Source: Lachnospiraceae bacterium (GTDB lineage Bacteria > Bacillota > Clostridia > Lachnospirales > Lachnospiraceae). From it: DNA of 58,634 nt. A program made the translations under genes and the position numbers. The stretch spans positions 1-58,634 of the forward strand of contig JAFSDJ010000083.1 in assembly GCA_017436305.1 (NCBI GenBank), read 5' to 3'. Shown here piece by piece: positions 1 through 58,634 of this stretch (position 1 is the stretch's first letter; each line of letters opens with the position of its first letter). A model generated the notes under the pieces. The model was given only the letters and a program-made list of their open reading frames with translations, had not been told where the DNA came from and made no database searches.

Positions 1-241
1 CTTGAGTCATTGCTAAAAGATAATGGTTTAAGCATTCCAGAGTAATAAAAATGCTCTGATGACCGGAAAGAGTGCACTGTATGAGCGGAAGCAATGCACT
101 AAAACACCGTGCAGTGTGCTCTAAGCGGTCGGAATATACATCACTGATGCGATACCTTGTTGTCCCCATCTTTTCAGCTAATTGTCTCTGGGATAATCCC
201 TGTTCAGTTCTTAATTTTAAAATTCGCTCTTTTAATTCCAT
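1..241 (-). CDS. Partial or truncated XRE-type HTH gene at left edge
   Basis: A minus-strand frame opens with ATG at 241 and runs off the window. Its first ~35 residues (MELKERILKLRTEQGLSQRQ, then LAEKMGTTRYRISD) match an XRE/Cro-C1 helix-turn-helix: a basic first helix, the LSQRQLAEKMG turn and a recognition helix. After about residue 40 the translation (SALLPLIQCT...) no longer looks like a regulator, so the gene may be interrupted or fused to unrelated sequence. The upstream region is AT-rich and carries repeated TTGTAC elements that could be its operator. No strong ribosome binding site is visible. Confidence 0.4.
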   Translation of the reverse strand, partial: MELKERILKLRTEQGLSQRQLAEKMGTTRYRISDVYSDRLEHTARCFSALLPLIQCTLSGHQSIFITLECLNHYLLAMTQ

Positions 242-537
242 ATATCCATTATAAGGAGAAATGCCTTTTTCTGCAATTTGTTTTGTATTGTTTTTTGTAC
301 CTGTTTGTAATTGTTTGAAATTTTTGTACAAAAAGGGCTTTGTGCATATTATACAAAGGAAGGCATTTCATATTTCGCCATAGCATATGGTTATTTTTCT
401 TTAGCATATCAAATATAAATTTTCTGACAATTTATTTCAGTCTCATACAACACTAAAATTTTATTTAAAATGACAATTAACATTGCTCAAACATTTTTAT
501 ATAATCTTATCATCATAAATTATAGGAGGATATTTAA
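242..537. other. Divergent intergenic region
   Basis: About 300 bp of AT-rich DNA lies between the left-edge HTH gene and the small gene at 538. It contains TTGTAC twice and a GTACAAAAA run, a plausible operator for the HTH gene. A TATAAT hexamer lies at 500-505, upstream of the next gene, but without a good -35. No small ORF with a ribosome binding site was seen. Confidence 0.35.
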
Positions 538-756
538 ATGACATTAAAAACAACATTTACACAAGGAAAAAATCAAGTTTGTTTTGTGGATTATCCAAAC
601 AATACCATCGTAAAAAATTCAATAAAGAATCTGAAACCAAGTTCATCCCGAGTTTTGAAAAGCAGGCCATCTGTTGTACGGGTATATTACAAAAAAGGGG
701 AACATTCTAAGGCATTGGAAGATTTGGCTTTCATTATGGGACAATTGGCAGGATAA
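538..756 (+). CDS. Small basic hypothetical protein (72 aa)
   Basis: The ORF starts with ATG preceded by an AGGAGG ribosome binding site, so it is very probably translated. The product is small and basic with no transmembrane segment, and I recognise no family. It lies 14 bp upstream of the membrane-protein gene at 771 on the same strand, so the two are probably co-transcribed. The pair ends at the hairpin at 1548-1588. Confidence 0.6.
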   Translation: MTLKTTFTQGKNQVCFVDYPNNTIVKNSIKNLKPSSSRVLKSRPSVVRVYYKKGEHSKALEDLAFIMGQLAG

Positions 757-770
757 ATAGAGGTTACACC

Positions 771-1484
771 ATGACAACTTATGAATTTATCTCAATTTTT
801 ATAGGAATATTACCTGTACTGATGTCTTTAGGCAGCGTAATTGTTTCGTTACTTGCCTTTTTCAACGAAAAAATATTTAAAATAGGAGAAGTTAGTATGC
901 AAAAAAATACAATAAAATCAAATGAAAGAAATACAAATAATATTATAAAAGAGCATGAGGCGATTATTTCAAGTGAAGAGTTTGAAAATCTTTTACATTG
1001 TAATAACCAAATGGAATTTTTATATAACTATTCTGAAAAATGTTGGAACCTACTGCATGCAGAGAACCATATTTTTGAAGTAGAACACTTCTCTGATATA
1101 ATGCCGGCACTTATTATGCTCTATGAAAAACCCATGGTTTATGTAAAATATCCAACATATAAAGTAGGAATATTTGATATTAATAATTCTCGTTCTTGGA
1201 AGAAAATTGAAGAACTATTAAGTGAGATTAAGAATAGATCTATTGTATACATGACACAAATGGATTATATTTTTGCAAAAAATGCCTCAGAAAAGATGGA
1301 ATATCCTTATATAAACGAGGTAATGTGCCTGGAATTATCATTAAAGGATAATATTTCTTGCAAAAACAGAATTGTTGAAACATTAAAAAATAATGGATAT
1401 AAAGTATCCGTTTATCCTGCATATTCTATAAGAGGATGCCAAATAGAATTTTTGGAAGAAAATAAATACTTTAGAGTAATCTAA
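771..1484 (+). CDS. Membrane-anchored hypothetical protein with Hol_Tox-like N-terminus
   Basis: This is a 237-residue protein. Residues ~1-32 (MTTYEFISIFIGILPVLMSL, then GSVIVSLLAF) form one hydrophobic helix and start like small Firmicutes holin-like type I toxins (typically MSTYE or MVTYS followed by a single membrane helix). Here the helix continues into a ~200-residue soluble, mixed-charge domain with no recognisable motif. It probably sits in the membrane with its bulk in the cytoplasm. It follows the 72-residue gene closely, and a good terminator follows it. The resemblance to the toxin family is by eye only; an ordinary signal anchor is the alternative. Confidence 0.7.
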   Translation: MTTYEFISIFIGILPVLMSLGSVIVSLLAFFNEKIFKIGEVSMQKNTIKSNERNTNNIIKEHEAIISSEEFENLLHCNNQMEFLYNYSEKCWNLLHAENHIFEVEHFSDIMPALIMLYEKPMVYVKYPTYKVGIFDINNSRSWKKIEELLSEIKNRSIVYMTQMDYIFAKNASEKMEYPYINEVMCLELSLKDNISCKNRIVETLKNNGYKVSVYPAYSIRGCQIEFLEENKYFRVI

Positions 1485-1547
1485 AAAAGTCTCACGAAAA
1501 AATCCATCAGTAGTTACACTAACCACATGATTTGTAAACATAAAAAT

Positions 1548-1588
1548 AAACCGTCCTTCAGCCTTGAAAAATTAGGACGGTTTATTTT
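1548..1588 (+). terminator. Rho-independent terminator
   Basis: Perfect 10-bp arms AAACCGTCCT and AGGACGGTTT are separated by 16 bp and followed by ATTTTAG. It lies 63 bp after the 771-1484 gene and would end that operon. Confidence 0.75.
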
Positions 1589-1679
1589 AGTTCGGTATTT
1601 ATATGGCAAGTGGTACATCCAAGTACCTCTCTATATTGATATTGTAGCATACACAAGAAGAAATTCCAATATTTATTAT

Positions 1680-1739
1680 ATGTGTTTATTATCGTACATT
1701 TTCTGTCTACTTTTCGTTAAACAAGTATTTTGCGAATAG
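1680..1739 (+). pseudogene. Possible decayed Fst-like small toxin ORF
   Basis: A 19-codon ORF (MCLLSYIFCLLFVKQVFCE) lies just upstream of a hairpin and antisense promoter that match those of the intact toxin locus at 9537-9743. It aligns loosely with the start of that toxin (M-x-L-L, then hydrophobic), but it is short and has no ribosome binding site. I read it as a decayed copy; it could also be chance. Confidence 0.25.
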
Positions 1740-1771
1740 TTGAATTTGTATCGGTATGTCTAAAATCAAAG

Positions 1772-1871
1772 TCCCCACAAGATGTAACTCGTGGGGATTT
1801 TGTGCTGCCCTTACGGACTATCCATTTCATTTGCCTAAGCATAGTATAGCATATCATTCATTATTTGCAAA
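1772..1871 (-). ncRNA. Putative antisense RNA with promoter and terminator hairpin
   Basis: A minus-strand promoter is visible: -35 TTTGCA at 1866-1871, a 17-bp spacer and -10 TATACT at 1843-1848. Transcription leftward would reach the hairpin TCCCCAC/GTGGGGA at 1772-1797. The stretch GCATAGTATAGCATAT and the hairpin are near-identical to the antisense unit downstream of the 9537 toxin, so this is a second copy of that module. The -35 is weaker here. Confidence 0.45.
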
Positions 1872-1919
1872 TCTACTTTCCCGCAAAACTCATAAACTCA
1901 TTTTCTTCTTAAATAGTGA

Positions 1920-1956
1920 AGCCTCACACGACTAAAGTCACGAGTGTGCAGTGGCT
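1920..1956 (-). terminator. Imperfect hairpin after the antitoxin gene
   Basis: Paired AGCC/GGCT and CACAC/GTGTG arms lie 28 bp beyond the stop of the 1984-2988 gene. There is no long T-run, so terminator activity is uncertain. Confidence 0.35.
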
Positions 1957-1983
1957 AATCATCAAAAGCAATATATTTAGTAT

Positions 1984-2988
1984 TTATATCGTTTGTAATC
2001 TGCTATCAATATATTTTCTAATACCATCTGCATTGCTTATATCATATTTTGTAGCCACTTCTAAAAAATAGCTCTTAATTGATTCTTTGGGTATTACTTC
2101 ATTAGAACGTTCTCCGGGTAGGCAATTTTCTCTGGCATCCAGCCATGGTGCTTCGCCATGAGTAATTTGCTCCAATACTTTTCCACTATACATTCCAAAA
2201 GAATCTACCACTAAATCTATAACCTTCTTCTCATTATCAGATAATTCATTAAACCTGTTTTGAAACATTGCGAACCGAATATCATCAATTGGATTATATT
2301 TAAAATTTTTAAATACTTCGTATACATCCTTAAATACAGGTCCATGTGCCCAAGCTTCACATTCTTCCCTAAATAGTTCTGCCCCAAATAAAGCCATATA
2401 GATTCCCTGAATAAAATAAAGCATCTTTTGTAATGCTAATGGTGTAATTTCTTCAGCCTTTTTGAAAATATAAGAAATAGTTAATAACATCTTTTCAGAT
2501 AACGCAAATATTGGTTCTACTTCTTTTGCAGCATTCATGGCTTTTCTATAAGCGGTTTCACCTATCTTATCCATATTTTCATTTAATTTCCCCATCATAA
2601 ACGATGATGATTCCAAAGCTTTCCGAATAATATCTGAATACTCTTTTGATGGGACCTGCCCTGCAAGATATCTGGTAATTGTAATCTCTCCGAATCCCAA
2701 TGCCAAAGATAAAGGAGCCTTACCAATTTTATATACTTCCATTAATTTATAAATATCTTCAACACTAACAATCCCTTCCTTTAATCTATACTGCCTGTCA
2801 ACCTCCTTTGCATTACTGTCCATAAGTCCGGGAATATTTACAGGTTCTTCACAGTTCTCACAAACAGCTTCTGAAACTATGAATGTATACTCCTTATTTT
2901 TAATACATTTTTTTAATGAAACATGTTGTATTCTATACATTGTTTCTTTTCTGCATTCAACGCAAAATTGTGTTCGCTTCTTTGCCAT
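1984..2988 (-). CDS. MqsA-like/SocA-type (Panacea) antitoxin
   Basis: This is a 334-residue protein. The N-terminus has a zinc-binding CxxC pair (C9/C12 and C43/C46), as in MqsA-type antitoxins. Next comes a helical region with an HTH-like segment around 75-115 (KIGKAPLSLALGFGEITITR). The C-terminal ~150 residues carry the SocA-like/DUF4065 pattern (LQKMLYFIQGIYMALFG, then EAWAHGPV), the Panacea antitoxin fold. ATG 2988 has AGAGGAGG just upstream. The MqsR-like toxin gene lies 37 bp upstream in the same operon. It is inferred to neutralise the toxin and repress the operon. Confidence 0.8.
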   Translation of the reverse strand: MAKKRTQFCVECRKETMYRIQHVSLKKCIKNKEYTFIVSEAVCENCEEPVNIPGLMDSNAKEVDRQYRLKEGIVSVEDIYKLMEVYKIGKAPLSLALGFGEITITRYLAGQVPSKEYSDIIRKALESSSFMMGKLNENMDKIGETAYRKAMNAAKEVEPIFALSEKMLLTISYIFKKAEEITPLALQKMLYFIQGIYMALFGAELFREECEAWAHGPVFKDVYEVFKNFKYNPIDDIRFAMFQNRFNELSDNEKKVIDLVVDSFGMYSGKVLEQITHGEAPWLDARENCLPGERSNEVIPKESIKSYFLEVATKYDISNADGIRKYIDSRLQTI

Positions 2989-3025
2989 TTTGATTTCCTC
3001 CTCTTTAAAACTCCATATGCTTCAA

Positions 3026-3403
3026 TTATTTAAATTTATAACTCAATGGATATGCTTGCTTATGAAACGAAATAACAATTACATAATGATTAGACAATTT
3101 ATTAAACTTAATGTACAATGATACCGTCTCCTCAGAACTGCCATATCTCGGCAATAGTTTTACATCCTTTCCAAATATATAAAGGATCTCCTCTTTATGT
3201 GCTGGATGCTCATTCTGTACTGCCTCTGAAAAATCAAGTGCTGTCAAGGAAAGTATTATGTTTTTTGCATCTTCCTCACTAAACACGTAATCCATATATA
3301 TATCTTGGTTTTTCTGCCTGGGTGATATCTGATATCTTCCGGCATTAACAGCAGAGAATACATCATCCAGATATCGTTCAACATCTGATTTAGTAATGCT
3401 CAC
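3026..3403 (-). CDS. mqsR: MqsR-family toxin
   Basis: This is a 125-residue protein with the MqsR mRNA-interferase layout (RelE-like fold): N-terminal helix with VNAGRYQ, then DAKNIILSLTALDFSEAV, and the late strands VSLYIKFNK and VIVISFHKQAYPL. MqsR toxins cut translated mRNA; the activity here is by homology only. The start is GTG at 3403 with AAAGGAGG seven bases upstream. It is the first gene of a toxin-first operon, with the MqsA/Panacea-type antitoxin 37 bp downstream. The promoter region carries a 12-bp perfect inverted repeat. Confidence 0.75.
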   Translation of the reverse strand: MSITKSDVERYLDDVFSAVNAGRYQISPRQKNQDIYMDYVFSEEDAKNIILSLTALDFSEAVQNEHPAHKEEILYIFGKDVKLLPRYGSSEETVSLYIKFNKLSNHYVIVISFHKQAYPLSYKFK

Positions 3404-3447
3404 TAGATGACCTCCTTTAAAGTATTATATGATAAACTTTTTATCTT

Positions 3448-3479
3448 ATTCTATCATTATTATATATTAATGATAGAAT
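3448..3479. promoter_or_regulatory. Palindromic operator of the MqsR/antitoxin operon
   Basis: Perfect 12-bp arms ATTCTATCATTA and TAATGATAGAAT are separated by 8 bp (TTATATAT). It lies 45 bp upstream of the toxin start. Its position, overlapping TA-rich -10-like sequence, fits autorepression by the antitoxin. Confidence 0.65.
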
Positions 3480-3615
3480 TTTGTAAATATCCTGTCATAT
3501 ATTGCGATTCTTTAAAAATTTCCCATACGGCAGCAGTCATGCAAGCCGTATAAGAAATTCTCTTCCGGCAGCAGGCAAATAAATAGTTTTATGAGGGGTT
3601 ATTTGAATAAATGCA

Positions 3616-3668
3616 AATTGGCAGCAGGCAAATGATTTTTTTCTCCTGCTGCCAATTGTAATTTTTAT
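3616..3668. terminator. Strong hairpin terminator
   Basis: Perfect 13-bp arms AATTGGCAGCAGG and CCTGCTGCCAATT flank a T-rich loop. It lies between the DUF6075 gene end (3735, minus) and the MqsR promoter and would end transcription from the DUF6075 gene. Confidence 0.6.
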
Positions 3669-3734
3669 AACCAGATGGACTAATCCCTGGCTAAAGACAA
3701 GGTATTACAGTATCCCTATTTCAATTCTGTAATA

Positions 3735-4196
3735 TTAATCCTGAGTTCCAAACATATCATGCAGTTCGTGATTATAAACGGCATATTCGGGGTATCTAAT
3801 CTGTATAGCCTGCCAAAAATATGGCGCATAGGAACAACAAAATAGTTCTTCCGCTGTGTATTTAGCGCATTCCTTTATCTGTTCCTCTACATCTTCACAG
3901 TCATTAACACTTGGTGTTCCATTACAGTACAAGTTAAAAGCCATTCTGACTACTTTTACACTACCACTAGTCTGCCATCCTTCACACAAACATTCCGGTT
4001 TTACTACTCCCATCTTGAAATCATAGATATTATTAATATTTCTTCTGGTATCATTGTTAATGCCAAGACAGTATACCAAAGCCTTATGATATACGTCCTG
4101 GTATCTTACTTCTTTTAACTTTGCATAATAAAAATCCTTATGTTTTTCGCTAATAAAAACTATGTTTTCTGTTTTCTCTGTCACATTGCTCATCAT
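3735..4196 (-). CDS. DUF6075-family protein
   Basis: This is a ~153-residue soluble protein resembling the DUF6075 family often found beside XRE regulators in Lachnospiraceae mobile elements. Visible are a helical N-terminus (EKHKDFYYAKLKEVRYQDVY) and a YHKALVYCLGI segment. I chose ATG 4196, with AGAGGA just upstream, over the GTG at 4214, which has no ribosome binding site. It follows the XRE gene by about 84 bp on the same strand and is probably co-transcribed. Its molecular role is not known to me. Confidence 0.65.
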   Translation of the reverse strand: MMSNVTEKTENIVFISEKHKDFYYAKLKEVRYQDVYHKALVYCLGINNDTRRNINNIYDFKMGVVKPECLCEGWQTSGSVKVVRMAFNLYCNGTPSVNDCEDVEEQIKECAKYTAEELFCCSYAPYFWQAIQIRYPEYAVYNHELHDMFGTQD

Positions 4197-4280
4197 TCCA
4201 TCCTCTTTTCGCACCTATTTGTATATTTTATATCCAGCTCCGGTATTTATCTGTTTTTAATCTTTTTCGTTTCTCCTTAA

Positions 4281-4826
4281 TTATTCTTCTGCTTCTTTAT
4301 TTGTAACTTCTTTTTTTATAAAACCCTGTGTTCCATAACCCATATCTACAATAAACAGCAGTTGCATCTTGGAATTTGGATCTTCTTGGGCCAGTTTATA
4401 CAATTCAAACTTTTCTTTTTCGCTTTGCTTACTTAACCATTCTTTGTCAACTCGCATTTCACCACAAGTAATACCGTTTGAAAACTGAACAATTTCCATA
4501 CAATCATCCTCAATTACATCTTTGCTTGAAAATTTCCTAGCCAGGGATAATAGGATATTTTTTTCATACTGATCCATATTACTTATATCAATAGCGTTTG
4601 CATATCTGGCTTCAAAAAAACTTCTTTCTAATTCTTCCAGCTCCGCTTCACTAATGGAATATAATTTCAGAATCTTATCTTTCCATTCTACTGGTGGTTT
4701 CTTTTTTCCGTTCTCAACATTAGATAAAAATGCAGTAGTTACTCCAAGCTTGGTAGCCATATCCTGCATCAGTTCATTGTTATCAACTCTTAATTTATAA
4801 CAAAACTTACCAAAATTCGTACTCAT
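4281..4826 (-). CDS. XRE-family transcriptional regulator
   Basis: This is a 181-residue protein with an N-terminal Cro/C1 HTH at ~residues 8-60 (LMQDMATKLGVTTAFLSNVE, then NGKKKPP). A ~110-residue helical C-terminal domain follows. The start ATG 4826 has AGAGGAG upstream. It heads a two-gene unit with the DUF6075 gene. The HTH is similar to that of the regulator at 18400. A TTTAACC/GGTTAAA inverted repeat 38 bp upstream is its likely operator. Confidence 0.85.
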   Translation of the reverse strand: MSTNFGKFCYKLRVDNNELMQDMATKLGVTTAFLSNVENGKKKPPVEWKDKILKLYSISEAELEELERSFFEARYANAIDISNMDQYEKNILLSLARKFSSKDVIEDDCMEIVQFSNGITCGEMRVDKEWLSKQSEKEKFELYKLAQEDPNSKMQLLFIVDMGYGTQGFIKKEVTNKEAEE

Positions 4827-4863
4827 TCATCACCGCTCCTCTCTCTAATCTTTATATTTATAT

Positions 4864-4883
4864 TTTAACCCATTTAGGTTAAA
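4864..4883. promoter_or_regulatory. Inverted-repeat operator upstream of XRE gene
   Basis: TTTAACC, six bases, then GGTTAAA: a perfect inverted repeat just upstream of the XRE start. The same half-site (TTTAAC/GTTAAA) occurs upstream of the related regulator at 18400. Confidence 0.5.
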
Positions 4884-5179
4884 TCGTCAATTCCCTACAG
4901 GTATAAAATTCTGATTTATTCTTATTTATAAGCCATAAAAAAACAAAATGACAGTTTCAAGGCTGATATAATCAATCTGTACCTTTAGCTGCCATTTTGT
5001 CTTCCTTATACTTTTCCCTTCTTATAAATCATACTCCTTATCTTAATTTTAGTAAATCTAAATTCATCGACAAATTTCGACAATCAAATTATACATATTG
5101 TAAAATACATTCCTCTTTCTTTGCAGAATTCACTTTCATAGTTTATTTTACATGTAACCCCTGCCACTTAATATACAAT

Positions 5180-5290
5180 TTATTTTTTTCTAGTATTTAA
5201 AAGTGTAACTAATAAGATTAGCACTTCTCCGAAATCGAACATGGAATCTATCATGGATTTAATTACCATAATAACTTCGTATGTACTCAC
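5180..5290 (-). CDS. Small holin-like toxin (36 aa)
   Basis: A GTG-start ORF encodes MSTYEVIMVIK..., a central hydrophobic helix (FGEVLILLVTLLN) and a basic tail (TRKK). This is the layout of Firmicutes Hol_Tox type I toxins, which insert in the inner membrane. AAAGGGGTGA lies upstream at the right distance, as usual for this family. No antisense promoter was pinned down here, unlike the loci at 7785 and 9537. The gene is too short for ordinary gene callers. Confidence 0.55.
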   Translation of the reverse strand: MSTYEVIMVIKSMIDSMFDFGEVLILLVTLLNTRKK

Positions 5291-5360
5291 TATACTTCAC
5301 CCCTTTCGCTAAATGTGAAAACTGCCATTATTGAACCGAAATATTTTGTAACTTTTTGCA

Positions 5361-5393
5361 ACAAAAAAAGCACGTACCGATTTGATACCTGCT
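5361..5393 (-). terminator. Hairpin with T-run, minus strand
   Basis: On the minus strand AGCAGGTA pairs with TACGTGCT (one mismatch) and is followed by seven T. A TATAAT lies about 25 bp upstream on the same strand (+ 5415-5420), so a very short RNA may be made here. Confidence 0.45.
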
Positions 5394-5908
5394 CCTCTAA
5401 GCTTCTTTCAATTCATATATTATACTTTCATACCCATTTCAACATTACCTAAAATAAATAGGAATTCACATTAACAGAACCGTAGTTCACATATTGAATC
5501 CGTTCAAATTTCCTCTTAACAAAAAAACTTTTTATGTAGAAATTATAACATAAATAGCAACAAATTTCAATCATTTTTATTAAAATCTGAATATCTGAAT
5601 ATTTTCTTACGAACTTCTTGCAAATGATGATAAAAAACATTGGGCAAAATATGCTTTCTAATTGCAATCTGGAAATAAATAAGAAAATTAAGTGAAATTA
5701 AGCGGATTTGAGCGAAATTGTAAAGAAAAAGCTAGAAATTGTCGAACAACTATTATATAATTAGGACAAGGTATAGAAGAAATTCTAAAGATTCTCTTGC
5801 ATAGAATATACTAAAATGATATAATTTAAAACATTATTAAGTAGGATATCCTAAGAAGCAGGTGGATGTATTATGGCGTTCATAAGTCCTGTGGAGGCAA
5901 GAAGTTAG

Positions 5909-5938
5909 ATTGTCTTGGCTGTGCGAGACAATTTTTTT
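5909..5938 (+). terminator. Hairpin with T7 upstream of the 6011 operon
   Basis: ATTGTCT and AGACAAT arms are followed by seven T. It follows an 11-codon ORF with an AGGTGG-like ribosome binding site (ATG 5874). It could be a leader attenuator or the end of a short RNA. Confidence 0.5.
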
Positions 5939-5976
5939 GTTGGATTAATTCTATACACTTAAAGAGAAAGGGATAT

Positions 5977-5996
5977 AATATACATTAATGTATATT
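5977..5996. promoter_or_regulatory. Perfect 20-bp palindrome before the 6011 operon
   Basis: AATATACATTAATGTATATT is a perfect palindrome ending 14 bp before the ATG at 6011. It is a likely operator overlapping the promoter of the three-gene membrane operon. Confidence 0.5.
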
Positions 5997-6010
5997 TATT
6001 ATAAAAGTAC

Positions 6011-6442
6011 ATGGAAAAAGAAAATGGTAAGCAAGATAATTTAAAAATTATCTTTTCACTGATTTCACTTTTTTTGATGATACCGCCCTTAATAAATGGC
6101 GATGACAGTTATTATAGGACACTTTTCATTTTTTTGATAAATAGGGTTATTGATATGTTTTTCAAAAGGAAAACTAATGAAACGTCATTTTTCGTGGTAT
6201 GGTCGTTGCTTAATCAATGGATAGGCGTTGTAGCTTGTGCCATTGCCTTTTGCTCAATAGCACCAGATTTTGCAGAAATTTGTAAATCTTATGCAAATCT
6301 AATTAATATAGCATTATTTGTATCTGCAATATCATGTGTATTAAAAGAAATGGCTGCGTTGATTGTTGTATCCGTAAAGGAAAGTTTAATTAAAGAAAAA
6401 ATAAAGAGTGAAGTGAGCGAGATGGAAGGAGAATCTTTATGA
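6011..6442 (+). CDS. Hypothetical membrane protein (143 aa)
   Basis: Three to four hydrophobic segments are visible: ~13-28, ~36-52, ~62-85 and ~95-120. They are joined by basic loops (MFFKRKTN), and the C-terminus is charged. I recognise no family. No clear ribosome binding site precedes the ATG, which sits 14 bp after a palindrome, so the transcript may have a very short leader. The stop overlaps the start of the next gene (ATGA), so translation is coupled. It is the first gene of a three-gene operon of unknown function. Confidence 0.65.
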   Translation: MEKENGKQDNLKIIFSLISLFLMIPPLINGDDSYYRTLFIFLINRVIDMFFKRKTNETSFFVVWSLLNQWIGVVACAIAFCSIAPDFAEICKSYANLINIALFVSAISCVLKEMAALIVVSVKESLIKEKIKSEVSEMEGESL

Positions 6443-6666
6443 CAGGTGCAGAATTAGGATTTGGAATATTAATAGGAGTAATTGCTTTGATTTTGGTCGT
6501 TTCTATTGTTACTGTAGCGGTTACTAAAGCCAATTCCAAGGAAATAAATAGTATGCGAAATGTATATTTAGGAAAATTGGCAAATAGTGATGCATCTATA
6601 CAGAATGCAATGAAATATTTAGAGTTGACAAATGGAATAAAACAACTGAATGGAGAAAAGAAGTAA
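6439..6666 (+). CDS. Small membrane-anchored protein (75 aa)
   Basis: One N-terminal transmembrane helix at ~6-28 (GFGILIGVIALILVVSIVTV) is followed by a ~45-residue polar helical tail. It overlaps the upstream gene by 4 bp and its stop touches the start of the next (TAAATG). The tight spacing suggests a fixed-stoichiometry complex. No family recognised. Confidence 0.65.
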   Translation: MTGAELGFGILIGVIALILVVSIVTVAVTKANSKEINSMRNVYLGKLANSDASIQNAMKYLELTNGIKQLNGEKK

Positions 6667-7248
6667 ATGGGAGAAATACATCCAGACAGAGAAAGTTATG
6701 AAATAATTTGGGAAAAGGTAATTAGCAAAGAACTTGACAATTACCAAACACTATATGTGAATTGTATAGAATTTATTCCAAATGTCAAAGAAGAAATATG
6801 GGAAAAGTATGTTTCGCTAAATACTTATTGTAAGAAAAATTATATGAAATCTGCAGAAGGAAAAATAGATAGACACAAAGTTGCTGCATGTTATATGATT
6901 GCGGTTGCAATGTTAAGACCTATGAGATTTGTGAAAAAAATTGATAATAAGGATGTACCTTTAGCAATAAATGAAACATTAGCGATTACTGTTGGACTAT
7001 CTTTAGTAAGAGCATTTGCGATTGCGGCAATAAGAGAAAATAAGAATATAACTAAAGAAGATGCAGATGTGTTGGTTGCAAAATTCGAGGATGGAATAAA
7101 AGTTCCAGAAGGACCTTTAGTAAATCATGGTGTCTACTTGGATAATTATGCAAATGAGATTTATTTTGCAGCATCAGAGGGAAGAATTAGCATTTTATCT
7201 TTGGCACATGAGTTATATCTGTTAGAGGTAATAACAAGAATTAGTTAA
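6667..7248 (+). CDS. Hypothetical helical protein, third gene of the operon (193 aa)
   Basis: This is a soluble, mostly helical protein with one hydrophobic stretch at ~99-115 (LAITVGLSLVRAFAIAA). The motif HKVAACYMIAVAMLRPMRF lies at ~70-90 and a conserved-looking ANEIYFAASEGRISILSLAH near the end. I do not recognise a family. Its start directly abuts the stop of the 75-residue membrane gene and a strong terminator follows. With two membrane partners it may be the cytosolic sensor or effector of a membrane-linked system; that is inference. Confidence 0.65.
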   Translation: MGEIHPDRESYEIIWEKVISKELDNYQTLYVNCIEFIPNVKEEIWEKYVSLNTYCKKNYMKSAEGKIDRHKVAACYMIAVAMLRPMRFVKKIDNKDVPLAINETLAITVGLSLVRAFAIAAIRENKNITKEDADVLVAKFEDGIKVPEGPLVNHGVYLDNYANEIYFAASEGRISILSLAHELYLLEVITRIS

Positions 7249-7276
7249 GGAAATCGGATTTTTCGATTTCCTTTTT
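7249..7276 (+). terminator. Rho-independent terminator of the 6011-7248 operon
   Basis: GGAAATCG and CGATTTCC arms with a 7-base loop, followed by TTTTT, start right after the stop codon. Confidence 0.8.
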
Positions 7277-7439
7277 GGTTATATTGGAGATGTGTTTATC
7301 TGATATGGAGATAGTGTCAAATCTTGCGCTGCTTATGAATAAATATCGCTAGTAAACATGAAAGTGTATTTTTTAGAGTCATCTTTTGGATGTTTATTAT
7401 CCCAAGATGTATATTACATTCTAGTAGCTTTAAATTCAA

Positions 7440-7545
7440 TAGGACGCATAACACAAAAATAATCGCCACTGAACGGTTACTTTTATAGCAAATAATACGG
7501 ACTAACCGTCTATCGGTAGCACCTATCTATATAGTACACAGCCGG
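7440..7545. other. Remnant of a type I toxin/antisense module
   Basis: The sequence around ATAATCGCC, CGGACTAACCGTCTATCGG and AGCACC resembles, from memory, the conserved 3' and antisense-RNA region of Hol_Tox loci in Firmicutes. No intact toxin ORF is present just upstream. I interpret it as a decayed copy next to the intact one at 7785. The rest of 7277-7784 shows nothing else I can name. Confidence 0.3.
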
Positions 7546-7784
7546 TATACACTGTGCAAAAAAACTTATCTTACTAATGTTAAAAAAGAAAAGTTTGAAT
7601 ATCTCCCTAGTTATCGAAAGCTAAGCTATCAACTAATAGGACAGACTATTAATCCTGCACTTTCTATGTTATAATTCTCTTGTCGCATTAAGTAAAAGTT
7701 ATCTGACAATAATATATTTAATCAGGCAGCCGATTGGACGCGCTGGCACCCGGTTCTGAGTCTTGCAGAAAGGCGGTGGTGCCA

Positions 7785-7865
7785 ATGGTTACATATAGCG
7801 ATTTGTTCACTTTTGTAATTATGATTTGTGCAGTTATAACCTTGGTTTTAACACATAAAAAATAG
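7785..7865 (+). CDS. Hol_Tox-family type I toxin (26 aa)
   Basis: The ORF encodes MVTYSDLFTF, then VIMICAVITLVLTHKK: the typical Hol_Tox start, one membrane helix and a lysine tail. GGCGGTGG lies just upstream as ribosome binding site. A likely extended -10 promoter (TGTTATAAT, ending at 7675) gives a ~100-nt leader. Such peptides depolarise the membrane when not silenced by antisense RNA. An antisense promoter and a bidirectional terminator follow directly, which supports a working type I toxin-antitoxin locus. Confidence 0.75.
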   Translation: MVTYSDLFTFVIMICAVITLVLTHKK

Positions 7866-7902
7866 CCGTCTTGCCCTGAGAAAGCTAACGACTATTTTTT
7901 AG
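7857..7902. terminator. Bidirectional terminator shared by toxin mRNA and antisense RNA
   Basis: AAATAGCCGTC pairs imperfectly with AACGACTATTTTTT, with A-run and T-run on either side, so it works on both strands. It starts within the toxin's last codons. Confidence 0.65.
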
Positions 7903-7989
7903 TAATAAGTTCACCGGGACGGGAAGCCTGACCTTCCTTATCGGCTGTCTTGTTAAATATATTATATACAACAGATTTATTTTTCGCAA
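7857..7989 (-). ncRNA. Antisense RNA antitoxin of the 7785 toxin
   Basis: A minus-strand promoter is visible: TTGCGA at 7984-7989, a 17-bp spacer and TATAAT at 7961-7966. The RNA would start near 7955, run leftward and end at the shared terminator at 7857-7902, overlapping the toxin's 3' end. This is the arrangement of txpA/RatA-like systems. The feature includes the promoter. Confidence 0.6.
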
Positions 7990-8144
7990 GAAAAAGTTAT
8001 ATTAACTGACTAATACAGAAAATAGAATGCATTGGATTTCTCCCCAGTTATCGCCATAACTTTCATCATAACATTCTTTTAAATCACAATACCATTCAAA
8101 ACCACCAAACAAGCACCACCCATTAATATTCATACTCCATGAGC

Positions 8145-9302
8145 CTATTCTTTTCTGGCAGAATTGTCATCACTTTCGTTCACTGCCGGGATTGATATTT
8201 CATGTTGTTCGCAATACTTTTCAATGTTTTCCACTAATTCTGATTCATCCAGTAAGCCTAATACATCATAATGTTTCAACAGATATTCATTCACTAAGTC
8301 AGTATCATTTTTTAAAAAATTGTATGCCTGCTCCGGCTGAATGTGCCATTTGTCTGATAGCAGTTGGGTTACATCACTAACAAACACAATATGCTCCAGT
8401 TTCACTCCATCTGAAATCATCTCTGTGTTGGCTTCAAATTCTTCCTGCGTCATATACCCCTGATATTCCGTATCGTCTGTCTTATATGTAATTTCAACCA
8501 GATTGCTGGTAACATCATTCCATACATGGATTTCTGTATTTACTGGTATTTCTATCCTATTTTCTGTATTTGCGTGTTCTTCCTGAAGAAGAAACGAAGG
8601 TGTTAAAACCTTGTAAACCGGTTCCATATATCTTTCAAGTAATCCACTGAAAAATACAGACAGTATGCTCGAAACTATTATAACAATTACTGTTTTTCCT
8701 CCTATTCCCCACTTTTCAAAAAAGCGACTAAGATATCCGGCTTTATCATCTTCCTCCGTCAGCATAAGAATATCTTCCTTCATTTCTTTTGCTTGCAATT
8801 CATTAAAATCGGTCTGCTGTACATTATCTTCCCATAACGAAGTATCAATCTGATTTTTTACTGCTTCCTGCAGGCTAACCCATACTGATGGCTCCTTCAA
8901 TACATGATTTCTTATGTCTGCTAATTGTGACAACACTTGCGTATCTTGTAATACTGACTGAATCCCCTTCATGGAATCTGCTATCGGCTGTATACTTTCC
9001 TGTACCATTCTTGCAGTGTTTACAAGCCCGGAAATGCTGTTATACTCTTCCAATACAGGACCTAATCCCCGTTGCATTGTCATAGTACTCTTATATATAG
9101 ATTCGTGCATTTCATTATATTTCTGCAATTCTTTTACAATACCAAAAAGTGCCGGTTCTAACTGTATATTTGCAGCCTGCCGGGCTACATCTGCACAGGC
9201 AATCAGACTTCTATCCTTAGTTATGGCTGAAACAGCCTTTGGAACACCAAACTGTTCGTTTATTCTGTTTTGCATTTTTATATATTCCTCAATACTACTC
9301 AT
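8145..9302 (-). CDS. Membrane protein with coiled coil and DUF3791-like C-terminus
   Basis: This is a 385-residue protein from ATG 9302, which has GAGGGG upstream; a GTG at 9341 is less likely. Residues ~1-190 are helical and probably coiled coil. One transmembrane helix follows at ~205-225 (TVIVIIVSSILSVFFSG), then a ~60-residue beta segment (EITYKTDDTEYQGYMTQEEF). The C-terminus (QAYNFLKNDTDLVNEYLLKH, then YDVLG) resembles DUF3791, a small domain often found with toxin-like partners. It stands alone on its strand between two type I toxin loci. Function unknown. Confidence 0.65.
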   Translation of the reverse strand: MSSIEEYIKMQNRINEQFGVPKAVSAITKDRSLIACADVARQAANIQLEPALFGIVKELQKYNEMHESIYKSTMTMQRGLGPVLEEYNSISGLVNTARMVQESIQPIADSMKGIQSVLQDTQVLSQLADIRNHVLKEPSVWVSLQEAVKNQIDTSLWEDNVQQTDFNELQAKEMKEDILMLTEEDDKAGYLSRFFEKWGIGGKTVIVIIVSSILSVFFSGLLERYMEPVYKVLTPSFLLQEEHANTENRIEIPVNTEIHVWNDVTSNLVEITYKTDDTEYQGYMTQEEFEANTEMISDGVKLEHIVFVSDVTQLLSDKWHIQPEQAYNFLKNDTDLVNEYLLKHYDVLGLLDESELVENIEKYCEQHEISIPAVNESDDNSARKE

Positions 9303-9536
9303 CCTTTGTCCCCTCGTTTTTACTTTAGATGAAATACACACCTAGATTTTCCAAAACCTCGACAGCCTTTATAACCAAAAAGTTATTATAAGTGTAGATA
9401 TATACATCGCTTTTCAACAACCTTCCGGTTATGATATTTATAAGAACAGCTTATTTTAACTTCTCATAATTGACATATTATGGTACAATTCTCTTGTTGT
9501 CACTACCCAATCCGACAACGGAAAGGGGGTGCTAAC

Positions 9537-9632
9537 TTGGATTTATTAATCTCATTTTTGTTTTCTGTCGTAGCAGGTATAGTCTGCCACTGCATCTGCA
9601 AACGGCCAGACAAAAATGACAGTGACAATTAG
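9537..9632 (+). CDS. Fst/holin-like type I toxin (31 aa)
   Basis: A TTG-start ORF encodes MDLLISFLFSVVAGIVCHCI, then CKRPDKNDSDN: a short membrane helix, a CxxxC stretch and a charged tail. This small peptide type is common in Clostridia. AAAGGGGGTG is upstream. An extended -10 (TGGTACAAT, followed by TCTCTTGT) matches the promoter of the 7785 toxin. A bidirectional terminator and an antisense promoter follow, as expected for a type I toxin-antitoxin pair. Confidence 0.6.
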   Translation: MDLLISFLFSVVAGIVCHCICKRPDKNDSDN

Positions 9633-9636
9633 CCTA

Positions 9637-9669
9637 AAAAACCCCACGAACTGCCATTCGTGGGGTTTT
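9637..9669. terminator. Bidirectional terminator of the 9537 toxin locus
   Basis: Perfect 13-bp arms AAAACCCCACGAA and TTCGTGGGGTTTT give a terminator with T-runs on both strands. Confidence 0.8.
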
Positions 9670-9743
9670 GCTTTGTGCCAACTTGGACACTAATCTCATT
9701 TTTTGCCTAGGCATAGTATAGCATATGCAAATATCTTTTTCAA
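9637..9743 (-). ncRNA. Antisense RNA antitoxin of the 9537 toxin
   Basis: A minus-strand promoter with near-consensus boxes is visible: TTGAAA at 9738-9743, a 17-bp spacer and TATACT at 9715-9720. Transcription would start near 9708 and end at the bidirectional terminator, giving a ~70-nt RNA complementary to the toxin mRNA 3' region. The feature includes the promoter. A near-copy lies at 1772-1871. Confidence 0.6.
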
Positions 9744-9835
9744 TATGCTTTTGTACATGATTCCATTGAAAACTTTTAATTTGTCTAAAAATACCGCACT
9801 ATTTATTAATCTTCATCATGCTGCTACTTTTTTCC

Positions 9836-10876
9836 TTATTCTACACCCAAAAGACTTGCCAAGACATCCTCTGTTCTTTTACTTATCTTATTATACTTCT
9901 GTCCTTTAGACTGCGCCCTTACGTACGAAATCCATTTAATTCTCTCTTTTTCACTCAATGTACTGTCATATAAGCTGCTTTCCTGAATACAAACACAACG
10001 GTTCTTCTGCGCCGATCTTTGTAATATTTCCTTGAAGGAATCCGGAATTGCTTCATCTAATAACAAAATATCCAACTGTTTTTCCGACAATATAATTTCC
10101 GGATTGTTTAATAATAACTGTCCTTTCACAAGCTCCAACACTTCTCCTGAAAGTTCATCCTTTGTAATACACATTCTATGTATGGTAGGTCTTCTGTTTG
10201 AACCGGCTGAGGTTGTAATCGCGCATGCCATTGTACATTTCAAAGAACTGTTATTGATATACCAGTGGTGAAATACAAGCATACATACTTCCCCTATATT
10301 CTCACTGCATAAGTACGCATAAGCAGAATGCATAGAATGGGAAATTATAAGACTTCCAAAATATTTTTTATCTGCCGTAACACTATTTTCTTCTTTCTTA
10401 GTTCTTTCTCCGGCATCTATAACCAGTTTAGCCACACATTTTTTATTCTTTTTATCTTCTTCAAATGTCAATTTTCCTTTTACTAGTTCATCATTCTGGT
10501 CTTTTGTCTTATAAAATAAGATATGGTATGTTCCAAGGTACCCATTAAATGCCCTATCACTTGGATCTGAAACAAGAAGATTATTTTGATTTTCCGTTAT
10601 ACTTTTCTTATTGCTATTTGTTTTGATGGGATTTGAATAATCTGCTGTTAACAAATCTCTTATATCAACATTTAAGGCTTCTGCAACTGCCAGAATGTTT
10701 CCAATCGATGAATTTTTCTTTCCATTAATTATATGGGAAATGGTTGCCTGTGAAATGTTGTAACCCTGATTCTCGCATAATTCGACTAAGTGTTTTTGCG
10801 AGATATTTCTTTCATCCAAAATATCTTTTACATTTTTTGAAATCATTTTTATGAATTCCGTTGTTTTATCTGCCAT
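9836..10876 (-). CDS. XRE-family regulator with large C-terminal domain
   Basis: This is a 346-residue protein from ATG 10876, with AAGGA upstream; an ORF extension to 10918 lacks a better signal. The N-terminal HTH is at ~15-65 (ISQKHLVELCENQGYNISQA, then TISHIINGKK). A ~250-residue C-terminal region starts with GYLGTYHILFYKTK and is beta-rich; it looks like a ligand or RNA sensor rather than an enzyme, with no family recognised. Several ATATTGAT repeats upstream (10893-11010) are likely operators. It is divergent from the membrane operon at 11404. Confidence 0.7.
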   Translation of the reverse strand: MADKTTEFIKMISKNVKDILDERNISQKHLVELCENQGYNISQATISHIINGKKNSSIGNILAVAEALNVDIRDLLTADYSNPIKTNSNKKSITENQNNLLVSDPSDRAFNGYLGTYHILFYKTKDQNDELVKGKLTFEEDKKNKKCVAKLVIDAGERTKKEENSVTADKKYFGSLIISHSMHSAYAYLCSENIGEVCMLVFHHWYINNSSLKCTMACAITTSAGSNRRPTIHRMCITKDELSGEVLELVKGQLLLNNPEIILSEKQLDILLLDEAIPDSFKEILQRSAQKNRCVCIQESSLYDSTLSEKERIKWISYVRAQSKGQKYNKISKRTEDVLASLLGVE

Positions 10877-10892
10877 GCTATCAGTCCTTCCG

Positions 10893-11010
10893 TTATCAAT
10901 ATATTTATATAATACCAAAGCGCAACTCCACTGTAAACTTGTTTTATATGTATAAAATATAAATATATTGATATTTCATCTTTTGGGAGATATTGATATA
11001 GTGATATCTT
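10893..11010. promoter_or_regulatory. ATATTGAT-type operator cluster
   Basis: ATCAATAT near 10896, AATATATTGATATTTC near 10970 and GATATTGATATAGTGATATC near 10990 are copies, in both orientations, of one AT-rich half-site. They sit upstream of the XRE gene, which probably binds them. Confidence 0.4.
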
Positions 11011-11061
11011 AGATAGCATTACATTATTTTAAGAAAGTTTTGACATTTTTTGTAAAATCCC

Positions 11062-11090
11062 TTGACTTTATGTGAATTTTATGATAAAAT
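11062..11090 (+). promoter_or_regulatory. Near-consensus promoter, plus strand
   Basis: TTGACT at 11062-11067, a 17-bp spacer and TAAAAT at 11085-11090. Transcription starting near 11097 would run rightward across a minus-strand RNA unit and could reach the gene at 11404. Confidence 0.65.
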
Positions 11091-11104
11091 CTAACTTGGG
11101 CATA

Positions 11105-11281
11105 GAAAAAGAGACGCGATCCTAACCAAAAAGAAGCGTCTCATTTCTCTCCTTTTGCAACTATATTGGAGCCACTCTCCCTTTATACCTGCTCTTATTA
11201 TGTGCCGAACTCCTGAGGAATCTTCATCCATTCAGCGAGTTTCTTTACATTTACTATATCACACAAGAAAAAAAAAGTCAA
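11105..11281 (-). ncRNA. Putative ~140-nt minus-strand RNA
   Basis: The minus-strand promoter is TTGACT at 11276-11281, a 17-bp spacer and TATAGT at 11253-11258. The terminator is at 11105-11142: GAGACGC/GCGTCTC arms followed by TTTTTC. The predicted RNA (start near 11246) is fully covered by the plus-strand promoter at 11062, so the two RNAs would be complementary. A 46-codon frame from 11231 runs through the terminator, so I favour a non-coding RNA. The feature includes the promoter. Confidence 0.5.
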
Positions 11282-11403
11282 ATTTTACTTGTTTATGAGC
11301 ACATTTACTCTCGTGACATCGAGGTTTATTATATATTTTTTTGTGTGGTATGTCAATGATTTTTTGTAAAATTTTATGAAACTGATTTTATAGGAGGTAG
11401 ATT

Positions 11404-12105
11404 ATGACTAACATTCCAAACGATCCTGCTGTACAAGGAATAGATAAGCTTATTTCTGTAATATTAGATAGCTTCTTTAAAAAAAAGAATTCGTTAAAAA
11501 AACAATTTAAAAAGAACAAGCTCTCTTTCTTTCTAGAAATTACCAGAGATATACTTTACATATTGGTCTTATTTTTTATCTTTGGTATCGTGCAAAACGA
11601 ATTGCAAAAGGATATTATACTGTACAATTGCACAGAGAGTATAGAATACAGCGGTGGACTTGATTTTTCCAAGTATAGCATCACTTATGATAAACCACTG
11701 TCCTCCATCAATATAACCCCAACCCCTTATATCCAAGTAACATTGTCAGATGGAACAAACACTTTTCTTGCTGTTGAAACAAATAGCACCTGCAATAAGT
11801 TTCCCTCTGATAACACAGTTATTTTCCACATGAGGCCCAACGGCAAAGAACTTGCAGACAAGTTGCAAACCGACAAAAGCATATGTTCTGCGAAATTTAA
11901 TATTATCTTCTGTATCAAAGAAGAACAACCATATTCAACACAGACTCTTTATTATTTATATGATGAAAACAGTAATTTTACAGGAGTTACAAAAGAATTT
12001 GCAGAAAAAACAACAAGCGAAGCTAACAAAAAACACATTAACATTAATCTTGTCTCTCAACCCGAAAAGATTATTCAAGAATTTTTATCAAACAAAGACT
12101 TATGA
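11404..12105 (+). CDS. Hypothetical membrane-anchored protein (233 aa)
   Basis: The N-terminal ~38 residues are polar and basic. One transmembrane helix follows at ~45-62 (ILYILVLFFIFGIV), then a ~170-residue beta-rich domain, presumably outside the membrane. AGGAGG precedes the ATG. The 413-residue membrane gene follows after 13 bp and its own AGGAGGT, so the two form an operon. No family recognised. Confidence 0.65.
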   Translation: MTNIPNDPAVQGIDKLISVILDSFFKKKNSLKKQFKKNKLSFFLEITRDILYILVLFFIFGIVQNELQKDIILYNCTESIEYSGGLDFSKYSITYDKPLSSINITPTPYIQVTLSDGTNTFLAVETNSTCNKFPSDNTVIFHMRPNGKELADKLQTDKSICSAKFNIIFCIKEEQPYSTQTLYYLYDENSNFTGVTKEFAEKTTSEANKKHININLVSQPEKIIQEFLSNKDL

Positions 12106-12118
12106 GGAGGTAATTAAC

Positions 12119-13360
12119 ATGCTAGCTATTTCAATTACTATATTTTTCAGTATATCGCTAATGTTACATCTATGCAAGCTAAACAAGCAAACCAGAAATA
12201 TAAATAATATTGCAAACAGAATTTCGCACCCTTCAGTATCTGCTAACTCTAATTACTTTAAGCGCCTAAAAAAAAGAATGAAAAAACAAAAAAGAAAACG
12301 TTTCAAACTCTTAATTAGTACTGGTTCTATCACAATAACATTTATAATATTTGCAACAGTAAATGCAGGTTATTACCACTCGAAAGATATTCATATTTAC
12401 TATGAAACTTTTTCCAATACGAATAAAGCGGCATCTTCTCCTACATCTAATACCGACACTGAGACATCCTGGTGCACAATAGATCAGGAATATTTTACAA
12501 TTTGGGAACGCCTTTTAAATAACGACCTTCTCTTCTCCTACTATAAAGAAAAAGTGGACGGGCTCTCCCAGCAAAGCATTGAAACTTTTTACCAAAATCT
12601 TATTGCAAACTGTAATAACTTTTCAGAAGTTGATTTTGAACAGCTGGCAGAAGATATCGAATATTTTATAAGCATTGGAATTCTTCCAGAACCAACAGAA
12701 ACTATTTATGAACTAAATTCTGCAATCAGTTCATATGAAGACCCTATGCTTGTTCCTATCGAGCTTTATCAAAAAGAATTAATTGTAAGGGTGCGTCGAC
12801 AAAAAAAATACCCCTCAAAAACTAATCTGTATCAAGCTGCCAGAGCTTCAGATGATATATTAGAAATTCTTAGACGTTCTAAGTTGTGTTCATATGAAGA
12901 TTTGCTTTTGTATCCCGCATTGGCTGTTGATTTATACACTCTATCCTTATCTTATGATAGCACAGAAAATAAAAGCAAAGACAGCTATATGAATTATCGT
13001 TCAGCTGTGCTATTTATTGCGATTTTCAGTGAAACCAGCAATATGAATGAACCTATAGAACTGAAATCTATACAAGAACATGCACTACTTTCATCATACA
13101 GTTTCCTAAATTATGGAATTCAACATAACGATGAATCCATAACCCAATTACCAGATGTGGAATACTACATGGCATATACTTTGTATTTTTTAATAAGTAA
13201 GTATTCATATTCTGAACACTTTTATGAAGAATGTGCGAAATATGCCAGTGCCTATTTAAAATCTTCTGATGCCAAAGAAAAATATACAAAATCATGCCGG
13301 GATATTCTAGAATATTTAATTGATAGAAAGCCAGAGCTTGCTACATATCGTGCCGAGTAA
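12119..13360 (+). CDS. Hypothetical two-helix membrane protein (413 aa)
   Basis: I place the start at ATG 12119 with GAGGAGGT upstream; the frame is open further up but overlaps the preceding gene. There is an N-terminal helix at ~3-20 (AISITIFFSISLMLHLC), a very basic linker (KKRMKKQKRKR), and a second helix at ~66-85 (ITITFIIFATVNAGYY). A ~320-residue helical domain with no recognisable motif follows; its repeated amphipathic helices suggest a TPR-like solenoid. A perfect 14-bp hairpin follows the gene. Confidence 0.7.
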   Translation: MLAISITIFFSISLMLHLCKLNKQTRNINNIANRISHPSVSANSNYFKRLKKRMKKQKRKRFKLLISTGSITITFIIFATVNAGYYHSKDIHIYYETFSNTNKAASSPTSNTDTETSWCTIDQEYFTIWERLLNNDLLFSYYKEKVDGLSQQSIETFYQNLIANCNNFSEVDFEQLAEDIEYFISIGILPEPTETIYELNSAISSYEDPMLVPIELYQKELIVRVRRQKKYPSKTNLYQAARASDDILEILRRSKLCSYEDLLLYPALAVDLYTLSLSYDSTENKSKDSYMNYRSAVLFIAIFSETSNMNEPIELKSIQEHALLSSYSFLNYGIQHNDESITQLPDVEYYMAYTLYFLISKYSYSEHFYEECAKYASAYLKSSDAKEKYTKSCRDILEYLIDRKPELATYRAE

Positions 13361-13400
13361 ATTTAAAACTTAATATCTCCAAATCCTTATTATACCCTTG

Positions 13401-13434
13401 CTAATCAGCACCAGATTTTACTGGTACTGATTAG
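13401..13434 (+). terminator. Long hairpin after the 11404-13360 operon
   Basis: CTAATCAGCACCAG and CTGGTACTGATTAG arms (14 bp, one mismatch) with a 6-base loop. The T-run is weak (GTTCTT). It separates two convergent operons. Confidence 0.6.
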
Positions 13435-13535
13435 GTTCTTGGTATATATCTTTAAACTTAGGTCAAATTATTTCCCATATATAAACTACCACACATACTG
13501 CAACAACTCCCTAGATTTTTAATTATAGAAAATGA

Positions 13536-14789
13536 TTAATTATCGTCATCCCGAAATATTACCATTGGAGTAAACAATATACCTTCTTTTTCAGCAAATC
13601 GTCCAGGATTCCACTCTTTATTTAGTAATGTGATTAATTCTCTATTATTTGAATGAATGTGCAATTTATCACAAAAAATACACCCCTTTTGTTTCAAAGT
13701 TTTTAACATCCTCTCTTTATCATACAATAATTTAAACATATTATTTTCTATTAATCCCTGCTCCTGTTTCAATATAAAATACTGCTTAAGTGCGTTAAAT
13801 GTATCTTCAAAAACTTTAATTGGAAATGTATAAGTAACTCGTATTTGCTCAATTTCATTACTAAACTGGGATAATCCATCTTCCGGAAATAATGCTTTAC
13901 CTCCATCAAATTCTTCGAATATACGCTCACTCAACTTCGGTGTTCTATCGAAAAAACATTTTTCATAGCCTAACACTGAGAGCATAGATCGATTCCAACA
14001 TTGAGACATTATATCAGTATCAATGTAATACCCTCTCTGCTTATGACATCGACAGAATGGTTGATATCCTATTATTTTAGCAAAATCGTTATTCCCAAAA
14101 TATAAAACCGCTTGTGTTCCCAAATCATTCAAATCTCTTTCGGTAATCGGGCGATATTTACTATTTCCAATATGTTTGCAACACGCAAAGAAAAGTGCGA
14201 CTTTTATATCATCTGTCATATCCAGAAATTGCGTATCTAATCCATAATGCTGTGCAATTAATCCACCAAGAGGTGCTCCAAATGGGAATTCAATATATTG
14301 TCTAAACATAGTCAAAAATCCATGAAAGCAGATTATTCTCATTTGAGCAATGAAAAACTGAATATATTTGTCTTCATCATTAGTACATTTTTGGTTACGT
14401 ATAGAGCGACCAAGAGATGAATAACCTGATGTGTCTCCAAAATCACAAAGCTCACCTCTATACAACTCAGGACATGTAATTGAAGCTAATGCTCCCATAT
14501 TTCCATAGTAGCACCTTGGCGTTCCATCTTGATCACTTAGTGTAAATCCAGATATATAAGACTCCATCGTCATTTCCGCATATTTTCCAAAAATTTTAAA
14601 TTCTTCTGGTACAAGAATATTATCAAATTCTTCCTTTGTCTTTGCAGCACATTGTCTTCTTCTCCTCTCAGTAATTCGTTCAATTCTTTTAATTTTCTCA
14701 TCTCTATCAGCAAGTATTTTTTCTAATAAAGCCGGACAAATATAATTTTTACCATCCACAAATTTTATACTTAATTCATTATTTTCCAT
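13536..14789 (-). CDS. FRG-domain protein
   Basis: This is a 417-residue protein. The stretch at ~175-205 (LIAQHYGLDTQFLDMTDDIK, then VALFFA) is the hallmark of the FRG domain (LQHYGxPTxLLDxT...ALxFA), named for a conserved F/YRG motif; a YRG-like SIRNQ region lies earlier. The C-terminus holds a CxxC (CIFCDKLHIH). The start ATG 14789 has AAGGGG upstream. It is the last gene on this strand after the TPR gene, with a ~200-bp gap. FRG proteins occur in some defence and toxin contexts, but the biochemical role is unknown. Confidence 0.75.
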   Translation of the reverse strand: MENNELSIKFVDGKNYICPALLEKILADRDEKIKRIERITERRRRQCAAKTKEEFDNILVPEEFKIFGKYAEMTMESYISGFTLSDQDGTPRCYYGNMGALASITCPELYRGELCDFGDTSGYSSLGRSIRNQKCTNDEDKYIQFFIAQMRIICFHGFLTMFRQYIEFPFGAPLGGLIAQHYGLDTQFLDMTDDIKVALFFACCKHIGNSKYRPITERDLNDLGTQAVLYFGNNDFAKIIGYQPFCRCHKQRGYYIDTDIMSQCWNRSMLSVLGYEKCFFDRTPKLSERIFEEFDGGKALFPEDGLSQFSNEIEQIRVTYTFPIKVFEDTFNALKQYFILKQEQGLIENNMFKLLYDKERMLKTLKQKGCIFCDKLHIHSNNRELITLLNKEWNPGRFAEKEGILFTPMVIFRDDDN

Positions 14790-14992
14790 ACATACCCCTT
14801 ATCTATTTATATCATTTAAGCTAACCCCTATAAAACTTTGAAAACATTCTCAAATCGAAATAGTATCTCGTACTTTATAAAATTTAAAAACTATCCTTTT
14901 CTGCAAAAGCTAAACATAAACGAACTTTTTTCTATAAGAATTCTTTAATACATTTTTGCACTTTTCTTTCGTAAACGCCCAATAGAGCGTTA

Positions 14993-16432
14993 CTAGTACA
15001 ACAAATATAAATTACTCTGACTTCGGCATTTTGATTTATTATATAGCATCAGCTCCTCATCGCTGTATATTTCATATCTTTTGTAGTTATACATTACTGA
15101 ATCGAAAAACCATCCTCTCTCCAATAATCTAATATTTTCCAAATACCCTTCTTCTTTTGTTATATGGTATGCCTGCTCAAACAAAGGAATTGCCTTTTCT
15201 GCATTTTCCACCCCTATCATTGCATACATCATTCCTAATAAAGAAACACATTCTATATTATTAGGATAGTCCTGATTAAGTTTTTCAAGCAAATTGATTC
15301 CGTCAGCAAAATTCTTTTGAAACAAATAGACAAATCCCAGATTAATATTTAAATAATAATTATCCGGATTGCTTTTTAATGCGTTATTCAAAATTTTAAA
15401 TGTATATTCACAATTCTTAATGTCCTTTTCTAATAAAACAGCCGCATAAAAACTAACAACATCTGCATCATGAGAATCTATTTTGAATGCTTTTTCTATG
15501 AAAGTTAATGATACATCACAAATTTTCCCATATGTATGATGCGCAATTGCAAGATTATACAAAGCATTAATGTTATTTTTATCATATTCCAGTACTTTCT
15601 CAAACCTTTTTATTGCTGCTTCCTTTTGGTTTTGCCTTAATTCTATGATTCCCCAATTATTATACAGCTCATATTCTTCTTTTTCATATTCTCCTAAAAT
15701 ATATTCGTAATATTTTTTCGCCCTATCATGCTCTTTATTTTTTTCACAGTTACTGGCAATATATACAAGTCCCTCTTTTAAATCACCATGTTTACTAATC
15801 CATTTAATATATGCTATTTCTTTTTCAAAACAAGAGCATGATTCATCACATAATATTTTATGTAATCCCTTATATGCTTCTTTGTCGTTTTTCTTTTTTT
15901 CGTTCTTATACAAATTATAAGTAAATGATTCAAAGTTACTTTGCCTCTGTGCAATCTCCTCAATTCGCTCAAGCATAACAGACTGGTTTTCTAACATGCC
16001 AATTGTTTGCTCCCGCTGCGCAATATTGTATGCAACATTTCCATCCAAAAATTTACTATCAAAAATAATTGTGTATACACTTTTGGCTAATTCCAGCACA
16101 ACACTCTTTATCTGTTGAACAAACGGTTGAAATTCCGGATATTCAGTAATAAACTTGTCAGCATATTCATTACTCAATGTTGTCTTTGAACTATCAGATT
16201 CAATCAAAAAAATATTTCTCACTAATTTATCATAAAATCTATTTGCTTCGAGAAATCCATCTAATTGCGTAAAATACTTTTCATTTTCGTACTTTGCAAT
16301 ATAATCTTTTTGTATCATGTCCTTTAATGCAATACTTAATTTATTAAGTTTCTGTTTTTGAACTTGTTCCTTCACTCGCTCTCCCAAAGCTGTTGAAACA
16401 CTATCTAAAATTACATCCACTATTTTGTCCAT
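14993..16432 (-). CDS. TPR-repeat protein with helical N-terminal domain
   Basis: This is a 479-residue protein. Residues 1-160 form an all-helical module that resembles, by eye, N-terminal helical modules preceding STAND/NACHT ATPases, but no P-loop follows. From ~190 on there are tandem tetratricopeptide repeats (AIKRFEKVLEYDKNNINALY, then NLAIAHH; and PDNYYLNINLGFVYLFQKNF). Its start lies 12 bp after the upstream membrane-protein gene, with AGGAGGG. It is probably a scaffold or sensor working with that partner. Confidence 0.75.
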   Translation of the reverse strand: MDKIVDVILDSVSTALGERVKEQVQKQKLNKLSIALKDMIQKDYIAKYENEKYFTQLDGFLEANRFYDKLVRNIFLIESDSSKTTLSNEYADKFITEYPEFQPFVQQIKSVVLELAKSVYTIIFDSKFLDGNVAYNIAQREQTIGMLENQSVMLERIEEIAQRQSNFESFTYNLYKNEKKKNDKEAYKGLHKILCDESCSCFEKEIAYIKWISKHGDLKEGLVYIASNCEKNKEHDRAKKYYEYILGEYEKEEYELYNNWGIIELRQNQKEAAIKRFEKVLEYDKNNINALYNLAIAHHTYGKICDVSLTFIEKAFKIDSHDADVVSFYAAVLLEKDIKNCEYTFKILNNALKSNPDNYYLNINLGFVYLFQKNFADGINLLEKLNQDYPNNIECVSLLGMMYAMIGVENAEKAIPLFEQAYHITKEEGYLENIRLLERGWFFDSVMYNYKRYEIYSDEELMLYNKSKCRSQSNLYLLY

Positions 16433-16444
16433 TCCATATCCCTC

Positions 16445-18055
16445 CTATTTTCTAATAACAATCGAATAATCCTCTGCTGAATAATTCCATTCCCATTTTA
16501 CAAGTATGTAATATTCTTCTCCCTCTTCAAATTGCAACTTGATACTATTAGCACTTTCGTTTCCATAAGAGTACATTTGTCCTTCCTCCAGCTGGTCGCT
16601 ATCAGAATTCAACACTTCCATGTACCAGCCATACCCTTCTTCTATTATGTCATGTGAAAACTCTATTTCGTACTCTCCACTCTCTGCACAAATAAAACGA
16701 TAATAGTCTTTATCATCATAATTATGAATAGTCCCATAATAGGGAATGCTGCTATTTATCATATCTGCATCCAAAATACTATCATTAAATTCCGACTCCC
16801 AATTTTCTGCTTTTTGGTAAATAAGGGAAATCGCATAAGGGGTTGTATTCCAACTATCTTCCCTCTTTACTATTGCATAATAGTTTCCTGCCGGTAATCC
16901 TTCGTTAAAAGAATAGCTTGATTCTTTATTCCAGTTAGAATAAAAAGAAAACATTTCCTCTGATTGTTGATTCCACAAGATAACTCTCCATCCAGTTCTA
17001 TCTTCTGTTTGATTTAAATGCTCAAATTTAAAAGCAATATGACCATCTTCAGGCAATGAAAACGCATAAAAATCTTTGTCACTATCAAAATTCAAACTGC
17101 CGTAAACCGTTGCAATGCCAGTTTCTGAATTAATATGCATATCATTTGCCGTTGAAACTTCATCATTGGGTTCCGTCTCAAAATTATTCATATCGGCATA
17201 GTAAACCTCTAACGTATATGGTATCTCCGAATAAGAATCATCTTTTGATACAGTAATAATATACTGTCCTTCCTTAATTCCTGAAATTTTTGAATACTCT
17301 TCTTCCCTATTCCAATTAGAATAAAACCTGTCTAGTAAATTCCCCTCCGAATCCGTTAATTCTATTTTCCATCCATATCTATCCTCTGTAAGATTAGAGT
17401 GTCTAAACAGCAGCCATACCGGTACATTTCTATCATAATTTAAAACATACTGGTTTACCGTATCACTTTCTTCTAACTGTCCGGTAAATGTCTGCTGTAA
17501 GATTCCCATATTTTTAAAATCTAAATCCGAATCAGAAAGTTGGGTTGCAATATAGCCTGCATTTTCCTCATTTTTTTCCCTGTATTCTTCCTCCTTTTTT
17601 TCGGCCGCTTCTTTTTCTTTTTCTATTCTGTCCGCTTCTGCCTGTTCTTCCTCAATTCTCTTTTTTTCAGCTTCTTCCGCGTTTCTTTTTTCTACATCTT
17701 CTTCATCCTCCTCATTTTCTTCAATTAGTGTCTCTTCTGTTTGTTCTTCTTCCGCTCTATAAGTTCCTAATGCACCTTCAGAATTAGTATTTACTTCTTT
17801 TACTGTTTCAGTACTTCCCGCTGAAACAGTAAAACTTATAACAATAAGAAGCATAATTACCTCAAGAACAGCATACCCTGCAGGTAGGTTCTTAGTAATT
17901 CCAATTACAAACATAACTACCACCGCCACCTGTAGTAACAACAATTTTGTATCACCCTGAATAATTGTGGGCAACGAACATACTGCCACAAATATATCCA
18001 CAGACAGAAATATAATTTCAAAAATATTTGTCCTTTTCTTGCTTCCTTCTTCCAT
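16445..18055 (-). CDS. Membrane protein with coiled coil and three PPC-like domains
   Basis: This is a 536-residue protein from ATG 18055 (AAGGAGG upstream; an upstream in-frame extension is unlikely). Three N-terminal transmembrane helices (~12-30, ~38-55, ~62-80) are followed by a Glu/Lys-rich coiled coil (~115-175). Three beta modules of the bacterial pre-peptidase C-terminal type come next, with signatures FETEPND...GSLNFDSDKDFYAF and WESEFND...GTIHNYDDKDYYRF. The motif YSNWN recurs in modules 1 and 2. It likely presents these domains outside the membrane. It is the first gene of the cluster with the TPR and FRG genes. Confidence 0.75.
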   Translation of the reverse strand: MEEGSKKRTNIFEIIFLSVDIFVAVCSLPTIIQGDTKLLLLQVAVVVMFVIGITKNLPAGYAVLEVIMLLIVISFTVSAGSTETVKEVNTNSEGALGTYRAEEEQTEETLIEENEEDEEDVEKRNAEEAEKKRIEEEQAEADRIEKEKEAAEKKEEEYREKNEENAGYIATQLSDSDLDFKNMGILQQTFTGQLEESDTVNQYVLNYDRNVPVWLLFRHSNLTEDRYGWKIELTDSEGNLLDRFYSNWNREEEYSKISGIKEGQYIITVSKDDSYSEIPYTLEVYYADMNNFETEPNDEVSTANDMHINSETGIATVYGSLNFDSDKDFYAFSLPEDGHIAFKFEHLNQTEDRTGWRVILWNQQSEEMFSFYSNWNKESSYSFNEGLPAGNYYAIVKREDSWNTTPYAISLIYQKAENWESEFNDSILDADMINSSIPYYGTIHNYDDKDYYRFICAESGEYEIEFSHDIIEEGYGWYMEVLNSDSDQLEEGQMYSYGNESANSIKLQFEEGEEYYILVKWEWNYSAEDYSIVIRK

Positions 18056-18399
18056 AACTCTTTCCTCCTTTTTACATGCTAAAACTACATTAAAAACCCT
18101 CAATATTCAAACATACGAATTTCTACAATTTTCCTCCTCCAAGTTAAAAAATACCACTTACATTTTTAAAAGTAAAGACAGCTTTTAGTTTTCTTTTTAT
18201 TTCTATTTTTTCACCAAAAATCTAAATTTTTTTCGTATTTTTTTACCATTTACAATTTTAATACCTAAGTATAGAATATCTCTTGCACCGCCGCAGTTAA
18301 ATAACATTTAACTTTGTTAAATACCTATTGACACCATTCCATAAACCTGTTATACTTACAGTAAGATAACAGAAAACCATAAATACAGAAGGTGACAAC
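18056..18399. other. Divergent intergenic region with XRE promoter
   Basis: About 340 bp lie between the PPC-domain gene (minus) and the XRE gene (plus). The right half carries the operator and promoter listed separately. The left half is very AT-rich; I see no gene. Confidence 0.5.
18306..18356 (+). promoter_or_regulatory. Operator and consensus promoter of the XRE operon
   Basis: ATTTAAC, three bases and GTTAAAT form an inverted repeat at 18306-18322. The promoter follows: TTGACA at 18328-18333, a 17-bp spacer and TATACT at 18351-18356. The arrangement suggests autoregulation by the HTH protein encoded at 18400. Confidence 0.75.
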
Positions 18400-18750
18400 A
18401 TGACAGAACTGGCTACCCTTTTACGAATCATACGTGCCGAAAACAATATGTACCTGCAGGACATGGCAAATATCCTCGGGGTAACAAAATCCTACCTCTC
18501 CATGGTAGAAAAAGGAAAATCCCCTTTTAAGGAAGACTGGATTTACAAGTTGCAAAAAGCCTTAGACCTCTCCGAGGAACGGGTGGAGAAGCTGCAGGAA
18601 TATACCTGTATAAATGAAACCATCCGCCTCCTTCCAAAAAGCGAAAAACAAAGGAAACTAGTTTTAAAACTGGCAAGAACGTTAAACACCTTAAAAGAGG
18701 AAGATGCCGATGCTATCTTATCCATATTGGAAGGTAAGAAGCCTGAGTAA
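18400..18750 (+). CDS. XRE-family transcriptional regulator (116 aa)
   Basis: A Cro/C1 HTH fills residues ~5-60 (MYLQDMANILGVTKSYLSMV, then EKGKSPF). A short helical tail follows (NTLKEEDADAILSILEG). It resembles the 4281-4826 regulator. It has a consensus promoter and a likely operator. Two small genes follow on the same strand (18793 and 19035), making a three-gene unit. Confidence 0.85.
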   Translation: MTELATLLRIIRAENNMYLQDMANILGVTKSYLSMVEKGKSPFKEDWIYKLQKALDLSEERVEKLQEYTCINETIRLLPKSEKQRKLVLKLARTLNTLKEEDADAILSILEGKKPE

Positions 18751-18792
18751 CAAAAACCTTATCATATTCCACAGAAAGTCTGGTGAAACAGA

Positions 18793-19038
18793 ATGAAACT
18801 GAAAGAATTGTTACCATATGTCACAGATACCGTATGCATCTATAAGGGTGTACCAGATACAAAAATTAACGAAGCTGAATACCTGGAATACGAGAATCTC
18901 TATCAGGGAAAGCTTTCCGGTGCACCAGAAGAACTTTTAAACAGTGACCTTGTTGTTTTGGGTGCCCAAAAGAAAGATGTTCTTGATATTCAGATTCGAC
19001 AAAAACATTCTTCAAAAAAAGGAACACAAATAGTATGA
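18793..19038 (+). CDS. Small hypothetical protein (81 aa)
   Basis: This is a small soluble protein starting MKLKELLPYVTDTVCIYKGV; no family recognised. It lies 42 bp after the XRE gene and overlaps the next gene by 4 bp (ATGA), so they are co-translated. A run of basic residues at the C-terminus (KHSSKKG) is the only notable feature. Confidence 0.6.
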   Translation: MKLKELLPYVTDTVCIYKGVPDTKINEAEYLEYENLYQGKLSGAPEELLNSDLVVLGAQKKDVLDIQIRQKHSSKKGTQIV

Positions 19039-19268
19039 AAAAGAAAACACTTGAGGAAATATTGGAAAAGACAAATCATGTGAATGAAGAAATAAAACTC
19101 CTACTGCAACAGGCAGGATATGAACGAGGCAGTCATGTATTGGAATTGGAATACGACACCAAAGATGCCGACAAACTCCGCCTGACAGAAGAACTTCTAA
19201 AAATAATGTGCTTATTGGAACTCGCCTCTTACAGCATTGATTGCTTAAATGAGGACAACACACCATAA
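19035..19268 (+). CDS. Small helical hypothetical protein (77 aa)
   Basis: This is an acidic, mostly helical protein (LEEILEKTNHVNEEIKLLLQ). It overlaps the 81-residue gene by 4 bp and ends the XRE operon. It may act with the 81-residue protein, but no family or function is recognised. Confidence 0.6.
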   Translation: MKKKTLEEILEKTNHVNEEIKLLLQQAGYERGSHVLELEYDTKDADKLRLTEELLKIMCLLELASYSIDCLNEDNTP

Positions 19269-19404
19269 AGTTAAAATACTAAAACATTTCTTTCAGGAAT
19301 ATTGCAAAGACAAAAACAATAGCATATAGTATACGTAGTCAGATAACGAATGAAATTTATACTATAAAATATAGAAATCCGATTCATGACTAGGAGGTAA
19401 TCTT

Positions 19405-21048
19405 ATGACTAAAGCGAACAAAACAAACATAACCAATAGCAGACAGAAAACATACAGAGCAGTCCTAACCGCTCTCGCACTGTTCCTTACCTTAACGTTA
19501 GCTTTCCCTCTCACTACAGAAGCAGCCGGAAAATTAAATAAGAAATCCCTCTCCCTTGCAAAAGGAACCTCCTACACGTTGAAGATAAAGGGAGTAAAAA
19601 AGAGTAAAATTAAATGGTCTTCCTCCAACCAGAAGGTAGCCAAAGTCAATAAAAACGGAAAAGTAACTGCAAAGAAAAAAGGCACCGCTACCATTACCGC
19701 AAAAACCGCCGGTAAAACCTACCGCTGCAAGGTAACTGTAAATAATGCCAAATTGAACAGAAAAAGCGCATCCCTATTGGTAGGCAATTCCTATACCTTT
19801 AAGGTAAAAGGCACTTCCAAAAAAGTAAAATGGACTTCTTCCAATACCAAAGTTGCTACCGTAAAAAACGGAAAAGTTACTGCAAAGAAAAAAGGCAGGG
19901 CTACCATTACCGCAAAGGTAGGCGACAGCTCCTTAAAGGCTACGGTAAGAGTATATAAGGGAAGCAGCTCAGATGGCGATTATGATAATGACAATAATGA
20001 TAATGACAATAATGATAAAGACGACGATAATACCAAACCTGCATTAAACGCAGAAAACATCACCGTAAAGGTAGGGGAATCCTACCAGTTATCCGTATCC
20101 GGTACTGCTTCAACCGTATCATGGTATGGACATGATACATCTGTGGCAACTGTAGTAAACGGAAAAGTAACCGGTATCACTCCGGGAAGTACCGGGGTAT
20201 ATGCAAAAGTGGATAATCAGATGCTTTACTGTCATATTTCAGTCATTCAGAACGTGGAGGCAGATATTAAGGCGGCAAAAGCGGAAATGGCCGTTTTAAT
20301 CGCAGAGGCCGATAAAATCAACAATGACAACCACCAGTACGGTTCTGCAAGCTATCAGGCATTTAAAGATAACCTTGCATCCGCAAAAGCTGCATATCAG
20401 GGCAATGATTTAGAGACTTTAAAATTCTGGCTCAGCTGGCTTAGGGATTATGAGATTTCCCCGGCGGTACCGCAGCAGCTTACCTACTATCCTACTGTTT
20501 CCAAGCAGATTTTTGATGATATAAACGAATACAGGGAATCACTTGGAATTGAGCCTTTGATTTGGGGAGAAAACTGTTCAAAGAGAGCAAGGGTTCAGGC
20601 CGGATATAACTGTTTAAATGTAAATCCAGACCTATTATCTAATGAAAATGAGCTTTCTAAGTTAGCTCACCATGGTAGCCTTATGTGTGGCTATGGAATT
20701 TCAGGGATTGGTAGTTACCATACTGATGCCGAGAGAAAAGCAGCAGTATCCACATATCCCAAAATATTAAATACAGCAAATGTATGGGCAAATTCTCCTA
20801 CTCACAAGTTATTACTGCAAAGAACATATTCTGCAGAAGGTACAAAACCGTATGGAGCAGTCGCTGTATATACTTACAATACTGACAGTGGTGCAACTTT
20901 TGTATCTGTGGTATATGCAACATATGGGTTCGATAAAGTATTATTGCAGGGAGATACTGATTCCTATGGTGGAATAACAATGCATAACTGGAATAATTTA
21001 TCCGAAGATTTAACACCTCAGATTCTCAACTGCGCAGTGATTTATTAA
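19405..21048 (+). CDS. Secreted protein with Big_2 Ig-like repeats and a CAP domain
   Basis: This is a 547-residue protein. A signal peptide (~18-45, ALALFLTLTLAFPLTTEAAG) is followed by two similar Big_2-type Ig-like domains (TSYTLKIKGVKKSKIKWSSS and NSYTFKVKGTSKKVKWTSSN, each followed by GKVTAKKKG). An Asp/Asn-rich linker, a third Big_2-like domain (~210-285) and a helical segment come next. The C-terminal CAP/SCP domain is at ~365-540 (IFDDINEYRESLGIEPLIWG). AGGAGG precedes the ATG. It is probably released or loosely wall-bound; no sortase motif is seen. It converges with the adhesin gene. Confidence 0.85.
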   Translation: MTKANKTNITNSRQKTYRAVLTALALFLTLTLAFPLTTEAAGKLNKKSLSLAKGTSYTLKIKGVKKSKIKWSSSNQKVAKVNKNGKVTAKKKGTATITAKTAGKTYRCKVTVNNAKLNRKSASLLVGNSYTFKVKGTSKKVKWTSSNTKVATVKNGKVTAKKKGRATITAKVGDSSLKATVRVYKGSSSDGDYDNDNNDNDNNDKDDDNTKPALNAENITVKVGESYQLSVSGTASTVSWYGHDTSVATVVNGKVTGITPGSTGVYAKVDNQMLYCHISVIQNVEADIKAAKAEMAVLIAEADKINNDNHQYGSASYQAFKDNLASAKAAYQGNDLETLKFWLSWLRDYEISPAVPQQLTYYPTVSKQIFDDINEYRESLGIEPLIWGENCSKRARVQAGYNCLNVNPDLLSNENELSKLAHHGSLMCGYGISGIGSYHTDAERKAAVSTYPKILNTANVWANSPTHKLLLQRTYSAEGTKPYGAVAVYTYNTDSGATFVSVVYATYGFDKVLLQGDTDSYGGITMHNWNNLSEDLTPQILNCAVIY

Positions 21049-21056
21049 TAATATAA

Positions 21057-21107
21057 TAAAAAGTTGTCACTTTTAATGTTTTTAACATTAGATGTGGCAA
21101 CTTTTTA
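21057..21107. terminator. Terminator between convergent surface genes
   Basis: AAAAAGTTGTCAC pairs with GTGGCAACTTTTT (one mismatch), giving T-runs on both strands right after the CAP gene. Confidence 0.7.
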
Positions 21108-21162
21108 TTATATTATATTTCCCGCAGGGAAATTTGAAGTAATTTTTTCACTATTTTATTAA

Positions 21163-21193
21163 TTCAGCCACAGTGATTATCACTGTGGCTGAA
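21163..21193. terminator. Perfect 15-bp inverted repeat after the adhesin gene
   Basis: TTCAGCCACAGTGAT, one base, then ATCACTGTGGCTGAA. It lies 9 bp past the adhesin stop codon on the minus strand and is its likely terminator. Confidence 0.65.
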
Positions 21194-21201
21194 AATTTAT
21201 C

Positions 21202-24200
21202 TTATTTTTTCACTTTACCGGAAGTTTGCTTCTTTAAAATCTTGTTCCAGACTTTTTTCGGAAGAAAAACTGCTGTCAGTACAATAACTGCTGCCATAAT
21301 CGCTACAATCCAGACTGCCCGGTTTGCTGTATCTCCCGTTTTCGGGATGTTGTACTCCGGTGTCGGGGTTGTGGTTTCCGGTTTGTCCGCTTCCTCCATG
21401 ACAGTGCTTGCGTCGCTGTCTGCGGTCAGCTTCTTGCCAAAGTAATCTCCGGTAAGGGTAACTTTGTTGGTAAGCTTGGTATCTTCCGTAAGCTTGTTGG
21501 ATGTAACCACCTGGTAAGAAGGTGCTTTCTTCACCTTAAAACCTTTTGGTACGGTTCCAAACTCTACCGCAAAAGCGGTGACATGTTCATTGTCCTTAAG
21601 CTTTAAGTCGCTTACATGGAAGGTCTTATTGCTCTTGCTGCTTATGTTTTTCTTCCACAGCTTGAAGTCGCTGGAAAGATTGGTCTTATAGTATAACTTA
21701 TAAGTAACTTTCTTGTTATAGGTTCCGGTAGTATACGTTACCAAAGCAGTCTTCTTTGGTAACGTATCCGTTAAAGTGAAGTTCTTGACCTCTGCGGAAG
21801 AATTATTTTCTATCTTCGCAAACGTATAGTCAATGGTCTCTCCCACTTTGGCGGTCTTCTGTGCTGTTTTCTTAACCGTCAGCTTTCCATAACCCGGAAT
21901 GTTAATGGTATCGGAATCAATGGCATCCCCGTCGGTATCCGTTACCTCTGCCTCCGGATTGTTTCCGTCATGGTATTTGGCCGTAACCGTTACCTCATTC
22001 TTTGCGCCTGTGATATTTCCCACACTGGTCTTTACCTTTCCTTTGTAATGAAGTTCAAAGGAATCCCCGGTTTCTAAAGCATCTGCATAAACTACGGTTT
22101 TATCTTCACTTAACGTAAGGGTAATGGCATTGCCATTCTTTGTTTTAATGCCTTCCTCTAATACAAAACCATGACCGTCCTCTAAAGAATTTTTTAAATC
22201 CTCACTTACCGTATCCTTAATCACAAGCTTTGTAAGCTTTGCCGTTCCCTGATTGGTGACAGTAATTAAGAAGTCCACTTCTTCCCCAAGGTTATAATCC
22301 CCTGCTACCTTTGTGCCGGAATATCTTCCGTTTTCCATTGTGACCCCGGTGGTCTTATTGGCAAGCTTTGCAACTGCCACGTCCGGAGTACCGGGAACCG
22401 AAACTTCCTCATCATCCCCCGGCGGATCTACCGGTACATAATCCTCTCCGTCGAAATAGTAAGCATTCACATACACATTGTTTGCTAACTGGTTTTTGTC
22501 CGTAATGTCGGAACGAACCACAGCCGTCAGGGTAAACTCAATGGAATCCCCTGCTGCCAGGTAATCAAAAGAAGCTGTATTTCCCGTTTCATCAAGGGTA
22601 ATCTTTGTTTCCCTTCCGTTTTTTGAGGTTAAAGTCTTGTTTTCCGGAAGAACAAATTTCAGTGTGCCATTTTCAATGGCTTCCTTTAACGCATCCGACG
22701 GATTATCCGTTACGGTAAGTTTGTATAAATCGGTGGTACCGCTGTTTGTTGCAGTAATCGTATAGGTAATGGTTTCTCCCGGTTTATACGTTCCGATAAT
22801 CCGGGTGCCTTCATACTGTCCGTCTACTAAGGTAAGACCGGTTGTTTTATCCGCAATCTTTGCAACATCAATCTTTGGAATACCCGGTACGTGGATGGCA
22901 TCGGTATCTTTCATTTCCTCCGTTTCAGGCAGTTCCTTATCTTCCCGGTTGTTATAATAAAGGGCTGTAACTGCTGCCTGGTTTTCTTCCCTGTATGCCA
23001 TGGCAGTACCGGCACCCACTGTCACACGATAGGTAACTGTTACACTGTCTCCGGCAACCAGAGTATCTAATGTAAGGCTTGCATCCTCATTTTCATTTTC
23101 CACTATCTCATTTCCGGATACACTGTTTCTGACGGTACTTAAACTGTTGCCGGATATACTCAGAGCCTGGTATTTCTTATTGGAAAGGACCGTAACCGTA
23201 TTTCCCTTTGTGCTGGTAACGGTTTCCCCTTCCTGTAAGACAAATCCGGCTTCCCCGCTGATGGCTGCCTTTAAACCACTGCTCATGGTATCCGAAACCT
23301 TGACTTGTTTTAAAGGCACGTCTCCTGTATTGGTTACGGTAATGGCATATTCAATCACTTCATCCGGGCTGTACTTTCCGGTTTTCTTCTCTCCCTGATA
23401 CCGCCCGTTTTTAAGCTCCACACCGGTAGTCTTTGGTGCCAGTTTGGCAATGACTGCCTGCGGGTTCATTTTCCGGTCAGTTGCTTTTACAGTAAGAGTA
23501 ACATTTTTTGGATGCTGTCCGCTTTCCGGATAAGCTAACTCTGCCAGGTATACTTCCTCTGTGAGAAAATATTCTGCCGGAGCGGTTACTTCGCGAACTT
23601 CATACTTTCCAAGGAATAACTCCCCTGATGAAGCCTTTCCGTTTTCATCCGTAATCAGGGTGTCTACGACGTCCCCCTGTTTGACTAACAGCGTTCCGTC
23701 CGCTGCTTTGATTTCCTCTGCTGCCACAATCTCAAACGCTGCATCCGCTAACAGCTCCCCGCTTTCCGCATCGGTCTTTTCAATGTTGATAATACCTTTA
23801 ATCATTTCATTTTCACAGGTATACTCAAGCACTGCATCTTCCGGCAGGTCCATTACATTAAACTCCTGCTCCCATGGGGAATCTGCATTATAATAATAAC
23901 CGTCCGGTGCCTTGGTTTCTACGACTTTGAATTTTCCGTCGTTGTAACCCTGCACATATGTTAACTGATTTTTATTACTATACAACCCTGGATCAATTTC
24001 CGGATACTCTTTCATTACATCATAAGGCTCTGTTTTATATGCTCCTTTTGTAGAATCCCACTCATAAATGGTAAACTCTGCTCCGGATACCATATTTCCA
24101 GTGTCTTTATCAACTTTTTTTATTTGTAGATAAGCCTCTGGAATACCACCATTCCTGTTTACAAGCGGTCCCAGAGTTTTGCTGTTTCCATCCGCAAGGC

Positions 24201-26190
24201 TTACATCCCATGCATTCACTTCTAGCAGACCATAACCTTTCGGTGGTGTAACTTCCACTACCCGGAACTTGCCCTGATTAGTGGCAGTAATAGCCAGCGC
24301 TTTTGTAGTGGCTTTACCGGTATTATCCGTTGTAATGGTGTAATTCATGTCTTCATAGGCAGTGCCATTCCACTGCTGAATTTTAAAGGTAGCACTGTGC
24401 AGTGGCTCATTCTTGAACTCGCCCTGTTTTACTACCGTAATGTTGGCTTCCCCGGTTACTTTAATATAAACCGTTTCGGTTGCTTTATTATCCAGTATGG
24501 TACCTTTTTTGTTACTAATGGTAAGGTATCCGGTATTTGGTATGCCATTTCCAGTGCTTGCCGTAATGGCAGGTACCAGCTGTCCGTCTGATAACTGACA
24601 GGTAACTTTGAAGGCATAATTATGTCCGTAAAAGTCCTCTTTTTTAAGAGCTGCTGACGTGGCAGAAATTGTCAGCTTGTTGGAAGTGTTGTCTACGGTG
24701 AAATAACCGGAGGCATCTGCCCCTTCCTCGTTGGTAATTGCCACACTCTTAACCGTAAAGTAACCCGGTATCTGGTCCGTAAAGGTATATGTCTTATAAT
24801 TGGTGCCAGTGGTAACATCTTCAATCGGCACATAATGGCTGAGTGTGTAGGCAAATTCTTCCTTATTTTTAATGACGCTCTTATTGATAGTCTTATGGGG
24901 TGCCTGTGGAATGGAAGCAGTCAGCTTCGTAGCCTCAGCCCACCACCATGCAGTAGTCGTGTAGATGTTTTTATCCGAAGACGACTTTGCATAAGAGTTT
25001 GAATAATGGTCGTTGGTAAAACGTAACGTCAGTTCGCTCTGGTTGGAAAAGGTAGCCGTAACCCAGGTGGTGAAATGATCATCGGCTGATTCAGCTGAGC
25101 CTTCCCCACTCATATCATAAACGTATAAATATTTATTGTCGCCGCTGTCGTAAACAACCGGCATTAACTTTCCGACTCCTTCAAATCCCGGATGAACGTA
25201 TAAAACCGACTCTCCTGCCGCAGCCTCACTTAATTCTTTAAAGAAATCACTCAAATCAGAAGCCTGTTCTTTTGTTGCCTCATCGGCATAAACATAAAAA
25301 TTATCAAATCCGCTGTCAGGAAATGCCACACCCTGTTCGTCATCAATGTCCTTAAAGGTTAAATGACCGCTGATTTTTAAAGCTTTTTCATTTGCAGTAC
25401 CGGCTGTGCCGCCTTCGTAAAATTTATAATTTACCGTACACCATGCCACCTGCCAGGTATAAATACCCGGTTTGTCCTTACGGAAAGCAAAGAATCCGGC
25501 GCCACTGGCTTCTGCAGATGCTATGGTTGCTTTTGTCAGTTCCACCTTGATATCCACCTGATGGCTGACTCCGTTTGCATCGGTATACAGACCTGCATTT
25601 TTATACACACAGTAAGGGGAATTGGAAGCAAGACTTCCGATATTGTCCTTTGTCAGCTTATACCCTTTTGCCAGTACGTGTCCGTCAGAGTCCTGCCAGG
25701 ACTCTGCATCTGTTTTTCCCATGTTGTCCTGCCACTTATAGTAACTTTTGGCAAACGGATAAACACTGGTATCCACTGTGGTAGTTCCGGTATATCCTTT
25801 ATTTTTTACATAAAAGGTATACTGGCTTGCTAAGGAAAAGTTGGTATCCAAAAGATCATCCACTAACTTTACCGTCTGTGTTTTTGTGCCTGTATTAAAG
25901 CTGTATGCTTTATTTGACGCTTTTGTGTAAGTCGTCTGGTATAAAGACTTAAGTGTTCCTTTATCCGAAATGGCACCCTTTTTCTCAAAGTAAAATTCGG
26001 AATTGTTGCTTTCGTAGGTGGATAAATCGGAACTGTAATTATCCCCGATAGCATATGTTAATCTGGAAGCTTCTGCCAGAATGGAAGAACTTCCAAACAT
26101 TGTAAGGATACATAAGAAGGCTGTTGCTTTTCTGGCCATATCTTTTGTTCTTTTACAATGCTTTTTTTGAATGGTTCTGAAAAATTTCAT
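21202..26190 (-). CDS. Sortase-anchored SpaA/Cna_B adhesin with DUF11-like repeats
   Basis: This is a ~1662-residue surface protein. ATG 26190 has AAGGAG upstream; an in-frame ATG at 26229 also has GGAGG and would add 13 residues. It starts with a signal peptide (KATAFLCILTMFGSSSILAE) and a large N-terminal adhesin-like region. SpaA-type Cna_B domains follow (LQIKKVDKDTGNMVSGAEFT; INIEKTDAESGELLADAAFE). Then come repeats opening KLAPKTTG, KIADKTTG and KLANKTTG, of the DUF11-like type (EYAITVTNTG). It ends with IPKTGD, a membrane helix and KK: an LPXTG-like sorting signal. It may help mating-pair contact. Confidence 0.85.
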   Translation of the reverse strand: MKFFRTIQKKHCKRTKDMARKATAFLCILTMFGSSSILAEASRLTYAIGDNYSSDLSTYESNNSEFYFEKKGAISDKGTLKSLYQTTYTKASNKAYSFNTGTKTQTVKLVDDLLDTNFSLASQYTFYVKNKGYTGTTTVDTSVYPFAKSYYKWQDNMGKTDAESWQDSDGHVLAKGYKLTKDNIGSLASNSPYCVYKNAGLYTDANGVSHQVDIKVELTKATIASAEASGAGFFAFRKDKPGIYTWQVAWCTVNYKFYEGGTAGTANEKALKISGHLTFKDIDDEQGVAFPDSGFDNFYVYADEATKEQASDLSDFFKELSEAAAGESVLYVHPGFEGVGKLMPVVYDSGDNKYLYVYDMSGEGSAESADDHFTTWVTATFSNQSELTLRFTNDHYSNSYAKSSSDKNIYTTTAWWWAEATKLTASIPQAPHKTINKSVIKNKEEFAYTLSHYVPIEDVTTGTNYKTYTFTDQIPGYFTVKSVAITNEEGADASGYFTVDNTSNKLTISATSAALKKEDFYGHNYAFKVTCQLSDGQLVPAITASTGNGIPNTGYLTISNKKGTILDNKATETVYIKVTGEANITVVKQGEFKNEPLHSATFKIQQWNGTAYEDMNYTITTDNTGKATTKALAITATNQGKFRVVEVTPPKGYGLLEVNAWDVSLADGNSKTLGPLVNRNGGIPEAYLQIKKVDKDTGNMVSGAEFTIYEWDSTKGAYKTEPYDVMKEYPEIDPGLYSNKNQLTYVQGYNDGKFKVVETKAPDGYYYNADSPWEQEFNVMDLPEDAVLEYTCENEMIKGIINIEKTDAESGELLADAAFEIVAAEEIKAADGTLLVKQGDVVDTLITDENGKASSGELFLGKYEVREVTAPAEYFLTEEVYLAELAYPESGQHPKNVTLTVKATDRKMNPQAVIAKLAPKTTGVELKNGRYQGEKKTGKYSPDEVIEYAITVTNTGDVPLKQVKVSDTMSSGLKAAISGEAGFVLQEGETVTSTKGNTVTVLSNKKYQALSISGNSLSTVRNSVSGNEIVENENEDASLTLDTLVAGDSVTVTYRVTVGAGTAMAYREENQAAVTALYYNNREDKELPETEEMKDTDAIHVPGIPKIDVAKIADKTTGLTLVDGQYEGTRIIGTYKPGETITYTITATNSGTTDLYKLTVTDNPSDALKEAIENGTLKFVLPENKTLTSKNGRETKITLDETGNTASFDYLAAGDSIEFTLTAVVRSDITDKNQLANNVYVNAYYFDGEDYVPVDPPGDDEEVSVPGTPDVAVAKLANKTTGVTMENGRYSGTKVAGDYNLGEEVDFLITVTNQGTAKLTKLVIKDTVSEDLKNSLEDGHGFVLEEGIKTKNGNAITLTLSEDKTVVYADALETGDSFELHYKGKVKTSVGNITGAKNEVTVTAKYHDGNNPEAEVTDTDGDAIDSDTINIPGYGKLTVKKTAQKTAKVGETIDYTFAKIENNSSAEVKNFTLTDTLPKKTALVTYTTGTYNKKVTYKLYYKTNLSSDFKLWKKNISSKSNKTFHVSDLKLKDNEHVTAFAVEFGTVPKGFKVKKAPSYQVVTSNKLTEDTKLTNKVTLTGDYFGKKLTADSDASTVMEEADKPETTTPTPEYNIPKTGDTANRAVWIVAIMAAVIVLTAVFLPKKVWNKILKKQTSGKVKK

Positions 26191-26323
26191 CACTAACTCC
26201 TTTCTTATCTGAAATAAAACCCATTTCATAAAAACACTCCTCCCGGCCGGTTATAGAGTGCATAATAATACAGATATCTCTTCATAACGTCCTCCCTCTT
26301 TTTGCTGGTTTTCGCTACTACTA

Positions 26324-26352
26324 TTAGAAATAATTGGTAACAGGCATGTCAA
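26324..26352 (-). promoter_or_regulatory. Shared backbone promoter copy (adhesin)
   Basis: The minus strand reads TTGACATGCCTGTTACC from 26352. The -10 region is TTCTAAT, so this copy lacks the TTGAAT hexamer found in the other copies. It lies ~135 bp upstream of the adhesin gene. Confidence 0.6.
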
Positions 26353-26549
26353 TATTTTTTTCAGATTTTCTAAATATTTCAGTGCTTTTATGCCCTTTTT
26401 TCATGAAAATTTCCTCTGTTTTTATCCTCAAAACACCGTTTTTACGAGATTTTTTTCTTTTCTATAGATTTTCAATTTACCTTTTGCATAGTAATAGGTA
26501 GTTTTTCAGATTTTTTATCTTTTTTCCCACCGGGGTTAAAAATTTCCGC

Positions 26550-26578
26550 TTGACACCGCCGTTACCTTTTTTTTGAAT
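26550..26578 (+). promoter_or_regulatory. Shared backbone promoter copy (26609 gene)
   Basis: TTGACA, a 17-bp spacer containing GTTACC and T-tract, then TTGAAT. It lies 30 bp upstream of the 26609 start. Confidence 0.65.
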
Positions 26579-26608
26579 AAAAGATAAGACAAAAAGGAGG
26601 GAAAGAGT

Positions 26609-28951
26609 TTGGAACAGACATTACCATGCCAGTCATACATCATAAGAAACTTACAGGATTCGGACCAGGGAAAAATTACGGAAGCTGGAAAGAATTTCTT
26701 CTTAAAATATCTGGAAGCAGGATTGAGCATGGAAGACGCATACTCTTTTCTTTTATCCCTGGAACAGATGAGTTCCACAGGCACCAGACGGATGGAATTT
26801 TTTATAAAAGACGGAGAAAACATATCCCTTGACGCTTACCGGGAAAACATCCTTTCCGACAATAAAATCAGGCGGATTCCCTGCGAAACCTTATATAAAC
26901 GTGTAGACAGAAATCTTTCTGCCTGCCTTTTCTGCCCCGCAAAATGTCCTTCTTATGAAACCCAGCTTGCCCTGGAGAAAAAAACGGCAGCCTTTGTCTT
27001 TGCATCCGAAGAGAACTTTATGGCTTTTTCTCATGTCCTAAAGGAACTAAAGCTTTCCATAAAAGACTGTTTTTATTCTTACATGGACTTATCCGAGTCC
27101 CTGTTTTTATCAAAACCATACGCGGCTGCCACACTGTTACTTCTTATGGAAACGCTGTATGAAAATGCACCTTCCTTTTTCCATGGTATCTGTGCCGGGG
27201 AAATGGAAAGCATAAGACGGGAATTTTTCCTGAAACTGGAAACCGCAAAACGGTTCCCAAAAGAATTAAAGGAAAAACCGGATGTACGAAGCATCCTGTA
27301 TGCAAGGGCATGTTCCCTGTTATATGCCACCCCCATACAGAAGGAAGAATTAAAAGATACCCTGATAACCATGAATAAAAACAGGCAGAAGCTGGAACAA
27401 AACACATCCCAGACTGTCTTACCACCTGCAAAAGAAGAAAAGAAACCGGAAACAGGGACCGGGGAAATTTTAGAACAGTTTTTAAAAGAAACACCGGAAA
27501 CAAAGGAGCTTCCTGTTTCTGAAGAACCGGCTTTGAAAAAACAGACTGCCTCCCCGCTTCAAACGGATATCCTTCCGGATGAAATTACCCTTGAGGAACT
27601 GACGGATGACAATTTTGACCTGATTCATCCGGACATTTCCGGGCAGAAAGAAGAGACGAAAGAAGAAAATTCCGGGAAACAGAAGCCGGATTGCGAAGAT
27701 GGAAATAATAAAAACTTACCACTTAAACAGACACAAAAGGCCGCGGAAAATCTGTCACAGGTGTCCGCACAGGAAAGACAGACAGAGGCAAAAAAAGATA
27801 CCCCGTCCGCTTTTACTAAAACCGAAAATAACACCGGAAGAAAGCAGGAAGAAACAACTGCCCAAACTGAAATGACCGTTCCTAAAAAAACTGCCACCCA
27901 AAAAAAGAAACCAAAAAAGGTACACTCTGCTTCTTCCCCCACCCTGTTTGACCTGATGAAGGAAACAGAAAAAAATGTAAAACCACATAACAACAACCTG
28001 CCGGAAGAAGAAACCCATGCCCGATTAGACATGCAGGGAATGTATGTTCCCACCTTTACCAGTCAGATAAAAGAAAATCATGCAAAACCTCTTTCCCAAA
28101 AAGATGCTTATTATTTTCTGAATCTGGCAGGAAAGACAGGCTGTCTTTTCCTTGAGGTTTTTCTGGAACCGGGTGGCATACCCGTTCTGGTTTTATATGA
28201 CACTTTCAGGGACACCTTTTTTTATGTGAAAAACCCGAACGATTATGACGGCATACTCCTCCGTATTCTGTGTCATAAAAGCATCCGTAAAATATGCGTA
28301 AATCCGTATACTTTATATGGATACACCTATACTTTTTCCCATTTTGCAAAAAACGTTTTTTCGCTAGAAAGACAGAAGCTTTCCGATACGCTTTTTCATA
28401 CCAGAAGAATAAAAACCCTGCCCGCTTCCCTCTCACTCATGAAACAGTATCCGTCCATATTGAAACAGGCAGAAGAAATTTGGGATAACAAAACAGATTC
28501 TCTGTTCCAAAAGAAACTGCTTCTTGATGCAGCATACGGATGTAGTCTTATGACTAACCGCTTTTTTAAAGAACGGCTGCTTTTATTTAACATGGAAGAA
28601 AACGAACAACTACATTTTTACCTTCCAAAGAAACTGACACCGGATAATAAAGGAACGTTTCTAGGATACCATCTGACACACGAGGAAGATGACGAAACAG
28701 ATTTGTTGTTCGATGACTTATTGACATTTATATGTGGTAATGGGTGCTTTAAAAATATTCCTTTTCAGATTTTATACAAAGACAATCATTCCATATTATT
28801 TTTTATCGAGGAAGATTTCAAAAAACGCTTTGATGCCATCTGCACCATCCGACTGACAGAGCTTTGCGAAACCTATTCTTTAAGTCAGGCACTGTTACAG
28901 GTTGACATGCATCAGTCTTACGAGGAAGCCGTAAAGCAGGTTACTTCCTGA
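26609..28951 (+). CDS. Large hypothetical protein with CxxCxxxC cluster (780 aa)
   Basis: TTG start with AGGAGGG upstream. Residues 1-260 are helical with a cysteine cluster C106-x2-C109-x3-C113 (CLFCPAKC), possibly metal-binding. Residues ~265-480 are a low-complexity Lys/Glu/Thr/Pro linker. A second globular part (~490-780) contains DAYYFLNLAGKTGCLFLEVF and ends in a helical segment. No known family is recognised. It is driven by the promoter type also found before the coupling-protein gene, so a role in plasmid transfer or maintenance is plausible. Confidence 0.7.
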   Translation: MEQTLPCQSYIIRNLQDSDQGKITEAGKNFFLKYLEAGLSMEDAYSFLLSLEQMSSTGTRRMEFFIKDGENISLDAYRENILSDNKIRRIPCETLYKRVDRNLSACLFCPAKCPSYETQLALEKKTAAFVFASEENFMAFSHVLKELKLSIKDCFYSYMDLSESLFLSKPYAAATLLLLMETLYENAPSFFHGICAGEMESIRREFFLKLETAKRFPKELKEKPDVRSILYARACSLLYATPIQKEELKDTLITMNKNRQKLEQNTSQTVLPPAKEEKKPETGTGEILEQFLKETPETKELPVSEEPALKKQTASPLQTDILPDEITLEELTDDNFDLIHPDISGQKEETKEENSGKQKPDCEDGNNKNLPLKQTQKAAENLSQVSAQERQTEAKKDTPSAFTKTENNTGRKQEETTAQTEMTVPKKTATQKKKPKKVHSASSPTLFDLMKETEKNVKPHNNNLPEEETHARLDMQGMYVPTFTSQIKENHAKPLSQKDAYYFLNLAGKTGCLFLEVFLEPGGIPVLVLYDTFRDTFFYVKNPNDYDGILLRILCHKSIRKICVNPYTLYGYTYTFSHFAKNVFSLERQKLSDTLFHTRRIKTLPASLSLMKQYPSILKQAEEIWDNKTDSLFQKKLLLDAAYGCSLMTNRFFKERLLLFNMEENEQLHFYLPKKLTPDNKGTFLGYHLTHEEDDETDLLFDDLLTFICGNGCFKNIPFQILYKDNHSILFFIEEDFKKRFDAICTIRLTELCETYSLSQALLQVDMHQSYEEAVKQVTS

Positions 28952-28958
28952 CACACAG

Positions 28959-29043
28959 ATGTTATTTTCATTGCCCTGCTGCCTGTTATTTTAAATCCGG
29001 CATACCCTGTTATTTTGAACCATAACAGCCCTGTTATTTTAAA
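28959..29043 (+). repeat. CCTGTTATTTTRAA direct repeats
   Basis: Three close copies start at 28982, 29005 and 29030 (CCTGTTATTTTAAA, CCTGTTATTTTGAA, CCTGTTATTTTAAA), with a weaker TGTTATTTTC at ~28960. The period is 23-25 bp. Related CTGTTATTTT copies lie at ~34572-34595. Confidence 0.6.
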
Positions 29044-29442
29044 GTTATTCAAAACCCATTGCAAAAACCGGCTAGAAACCGCAGAAACACTGGGAAAATC
29101 GGCAATGAAAAAAGCTGGAACTATTATAAAATAATGACCTCTTTTTTAAGCACCTTGAAAGCCCCCTTTGCAGGAAAGGAAATTCCCCTTTATAAAATTT
29201 CCTTTTTACGGTTTTCCCCTTTAGACTGCCTTTTCCTTTTACACCTTTATAAGCACTCCCTAATACCTGCTTTTCTCCTTTTGCTCCTTTTTCTTTTAAG
29301 GATAAAAGTAACGATTATATCTTTTTTACGCACCTTAAAAACCGATACCTGTTTATTCCGTTTGACACTCCTAGATTTTTACCGTCAAACGGTCCGTACC
29401 ATCCGGTATGTCTTTTTTCTGGCATAAAGAAAATTTCTTTGT

Positions 29443-29866
29443 TACAGAAAAAGGGTATACCTGTTTCATGGCAGACCTCCCCATGTGGCTGCCGGCATAC
29501 CCCTTTTCAGGATACCCTTTCCGGTCATGACCGGGCGGGGGCGGTTTTAGTCCGAAAAAGGAACGGGCATATTTTTTATAAAAACCATTACCCATACCAC
29601 TCCTTTTTCGGTCATGCTGTATTATGCACCTGCCCCTGCAAAACTATCTCCCCTTGTCTGGCGGGGAAGGCGGACCCCGTCAGACAATCCGAGACAAACC
29701 GGACAGCTCAAAACAGAGCATCCTTATGATACCCCCTAAGGCAGCATGGGCTTATGCTGCCTCCATCTCTTTCCCTTTAAAAGATTACTAAAACCATGCA
29801 GGAAAAGAGACCGATTTTTACCGGAAAATTCCTTAAAAAAAATGTGCCGCTTGGCATGGCGGCACA
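29443..29866. repeat. Cluster of inverted repeats (candidate oriT or single-strand origin)
   Basis: Six hairpin-forming elements lie in ~420 bp: AAAGGGTATACCTG with CAGGATACCCTTT (29448-29520, enclosing GGCAG/CTGCC); the palindrome CCGGTCATGACCGG (29521-29534); CCGAAAAAGGA with TCCTTTTTCGG (29552-29611); TTGTCTG-CGGGG with CCCCG-CAGACAA (~29664-29697); AGGCAGCAT with ATGCTGCCT (~29740-29762); TGTGCCGC with GCGGCACA (29843-29866). No gene covers them. Such clusters mark transfer or single-strand origins; here that is inference. Confidence 0.5.
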
Positions 29867-29937
29867 GGCATCCTGGGAAGATTTTTCAAACGGTATTTTG
29901 TTTATTACACATCTGTTACGAAAGGAGATTTCACACC

Positions 29938-30477
29938 ATGAATCTGGAATTTTTAGAAACCGAACCATATAAAAAGTTATCCTTATCATCCGTCATGACC
30001 TTACCGGAAGTGGAAGCCGGAGGGGATTATTTAAAATCGTTTCTTTCAAATTTGGAAAGAAACTCTTTCTACTATGACGGCAAAAATTTAATCTGTTTAA
30101 GCTTGGATGAAAAGACGGTGGCTTCCATGAAAGAGGGACACCCCTGCATAGATGTCATTCCTTTTTCGTCCTACATGCTTCGTATTCATTTTGCTGACCA
30201 TGCGGAAGATACGGAAACTGAAAAGCACGACCTTTTACGCATGACCTTTTATCCTGCATCCCGTTTTGTAAAAGCTGCATCAGGAAGTGCCTATCTGTTT
30301 CCCGACCTTATGGCAAGCGCCTACTACAGTCTGCTGTTAGACATAAACTTATCCTGCTTATGCGAAGAATATTTTCTTCCCCGGATTCTGTTTCAGAAAA
30401 ACTGTTATCCCATTCTTCTGTCCGTTGGTCGCGGACTAAGAAACAGCTATCAGTCAATGGGAATGGAGGTGTTTTAA
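29938..30477 (+). CDS. Hypothetical protein (179 aa)
   Basis: ATG 29938 has AAAGGAGAT upstream; the frame is open further up but without a signal. This is a soluble protein starting MNLEFLETEPYKKLSLSSVM with a mixed alpha/beta pattern; no family recognised. Its stop overlaps the start of the next gene (TAATG), so it is translationally coupled to the winged-helix protein at 30477. Confidence 0.65.
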   Translation: MNLEFLETEPYKKLSLSSVMTLPEVEAGGDYLKSFLSNLERNSFYYDGKNLICLSLDEKTVASMKEGHPCIDVIPFSSYMLRIHFADHAEDTETEKHDLLRMTFYPASRFVKAASGSAYLFPDLMASAYYSLLLDINLSCLCEEYFLPRILFQKNCYPILLSVGRGLRNSYQSMGMEVF

Positions 30478-31997
30478 TGACACTTTCTGCCATCCTCAGT
30501 GAAAAAACGGGTGCCCCCCTTAACACAGACGAAGTACTCTCACCCGACTGCATCCTTTTATCCGCCTGCTTTATGGGTTACATTTCGGCAGATACTTTTT
30601 TTCCTTCCGCTTTGCAGACAGGGACTTACGCTTCCTTTATTACCAAAGTAAACAGACTGATAAAGAGGGGCTATTTAAAGTCCCTCTCCCTGCCCAAAAA
30701 AGATGGAAATATACGGTGTGTTTACAGCTTAACTGAGGCAGGCTATCTTCATGCCACCCAGCTCTTTGGCGACTGTATTCCTCCTTACAAGGAAAGAAGA
30801 AAGAGTAAAAATCTCGTAACCAGTGCCATGCACGAATATTCTTCTTCCTTAAATTTCCTTCCCTTTTTGTCCTTACCCTTTTTAAAAAGCATTAAGGCAG
30901 AAAGGGAAATAAACTTTCTTTCCGGAAAGCGTATTAACGGAAAGAATCACAGCGCAGTCTGTGTGGATGTACTGCTTACCCTGAACACGTCTGCTAAAAA
31001 AACCCTGCAGGTATATATTGAGGAAGACCTTGGAACCGAAACAATCCGCACCCTGGTAAAAAAGCTGACGGCTTACGAAGAACAGGGCATTTTTAACACA
31101 AACGGACAATTTTTACTGTTCTCTTTCAGAAAACCTTATACACAGGCACAGAAAGGAATGTTCAAACCTTCCAGTATAGAAAAACTTCTCCCTTATGTAG
31201 GAGAAAATTTGAAAAATACTTCCCTAAAGGATATACCAAAGCCCCTTCAGGTGGTATTATCAGAGATACGGGAGTATTTTCCTGACACCACAGATAAGAA
31301 AACGCTTCTTTCTTTTGCAAAGGAGCTGCGGGCAAATAACTGTCCGTTAAAGACAAAACACTTAAACCGTTTTCATCTGTCCCTTTTTTATGCCAGAAGA
31401 AACAGTATGCGGGAATTTCTATTATCCCTCCCGCAGGAATGCAGACTGATTCGCGCCATCCACAACGGTGCCGTAATCGGCTGTGGTGCCACTCCCCGCA
31501 TAGCGGACTCTTTTCATTTCCTGTTTTATGAAGAGACCCGTTTTTTGGAAAAGAAGCCGGATTTTTCAGGTTACGCCAGGTATTTTCCCGGACTTGACGA
31601 AAAAAGCTATGAGAAAACCCGCTCTTTTTCTTCCGGCAAGGAGGATACCCTTCCTCTTGTGCTTAGAAATATTTATTCCTGTTTAAAACCGGACGGCAGC
31701 AGGCAGTATGTAGCCTTTGAGGACATTTCCCATGACTTAGGGGCCATTCTCCGGTGTGCATACATGATATCCTCTTTCTCAAAAGACAGCGACCCTGTCA
31801 GTGTTATCATGAATGCAGACTCACCTGGGGAAGCAATTGCCTTTGCCCTGCGCTTCCGTTTTCTTTTTGAACTGGATCATCCGTTTAGGGACCGGGCCTT
31901 TTTGTACTTTACCATCCGGGCAGACGGAAAACTTTACTGTGTCACAAAAGAATACGAGACCGGCAGGGAAATCCTGCGTGTTTTACAGGCTAATTAA
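30477..31997 (+). CDS. Replication-relaxation-like winged-helix protein (506 aa)
   Basis: ATG 30477 has GGAGGTG upstream. Residues ~45-100 (FITKVNRLIKRGYLKSLSLP, then CVYSLTEAGYLHATQ) form a winged helix of the replication-relaxation type: two DNA-contact helices, a strand-rich wing, then YxLTxxG. The next ~150 residues look nuclease-like or structural (EINFLSGKRINGKNHSAVCV, then LQVYIEEDLGTE), as in family members. A terminator follows. A second, smaller protein with a similar winged helix is encoded beside the coupling protein (36476). Confidence 0.6.
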   Translation: MTLSAILSEKTGAPLNTDEVLSPDCILLSACFMGYISADTFFPSALQTGTYASFITKVNRLIKRGYLKSLSLPKKDGNIRCVYSLTEAGYLHATQLFGDCIPPYKERRKSKNLVTSAMHEYSSSLNFLPFLSLPFLKSIKAEREINFLSGKRINGKNHSAVCVDVLLTLNTSAKKTLQVYIEEDLGTETIRTLVKKLTAYEEQGIFNTNGQFLLFSFRKPYTQAQKGMFKPSSIEKLLPYVGENLKNTSLKDIPKPLQVVLSEIREYFPDTTDKKTLLSFAKELRANNCPLKTKHLNRFHLSLFYARRNSMREFLLSLPQECRLIRAIHNGAVIGCGATPRIADSFHFLFYEETRFLEKKPDFSGYARYFPGLDEKSYEKTRSFSSGKEDTLPLVLRNIYSCLKPDGSRQYVAFEDISHDLGAILRCAYMISSFSKDSDPVSVIMNADSPGEAIAFALRFRFLFELDHPFRDRAFLYFTIRADGKLYCVTKEYETGREILRVLQAN

Positions 31998-32004
31998 ATA
32001 TTCA

Positions 32005-32040
32005 AAAGGAAAGCCGTTTCTTTTACGGTTTTCCTTTCTA
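32005..32040 (+). terminator. Rho-independent terminator
   Basis: AAAAGGAAAGCCGT and ACGGTTTTCCTTT pair closely and end in a T-rich stretch, just after the 30477-31997 gene. Confidence 0.7.
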
Positions 32041-32100
32041 TACACAAATCCCTTTATACAATCATATTTTCCCGTTATTAACCCTTATTCATTTTTACAG

Positions 32101-32345
32101 GACGTTTATTGAAAAACTTTACGTTTTTTAGAGAAAAAACCGACTTTTATCAGAAAAACTTAACGTTTATCGGTAAAACTTTATGTTTTCTGGAAAACTT
32201 GACGTTTTTTAGAGGAAAAACCGACTTTTATCGGAAAAACTTAACGTTTATCGGTAAAGCTTCACGTTTTTTGGAAAACTTGACGTTTATCAGTGAAAAA
32301 CCCGACGTTTATCGAAAAAACTCGACGTTTACCGGTGATAAATTA
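32101..32345 (+). repeat. Tandem array: 12 x ~20 bp arranged as 3 x 81 bp
   Basis: Twelve copies of an ACGTTTATCGG-AAAAACTT-like unit begin at 32102, 32121, 32143, 32163, 32183, 32202, 32224, 32244, 32264, 32283, 32305 and 32325. The spacings 19, 22, 20, 20 repeat exactly, giving an 81-bp higher-order period three times. The array sits between a terminator and the gene at 32446. A frame open through it (from 32109) reflects 81 being a multiple of three; the ~20-bp units are not, so the conservation is at DNA level. Candidate protein-binding array (partition, origin or operator). Confidence 0.8.
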
Positions 32346-32445
32346 ACTTTTTTCTTATGTTTTGCAAAAATGATTTTCCCATTTGTAATTCAAACAAATT
32401 CCTTAAGACAGCCAGTGGCTGAAAAATACTAAGGAGGAAAAGGAT

Positions 32446-32820
32446 ATGAAGAAAACTTATCCGGCAACCCGTCTGATTACCTTAAAAGGCGGTGCTACAT
32501 TAATGACGAATGGAGGAAGAACAAAAAGAAAGGAGACCTTCTGCTGCCTTATACAGGCTGCCGGTACGGACCCGGAATTTTTAACGGATGCACTGTCTGA
32601 ACTAAAGAACCATCTGGAAGAACAGGACATCGCCGGGGATTTCTGTGGTGTAAGAAGGGGGATTCTGGAAGACGTGGCATCCGGTTTTTTAAAACATACC
32701 GAGCTTTCCTGTCACGTTGCCATGCTTTTGGTTTATGCGGACGAAACAAGCATGCCTTTAGTCCGGAAATTTTACAAAACGTGGAATGCATCCCTGAAAA
32801 TGCTTCCACCAAAGGAATGA
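32446..32820 (+). CDS. Hypothetical protein downstream of the 81-bp repeats (124 aa)
   Basis: AAGGAGG precedes the ATG. This is a soluble protein starting MKKTYPATRLITLKGGATLM, with helices around 40-75 and 85-115. No family recognised. It directly follows the repeat array, so it may be controlled by, or bind, those repeats; that is inference. A hairpin follows. Confidence 0.65.
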   Translation: MKKTYPATRLITLKGGATLMTNGGRTKRKETFCCLIQAAGTDPEFLTDALSELKNHLEEQDIAGDFCGVRRGILEDVASGFLKHTELSCHVAMLLVYADETSMPLVRKFYKTWNASLKMLPPKE

Positions 32821-32837
32821 AAGTAATAACAGTAAAA

Positions 32838-32875
32838 GACTGCTGTTCGGCACACAAATACCGGCAGCAGTCCCA
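32838..32875 (+). terminator. Hairpin after the 32446 gene
   Basis: GACTGCTG and CAGCAGTC arms are perfect. The T-run is weak. A second hairpin, AAAGCCC/GGGCTTTT, lies at ~32934-32950. Confidence 0.5.
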
Positions 32876-33018
32876 TGAATAAATTTATATAGATTTTCCT
32901 CTTTGTATAAATAAGCCTTATACAAAGCCCAAACAGGGCTTTTCCCTTCCCTGACGGAAGTTTCTGCCCTGTCAGCTTTTTCTCTTTAAAATGAGCCGAT
33001 TACGCGCTGACAGGGGTA

Positions 33019-33318
33019 TCATGAATCTTCTTCTGCCATGTTTTCATACTCTTCCCATGTATGGGACAAATCCAGAAGAAGTTTCATGCCATGCTCTAAC
33101 GCTCCCGCTGTATCTGACAGTTCTGCTGCCGCCGCCACAGCATCGGTTATACAGCCATATACCGGTGCTTTTTCAAAGTATTCCACAAGCCAGTCTGCCA
33201 CAAAAGGTCCGCACCATGGATTTGTTTTGTCCATCAGGACATTTTCGATATTTTTTGCATGCAGCACCCTGCACTCATTTTTCAACTGTAAAATATAAAT
33301 TCCGTTATCTTTACTCAT
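33019..33318 (-). CDS. Hypothetical protein (~99 aa) in TraX operon
   Basis: ATG 33318 overlaps the stop of the preceding gene (ATGA), with GGGAG upstream; a GTG at 33327 is less likely. This is an acidic soluble protein starting MSKDNGIYILQLKNECRVLH and ending with an acidic tail. No family recognised. It is the last gene of a three-gene operon led by the TraX-like gene. Confidence 0.6.
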   Translation of the reverse strand: MSKDNGIYILQLKNECRVLHAKNIENVLMDKTNPWCGPFVADWLVEYFEKAPVYGCITDAVAAAAELSDTAGALEHGMKLLLDLSHTWEEYENMAEEDS

Positions 33319-33692
33319 GTTTCCCACACTCCCTTAAGCAGTCTTTTTAACAGACTTTTTTTCCGCGTCCATTCAAACGGTATAAATGCAAGGACCAGAA
33401 ATGACATCCCCATGGTTTCTGCCATCCTTATCTGGGGCATATCCGAAACAATCCCAAAAAGGCTTACCAGAAATCCGGTACAGAGTGCCTGGAACAGTAT
33501 CTTTGCCATAACCGTCAGAATGAAAATATCCACATCCTTTGTTTCATCCGTCCCTTTTTTTGCCTTTTCATATGTCCATGCCATTTTAAATACCCCTGCC
33601 CCATTTAGAAGAACAAAAAGAATCCATTTTGCAGGTTCCGGCATCTGTATAAAAGCAGCAAGTACCTTTACTGCATATTTGTTATATGGCAT
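33315..33692 (-). CDS. Small membrane protein in TraX operon (125 aa)
   Basis: ATG 33692 has AGGAGGTGG upstream and lies within the end of the TraX-like gene; the open frame to 33764 lacks a signal. Three hydrophobic segments (WILFVLLNGAGVF, TVMAKILFQALCTGFLVSLF, MGMSFLVLAFIPF) give a small integral membrane protein. Its function is unknown; the context suggests conjugation. Confidence 0.65.
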   Translation of the reverse strand: MPYNKYAVKVLAAFIQMPEPAKWILFVLLNGAGVFKMAWTYEKAKKGTDETKDVDIFILTVMAKILFQALCTGFLVSLFGIVSDMPQIRMAETMGMSFLVLAFIPFEWTRKKSLLKRLLKGVWET

Positions 33693-34447
33693 ATGCCACC
33701 TCCTATTCCACGCTCCACACACGCCAGTACCAGTACCGCAACATAAAGGATATACGGAAGCCATTTCTCCAGTTTTTTCCTTCCAGACTGGGGCTTGTCA
33801 TTATACAGAAACAGGACTGCTATAAAAAGCACTGCTACAGGACAGTCCGACATACAGGCCAACAGCATCATAAAAAGCAGGGCAAATGTTCTGTAGCGTC
33901 TGAATATGAAAGGCATTACCATGGCCGGTGCTGTTACTTCCGGATAAGGAATATGTAATTTTGCTCCCAAAAGACAGGCTGCCGCGAACACCATGTAATA
34001 AAAAGCATGCCTGTACGGATACAGAACGTTATCTTCTTTTTTTTGCAGTCCACACAAATACCGAATAGGCACTAAAACCATAACAGTCAGAAAAAGCGGG
34101 TTCTGTATCTGCACGTCTATCCATCTTCCTGTTGCCATAAAGTCATATAACGGCTCCGTAAACAGTGCCATAATAAACATTTTTCCCATATACTGTTTAA
34201 AGTGTGTTCCGTAATAACAGGCATCTGCCAGTACAAAACCCGCCATGACATATCCGCCTATCATGTAGTCCAGGGACTCATCCACAGCTCTCGTACTGAA
34301 GGCAATCAGAATTAAGGCAGTATAACGCATAACGTCCGTTGTAAAAAATGTATTTTTGTTCCTGGTACGAAACAGCTGTTTTAATTTTTCAATCATCAGG
34401 TTCCGGATTCGTTCCATAAGCTGAATCCACGCCTTTATCGTCTCCAT
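33668..34447 (-). CDS. traX: TraX-family membrane protein
   Basis: This is a 259-residue polytopic protein. The N-terminal part (TTDVMRYTALILIAFSTRAV, then GGYVMAGFVLADACYYG and KYMGKMFIMALFTEPLYDF-like) follows the TraX pattern, a conjugative-plasmid membrane protein (in F it acetylates pilin). About eight hydrophobic helices are visible. ATG 34447 has GGAGGGAG upstream. It heads a three-gene operon. Two TATAGATTTTCA-type motifs lie ~45 bp upstream. The gene symbol is at family level only. Confidence 0.7.
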   Translation of the reverse strand: METIKAWIQLMERIRNLMIEKLKQLFRTRNKNTFFTTDVMRYTALILIAFSTRAVDESLDYMIGGYVMAGFVLADACYYGTHFKQYMGKMFIMALFTEPLYDFMATGRWIDVQIQNPLFLTVMVLVPIRYLCGLQKKEDNVLYPYRHAFYYMVFAAACLLGAKLHIPYPEVTAPAMVMPFIFRRYRTFALLFMMLLACMSDCPVAVLFIAVLFLYNDKPQSGRKKLEKWLPYILYVAVLVLACVERGIGGGICHITNMQ

Positions 34448-34486
34448 TTTCCTCTCCCTCCGGTGTTCTTTTATCGTTTTCAGTTT

Positions 34487-34595
34487 TATAGATTTTCATT
34501 TTATAGATTTTCAATCAATAATATTATTAAAATAAACCAATTTTATATAAAAATCAATAGTTTAACCGTTATTATTCTGTTATTTTCCTGTTATT
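34487..34595. repeat. TATAGATTTTCA motifs and CTGTTATTTT repeats
   Basis: Two TATAGATTTTCA copies (34487-34498 and 34502-34515) lie upstream of the TraX gene. Two CTGTTATTTT copies lie at ~34572-34595. They match motifs upstream of other backbone genes in this window. Confidence 0.5.
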
Positions 34596-34719
34596 TTGTT
34601 TTTCTTATGGAGTATAATCTATTTTTTTTGCAGATTTGATACTTTTTTTCTTTACTCTTTTGTTTTGTCATTGTATAGTTTAAAAAACGGATATATTCCG
34701 TTATTCCAAGGAGGTTTTT

Positions 34720-35451
34720 ATGAAATTCTTTACAAAAATACCCGTTTTCATCCGTTTTATAATAGCAGGATTTGTTATTTTATCTCTTTTCATTTATCTG
34801 GTATGGACATGTTTTTTCAGTTCCGGCATGCAGCCAGATAACAACACCGTTATTTCCCGCGAAGCGTCTGGCAGCACACAGCCGGAGCAGACTGCCAGCA
34901 CTGAACAGGACGGCAATGTCACGAATAATTCAGCCACAAATACGGAATCCTACAATAAGGAAACTGTTGAAAATACAGAGAGAAGTCCTTACCTTCTTTC
35001 CGGCCAGACCCTTGACATGGCAGCAGCCCAGCTTGGCACTTCTGCCTTCCGGATGCCTTTTACGTTAAAAGATGTACCCTGCGAATACGTAGCCTTCGAC
35101 AACCGTCCATCACTTCCGGATACCGTTACTCCAGGTCAGCTCCACACCCTTACCGTTTGCATAAACAACAGCTACTTCACCTTCCAGATTTATACCGATA
35201 CGGAATGTGTGCTGGAAGAAGCACAGGTTACAGGGGTATCCGAATCCGGAGATTCTGTAAATCCGGATCATTTATATCTGCCAAACGGGATTTTTGTAGG
35301 GGAAAGCACAGATACACTGGCAGGTTTTTCCGTAACCGGCCAGTTCCTTGGCACCACAACGCACCGTTACCAGGATTCCCTAGGACAGAGAATCGTCGTT
35401 TATTCCAAAAACGGCACCATCACTTCCACCGGCATATATGCCCCGGAATAA
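34720..35451 (+). CDS. Membrane-anchored extracytoplasmic protein (243 aa)
   Basis: AAGGAGG precedes ATG 34720. An N-terminal transmembrane helix (~9-33, VFIRFIIAGFVILSLFIYLV) is followed by a Ser/Thr/Asn-rich spacer (~38-90). A ~150-residue beta domain follows (FRMPFTLKDVPCEYVAFDNR, then LHTLTVCINNSYFTFQIYTD). It probably faces the outside. Its position between the TraX operon and the coupling protein suggests a transfer-linked surface role. Confidence 0.65.
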   Translation: MKFFTKIPVFIRFIIAGFVILSLFIYLVWTCFFSSGMQPDNNTVISREASGSTQPEQTASTEQDGNVTNNSATNTESYNKETVENTERSPYLLSGQTLDMAAAQLGTSAFRMPFTLKDVPCEYVAFDNRPSLPDTVTPGQLHTLTVCINNSYFTFQIYTDTECVLEEAQVTGVSESGDSVNPDHLYLPNGIFVGESTDTLAGFSVTGQFLGTTTHRYQDSLGQRIVVYSKNGTITSTGIYAPE

Positions 35452-35563
35452 TTTTTTGCAAATTTCTATAATATTTCAGTTTTTCAATTTCAACATTCCA
35501 TGTCCCTTCCGCTCATCATGCTATAATAACCCTACATAAAAAGCGGAAGGAGGAAAGGCATCC

Positions 35564-36436
35564 ATGACAGCCAGAGAAATGCAGGACATATATCCGTTAC
35601 TGCTAAAAAAAGCACAGGAACACAATCCTATGCTTTATATTGCTTACCGCCTCATGGCCGAATGTGGAATCTCCATAAAAGAGCTTCTTACGCTCCCCTC
35701 CAAGGCTTTATATTCCCATTCCAACGATTCCTGTTTAAAAGAGCCTTTTGACGCAAACACCCTTCCAACGGAAGTAGCGGCAAAGCTCCCGAAAACAGGT
35801 CTTTTATTCGGTTCCGATTACAATTATATCCAGTTGAAATACCGGCACGAGGTTTTTTTAAATACAACAGGTTTTCCACCTTTTTTACTAAGCGATTTAA
35901 CCCAGTATTTCTTTTACCGGTCCCTGCTTGCACAAAAAAGCCTAAAGAAACTGCCCCCGCTTCGTGGTTCCAAGCTTGAAAAGGCACGTTCCTTTGGTCT
36001 GCCCCTGCGGGAATATATCAAGCTTCTTGGAATGAATGAAAATGACTATTTCAAGCCAAAATCCGGTTATATAGGTGCAGAATTTACACTGATTTCAGCG
36101 GATATATCCAAAATATGGAATGTTCTGCTTTACACCTGCTGTTTTCCGTCAGCGACAGTAATAGAAAACCAGCATCGGATTTTTCTTTTTTATGAAAAGT
36201 TTGACGATTCCTGTCTCCGTAATATTGGAATCTACACCAGAAAGCACGATTACGACAGCCTGTATAAATTTTTAGACAAACTATCGTATCTTGCATATAA
36301 CGGCTTTATAAAGCCGCTTGACCTCCATCAGCTCACAAAGGAAACAGAACGGCTTTTTGAAATTTACTTATACAACACGCTGGCACCGGAAGCATTTCTT
36401 TTTGCAGAGGATAATAACGATACTTCTTTACCATAA
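35564..36436 (+). CDS. Hypothetical protein (290 aa)
   Basis: AAGGAGG precedes ATG 35564. This is a soluble protein. Residues ~24-45 (LYIAYRLMAECGISIKELLT) recall the first catalytic-domain helices of tyrosine recombinases, but the later HxxR and the tyrosine motif are not recognisable, so I do not call it an integrase. No other family recognised. A bidirectional terminator separates it from the convergent 36476 gene. Confidence 0.6.
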   Translation: MTAREMQDIYPLLLKKAQEHNPMLYIAYRLMAECGISIKELLTLPSKALYSHSNDSCLKEPFDANTLPTEVAAKLPKTGLLFGSDYNYIQLKYRHEVFLNTTGFPPFLLSDLTQYFFYRSLLAQKSLKKLPPLRGSKLEKARSFGLPLREYIKLLGMNENDYFKPKSGYIGAEFTLISADISKIWNVLLYTCCFPSATVIENQHRIFLFYEKFDDSCLRNIGIYTRKHDYDSLYKFLDKLSYLAYNGFIKPLDLHQLTKETERLFEIYLYNTLAPEAFLFAEDNNDTSLP

Positions 36437-36477
36437 AAATGCCCTGACAGTTTATTATGACTGCCAGAGCATTTTTT
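36437..36477. terminator. Bidirectional terminator
   Basis: AAAATGC-CTG-CAG pairs with CTG-CAG-GCATTTTTT between two convergent genes, with A- and T-runs on both sides. Confidence 0.75.
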
Positions 36478-37369
36478 AAAGAAACGGTGTTATATCCACT
36501 TTGTAAAACCGGAGGTTTCCGTCCACAACCTCCGGTGCATAAAGCCACTCAAAAGGATTTTTGTCATAAGCTGCCTCTATGGCATAATATGCCGGAAGTT
36601 CCAGAAGGCTTTCATAGGACAGAAGCTTTGCTGCCACCTTTCCAATATGTTCCATATCCTCTCCTATCAGGATTACCGCCATATCCTCGCTGTCTTTTAT
36701 GGTATTTAAAAGATATACCATATCCCGTATGAGAAGTTCTTCCTGTTCCTCTTTCTTTTTGCACACATAAGACAGTACTGTCATATTTTTGCTTTTCATG
36801 CCAAAAGGAAATACCATTTTCTTCTCTTTTCCTTCCACGTTGTAGGGCAGGTAACATTTTCCCTTTTTCTCCGCCTTTACTGCTATTGCGTACTGGTTCA
36901 AGCTCAGGCATTCCAGCACCCCTGCTGCATCTTCCATGTCACACACTGCACTGTCTCTTTGTTCTTTCTCAAAAAGGAGCCTTTTTGAAGCATTTGAAAG
37001 AGTATACACATAAAGCGTCCTTGTATCCGTTTCTTTTGGTTTTGACATACGATAGCACTCTATCATGTTTTCTTTTCTAAGTCTCATAAGAAGATTGGAA
37101 TAATCCGTTTTTCTGATACCAGCCGGGATATATCCCAGCCGGTTCAGTGCTTTTGTTATCATATATTTATTCAGACAGCCATATGTGGAAAGGACGCGGA
37201 ACAGACACATTTCATGGGCACCCATTTTCTTTTGTTCATACAGCCTTACCATGTCCCGGTACACTTTCTCCTGTTCCTCTTTTGCCACCATCTCTCCCTG
37301 CAGCACAAAAGAAGTTCCTATTTCATAATGGAACAATGACACTTCCGCCTCATTCGTTATCAAGCTCAT
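36476..37369 (-). CDS. Replication-relaxation-like winged-helix protein (297 aa)
   Basis: The ATG at 37369 lies inside the end of the coupling-protein gene (20-bp overlap) with a GGAG site. Residues ~45-125 (YGCLNKYMITKALNRLGYIP, then LLMRLRKENMIECYRM and YVYTLSNASKRLL) form a winged helix of the type found in replication-relaxation proteins next to TraG/VirD4 genes. The remainder is a mixed alpha/beta domain. It probably acts with the coupling protein at the transfer origin; that role is inferred. Confidence 0.6.
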   Translation of the reverse strand: MSLITNEAEVSLFHYEIGTSFVLQGEMVAKEEQEKVYRDMVRLYEQKKMGAHEMCLFRVLSTYGCLNKYMITKALNRLGYIPAGIRKTDYSNLLMRLRKENMIECYRMSKPKETDTRTLYVYTLSNASKRLLFEKEQRDSAVCDMEDAAGVLECLSLNQYAIAVKAEKKGKCYLPYNVEGKEKKMVFPFGMKSKNMTVLSYVCKKKEEQEELLIRDMVYLLNTIKDSEDMAVILIGEDMEHIGKVAAKLLSYESLLELPAYYAIEAAYDKNPFEWLYAPEVVDGNLRFYKVDITPFL

Positions 37370-39917
37370 ATCTTCTCCGCCTTTCTTCCTCCGTAAAATT
37401 CACTTCTTTTTCCGCACCAGCCATTTCATCCGGTTCCACAGAGACATCCATGGCTTTTAAAAGCTCCTTTAACTCTTCCTCATGCCTGCTTCCTTCCCAT
37501 ACCTGTGTTTTTGTATGCTGGATGGCGAAATTACTGTTTTTAAGTGCCTGCTCCTTTATTCCACCCTTTATATGGAAATTGGATGTTTTAATGCTTCCAC
37601 TGCCCTCCACCGGAGTTTTCCGTACAAAGCGGGACCACTCCTTATAGGGATATACATGTCTTTTTTTCTTCCGGAAATCTTTGGGACGAAGGAAAAATGT
37701 TTTTCCAACCCTCGCATTCATTACATTTCCGTTTTCCACCGTCAGTATGGTAGCTTCCCTGAACCGCCGCATTCGGATTTGATTTTCCGTAACCGCTTCC
37801 GTTTCATCCTCTGTTACACGCTCCGAGAAAGACATGTTCGGATCTTCTGAAAGAATGGAATTTTTTGACACCGTTTTCTGCACCACATCTTTTTTCACTT
37901 TTCCGGAAAGGGCAGAATAATATTCCATTTCCTGTTTAGAGGTACGTCCAAACACAATATGGGTTCCGGCTGTCATAATAATATCCTTAAGCCCCGGCAC
38001 GTTACAGGTATCAAACTGCGCAAGGGTCTGCAGTGCCACAAGAAGCGACACATTATACTGTCTGAGCAGAATCCATAAGGTGCCAATAATCTTATCCATA
38101 TAATGGGACAGCTCATCAATATAGATATAATGAGGGGTACGTCTTCCGACCGGTCTTCTGAACGCTGCAAACTTCAGGTTATAAAGAATAATCAGACCAA
38201 GCGATTTACTTCTTTCCTCACTGTCTGCCATAGATGTATTAATCAGGGTTATCTGGTTTTTGCTGTAAACCTTGTCAAAGTCAACAAACTTTTCATTGGA
38301 ATACAGATTCATGATTTTAGTACTTCTGAACACTTTGTTTATGAGGTTTCGCAGTCCTCTGGCCTGACTGAACAGTTCCCCCTGTCCTGCCCCCATCAGC
38401 TCCTGCTTCAAAAAAAGGAGGGTATTATAATAAATACTGTCCATGCTTCGTTTGATTTTCTCCTTTTCTGCCTGTGTATAGATTTTTTTCGGTTCATCCG
38501 GATTCTTTTTATAATCCCTTGCACCCTTGATTTCCGGTACCTCAATCAAAAGATCGTAATGGTCCTCAATCTTCTTTATATCATCTTCAAGCAGGGTAAA
38601 GTTGTTGATACAGTTCTGGATATCCTTAGCCCTTGTAAGTTCCACCCCGTCAATATGGTTTGCCAGCATTTTTACCATTGCAATATTGGTGGTAACAGCC
38701 CGGGTAATATCCGTAAAATAAACATCTGCTTTTTCTCCGCCCATTACATTGACCGCCACCAGTACCTCCGTAAACATTTCCGCACAGTCTGTAATACGGG
38801 TTTCCAGTTCTTCCTCATCAATATCATTCGGTATATAAAACGGCTGGAGACCTACCAGTTTTTCATTTTTAAATTTCTCCTGTTTTCTGGAAGTATCAAT
38901 AACATTTACTTCAAAGTCCCTTTTTTCCGCCATTTTGCAGATAGTATCAATCAGGTCATTATTGGGTGCCATAACCGTAATACCCGCATCCGGATATTTC
39001 TTGTAAATCTTTTCATATTCTTTCCGATATTCTTTTTTCGGGCAGATCATTGCTTCGGTCAGTTTTCTTTCTTCCCCTATCACATATGCTTTTCCATCTT
39101 TTAGCATTCGCACCAGATATTCCATACGTTTTTCCCGGTTTCTAAACTTGGTATCCAGGTCATCCCTTACTCCGGCCATAATGGATGTGCTTGTTTTTCC
39201 GGTTCCGGAAGCACCCACTATCAGCACGTGCATACGCCTTGTCACTTCACTGACTTTAATTACAGCACCATCCACGATATTTTTTATAATCTTCAGAGCA
39301 TACTCCGCAGAATCATCCTGCTTTATAACATCCGCAATACAGAAGTTAATAATGTTTTCTTTCGCTTCCACAGACCATATGACAGGATAAACCGTACTTC
39401 CAATTACACTGATTACAATGGCTGCCACAATTATTTCCGCCATACGCAGAATATTAATAATCATATTTTCCGTCATGTATTCATCCGGTGTCATCTGCAT
39501 GATTTTAGGCATCACAAAATCCCACGTAATGGTATAAAAGACCTGGTTAATCGTCAGCATGATATGTAAAATCACAAGCTGCATGGCAGCCCATTTGCGT
39601 TTATGAAAATTAAACCAGTCATAAGTTGTCAGCAGTGCCCATGACAGCGCCGGTGCTGCCACCGAAAATGCCATATAAAAGCCGTTTGTTGATATTATCA
39701 TGCGGTCTAAATACACAAAACAGTACATATACCTGATTATCATGAAAATCATATTCGCTATGCTAAAGCCCGCCAGAATCCCTGTCAGAATATCTTTTTC
39801 ATACTCTTCATACATCATAAGCATTTTATGAAGAACCTGATTTGTTTTTCTTTCTTTTTCTTCCTGTTCAAAAAAAGCACTCTCCAGTGCTTTGACCATA
39901 CTTTTTCTTTTTGCCAC
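37350..39917 (-). CDS. TraG/VirD4-type coupling ATPase
   Basis: This is an 855-residue protein with four N-terminal membrane helices (to ~residue 190). A P-loop (VGASGTGKTS) is at ~232-245 and a Walker B (YIYIDELSHY) at ~597-606. The stretch NVSLLVALQTLAQFDTC and a TraG/TraD-type C-terminal region follow. Such proteins feed the relaxase-DNA complex into the conjugative secretion channel. The size fits the family. It is the first gene of an operon with the winged-helix gene, driven by a shared backbone promoter at 39950-39978. The -10 hexamer of that promoter is 33 bp upstream. Confidence 0.88.
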   Translation of the reverse strand: MAKRKSMVKALESAFFEQEEKERKTNQVLHKMLMMYEEYEKDILTGILAGFSIANMIFMIIRYMYCFVYLDRMIISTNGFYMAFSVAAPALSWALLTTYDWFNFHKRKWAAMQLVILHIMLTINQVFYTITWDFVMPKIMQMTPDEYMTENMIINILRMAEIIVAAIVISVIGSTVYPVIWSVEAKENIINFCIADVIKQDDSAEYALKIIKNIVDGAVIKVSEVTRRMHVLIVGASGTGKTSTSIMAGVRDDLDTKFRNREKRMEYLVRMLKDGKAYVIGEERKLTEAMICPKKEYRKEYEKIYKKYPDAGITVMAPNNDLIDTICKMAEKRDFEVNVIDTSRKQEKFKNEKLVGLQPFYIPNDIDEEELETRITDCAEMFTEVLVAVNVMGGEKADVYFTDITRAVTTNIAMVKMLANHIDGVELTRAKDIQNCINNFTLLEDDIKKIEDHYDLLIEVPEIKGARDYKKNPDEPKKIYTQAEKEKIKRSMDSIYYNTLLFLKQELMGAGQGELFSQARGLRNLINKVFRSTKIMNLYSNEKFVDFDKVYSKNQITLINTSMADSEERSKSLGLIILYNLKFAAFRRPVGRRTPHYIYIDELSHYMDKIIGTLWILLRQYNVSLLVALQTLAQFDTCNVPGLKDIIMTAGTHIVFGRTSKQEMEYYSALSGKVKKDVVQKTVSKNSILSEDPNMSFSERVTEDETEAVTENQIRMRRFREATILTVENGNVMNARVGKTFFLRPKDFRKKKRHVYPYKEWSRFVRKTPVEGSGSIKTSNFHIKGGIKEQALKNSNFAIQHTKTQVWEGSRHEEELKELLKAMDVSVEPDEMAGAEKEVNFTEEERRRRYELDNE

Positions 39918-39949
39918 GCTGCACCTCCCAAAACGCTGCCTTTTATTCT

Positions 39950-39978
39950 ATTCAAGAAAAAGGTAACAGGCATGTCAA
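39950..39978 (-). promoter_or_regulatory. Shared backbone promoter copy (coupling protein)
   Basis: On the minus strand TTGACATGCCTGTTACC is followed by T-tract and TTGAAT, with 17 bp between TTGACA and TTGAAT. Confidence 0.7.
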
Positions 39979-39994
39979 GATTCTTTTTATAAGA

Positions 39995-40036
39995 AAAAGA
40001 GAAAGAACAGGGTTTTCCCGTTCTTTCTCTTTTATA
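39995..40036. terminator. Bidirectional terminator after parR
   Basis: AAAAGAGAAAGAAC and GTTCTTTCTCTTTT are perfect 14-bp arms, with T-runs on both strands. It lies 25 bp past the parR stop. Confidence 0.8.
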
Positions 40037-40060
40037 TAGTCAGATGTTTATGTGCTTTTA

Positions 40061-40600
40061 CTATCCAAATTTTGGTACATTCAAAATAGCAAATATATCA
40101 TCTTCCTCCGCCATTTGTTCTTCCTTACCAGTCTCTTTATTATCATCAACCGTTTCAAAAGATTTCACTTCTTCATGCCCGGTTGTCTCCATCCGCCCGG
40201 TTGTTTTTTCCTCTTCCTTTTTATCTCCGGACGAATCCCGATACCGTCCCAAAAGCATATCCTCTTCTGTCAGTATCCAGCACTCCTCTGTCCGTTCAAT
40301 ACCTGCCCGCAGAATGGTTTTCACAATAACCGCTACCTGCTTTCCCATTTCCGCCTGTTCAGATAAATAGATAAACGCTTTTGCCTTTTCCGGGATAACC
40401 AGGTGAAGTCGTTTTTTTGCAAGCTTTTTCTCCCCTGTTACTCCGCCGATTTTTAAAATCCGCCCCGTATTGGCATAGTAAGCAATGGCTTCCAGGCAGA
40501 TTGCTGTTGCATTTCCACCCTGTTCCTTCACAGCAGAAAGCCACTCACTTATCACCGCATCTTTTTCCTTTAAATCAATATAAACATCAGGTTTTATCAT
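40061..40600 (-). CDS. parR: ParR-type centromere-binding protein
   Basis: This is a 179-residue protein. The N-terminal and central parts are small, basic and helical (KKLAKKRLHLVIPEKAKAFI, then YLSEQAEMGKQVAVIVKTIL), consistent with ribbon-helix-helix DNA binding. An acidic linker leads to a short hydrophobic C-terminal tail (EEDDIFAILNVPKFG), the usual ParM-binding element. The start overlaps the parM stop by one base. It is inferred to bind the 11-bp repeats upstream of parM and couple them to filaments. Confidence 0.75.
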   Translation of the reverse strand: MIKPDVYIDLKEKDAVISEWLSAVKEQGGNATAICLEAIAYYANTGRILKIGGVTGEKKLAKKRLHLVIPEKAKAFIYLSEQAEMGKQVAVIVKTILRAGIERTEECWILTEEDMLLGRYRDSSGDKKEEEKTTGRMETTGHEEVKSFETVDDNKETGKEEQMAEEDDIFAILNVPKFG

Positions 40601-41781
40601 TATTTACACCTGTTCATGACAATTTTATACATACCAACTGCTACACCGAATACCGGATTAATCGGTTTTCCATAGAACTCATACTCTGTCAGACGGATAT
40701 TTCCTTTCAGATGGCTCTTTTTCTCTTCCAGTTTCTTTTTGAAATATTCATAGTAGCAAGCCCCGGTTCCACCCGTCAAAAGAATCTGCATAATATCAAT
40801 CATGTTATCATACTTTTCATTCAGATAATCCACAAAGCCATCTACAGTCTTTTCTATTTCTTCATTAAGAATCTGCTTTGCATCAACCTGCTCCACACTA
40901 CCGTCTTCTTTTACAGTATTTACCATTCCATCATATTCATTGATATAAACTTCCAGATTGAACCTTGTAACCTGTTTTGCTCCCATCTGGTTCAGTCTTT
41001 CCACCGCTCTTTCTACCGCATTGCTCATGGCATATTCTGTGTTGCTTTCCCCGCCTGTTGTTGTGTTGATTCTGGTAAACTTAAAGATACCCATTGTCTT
41101 ATATCCACCATCAATCAAAAGTAAAGGAAGCTTTTTAAAATACACACTGTTATAATCCGGTATACCATTTTCATCCGAAAACGCTCCAATAAGCGCGCAC
41201 TGTGCCTGAGAGTACACAATAACATTTTCCGGTTTAATATCAAATTTTATGCTGTACTCCTTTTCACTATTTTCAATCAAAAAGCTGTGAAGCTTTGCAA
41301 ATTTCTGTTTCATCAGACCTGTATATTTTTCATACACACCATGCGGAAGCGCTACACCTAAATATATTTTCCAGTCATTCAGGCTCTTTTCAGTACTTAT
41401 TGCCGGCGACAATCCCATCTTTTTGCAATCCTTTTCATACTCCGTTAAAGCGATTCCGATTGCTGCAATCGTGGAAATTTCAAAGTCAAATGTCTCAAAG
41501 TATGAATAATCATTTATGAAACTTTCTTTTCTTGCATACTCTTCCAGTTTTTCCTTTTCTGTTTTTGCACTTCTTGCATAACTTCCAATGTAATATTCCT
41601 TACCATCCTCATATGTACATTTATAATAGTTGTCTTTTTTCTTACCAAGCATCCCTCCGGTGCTTTCCACTACATCCTTATCAATCAGGAATGTTGTGCC
41701 GTTTACCACTACTTTAGTGGAGTCAAACCCTGGATCAATACCTATTGCCAGTGTCTTATCTTTACATCTTTGTGCTGTCAT
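40600..41781 (-). CDS. parM: ParM-like actin ATPase
   Basis: This is a 393-residue protein from ATG 41781 with AAAGGAG ten bases upstream; an upstream TTG at 41814 has no such site. Actin-family motifs are present: phosphate 1 LAIGIDPGFDSTKV, phosphate 2 LLLIDGGYKTMGI, adenosine LLTGGTGACYYEYF. It forms filaments that push plasmid copies apart. The gene overlaps parR. An array of nine 11-bp repeats lies ~120 bp upstream. Confidence 0.85.
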   Translation of the reverse strand: MTAQRCKDKTLAIGIDPGFDSTKVVVNGTTFLIDKDVVESTGGMLGKKKDNYYKCTYEDGKEYYIGSYARSAKTEKEKLEEYARKESFINDYSYFETFDFEISTIAAIGIALTEYEKDCKKMGLSPAISTEKSLNDWKIYLGVALPHGVYEKYTGLMKQKFAKLHSFLIENSEKEYSIKFDIKPENVIVYSQAQCALIGAFSDENGIPDYNSVYFKKLPLLLIDGGYKTMGIFKFTRINTTTGGESNTEYAMSNAVERAVERLNQMGAKQVTRFNLEVYINEYDGMVNTVKEDGSVEQVDAKQILNEEIEKTVDGFVDYLNEKYDNMIDIMQILLTGGTGACYYEYFKKKLEEKKSHLKGNIRLTEYEFYGKPINPVFGVAVGMYKIVMNRCK

Positions 41782-41896
41782 TACTTTGCTTCTCCTTTCC
41801 TTTTTCCTTTTCAATTTTTTGTTTTCTCTTTTGCTTTTTCATTATCATAGTATACTTTTTTCTATTTGTCAAATCTTCATTTTGGCTCTTTTTTGA

Positions 41897-41996
41897 AATA
41901 TAACCCCACATTACCCCCATTACAGACACATAGCAACCCCATATCCAACCCATGCCACCCCCATTTGCTACCCATTAGAAACCCAGTTCCACCCCA
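41897..41996. repeat. Centromere-like array: nine repeats at 11-bp period (parC)
   Basis: On the minus strand TGGGG, TGGGT or TGTGT recurs exactly every 11 bp, nine times: plus-strand repeat ends are at 41908, 41919, 41930, 41941, 41952, 41963, 41974, 41985 and 41996. One repeat (41930) is degenerate. The array lies upstream of parM, as in type II partition loci, whose parC also has 11-bp repeats. It places every site on the same helix face, one turn apart. Confidence 0.85.
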
Positions 41997-42617
41997 TCTC
42001 ATTAATATTTCCTGTAAACTCAGAATATTTTACTAATATGCTTTAATTAACATGCTTTATTTTTTTCCATTTTCAAAACCCTATCATAAAAAAGAAAATC
42101 AAACAGAAATCTATTTATTTCGCCTGATTTTCCTAACTTTTCAATATTTGAATTGTGGATTTATTTTCGTTTTGCATGATTTAGAAAATAGAAACGCCAA
42201 AGCAAAAAAATATACGCTTGACACATACAAAGTTTGATTTTGAGGTTTATTTTCTCTTTTAACAGATTTCAAAACCAATCCGCTAAACCAATCTTTGTTT
42301 TTATTCCCGTTCATTTTTATTCCTCTGTCGTTTTGTAGATTTATTTTCGTTTTAAATAATCGTTCTCTAAAATTCGCCAATTCAAAGTTTGGTTCTTTTT
42401 CACAAAGCAAAGTTTGGTTTGTAGGTTTATTTTCCTTTTGAATAAATTAGAAAATAAATTCGCTAATTCAAAGCAAATTCTTATTTTTGTTTTATATTTT
42501 CCTTTATATTATCCAAAGTTTGTTTTATATATTTATTTTCGTTTTACTAAAAAAGCAAATTAAAATAGAATTTGCATACAAAAATTTACACAAAAAAAGA
42601 AAGGGCATAAACCCTTT
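41997..42617. other. AT-rich repeat-bearing region between parC and 42618
   Basis: About 620 bp without a supported gene. An 89-codon minus-strand frame (42141-42410) coincides with the repeats and lacks a ribosome binding site. It is dominated by the repeats listed separately. Confidence 0.5.
42155..42550. repeat. Degenerate ~90-bp tandem repeats (TTTATTTTCGTTTT and CAAAGTTTG)
   Basis: TTTATTTTCGTTTT-like elements occur at ~42160, 42246, 42340, 42426 and 42533. CAAAGTTTG boxes occur at ~42228, 42384, 42408 and 42510, mostly 10-25 bp before the elements. The spacing is 86-107 bp. The function is unknown; it could be a second protein-binding array near the partition locus. Confidence 0.55.
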
Positions 42618-43466
42618 CTAATTTTTCCTGCCAAACCATGGAAACCCTTTCTTTTTAACAGGCTCTTTATCCCTTTCCTCTAACTTTTTCAATACAAGGT
42701 CCTGTTCCTCAATAAGTTTCATAATCTGCTTATTTTTTTCTTCAATTTCTTTTCGCAGAATTTCATTCTGTTCGGCTTCCTGATCCAGTTTCTTCTTAAT
42801 ATCTTCCAAATCTTTTTTCTGTTCCAAAGCCGGTGCCGATTCTTTTTGTTCCAGTATGAGAGAAGAGTAGCTGTCTAAGGATTTCTGTAACCCTTCCATT
42901 CCCGCTTTCAGAGTTTCTTCAACACTTTCCTGAACCTGTTTTTTTACCTCATCACTGAGCTTTTGGAACAGCATTTCCATCTGGGCGGTTTCAGAACCGG
43001 CTGCCATGATTTTTCCGTTCGGTGTTCTCAGATACTCCTTCGTCATTTCTACAGTAAAACCTTTATCCCGCCGGATTTTTATAATCTCATAGATTTTAGC
43101 CGCATCTTCCAAGGAGTATTTTCTATGACCGCCTGAAGTCTTTTCAACACTTAAAAATTCCTCAAAATCATTCACATAATTACGTGCCATCTGTGGTGAA
43201 CAGTCCAGATAATCTGCAATATCCGACGTTTTTAAATACCCCTGGGTACTAAAAACCTTTTTCATCTGTTCTTTTCTGTAACCTTCGCTGCTTTCCTCAA
43301 TAACCGGCTCCTTGGTTCCTTCATTTGCATCGGCAGAAGAGGAGAGAACCTCTTTTTCATCAACAGTCTGGTTTCCCTTTTTCTCTTCAACATTTATTAT
43401 CACATCATTGTTTACAGCCTGTTTTGCATTATTCGCTGCTGACTGCATCTGACTCACAAAATCCAT
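42618..43466 (-). CDS. MerR-like HTH protein with long coiled coil
   Basis: This is a 282-residue protein from ATG 43466 (AAGGAG upstream; the TTG at 43532 is less likely). The HTH at ~75-130 (YLKTSDIADYLDCSPQMARN, then GGHRKYSLEDAAKI) is of MerR/RacA type. From ~165 the protein is coiled coil (KKKLDQEAEQNEILRKEIEE) and it ends in KKGFPWFGRKN, a basic aromatic tail that might touch membrane. This layout recalls RacA-like DNA-anchoring proteins. It lies next to the partition locus, so a segregation role is plausible but inferred. Confidence 0.7.
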   Translation of the reverse strand: MDFVSQMQSAANNAKQAVNNDVIINVEEKKGNQTVDEKEVLSSSADANEGTKEPVIEESSEGYRKEQMKKVFSTQGYLKTSDIADYLDCSPQMARNYVNDFEEFLSVEKTSGGHRKYSLEDAAKIYEIIKIRRDKGFTVEMTKEYLRTPNGKIMAAGSETAQMEMLFQKLSDEVKKQVQESVEETLKAGMEGLQKSLDSYSSLILEQKESAPALEQKKDLEDIKKKLDQEAEQNEILRKEIEEKNKQIMKLIEEQDLVLKKLEERDKEPVKKKGFPWFGRKN

Positions 43467-43612
43467 CTTTACCAGCTCCTTATTTGCTTTGCTTTCTTTT
43501 TCTATTTTACACGTTATTGGTTGTTTCGGCAAGGAAAAGCAGGAAAATTATTTGTTTATGGCAATTTTTTTTAAACTATGATAATATAAACTGGAAAGAG
43601 AGGCGAAAATTT

Positions 43613-45331
43613 ATGACACAAGCTGTAACAAAATTTGATGAAGTAATGATGATGCTTCCGGAATGCATCAAGGAATACCATCATTACCTAAGCGATAAAA
43701 ACAATTCAAATAGTGCACCTTTAAGGGTTGAATGTGAAAAGGAAATGGATAAATACTTTAAGAGTTTACGGCTTTCCAGTGATGTCATAAATCCCCTTTC
43801 CCTTGATTTTTTCATTATGTATTCGCAATATTCCATTGCCAAAAAAACAGATGGAAGAACAAGCCAACTTGTCCAGTTTAACCGTCTGCATAGTCAGGCT
43901 AAATATTATATCCATAAAATTATAAAAGACGAACTGGCCGGATGTAGCAGACAGCTTTCAACCCCTATACATGATTCTGCTGAAAGCAGTTATCTGTTAG
44001 CAAGAAGTAACGGTATGCAGATAGCAGATAAAGAAGATTTTATCAAAGAAAAGCAGGAAGATATATATATATCAATCCAGAAGGAGTTTTTGGAAAACAG
44101 GGATGCTTTCCTAGTTGAATATACATTCTTCAAATCTTTATCCCCGAAACTGCAGATTTCCTATTATTTAAATGATTTAAACTGGTTTCTGGTAAGAAAC
44201 TTCAATGGAAATCCAGATGATTACAAAAAATCCATTATAACAAAATATCCGTCTGCACATATTGAGTATGGTACGTTTTCGCCTTCCTCAGCCTCTATAC
44301 AGCCCAATAAGCTTTATGTAGAAGAAAATGAGGAAAATGAAAATAAATTTTTTTATGAACATCCTTCAAATGAAAGCAGTAGAAATACCAAAGTTTATTT
44401 TTCCGATGCAGCCCTTCCCGAACCGTTAGAAGATACTGCACTGGACAAAATGACTTCAAATAACATTGTAAAAAAGATGTTTTTGGGAAGCGCAAACTGG
44501 GACTTATTATCCTCACTGCCACTTGACTCAAAGGATATGGATTTACTAGTATTCGAGTACAACCACATTACCCCTCAGACACTAAAGACTTTTAGCATTC
44601 CTACGACCTTAAAGGAAATGACAAAACATCTTTATCCTAATTACAAAAAGCTGACACGAAAAGAGTACACAGATACTTTTAAGCGACTTATAAAAATTAA
44701 TCATTATATAGTAAATGCAACCAGACAGAATGAGGACGGTGCAGTGGAAATTATGAATCTTCCCTTGTATTCCTCTAAAATTACCTTACAGCCCAAAGAT
44801 AAAACAGGAAACAGTATAACCGCAAACAGCTATGCCGGAATTGACCTGGAGGAATATAACCTGTTTGATGCTACGGTAGAACTTTATCCATCAGTAGCCC
44901 AGCTACAGGCCTGGAAAGATGAAACAAATGGTATTATTCTTACAAAAAAGTATACTGAAATTACGGAATCCAGCTGCAGGCAGTTACTTTTAATATTTCA
45001 ATCGGAACGATTGAATATGTTCCCTGAGACTGTAAAAAAATATCCATTTTCTTTTTTTACAGACCATATGAATATCGTTAATATGAAACTGAGCCTTTTT
45101 AAGAAGCGATTGGTAAGCATGTTAGATACCTTAAAAAAATACAATGTACTGGAAACTTATACAATAGATCCTATGGGCATTGAATTGGGAATCACAATTG
45201 ATTTTTGTGAATTTTCAGACATTGAAAAAAAGGCTTATAATTTATATTCCGAATTAGATTTTGATAATAATGGAAATGATAAAGTAGTGGCAGAGCAGAT
45301 AGACGGTCAATTATTCTTTCCTTTAGATTAA
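43613..45331 (+). CDS. Hypothetical protein upstream of the origin (572 aa)
   Basis: ATG 43613 has GAGAGG upstream; earlier in-frame codons overlap the divergent gene. This is a soluble protein starting MTQAVTKFDEVMMMLPECIK, mostly helical with beta segments. No family or catalytic motif recognised. It lies immediately upstream of the iteron array, so a replication or copy-number role is possible. A terminator follows. Confidence 0.7.
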   Translation: MTQAVTKFDEVMMMLPECIKEYHHYLSDKNNSNSAPLRVECEKEMDKYFKSLRLSSDVINPLSLDFFIMYSQYSIAKKTDGRTSQLVQFNRLHSQAKYYIHKIIKDELAGCSRQLSTPIHDSAESSYLLARSNGMQIADKEDFIKEKQEDIYISIQKEFLENRDAFLVEYTFFKSLSPKLQISYYLNDLNWFLVRNFNGNPDDYKKSIITKYPSAHIEYGTFSPSSASIQPNKLYVEENEENENKFFYEHPSNESSRNTKVYFSDAALPEPLEDTALDKMTSNNIVKKMFLGSANWDLLSSLPLDSKDMDLLVFEYNHITPQTLKTFSIPTTLKEMTKHLYPNYKKLTRKEYTDTFKRLIKINHYIVNATRQNEDGAVEIMNLPLYSSKITLQPKDKTGNSITANSYAGIDLEEYNLFDATVELYPSVAQLQAWKDETNGIILTKKYTEITESSCRQLLLIFQSERLNMFPETVKKYPFSFFTDHMNIVNMKLSLFKKRLVSMLDTLKKYNVLETYTIDPMGIELGITIDFCEFSDIEKKAYNLYSELDFDNNGNDKVVAEQIDGQLFFPLD

Positions 45332-45360
45332 GAAAAAGAGGCATTTGTCTCTTTTTTCTT
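45332..45360 (+). terminator. Terminator before the iterons
   Basis: AAGAAAAAGAG and CTCTTTTTTCTT pair around a short loop directly after the stop of the 43613 gene. Confidence 0.75.
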
Positions 45361-45445
45361 TATATTTTGCAAAAACGGTATGTGATTTTTACCTGTTCAT
45401 GCCGATTTTACAAAATGGGTTTGTATTTTTTTCTATAGTTTGCAG

Positions 45446-45528
45446 CATCAATTCATTTTTCAACGCAGAAATAGCGTAAAATAGGCTTTTATCCATGTTT
45501 TTGCAAAAATGGTATGTAAATTTTACCA
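45446..45528 (+). repeat. 83-bp direct repeat, copy 1
   Basis: It runs from CATCAATTCATTTTTCAACG through CGCAGAAATAGCG to the end of an iteron. A second copy lies 539 bp downstream with only a few differences. Confidence 0.8.
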
Positions 45529-45984
45529 GCTTTGAATTTTGAAAAATTATTTTCCGCTTAATATTTATTTTTTCATTTTACAAAATCGGTATGTAATTTT
45601 TACCGTTTTATTTATTTTCAATTTTATGAATTTCTTTTCACATCATACCTTATAATGGACATATTTTATTCATTTTGCAAAATTGGTATGTAATTTTTAC
45701 CACTTTTTTTCTTAATTCTTTTCTTTTTTTTAAATTTTTTTCCATCTTTTCAATTACCTTTTGTTCATTTTGCAAAATCAGTATGCAAATTTTACCAGTT
45801 TCAGCCGATTTTGCAAAATCAGTATGTATTTTTTACCGTTTTTAGCTGATTTTGCAAAATTGGTATGTATTTTTTACCGTTTTTGGCTGATTTTGCAAAA
45901 TCGGTATATAATTTTTACCACTTTTACTTTTTTTCATTATTCATTTTGCAAAATTGGTATGTATTTTTTACCTGTAGTTTTCAA

Positions 45985-46067
45985 CATCAACTCATTTTGC
46001 AACGCAGAAATAGCGCAAAATGGGCTTTTATCCATGTTTTTGCAAAAATGGTATGTAAATTTTACCA
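45985..46067 (+). repeat. 83-bp direct repeat, copy 2
   Basis: Same length and order as the copy at 45446-45528, including the terminal iteron. The duplication shows how the array grew. Confidence 0.8.
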
Positions 46068-46568
46068 CACAAAAAAATTTTTTCAACTTTTAGCAATGTG
46101 CATAAAATTTTCTTTTATTTTTTGTGCATTTAATACTTTAATTGCAGATTTTTAAAATATTTCATATGTATCTGATTTTCAAAAAATCCCGTATTTTCAA
46201 GGTTTCTATGACTTTTTGCAAAATCGGTATGTAATTTTCACCTGCCATTTCACATTTTACAAAACGCCCAAAATAAGGGCATTTGACGCACTTTTTGCAA
46301 AAATGGTATGTAATTTTTACCGGATTATAATTTAATGTACAAGATTTGCCAAAAAATATAAAATGTATTATATTGTACTCAGTAAAAAAGGAACGTACTC
46401 CAATACGCTCCTTTCTCAAACATTAAATATTTACCGATTCCTATATCTGCAAATATAGGACCAGACAAGTCCATATGAAAATAATTTTAACCGCTATAGC
46501 AAGTATAGAGGTTTATTTGAGTATGTCTGATGTATTCGGTTCTTTACTATTATATAAGAATATTTAAC

Positions 46569-46594
46569 TTTTTGCAATGCTATTCCTGCAAAAA
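46569..46594. promoter_or_regulatory. Inverted half-iteron operator before the initiator gene
   Basis: TTTTTGCA, ten bases, TGCAAAAA: an inverted repeat of the iteron's first half, ending 34 bp before the initiator start. Iteron plasmids commonly repress rep through such inverted half-sites. Confidence 0.6.
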
Positions 46595-46628
46595 TAACAG
46601 ATAAATTCAGAGGAAAGGAGGGAATAAA

Positions 46629-47588
46629 GTGGCATACAATGAAGCTCTTGCGCCTTTATATGGTATCCGAAAAATAGAACAACAGCTTTTAGAAAGAATG
46701 ACTTCCAGATACGTAAAAGGGGCAGACGGAAAACGTTATCCGGGATTATCTTCTAATGAGCTTCTTGCTTTTATCCGCTTCTTGAAAATAGCAGATACCA
46801 GCTATACAGTTGAGGCCTACCATCTACTTGACCTGGCTTTTGATATAGGCTGTGACAGAAGAGATGTTTATCTTGTTAAAGATGCTCTTGTGAAAAAAGG
46901 ATTTGCCCGGTTTGAAAAAACGGGGCAGGGCGTTTATAAAATCACATTACTGGTAAAAAGCAGTAAGAAAAGAAAAAAACAGTCAGATGATTATGACCGA
47001 TACCTGTCTCTTGATAAAGAAATATTCCATTTTGGAACGTACTCTTATGAAACATTTAAAGCCACCTCGCTTTTCGCAAAAAGAGCTGCCTTATGGATCA
47101 TGTTTCACTATTCATCCATTCATGGATACCGTTCCAGCTTTGATAACCTGAAGGCTCATTTACAGATAGCCGACAGCCGCAATGAACTGGTAGCCGGATA
47201 CATAAAAGAAATGAATAACTTACTGGATTTCTTTCACAAAGAACCTCTCTGTTATTCATTCAGCAAGCATCCAAATTTAAAACCTGACCAATTTAAAATA
47301 AAACCCTCCATTGGTGCTCTGGAAAATAAAGTTGACGAAAACAGCTTCTTCCGATACTCTTTCCTGAATTTCTTAAAGAGCAACAAAGTTGATTACCTCC
47401 GGGCATCTTTTTACAAGGACAAGGCGGAAGGTATGTTCCAGGATAACTTTAAGAAACTGGTCTGGACCATCCGGCAGTTAATTGAAAACGGAAAATCCTA
47501 TCAAAAAGTAATGGACAACCTTCATAACCTGCTCATAAAAGAAGGGAAATTTGATACCTCAACGATAATAACGCTTTCCGTTATGTAG
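46629..47588 (+). CDS. Putative replication initiator (319 aa)
   Basis: GTG start with AAGGAGGG upstream. This is a basic protein. Residues ~45-110 (SSNELLAFIRFLKIADTSYT, then YLVKDALVKKGFARFEKTGQ) resemble a winged helix, and a second helical domain follows (~140-300, FKATSLFAKRAALWIMFHYS). I do not recognise a named Rep family. Its position just downstream of twelve iterons, with an inverted half-iteron in its leader, makes it the best candidate for the initiator. Confidence 0.6.
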   Translation: MAYNEALAPLYGIRKIEQQLLERMTSRYVKGADGKRYPGLSSNELLAFIRFLKIADTSYTVEAYHLLDLAFDIGCDRRDVYLVKDALVKKGFARFEKTGQGVYKITLLVKSSKKRKKQSDDYDRYLSLDKEIFHFGTYSYETFKATSLFAKRAALWIMFHYSSIHGYRSSFDNLKAHLQIADSRNELVAGYIKEMNNLLDFFHKEPLCYSFSKHPNLKPDQFKIKPSIGALENKVDENSFFRYSFLNFLKSNKVDYLRASFYKDKAEGMFQDNFKKLVWTIRQLIENGKSYQKVMDNLHNLLIKEGKFDTSTIITLSVM

Positions 47589-48074
47589 GCTTACTCTGTA
47601 AGTCTATTTGTCGTTGCAGAATATATAAATATTTTTCCATTTTTTGAACAATCATTCTTTCTCCTTTCAAAATCTTCCTTTATTTTATAAAAATATGATT
47701 GAAAAACAGGATTTTTTCTCTTGTTTTTTCTTTTTTTATAAAAAGTGAAAAGTGGTTGCAAAAAAAAGAATATACACAACCAGAAAAAGAATTTTTAGAG
47801 CAATAAATTGTATATGCACATTGCTAATTTCACCCAAAATGGAAATGTGAATAACGGTAATTTTAAAGAAAATGCCGTATTTATGCTGGATATGGCTCTT
47901 TTCTCTGCATTTTGATTATATTATTATGACTCTCTCTATATATATTATTTATTAGTGAAATTCAGAATAGCAGTAGATAAATTTAAAAATTGTCGCTTGG
48001 AATGCAATAGAAATATTTTTGATTTAAGAATTTGTAAAAAACTTAAACGAGCAAGGATAAATTCCTTTTATTAC

Positions 48075-48102
48075 TTGAAAAAAATAAATATTTTGTTATA
48101 AT
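48075..48102 (+). promoter_or_regulatory. Promoter of the 48272 gene
   Basis: TTGAAA at 48075-48080, a 16-bp spacer and TATAAT at 48097-48102. The transcript would have a ~160-nt leader with a terminator-like hairpin. Confidence 0.65.
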
Positions 48103-48137
48103 AACCTCATATCATTATTTTTTATTAAAAGGTTTCA

Positions 48138-48188
48138 GGCAATAATTGCCGTCGAAGTATACGTTCGTGAGAATGTATGCTTTTTTTT
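48138..48188 (+). terminator. Possible transcription attenuator
   Basis: The small hairpin GGCAAT/ATTGCC is followed by AGTATACGTTC pairing imperfectly with GAATGTATGCT and eight T. It lies ~80 bp before the start codon at 48272, so it may condition expression. Confidence 0.45.
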
Positions 48189-48271
48189 GTGCTTAAATAG
48201 AGCAGAATGCTTTCGCTGTTTTATAAAGCCTAAAGGCAGGTAGCCTGTACCCATGTGAAAGGAGGGTACGT

Positions 48272-49717
48272 ATGCCACAGAAATATGAATGCTATCATAC
48301 AAGACCATGTTATATTTGTGGTAAAAAAGACTGGTGTTACTGGTTAGATTATGGCTCAACAGGTATCCTTCATTACTGTCATAGAATTCACGATGATGAA
48401 ATCATTGCGAATGGCCACATATATATTGCAAAAAAAGTGGTCTCTGGCTGTACTGTTTATGAAGATAAGCAGCAGTATGAAAGAAACCTGGAAGAATGGA
48501 TTGCTTCAAAGGAAGGAGAAAAGTCGTTTAGGCGAAGAAAATTATTGCCTAAAAACAGAACTTCTGTAGAAGTAATTCCGGGGGAAAAAGAGAAGGTATA
48601 TGAAGAATATCCGGTGGCTCCGCCGGAGAAACTGGATGAGGTATACCATTATTTTTTATCCCTGCTGGTGTTGGAAAGCTGGCATGAAAAACTGCTTCGT
48701 GATGAATGGAACAGTCCGGTATTTAAAAACCTTTACGAATTCATTACCGGGCTGTGGCCGATTAAAACACTGCCACCGAATGATTATGTTCGGTTTGCAG
48801 GTAAGATGCCCTATAAAAACCTGACAAGAAAGAGTATTATGGAAAAAATGATAAAGAAATTTGATACTCTTGAAGGGATTCCGGGTTTTCACCAGAAAGA
48901 GGACGGAAACTGGACATGTTCCTATCTGGCAGGAATGGTTTTTCCCTGCTATAATTCCAATGGACAGATTATTAGGCTGCGTATCAGGGATGATTTCCCG
49001 GTTGTTAAAGAGGCAGTTTATAAAGGATGGACGGGAGAATACCGTTATGAATGTACAAAAGAGGAAATCGGCTGGTTTTTCTGTAAAGAAGGTACAGAAA
49101 ATAAGGTTCTTGTATTCGGCTATGACCGAATAACAGGAGAAGCCATAAGAAAAATATCGTTGACCCAAAATGGTCAGCCACCTGGAAAAGTATTCGGAAA
49201 GTATAAAAACTTTACGTCTTACAAAGAAAAAAATATAGAGAAAGAGGATTTTATACAGGTTATAAACTATTATAACAAAGGAACCAGATCGGGTTCGCCG
49301 ATTTCTCTTTATATGAAACCAGGGGACGATATACGGACTGTGTACATTACAGAAGGTGAAAAGAAAGCAATGGTAATCAATGCTTTTACCGGATGTCCGG
49401 TTATATCCTTACCGGGAGTATCCAACTATGGAAAACTCTTTGAACCACAGGAAGGTATTGGAATGAGTATTATGGATGCACTTAGGGCAGCCGGAGTGGT
49501 AAATGTTGTGCTGATGTATGATGCAGACAAGCGCAGCAAAGAAAATGTAGCTTACAGTGAGAAGCAGGCCATGGAACAGATTTTAATGCATGGTTTTATA
49601 CTCTGGGTAGGAGAATGGCTACAGTACTTCGGAAAAGGTTCCGATGACTGTTATATCACAGGCGTTAAGCCGGTTCTGCACCGGATTGTACGACAGGAAA
49701 GTGGACCAGTGAAATAA
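48272..49717 (+). CDS. Primase-like zinc-finger/TOPRIM (DUF3854-like) protein
   Basis: This is a 481-residue protein. The N-terminal zinc-ribbon-like cysteines (CYICGKKDWCYW, then YCHR) are at ~13-37. TOPRIM-like motifs lie at ~358-366 (YITEGEKKA) and ~413-419 (LMYDADK). The pattern matches DUF3854-type plasmid and phage primase relatives. AAGGAGGG precedes the ATG. It probably makes primers or processes DNA for plasmid replication. The C-terminal ~60 residues are helical; no helicase domain is present in this protein. Confidence 0.7.
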   Translation: MPQKYECYHTRPCYICGKKDWCYWLDYGSTGILHYCHRIHDDEIIANGHIYIAKKVVSGCTVYEDKQQYERNLEEWIASKEGEKSFRRRKLLPKNRTSVEVIPGEKEKVYEEYPVAPPEKLDEVYHYFLSLLVLESWHEKLLRDEWNSPVFKNLYEFITGLWPIKTLPPNDYVRFAGKMPYKNLTRKSIMEKMIKKFDTLEGIPGFHQKEDGNWTCSYLAGMVFPCYNSNGQIIRLRIRDDFPVVKEAVYKGWTGEYRYECTKEEIGWFFCKEGTENKVLVFGYDRITGEAIRKISLTQNGQPPGKVFGKYKNFTSYKEKNIEKEDFIQVINYYNKGTRSGSPISLYMKPGDDIRTVYITEGEKKAMVINAFTGCPVISLPGVSNYGKLFEPQEGIGMSIMDALRAAGVVNVVLMYDADKRSKENVAYSEKQAMEQILMHGFILWVGEWLQYFGKGSDDCYITGVKPVLHRIVRQESGPVK

Positions 49718-49748
49718 CACCAATAAAAAGTAAATAATGGAAAAGGAA

Positions 49749-49797
49749 AGCAGAAAAAGAGGGAGATACCGGGGTATCATTCCTCTTTTTTTCTGCA
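49749..49797 (+). terminator. Rho-independent terminator
   Basis: AGAAAAAGAGGGAGATACC pairs with GGTATCATTCCTCTTTTTTTCT after the 48272 gene, with two mismatches. Confidence 0.75.
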
Positions 49798-49825
49798 ATT
49801 TATTCAAAAGAAATAAAAAAAGTTC

Positions 49826-49854
49826 TTGACATGTCTGTTACCTTTTTTTTGAAT
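49826..49854 (+). promoter_or_regulatory. Shared backbone promoter copy (49893 gene)
   Basis: TTGACATGTCTGTTACC, T-tract, then TTGAAT; 17 bp between hexamers. The start codon follows 39 bp later. Confidence 0.7.
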
Positions 49855-49892
49855 TATAAATAGAAGATTTTATGTGTGAAGGAGTAAAAGAT

Positions 49893-50711
49893 ATGGAAAT
49901 TCAATATAAATCCATACTGATATTAGGAGATTATCCGGAGAACAGCCAGAATACCAGCCGACGGATGATTGATATGATAGTAAATTATTTTTGCAATGCA
50001 AGTTTACAGGATAAGGGATACCAGGTATCAAGAATACAAATAGCAAAAACCATCGAGGAAGCAAATGAATATCTGAGAAAAGAATATTTCGATATATTAT
50101 ATACTCAGGATATGGTGGCAGGTATTCCTGTTGGTGTAGGAAAAATTAAGAAGTGGAAAGAAATATCCCCAAAAACCAGAACCATTCTGATGATGAAAAC
50201 AGAGAGCAGAGGTGGCAGAAAGGTACAGGGGTTATATGATATCCAGTATTATGATGGCTGTTTCTTCTCAGGATTTAACTTAAAAGAATTAAATAAGCTG
50301 ATTTTGTGTGGAAGAACCCCGGATATGGCACAGAGGTATTATGGTCTCCAGCCTGTTCTAACGGATAACTTTACAAAAGAAAAGCAGGGGGCTGCGGAAC
50401 AGGTACAGAATCAAGTACCCCTTGAAAATGAGGAAACGGATGAAAAAAGAGAAACTGTAAATATACAGGAGCAAAAGAAAATTCAGACCGAAGTAAAAAA
50501 AGAGCAGAATAGCCAGCCGGAAAAGGAGCAGGGTAAGCAAAATGGACAGGATAAACATTCATTCCAAAGCAGCCGGCCCTCATTAACATTTTGTAAAGGC
50601 AAGGTGGTGTCTGTATTAAGTGATAAAACAGTGATTATTGAAACTTCGGCTGCCAATGGACTTAAGGTAGGGGATATTGTTGCAGTTCCGCAGACAGATT
50701 TTAATTGGTGA
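49893..50711 (+). CDS. Receiver-like hypothetical protein (272 aa)
   Basis: ATG 49893 has GAAGGAGT upstream. Residues 1-135 look like an alpha/beta receiver-type fold (YKSILILGDYPENSQNTSRR, then DILYTQDMVAGIPVG and RTILMMKTES), but the phospho-acceptor pattern is not clear. A Lys/Gln/Glu-rich linker (~165-225) leads to a small C-terminal beta domain (GKVVSVLSDKTVIIETSAAN, then VGDIVAVP). It may be a regulator or scaffold for the backbone operons. Confidence 0.55.
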   Translation: MEIQYKSILILGDYPENSQNTSRRMIDMIVNYFCNASLQDKGYQVSRIQIAKTIEEANEYLRKEYFDILYTQDMVAGIPVGVGKIKKWKEISPKTRTILMMKTESRGGRKVQGLYDIQYYDGCFFSGFNLKELNKLILCGRTPDMAQRYYGLQPVLTDNFTKEKQGAAEQVQNQVPLENEETDEKRETVNIQEQKKIQTEVKKEQNSQPEKEQGKQNGQDKHSFQSSRPSLTFCKGKVVSVLSDKTVIIETSAANGLKVGDIVAVPQTDFNW

Positions 50712-50788
50712 TTAGCTATTGCAAAAGACGGGTGCATACTTTATAATGGTAATATCATTTCATTCATTTTACTATTTACTATTTTTTA

Positions 50789-50903
50789 ATGCACCTATTT
50801 AGGTGTATGTGAAAGAAAAAGTCTCACTGTTGTTGAGCGAAAAAGAAGGTGGAATACTGAATATAGATTTATTTAGCACGTATCGTAAGATAGGTGCTTT
50901 TTT
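50789..50903 (+). promoter_or_regulatory. Attenuator leader of the methyltransferase operon
   Basis: A terminator hairpin, AGCACGTATC/GATAGGTGCT (one mismatch) plus T6, lies at 50875-50903. Upstream GCACCTATT (50791-50799) can form a small hairpin with AGGTG or pair with GATAGGTGC of the terminator. These are mutually exclusive structures typical of antitermination control. Confidence 0.5.
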
Positions 50904-50955
50904 ATGTTCAGGCAGAGAAAATGATAGTCAGAAATTAGAAAAAGGAGGAAAGGGC

Positions 50956-52080
50956 ATGATTAATGTCACAAAAAGCGTAGGCAGTACTTTTTCAAGAACT
51001 GCTTCTAATGTTGAGAAAATGGGAGCATACTATACAGACCGCCAGCATTGCAAGGATTTGGCTAAGCTGTTTGTATTTCCCAAAGACGAGCCGGTAACGG
51101 CGCTGGAACCGTCCATAGGGGACGGATTTGCTGTAACAGCGGTTACGGATGCATCCCATAATGAAAATGTTCATATTTTCGGAGTGGAATTAAATGCACA
51201 GGTAGCGGAGGAAACAAGGGAAAATCCTTATGTTGAGCAGGTTTTAAGTGGCGATTTTCTAACGGATGTAAGAATATCCGGTAAAGTGTTTTCTTTTGTA
51301 TTTGGAAATCCACCCTATCTGACGGAAAAAGAGGAGGAAGAAAATCTGACATCCATGGATAACAGACTGGAATGGAAGTTCTTGGAAAAAGTAACCAACC
51401 TTATGATGACAGGAGGCATTTTAGTCTGGGTCATACCACACAGAATTTTCACTGACAGCTTTTATTTCGGGCGGTATTTAAACCGGTTTGAACTTTTGAA
51501 AGTTTACAAATTCAGAAAATCAGAGTATGAGAAATTCAAACAGGTGGTAATCATCGGACGAAGATTAGCCGGAACAAAAGGGCTAATGCGGAGTAAAAAG
51601 GAAGAACTGCTTGCGGATATGGAACTGGAAAAATTGAAAGAACTTCCAGAAGACTTTAAAGAGTCAGAGAAAATTTTAGTTCCAGCATCTGCTCCGGAAC
51701 AATTAAAAACATTTTGTTTAAAGGAATTTGATACAGAAGAAGCAGGACGCATTCTGGATAGCAGTTCCTTTATGGATGTAAGGAAAGTGATTGGAAAGGA
51801 GTTAAAGCAGGAAACCTTTAACACAGTGGATATGGGGCAACCTGTTATTCCGTTAAAGAAAGACAGCCTTTACCTGTGTGCCACAGCAGGCGCAGGAATG
51901 GGGCTTGTAGGTTCGGAAGGTGACCTGCATTTGCAGAGGGGGAATGTAGAGATGGTAGAAACCGTTGAATATGAAAAGGACCCCACTAATCCGAATAAAA
52001 TGATAGCGGTATCTGTAACAAAACCGCAGGTCAGTATGACAATAGTGGAAAACAGTGGCAAAATAAGCCATCTGTTATAG
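50956..52080 (+). CDS. N6-adenine DNA methyltransferase
   Basis: ATG 50956 has AAGGAGGAAA upstream; an earlier in-frame ATG at 50803 reads through the attenuator and is unlikely. This is a 374-residue protein. The SAM-binding motif (VTALEPSIGDGFAV) is at ~48-61 and the catalytic NPPY at ~119-122 (FVFGNPPYL). It looks like the DUF6094-type adenine methylases of large mobile elements. It precedes the helicase by ~50 bp. It could modify plasmid DNA for anti-restriction or mark DNA for the partner helicase; the role is inferred. Confidence 0.8.
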   Translation: MINVTKSVGSTFSRTASNVEKMGAYYTDRQHCKDLAKLFVFPKDEPVTALEPSIGDGFAVTAVTDASHNENVHIFGVELNAQVAEETRENPYVEQVLSGDFLTDVRISGKVFSFVFGNPPYLTEKEEEENLTSMDNRLEWKFLEKVTNLMMTGGILVWVIPHRIFTDSFYFGRYLNRFELLKVYKFRKSEYEKFKQVVIIGRRLAGTKGLMRSKKEELLADMELEKLKELPEDFKESEKILVPASAPEQLKTFCLKEFDTEEAGRILDSSSFMDVRKVIGKELKQETFNTVDMGQPVIPLKKDSLYLCATAGAGMGLVGSEGDLHLQRGNVEMVETVEYEKDPTNPNKMIAVSVTKPQVSMTIVENSGKISHLL

Positions 52081-52088
52081 AATTTGGA

Positions 52089-52112
52089 GAGCAGTAATGC
52101 TCTTTTTTTTAT
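52089..52112 (+). terminator. Small hairpin with T8 between methylase and helicase
   Basis: GAGAGCAGTAATGCTC, then eight T. It may partly reduce read-through into the helicase gene. Confidence 0.45.
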
Positions 52113-52129
52113 GGAAAGGAGGAAAACTG

Positions 52130-55100
52130 ATGATAGTACAGCTGGGAACAAATAAAGCAGAAGCAGATGTTGTTATTCTTACACAGAAGCGGGAGCCTTT
52201 ACTTTTATCTTTTTTTGACCGGTCTTCAGTAAAGATTAATGCCATGGCGCAGTCTGTCTGCATGAAAAGTTATGGTGTGTTTGAAGACAGGTATATTACA
52301 ATTCCGAAAGATGCAGATTTTGTAAAGGTAAGCAAACAGGTGAACATGAAAAGGGACCGCTTTACATATTGTGCTTTAATCAGTAAAAAAATAGGAAAGG
52401 AATATATTATTACGACAAAAGAAGAAATGTATGAGGACTTGTATCATTTTCTCATGCAGAACTTTAAACTTCCATTGTTAAAGGAATTTATTCCATACCT
52501 ATATGAAAGGCTGAGTCAGGAACAGTTTATAACCGAGGAGACAGACGTTTATTCACGAAGTGGAATGGATAAAAAAATCTGTCTTGGAAGTAATCAGATC
52601 TTATTAAGCCAGTTAATTGTTTTAAACGTTAAGGTGGCAGAAGAAAAACTGGAAAAAATTCTTTCAGAAGGATTAGAAAAGAAGAAAATTCATATCAGTG
52701 AAAGCAAACAGGAACCACTTTGCTTTGACAATTTTGATGATTATATCAAAAAATACGGAAAAAGTCTGGTGGAAAACCTGGAAAGCAAGCTGGAACCATT
52801 AGCACCGTTAAATGGCTATCTGGATTATACGGCAATGAAGACAAAAAGACTTTATCCGCAGCAGGCAGCTATCGGCAATGGAGTAAAAGCAGCAAAGAAA
52901 AATAAGCTTGCCCACATGTTACTAAACTGTGGTATGGGAACCGGAAAAACCATTATGGCAGTAGCCGCCATTGACAGTTATTTTAATGAAAAGTGGCTAA
53001 ACAGAAATCCGGGAAAAACACTTTTAGATGCTTATGAAGAAGACCAGGTAAATTACAGGGTAATTATTATGGCACCATCCCATCTTGTAGAAAAGTGGGA
53101 GGAAGAAATATTAGAAGAAGTACCCTATGCAAAGTGTACGGTAATCACTAATCTGGAACAGCTCTTAAAGCTGCACATGGAACCTAAAAAACCAAAAGGA
53201 AGACGGTACTATGTCATGTCCAAAGACTTTGCAAAACTTGGCTCATCTGTAAGTCCGGTGCCTGTTAAAATCCGGAAAAAACGGCCAATAGCAAATGTGT
53301 GCATGGATTGTCTTGGGGCAGACCTTGACATGAATTTTGAACCACATGTAAGGCTTTTACGAAAAGAGAGTCCGTTTGAACTGTCAGAACTGGAAAAACT
53401 GACAAAACACTGGCAGGTTGGAAGAGGCAGAAATGCTGTTTGTGATGTATGTGGAGGAAAACGGTTTCATCCCGTTTATATACAGGAAACAGAACAGGAA
53501 GGACTCATCTGTCCGGAATGCAACCAGCTTCTGATGCGGGCAAGCAGTACTTTGGTAAGAAAGGAAGAAGAAATCGAAAATTATATCCTAAAGCCAAAGG
53601 ATTTCAGCCAGCATACGGAAAAGAATGACGTATGCTACAGCTGTGGTGCACAGCTGTGGAGTGTGAATTCCAAAAATATTGACAAATGCGGCTATTACAA
53701 TAAGAAAAGGCCGCAAAAGATATGGGGAAAGATTTCCTATTATAAAACTTTTGCAAGAAAAAGTAAGGAAACGGCCTTTGTTATGAAAGGTATGGAAGAG
53801 GAATACATGCAGGACAAATTAATTAAAGAATATGAATGTCTGGAAAGAGAAGAAGGACCAAGAAGATATTCTCCGGCACAGTTTATCAAACGGAAACTGG
53901 GCAGGGGATTTTTTGATTTCTGTATTCTGGATGAATGTCACAAATATGAAGGATTTGGGACAAGCCAGACAATTGCAGCACATGCTCTGGTTAAAGCATC
54001 AAAATTTACCATGGGGCTTACAGGTACTATTTCAAATGGTACTGCCAGTGCATTTTTTTCCCTGTTATTCATGCTGGAACCAAAAAGAATGATTGAAAAG
54101 GGATATTCTTATAGTTCAGCTTCCATTCTGGAATTCAGCAGGCGGTATGGTGTAGTGGAGACCGTATACGAGGCAACTCAGGATCCGGTTTATAACAGCA
54201 TGTCAAAAGGAAAACAGAAAACTTCACCAAGGGTGAAGCCCGGTATTAATCCGGTACTGTTTATTCATTATCTTATGGATCGTGCAGTGTTTCTTGATTT
54301 GTCGGATATGAGTAAATATATTCCACCATTGGAAGAGAAAGTGGTAACATGCGAACTTCCTAAAAAAGTGCAGATTTCTTATGACAGCGTGATGAGCCGA
54401 TTAAAAGGAGTCACAAAGAAAGAAGGTGCCGGAATCATGACAGAAGCCTTGAATTTTGGCTTGTCTTATGCGGATAAGGTATATGGAAGAAATCCCATTC
54501 TCTCCCCCATGTGTGACGGTATGGTAATAGCAAAACCGGATGAGCATGCAGAATACAGCAGGCCGGATTGCCTTCTTCCGAAAGAGGAAAAGCTGATAGA
54601 GCATATTAATTCGGAAATAAAAGAGGGAAGGAATGTTTTTGTATATGCCAGCTATACCGGTAAGAACGAAACAAACGTGGCACCAAGGCTGAAAGAAATC
54701 ATTGAGAATAATTGTAACCTGAAAAAGAGAGTACAGATTATTGAATCTTCAAAACCGGTTGCAAAAGACAGGTATAAGTGGATTAAAAAGAAAGCAAAAG
54801 AGGGAGTTAAGGTATTTATCTGTAATCCAAAGGTAGTGGAAACTGGGGTAGATTTTAAATTTAATTATGACGGAAAAGATTATAACTACCCTACTATCAT
54901 ATTTTTTCAGGTGGGACATGAACTTGCGGTATTATGGCAGGCTTCAAGGCGTTCCTATAGACTGAACCAGACGGAAGTCAGCAGGGTTATCTGGATGTGT
55001 TATAAAAATACACTTCAGGAAGAAGCTTTGTACCTGATGGCTAAAAAGATGTCAGCTGTGGCAGCAGTATCCGGAAAATTCAGTACGGAAGGATTAGCGG

Positions 55101-55543
55101 CACTGGCTGAAGGAGTTGATCCAAGAGTGGTGCTTGCACAGGCTATGAGCAGACAGGATACCAGTGAGAGAGAGTCGCTTGAAAATATGTTTGATGTTTT
55201 GTCTGCACGTACAGAGGATGAAGATATGACAGAAGACTATAAATTAATGCCAACTTTCTATGAGCTAGGAGGTAGGGATGAAAAAGAAGATGCGTTTGCG
55301 TTGTTTAAACAGGTTGCTTTCGTGTCTTCATCAGAAAATAACAGGAACGAAGAAACAAAGGAACCTGTTAAGAAAAAGGAAAAAAGCTTACTGGCAACGG
55401 TTGCTTTTGAGGAAGATGATATTTTTGCGGGATTTTTCTTTAAAACACAGCAGGAAGTTGTAGTGCAGAGTGAAAAGAGGAATAAGAAAGCAAAGAAAAC
55501 AAATTCCGGAAAGGGTATGCCGGGACAGCTTAGTTTATTTTAA
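52130..55543 (+). CDS. Large SF2 helicase with zinc-binding insert and clamp-binding tail
   Basis: This is a 1137-residue protein from ATG 52130 with AAGGAGG upstream. The P-loop is at ~268 (CGMGTGKTIM) and a DECH box at ~600 (FCILDECHKYEGFG). A cysteine-rich insert lies at ~437-505 (CDVCGG, CPEC, CYSCG). The second RecA-like domain (VFICNPKVVETGVDF, then LWQASRRSYRL) follows. This matches SNF2/DEAD-type SF2 translocases. The last five residues are QLSLF, the canonical beta-clamp-binding motif, and a clamp homologue starts 26 bp downstream. It probably travels with plasmid replication forks. Confidence 0.85.
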   Translation: MIVQLGTNKAEADVVILTQKREPLLLSFFDRSSVKINAMAQSVCMKSYGVFEDRYITIPKDADFVKVSKQVNMKRDRFTYCALISKKIGKEYIITTKEEMYEDLYHFLMQNFKLPLLKEFIPYLYERLSQEQFITEETDVYSRSGMDKKICLGSNQILLSQLIVLNVKVAEEKLEKILSEGLEKKKIHISESKQEPLCFDNFDDYIKKYGKSLVENLESKLEPLAPLNGYLDYTAMKTKRLYPQQAAIGNGVKAAKKNKLAHMLLNCGMGTGKTIMAVAAIDSYFNEKWLNRNPGKTLLDAYEEDQVNYRVIIMAPSHLVEKWEEEILEEVPYAKCTVITNLEQLLKLHMEPKKPKGRRYYVMSKDFAKLGSSVSPVPVKIRKKRPIANVCMDCLGADLDMNFEPHVRLLRKESPFELSELEKLTKHWQVGRGRNAVCDVCGGKRFHPVYIQETEQEGLICPECNQLLMRASSTLVRKEEEIENYILKPKDFSQHTEKNDVCYSCGAQLWSVNSKNIDKCGYYNKKRPQKIWGKISYYKTFARKSKETAFVMKGMEEEYMQDKLIKEYECLEREEGPRRYSPAQFIKRKLGRGFFDFCILDECHKYEGFGTSQTIAAHALVKASKFTMGLTGTISNGTASAFFSLLFMLEPKRMIEKGYSYSSASILEFSRRYGVVETVYEATQDPVYNSMSKGKQKTSPRVKPGINPVLFIHYLMDRAVFLDLSDMSKYIPPLEEKVVTCELPKKVQISYDSVMSRLKGVTKKEGAGIMTEALNFGLSYADKVYGRNPILSPMCDGMVIAKPDEHAEYSRPDCLLPKEEKLIEHINSEIKEGRNVFVYASYTGKNETNVAPRLKEIIENNCNLKKRVQIIESSKPVAKDRYKWIKKKAKEGVKVFICNPKVVETGVDFKFNYDGKDYNYPTIIFFQVGHELAVLWQASRRSYRLNQTEVSRVIWMCYKNTLQEEALYLMAKKMSAVAAVSGKFSTEGLAALAEGVDPRVVLAQAMSRQDTSERESLENMFDVLSARTEDEDMTEDYKLMPTFYELGGRDEKEDAFALFKQVAFVSSSENNRNEETKEPVKKKEKSLLATVAFEEDDIFAGFFFKTQQEVVVQSEKRNKKAKKTNSGKGMPGQLSLF

Positions 55544-55569
55544 AAAGGTTATATAAAGGAGGATATGTT

Positions 55570-56886
55570 ATGGATAACAAAAAAATGGAAACCGTTGTAT
55601 TAGGAAATGCTACTGTAAAGGAAATGTTGAATTGCATGAAGGCAGTCAAGAAGCCGGAAAATCATGCATTATTTAAGTTTTATACCAGAAAAAATAAAAA
55701 GGACAAGGCGGTTCATACCATAACCGCTGTAGGTGATGGCATTATGATTGAAAAAGCTTTTTTAAGCTCCATACCGAAAGGGATTGAGGTTAAAGGTGAT
55801 AAACCGCTTTTTGAAACAGTATGTGGAATGCCGGAGATGCTTGAAAAGCTTTCGGCAGTTGTAAGCCTGGGAGAAGATATTAGGATTAACAACCAGGAAG
55901 CAATACTGCAGGTACAGGCTGGAAAGAGAGCCGCTGTTAAAGTAAACAAATGTCAGCCTGCAGAAATGGAAGCATTTCTTCCGCAGAATGCAGAAAATGT
56001 ACTTTTTAACATGGTTATAAAAGGCAAAGATTTTAAAAACATGGTTAAAAAGGGTTGCTTTGCATATGGAGAAGATTCACCAAATATGATGGGCTCCATT
56101 ACATTTGTATTAAATGACTGCTGTCTGACTGCTTATTCGACAGATGGGCATATGATGGCAAGAAGCAGCTGTGTTGTACAGCGAGAGGATGTAGAAAGGG
56201 AAGTACTTGATGATGAAGGAAACCCCGTTTTAGCAGAGGATGGAAACCAAAAGATGGAAAATGTCTTTTTAAAGTATTGTGAAGAAAAAGACTATGACCC
56301 ATCTTCTTATGTTTTTTCTATTCCTTCAGGAAATTTTAAAATACTGGAAACGCTGTCACAGGCAGCGGAAAATATTATTGTAAGTGTTTGTCCGAAGCAG
56401 ATTCTGATTGGTCTTCCGGCAATCATGATTACGATAGTAAGTGGGAATGTGAATGGCAATGAAGGCAGCAGCTTTGGCAATTTTTTCACAAAAGCTTCCA
56501 AAGATACATTTGTTATTGATAAGGAAGAGTTTTCTGCCAATATGGAAGTTATCAGACTTGGCAAAGAAGAGCCGGTCAGCTTCCAGATTAAAAAGGATAA
56601 CTTAATTATCCAAAAAGGGGATGTTGCAATGACATCACAGCCACTTGTTGACAAGGAAGGCAGTTTCGAGAAACCGTTTTACCTTGATTATAAGAAATTA
56701 ATTAAGATATTCGGCTCGTTAGAGAATGGAAATGTGACGGTAGAAACTACCGGTCCCAAATCCCAGGTGTTTTTTTATAACGGGGAACTTGATACGGAAC
56801 GAATCAATGCAAGTCTTGTATTACCGGTAAGCGGTGTAGAGGAAGCAGAAGAAAGTTCCGGAGAGGAAGAAGATACAGAAGAATAA
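55570..56886 (+). CDS. Plasmid-encoded DNA polymerase III beta clamp homologue
   Basis: This is a 438-residue protein, slightly longer than chromosomal DnaN (~370). It has repeated beta-clamp folds: a middle-domain segment CCLTAYSTDGHMMARSSC like the DnaN ATDGHRLA motif, and a C-terminal domain with ENGNVTVETTGPKSQVFFYN. A charged insertion (~215-245) and an acidic tail (EESSGEEEDTEE) are added. AAGGAGG precedes the ATG. Sliding clamps tether polymerases and mobile enzymes to DNA. The preceding helicase ends with a clamp-binding motif, so the two probably interact. Confidence 0.75.
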   Translation: MDNKKMETVVLGNATVKEMLNCMKAVKKPENHALFKFYTRKNKKDKAVHTITAVGDGIMIEKAFLSSIPKGIEVKGDKPLFETVCGMPEMLEKLSAVVSLGEDIRINNQEAILQVQAGKRAAVKVNKCQPAEMEAFLPQNAENVLFNMVIKGKDFKNMVKKGCFAYGEDSPNMMGSITFVLNDCCLTAYSTDGHMMARSSCVVQREDVEREVLDDEGNPVLAEDGNQKMENVFLKYCEEKDYDPSSYVFSIPSGNFKILETLSQAAENIIVSVCPKQILIGLPAIMITIVSGNVNGNEGSSFGNFFTKASKDTFVIDKEEFSANMEVIRLGKEEPVSFQIKKDNLIIQKGDVAMTSQPLVDKEGSFEKPFYLDYKKLIKIFGSLENGNVTVETTGPKSQVFFYNGELDTERINASLVLPVSGVEEAEESSGEEEDTEE

Positions 56887-56901
56887 AAAAACAAACTTAA
56901 A

Positions 56902-56938
56902 TAGCATGCAGGACATTGTCCTGTGTGCTATTTTTTTT
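56902..56938 (+). terminator. Rho-independent terminator
   Basis: ATAGCATGCAGGACA and TGTCCTGTGTGCTAT pair (one mismatch) before eight T, ending the clamp operon. Confidence 0.85.
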
Positions 56939-57088
56939 GCAAATTTCTTAAAAATAATCAGTGTTTTAGTATGAAATATTTAAAAAAACTGCAAAAAAGA
57001 TTTATCAAAATAACATAGAAAATAACAGTGGTTAAAAATGAAATGAGGGTAAAAGTAAAGGAAAACAGCTAAAAAATCAAAAAAACTA

Positions 57089-57158
57089 TTGACATTCGCG
57101 TAACCACTTTTTTATTATAAAATCGAAAATTATAGATTATAGATTGAAAATCTATAAT
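57089..57158 (+). promoter_or_regulatory. Promoter and repeat of the T4SS operon
   Basis: TTGACATTCGCGTAACC, then T-tract and TATTATA: a variant of the shared backbone promoter in which the GTTACC and TTGAAT elements are not conserved. ATTATAGAT and ATCTATAAT form an inverted repeat at 57129-57158. ATTGAAAATCTATA (57143-57156) is the same motif seen upstream of the TraX and adhesin genes. Confidence 0.5.
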
Positions 57159-57170
57159 AAGGAGAAAAAA

Positions 57171-57488
57171 ATGAGATTTTTACTAATGGTTGATTATTAC
57201 AATTCGCTTGTAAAAACGGATTCCACAATGTTTTCCAATCAGGAGAAAGGGATGCTGGATCTCGGAAACCAGTTATTGGGTGTAGGAGCTTTACTTCTTG
57301 TTTATGTAGCAGTTCTTGTCATCGTAATATGTTCCATGAAAATAGGATACGGTGCATTAAAGAGAACTGAAAACGGATTATCACCAAAAGAACGGATTTT
57401 ATTGGTGGTTGGTTGTGTAGTGGCCGGATTCTCAATTGTTGGAATTGTGCAGTCTGTACTGGAAATTGGAGCATCAATAGGTGGATAA
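57171..57488 (+). CDS. Small two-helix membrane protein, T4SS operon (105 aa)
   Basis: ATG 57171 has AAGGAG upstream. Two transmembrane helices (LLGVGALLLVYVAVLVIVIC; ILLVVGCVVAGFSIVGIVQS) and a polar N-terminus are visible. The size and layout resemble VirB2/TrbC-type pilin-like subunits. It starts the likely secretion operon. No processing site was recognised. Confidence 0.6.
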   Translation: MRFLLMVDYYNSLVKTDSTMFSNQEKGMLDLGNQLLGVGALLLVYVAVLVIVICSMKIGYGALKRTENGLSPKERILLVVGCVVAGFSIVGIVQSVLEIGASIGG

Positions 57489-57543
57489 AAATATAGGCAC
57501 AAATGAGTGTTTATATAAAAAAACAGGGAAAGGAGGAGAAGAT

Positions 57544-57951
57544 ATGTTTTTTCCAGCAAATTATATTATGCCTGTAAGCTATATCCTGAATACTTTTTTT
57601 ACAGATCCGGATGTAGCAGGCAAGGTAACGGGACAGGTTGATGCGTCTGGTCCGATGGGAGATTTTATTCAAAAAATATCAACACTTGGTAATGGAGTAG
57701 TAGCAGTTTTTATGACATTATCAATGTTTGTGTTTGTTGTGATGGTAATTATTGCATCAATCCTTCTAGGAGGAGCCTCGCGCTCAGAAGGAAAAACGAA
57801 AATTCTTTATATTATTCCGGCAATTATTCTTTGTTTCGCAGCAGTGGGAGTTGTTTCTTTTGGAGCAAAACTAGGTGCAAACTTGTTTAGTACAACTACA
57901 AGTACAACGACTACGACGACTACTTCGACTGCAACACCGGGAACACAGTAA
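57544..57951 (+). CDS. VirB2-like membrane protein with Thr-rich tail (135 aa)
   Basis: ATG 57544 has AAAGGAGGAG upstream. Two transmembrane helices (~57-80, VVAVFMTLSMFVFVVMVIIA; ~94-112) and a Thr/Ser-rich C-terminus (STTTSTTTTTTTSTATPGTQ) are visible. A pilin-like subunit of the conjugation machinery is likely by context. A short hairpin terminator follows. Confidence 0.6.
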   Translation: MFFPANYIMPVSYILNTFFTDPDVAGKVTGQVDASGPMGDFIQKISTLGNGVVAVFMTLSMFVFVVMVIIASILLGGASRSEGKTKILYIIPAIILCFAAVGVVSFGAKLGANLFSTTTSTTTTTTTSTATPGTQ

Positions 57952-57954
57952 TAA

Positions 57955-57986
57955 ACAAAGGGGTTCAAAAAAGGACCCCCTTTTTC
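57955..57986 (+). terminator. Internal hairpin in the T4SS operon
   Basis: AAAGGGG pairs with CCCCCTTTTT around a 10-base loop between the pilin-like genes and the 58001 gene. It may reduce downstream expression relative to the pilin genes. Confidence 0.6.
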
Positions 57987-58000
57987 TTGAAAGGAACATT

Positions 58001-58297
58001 ATGACAGTAAAAACAACATGGGAGTATCTTGAAAAACCTCCCGAAGCAGACAACAACATTATTACACCATTGCTGGCGGGAATTTATCAGGCCATATATA
58101 ATTCCATGTTTTATATTGCACCGGCAATGTTACTGGTAACAATTATTTCAATAATTCTGGCAAGTACATCAGAGGCTTTAAGAGAGGGGAAAAGAAACTT
58201 AGAAACAGGAGTTTTGATTCTTATTATTGCAGCAAGCTGTATTTACTGGCTGAATCTGATACTGGCGGTTGTTTTAAGTTTTGTTGGAATTATATAG
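58001..58297 (+). CDS. Small membrane protein, T4SS operon (98 aa)
   Basis: ATG 58001 has AAAGGAAC upstream. Two transmembrane helices (MFYIAPAMLLVTIISIILAS; LETGVLILIIAASCIYWLNL) and a short N-terminal soluble part are visible. It resembles another pilin-like subunit of a type IV secretion system. The VirB3-like gene follows closely. Confidence 0.6.
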   Translation: MTVKTTWEYLEKPPEADNNIITPLLAGIYQAIYNSMFYIAPAMLLVTIISIILASTSEALREGKRNLETGVLILIIAASCIYWLNLILAVVLSFVGII

Positions 58298-58309
58298 AAG
58301 GAGAAAAAT

Positions 58310-58634
58310 ATGAAAGGACGATTTCGTGTAATTGGAAAACTCAGGGATGAGGACAAATGGCTGGGGCTTACAAAGAAACAACTCGTTTATGCACTTATAG
58401 GAGTGTTTTTTATAGTTAATATTGTGAAGGTCACTTATAAGTTAAACCTGATATTTTTTGGTGGATTTTTTTCGACTGCAATCGGGATAGCGGCTTTTAT
58501 ACTGTGTAAATATGAAGTGGACAAGAAGAAATATTTAAAAGGCGGTGGGTATGGAATTGATGTGATATTAATTCGCATGATTATTCGTAAACTACCCGGA
58601 AATCGTGTTCTTTATGTGAAGGGACTGGAAAAAG
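58310..58634 (+). CDS. VirB3-like/DUF5592-type membrane protein (partial)
   Basis: ATG 58310 has AAGGAG upstream; the gene runs off the window. It has a basic N-terminus (MKGRFRVIGKLRDEDKWLGL), two hydrophobic helices (VYALIGVFFIVNIV; LIFFGGFFSTAIGIAAFILC) and then a charged segment. This is the layout of VirB3/PrgI/DUF5592 proteins that precede the VirB4 ATPase gene. The latter is expected just beyond the window. Confidence 0.55.
   Translation, partial: MKGRFRVIGKLRDEDKWLGLTKKQLVYALIGVFFIVNIVKVTYKLNLIFFGGFFSTAIGIAAFILCKYEVDKKKYLKGGGYGIDVILIRMIIRKLPGNRVLYVKGLEK

Follow-up and report, generated by a model that had tools for sequence, protein, structure and literature searches.

Why would a mobile element of a Lachnospiraceae bacterium place a motor ATPase that ends in a clamp-binding motif directly before a sliding-clamp gene, and which clamp, its own or that of the host, would such a motif hold? 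We analysed a stretch of 58,634 nucleotides (the window), in which a preliminary description had pointed to a plasmid helicase ending in QLSLF and recruited to a private clamp encoded next to it. The genes at the centre of this question are the following.

50803 to 52080, plus strand: adenine-type DNA methylase (DUF6094, PF19587 E 9.6e-21; NPPY), one half of a methylase-helicase dyad
52130 to 55543, plus strand: SWI2/SNF2-type SF2 ATPase of 1137 aa (Walker A, DECH, motif VI, four CxxC pairs; PF04851 and PF00176)
55526 to 55540, plus strand: codons for the last five residues, the clamp-binding motif QLSLF (sequence; recurrence and controls)
55558 to 55562, plus strand: Shine-Dalgarno GGAGG of the clamp gene (sequence)
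55570 to 56886, plus strand: divergent DnaN-type sliding clamp of 438 aa with an acidic C-terminal tail (family profile; predicted fold)

The ATPase frame is open from 52097; translation from 52130, which GGAGG precedes, yields 1137 residues up to the stop at 55541 to 55543. Because the protein matches ResIII (PF04851, E 2.5e-10) and the SNF2-related domain (PF00176, E 2.9e-9) of Pfam, we assign it to the SWI2/SNF2-type SF2 ATPases; the original label of SF2 helicase is right as to superfamily and length, whereas strand unwinding is only presumed. Relatives are present in 85 PLSDB plasmid records, tblastn with the window ATPase reached 5 phage records, and a pattern search of viral contigs with the window ATPase alone gave no match. 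The methylase announced upstream is also in place, and a profile made for this analysis finds a relative in 86 of 112 helicase loci. Dyads of a methylase and a SWI2/SNF2 protein occur in phages and conjugative elements, and the main text of PMC5512222, which describes them, does not contain the words "clamp" or "DnaN". The window pair shares with the DarB-like dyad of that text an adenine-type methyltransferase with NPPY adjoining a SWI2/SNF2-type ATPase on a conjugative-like element, but differs in the clamp motif at the end of its ATPase and in the clamp gene that comes next; judged by sequence, it is a clamp-associated form of the known dyad. A defence-system reading was considered with PADLOC and rejected, as the helicase matches of the ATPase were weak (best 5e-4) and those of the methylase (generic type II methyltransferases, best 3e-13; orphan methyltransferase, 3e-10; MADS mad2, 1.7e-9) are methyltransferase-domain matches.

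The ATPase does close in GKGMPGQLSLF, as first described. Given the protein's own composition, a C-terminus that reads precisely QLSLF has a probability of about 7e-7, and one that fits the looser Q[LIMFV]x[LIMVF]F a probability of about 1e-4. A QLxLF-type motif is enriched and recurrent at this position, with a pattern chosen post hoc, after homologue tails had been inspected: the strict pentapeptide forms the C-terminus of 25 of 112 distinct ATPase homologues, compared with 0.13 on average and no more than 2 in 500 rounds of shuffling, and with 4 of 1009 other ORFs, where homologues count as independent, kinship being uncorrected, and the background set takes in spurious frames. ORFs open at the 3' end, those shorter than 550 aa and duplicates, recognised by identity over the final 150 residues, were left out before counting, and two loci (L014 and L015) stop inside the helicase gene and have no tail. 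Three of the four background matches are proteins of such elements, and the fourth (window 38103 to 39104) is antisense to the coupling-protein gene; two more element ORFs end in QLSIFDLLEKEE and QLSLFE. A first permissive pattern matched 36 of the 112 homologues (3.0 on average and 11 at most after shuffling) and 23 of the 1009 background ORFs, and overlooked several Bacilli tails such as QQELDLF, for which reason a wider hexapeptide was adopted. The strict motif is missing from most of the 112 homologues, including a large group ending like ARQLVAA, which would suit a chance or merely structural end; this reading is nevertheless very improbable in view of the excess over both controls. The motif, which the preliminary description expected of close homologues, is kept in five of seven Lachnospiraceae-type loci and missing in L012 and L126.

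The downstream gene starts where it had been placed, with an ATG at 55570, 26 bp past the ATPase stop, and family profile and predicted fold support its identification as a beta clamp. As a single sequence it matches only domain 2 in Pfam (E 0.0056, under the cut-off) and nothing in NCBIfam, and PHROG 947 is matched at E 4e-7. A profile of five clamps (A3) finds beta clamps in the PDB at E 4e-12, and all 13 matches to E 10 are beta clamps. A model from 15 sequences predicts, for the single chain, the three-domain beta-clamp fold, and its best structural matches are beta clamps of bacteria and of phages. It replaced a first model from five sequences that was poor (pLDDT 49), whose structural matches were already nearly all clamps among those listed. 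The predicted fold is that of bacterial and phage-encoded DnaN, but the window clamp differs from these: it shares about 12% identity with host DnaN (contig-truncated), has drifted pocket segments and an acidic tail, and is encoded next to a SNF2-type ATPase on a conjugative-like element. A plain protein search with it gave no match in PLSDB or viral contigs and only the window itself in 150 family genomes, and the clamp of a relative (L009) likewise had no match in PLSDB. Since searching with one sequence fails for so divergent a clamp, relatives were reached via the ATPase.

Among these relatives, the clamp gene lies 18 to 93 bp downstream of the ATPase gene in each of the seven Lachnospiraceae-type loci where the end of that gene is present, at -17 to 660 bp in L127, L128, L129 and L131, and at 0.2 to 2.4 kb in nine loci of Bacilli-plasmid type, namely L007, L008 and seven contigs from IMG/VR. 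The clamp is kept and the motif missing in L129 as well as in L012 and L126. The order HolB-DnaX-methylase-helicase-clamp is found in L005, L011 and L126 (HolB of the last two named by eye). The idea that a dedicated helicase-clamp pair on a plasmid is unusual has to be tempered, as dnaN-like genes are not rare on large PLSDB plasmids. ATPase and clamp genes also occur together on plasmids: of the 30 Bacillota records in a list of 60 helicase plasmids, at least 22 carry dnaN as well. The private clamp could also be a separate replication or decoy factor that adjoins the ATPase through a common replication or transfer operon, with no direct contact between the two. The clamps diverge much faster than the ATPases (12–18% against 36–44% identity, window versus five relatives), and on plasmids L136 and L137 the clamp is found upstream of the methylase, kilobases away, both of which suit such an arrangement. 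However, 20 of the 23 loci that have a clamp show the wider motif, compared with 24 of the 89 where no clamp was found in the fetched stretch. Moreover, in the fetched stretches of L127, L128, L129 and L131 the ATPase-clamp pair is kept though no DUF6094-type methylase was detected, so that methylation cannot be the whole role there. We regard separation of the two proteins as unlikely; it overlaps in part with a tail that binds host DnaN, which is taken up below.

The surroundings of these genes point to a large conjugative element.

37350 to 39917, minus strand: TraG/VirD4-type coupling protein (PF12696 E 1.5e-7; TraG-D_C above cut-off)
40600 to 41814, minus strand: ParM/Alp-type actin-like segregation protein, a plasmid character (PF17989 E 7e-6, barely above cut-off; weak ParM and PRTRC_D matches under cut-off)
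48272 to 49717, plus strand: primase-like gene (DUF3854), upstream neighbour (PF12965 E 1.1e-8; PHROG 47 "DNA primase" E 1.8e-6)
49872 to 50711, plus strand: 279-aa ORF between the primase-like gene and the methylase (open frame; no Pfam match above cut-off)
57144 to 58634, plus strand: small membrane-protein genes (ORFs; position matches T4SS pilin and PrgI genes of relatives)

The primase-like gene mentioned in the preliminary description is borne out by these matches. Pfam matches in the window, in the relative L005 and on linked contigs suggest a conjugative-like element; its type IV secretion traits are the coupling protein in the window, one AAA_10 match (VirB4-like ATPase), and T4SS_pilin and PrgI matches at the equivalent place in L005 only, both under the cut-off. 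The AAA_10 match and one sortase match come from a Pfam scan of 43 element ORFs, and the secretion genes run on into contig C42, which is joined to the window by a 141-bp overlap.

The finding is larger than had been described, in that loader subunits are present on linked contigs. Second copies of delta, delta' and DnaX lie on contigs linked to the window via 141-bp overlaps that match no other of the 107 contigs of this draft genome (84% complete, 3.7% contamination), to which the search was confined; these links are assembly overlaps, not reads. HolA matches TIGR01128 (1e-29, above cut-off; Pfam PF21694 under cut-off), HolB matches PF13177 (E 7e-15, above cut-off; NCBIfam TIGR00678 under cut-off), and DnaX matches PF13177 (1e-25) and dnaX_nterm (7e-77, above cut-off, C85 part). 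These genes occur beside host copies in the same genome, and the element seems to encode a clamp loader besides its clamp. As for a replicative polymerase, a genome-wide search with PF07733 gave matches on C15 and C58 and none on the element contigs C78, C42, C62 and C85; of the roughly 60 element ORFs that reach 150 aa, the 43 scanned with Pfam showed no polymerase among the 25 of 29 families listed.

What we observe are the genes, the predicted clamp fold, a tail that recurs, neighbouring genes placed as in an operon, and overlaps between contigs. Our preferred reading, to which we give a probability of roughly 0.5 as a whole, is that the window is part of a large conjugative element with a clamp and second delta, delta' and DnaX but no detected polymerase, and that the ATPase tail is a sliding-clamp tether. 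Recruitment of the helicase to a private clamp, as originally proposed, stands in so far as a true clamp and, next to it, an ATPase with a recurring C-terminal motif are encoded by a mobile element, which apparently has a loader too; the partner may be either clamp or both. The chances are about even that the tail's partner is the private clamp, with or without the host clamp as a second one. Binding to host DnaN only, with the private clamp and loader doing something else, for example replicating the element with host PolC, would alter nothing but the partner; we hold it tentatively, as a serious contender.

The clamp's peptide-binding pocket presumably lies at three segments, and the window clamp keeps STDGHMMA and LVLPV at two of them, which counts against host DnaN as the sole partner; the YPD..LIP segment is unrecognisable. 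In the private clamps of Clostridia the pocket segments have drifted and the ATPase tails have stayed canonical and host-like (L010, for instance, has QLSLF with CALNENCSMI), which points to the host clamp. The tail also resembles host PolC, QISLF(DFVS), and the wider motif in the 24 loci with no clamp found would fit the same partner, but at least five of these (L006 and L132–L135) have dnaN elsewhere on the same plasmid. According to PMC12309361, B. subtilis PolC ends in QLSLF and its truncation at this tail was not achievable; the pentapeptide at the extreme C-terminus is identical, but is carried here by an ATPase and not a polymerase. IS transposases, according to PMC4549789, are mobile-element proteins that reach the host clamp by a C-terminal QLxLF, whereas the window element has a clamp gene of its own and loader genes on linked contigs. 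What binding to host DnaN alone leaves unexplained is the repeated adjacency of ATPase and clamp and their co-occurrence on plasmids. A further parallel is YoaA-chi, a helicase-family protein tied to clamp-loader machinery, although YoaA, according to PMC4636137, contacts chi and not the clamp through QLxLF. We recognised no description of a plasmid-encoded clamp with a clamp-binding helicase in the open-access papers.

In our preferred reading, we infer that the tail binds a clamp, that this tethers the ATPase and that methylation is coupled to replication. Clamps remaining behind the fork, or placed on the DNA in second-strand synthesis after conjugal entry, would hold the ATPase via its C-terminal QLSLF, and the clamp-held ATPase would deliver the dyad to newly made element DNA. 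There the motor would translocate and the methylase would mark the new DNA, for instance against restriction. The notion of a plasmid competing with host replication control is speculation.

In this way the element may track its DNA through copying and mark it. If this is true, the known methylase-helicase dyad would gain a means of targeting, with the clamp tethering it to DNA just synthesised, and conjugative elements, not phages alone, would be seen to be capable of bringing both a clamp and its loader and relying on a borrowed polymerase. Two clamp systems side by side in one cell, and their separation by peptide specificity, would thereby become testable, and the strong divergence of the clamps relative to the ATPases would offer a natural experiment in the co-evolution of clamp, loader and peptide. 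Bolder, and in our view improbable, is the wider proposal that large conjugative elements of gut Clostridia use an orthogonal clamp and its loader (delta, delta' and DnaX) as a private tool belt serving the enzymes that mark their DNA, namely the methylase-SNF2 dyad and a PAPS-reductase/SspD-like protein whose tail is QLSIF; modification of element DNA would then accompany its copying, independently of the host clamp.

The gene positions in the preliminary description were borne out, with a SWI2/SNF2-type SF2 protein (hereafter the ATPase) ending in QLSLF and followed by the gene of a divergent, element-encoded DnaN-type clamp of 438 aa (the private clamp, as distinct from the chromosomal host clamp).

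52130-55543: ATPase gene, 1137 aa, GGAGG 5' of 52130, C-terminal end GKGMPGQLSLF
55570-56886: clamp ORF, starting 26 bp past the ATPase gene

Given the composition of the ATPase itself, the chance of an exact terminal QLSLF is approximately 7e-7, and that of the strict pattern Q[LIMFV]x[LIMVF]F at its end approximately 1e-4. The sequences GMGTGKT, DECH and QASRRSYRLNQ are present in the ATPase and an NPPY motif in the methylase encoded upstream; as these motifs are intact, both proteins look active.

Homologues of the ATPase were taken from GTDB genomes, viral contigs, plasmids, and further genomes of the family and class, one source search contributing the best 80 of 396 homologues. Once duplicates, 3'-open ORFs and ORFs shorter than 550 aa had been dropped, the set numbered 112 distinct ATPases, including that of the window. 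The strict pattern, which was composed only once the tails had been looked at and was counted in the last 16 residues, occurs in 25 of the 112 (a raw count that ignores kinship among homologues), whereas 500 rounds of shuffling the last 40 residues gave 0.13 on average and never more than 2; its background frequency was 4/1009 other ORFs (>=250 aa). A wider penta-/hexapeptide pattern, likewise counted raw, was found in 20/23 ATPases of clamp-bearing loci (shuffle mean 1.4, maximum 6) and in 24/89 from loci without a clamp, the controls being a shuffle mean of 5.2 and maximum of 14 for all 112 ATPases and 37/1011 background ORFs. At least five of these 24 motif-bearing "clamp-free" loci (L006, L132, L133, L134, and L135) have dnaN elsewhere on the plasmid. 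The clamp is kept and the motif missing in two of seven Lachnospiraceae-type loci, L012 (DLLSLLGII) and L126 (RLSELLDLIF), and likewise in L129; a large group of homologues from Proteobacteria, with tails like ARQLVAA, has neither the motif nor a clamp in the locus. Three ATPases (L009, L010, and L011) carry an extra internal QxxhF motif approximately 35-70 residues ahead of the C-terminal one (QMPVFDIF, QLGIFDLF, QFSVFDE), and in two Bacilli-type contigs the homologue is split in two ORFs (L096 8697-12208; L102 9494-14045, pieces 1.1 kb apart).

Each of the seven Lachnospiraceae-type loci that reach the end of the ATPase gene (the window, L005/L013, L009, L010, L011, L012, and L126) has the clamp 18-93 bp 3' of it; L014 and L015 end within the ATPase gene and were excluded. 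The distance is 0.2-2.4 kb in nine Bacilli-plasmid-type loci (L007, L008, and seven IMG/VR contigs), and in L136, L137, and L038 the clamp is upstream of the ATPase. A DUF6094-type methylase was detected with a custom profile in 86/112 ATPase loci and in none of the fetched stretches of L127, L128, L129, and L131, where the ATPase-clamp pairing persists at -17 to 660 bp. L127, L128, and L131 form a second lineage in which ATPase and clamp are followed by genes that, by eye, resemble those of a MoxR-type AAA+ protein and SSB. The ATPase is present in 3/397 genomes of the family, probably Lachnospiraceae, and 5/391 of the class, the window's own being counted in both. By annotation or tblastn, dnaN occurs on at least 22 of 30 Bacillota plasmid records with the ATPase, among 60 listed of 85 matched, a count that covers Bacillota records alone and is not usable as a test of association. 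With one query, dnaN-like matches in PLSDB fell on 250 plasmid records, 83 of them Pseudomonas and some chromosome-sized.

The preliminary description had the ATPase recruited to the private clamp. That reading finds support in part: a tether to a clamp is likely; as to the partner, the conserved adjacency of the two genes counts as evidence for the private clamp, whereas a canonical tail beside a drifted pocket counts as evidence for the host clamp. At what we take to be the pocket positions, in an alignment that is uncertain for such highly divergent proteins, most Bacilli-type private clamps keep TDxHRLA- and YPDxxxLIP-like segments and are paired with tails such as GQVALALF. Those of Clostridia have drifted (STDGHMMA and no YPD..LIP in the window, CALNENCSMI in L010) and are mostly paired with host-like pentapeptides. 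The host PolC-type polymerase (1505 aa) ends in QISLFDFVS and the DnaE-type (1191 aa) has an internal QMTLF, both being named from length and family. QLSLF is the end of B. subtilis PolC, where truncation mutants were not recoverable (PMC12309361), and the same kind of C-terminal motif takes insertion-sequence transposases to the host clamp (PMC4549789).

The strict C-terminal motif occurs in 3/88 element ORFs (>=80 aa), the ATPase among them, and on this ground a clamp serving as hub for the element's DNA-handling proteins would fit. On C85, a linked contig of the same genome, a PAPS-reductase/SspD-like protein (L147 6349-7125; PHROG 424 2e-34, SspD 2e-13) ends in QLSIFDLLEKEE, and a second protein (391 aa; L147 17130-18305), for which Pfam gave no match, in QLSLFE. 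In L011, ORFs named by eye have a C-terminal QMSIFDMFS (4781-5581) and GGQLSLFP close to the start (6108-7487).

Clamp loader genes on linked contigs were an unexpected addition to the ATPase-clamp unit. Exact 141-bp end overlaps join the right end of the window to C42, C42 to C62, and C62 to C85; the window's right end and both C62 ends have no further match among other contigs of the genome.

C62/C85: delta', PF13177 7e-15
C62 + C85: DnaX, in two parts; C85 part PF13177 1e-25, dnaX_nterm 7e-77
C62/C85: delta, TIGR01128 1e-29, over cut-off; Pfam PF21694 22 bits vs cut-off 27

This second loader set is additional to the host copies of DnaX (C7), HolB (C8), and HolA (C32), and delta' and DnaX genes also lie upstream of the methylase in L005, L011, and L126 (delta' of the latter two by eye). 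PF07733 polymerases are confined to C15 and C58, with none on the element contigs; therefore, the replicative polymerase would need to be host-supplied. C85 also encodes UvrD, JAB, SSB, ThiF, and integrases, and DUF5688 and anaerobic RNR have one match each among 43 element ORFs. The JAB-domain and ThiF genes are near each other (12761-16534 of L151, which is C85 from 20001) and, with a Prok-E2 match among the 43 ORFs, resemble a ubiquitin-like cassette; a weak TIR/CAP12 effector match lies at L147 7321-8664. Window positions 1-141 are an exact repeat common to C29 and C8, and C70, C87, and C85 have short sequences that resemble it. From the G+C profile (0.32-0.34 in 1-20000, 0.40-0.43 in 20001-40000, then 0.33-0.39 to 45000), the left part of the window may be a different segment.

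The methylase-SWI2/SNF2 dyad has been described for phages, plasmids, and conjugative elements, with the DarB dyad shielding phage DNA from type I restriction (PMC5512222). Also known are plasmid methylases with ties to replication and to the transferred strand as it enters (PMC7736820). Methylase-helicase dyads and mobile-element DnaN are known kinds, and the window's unit is a variant that combines both. In the proposed mechanism, the tail would hold the dyad's motor on clamps sitting on newly made element DNA, and clamp binding and tethering of this kind may couple the marking of element DNA to its replication.
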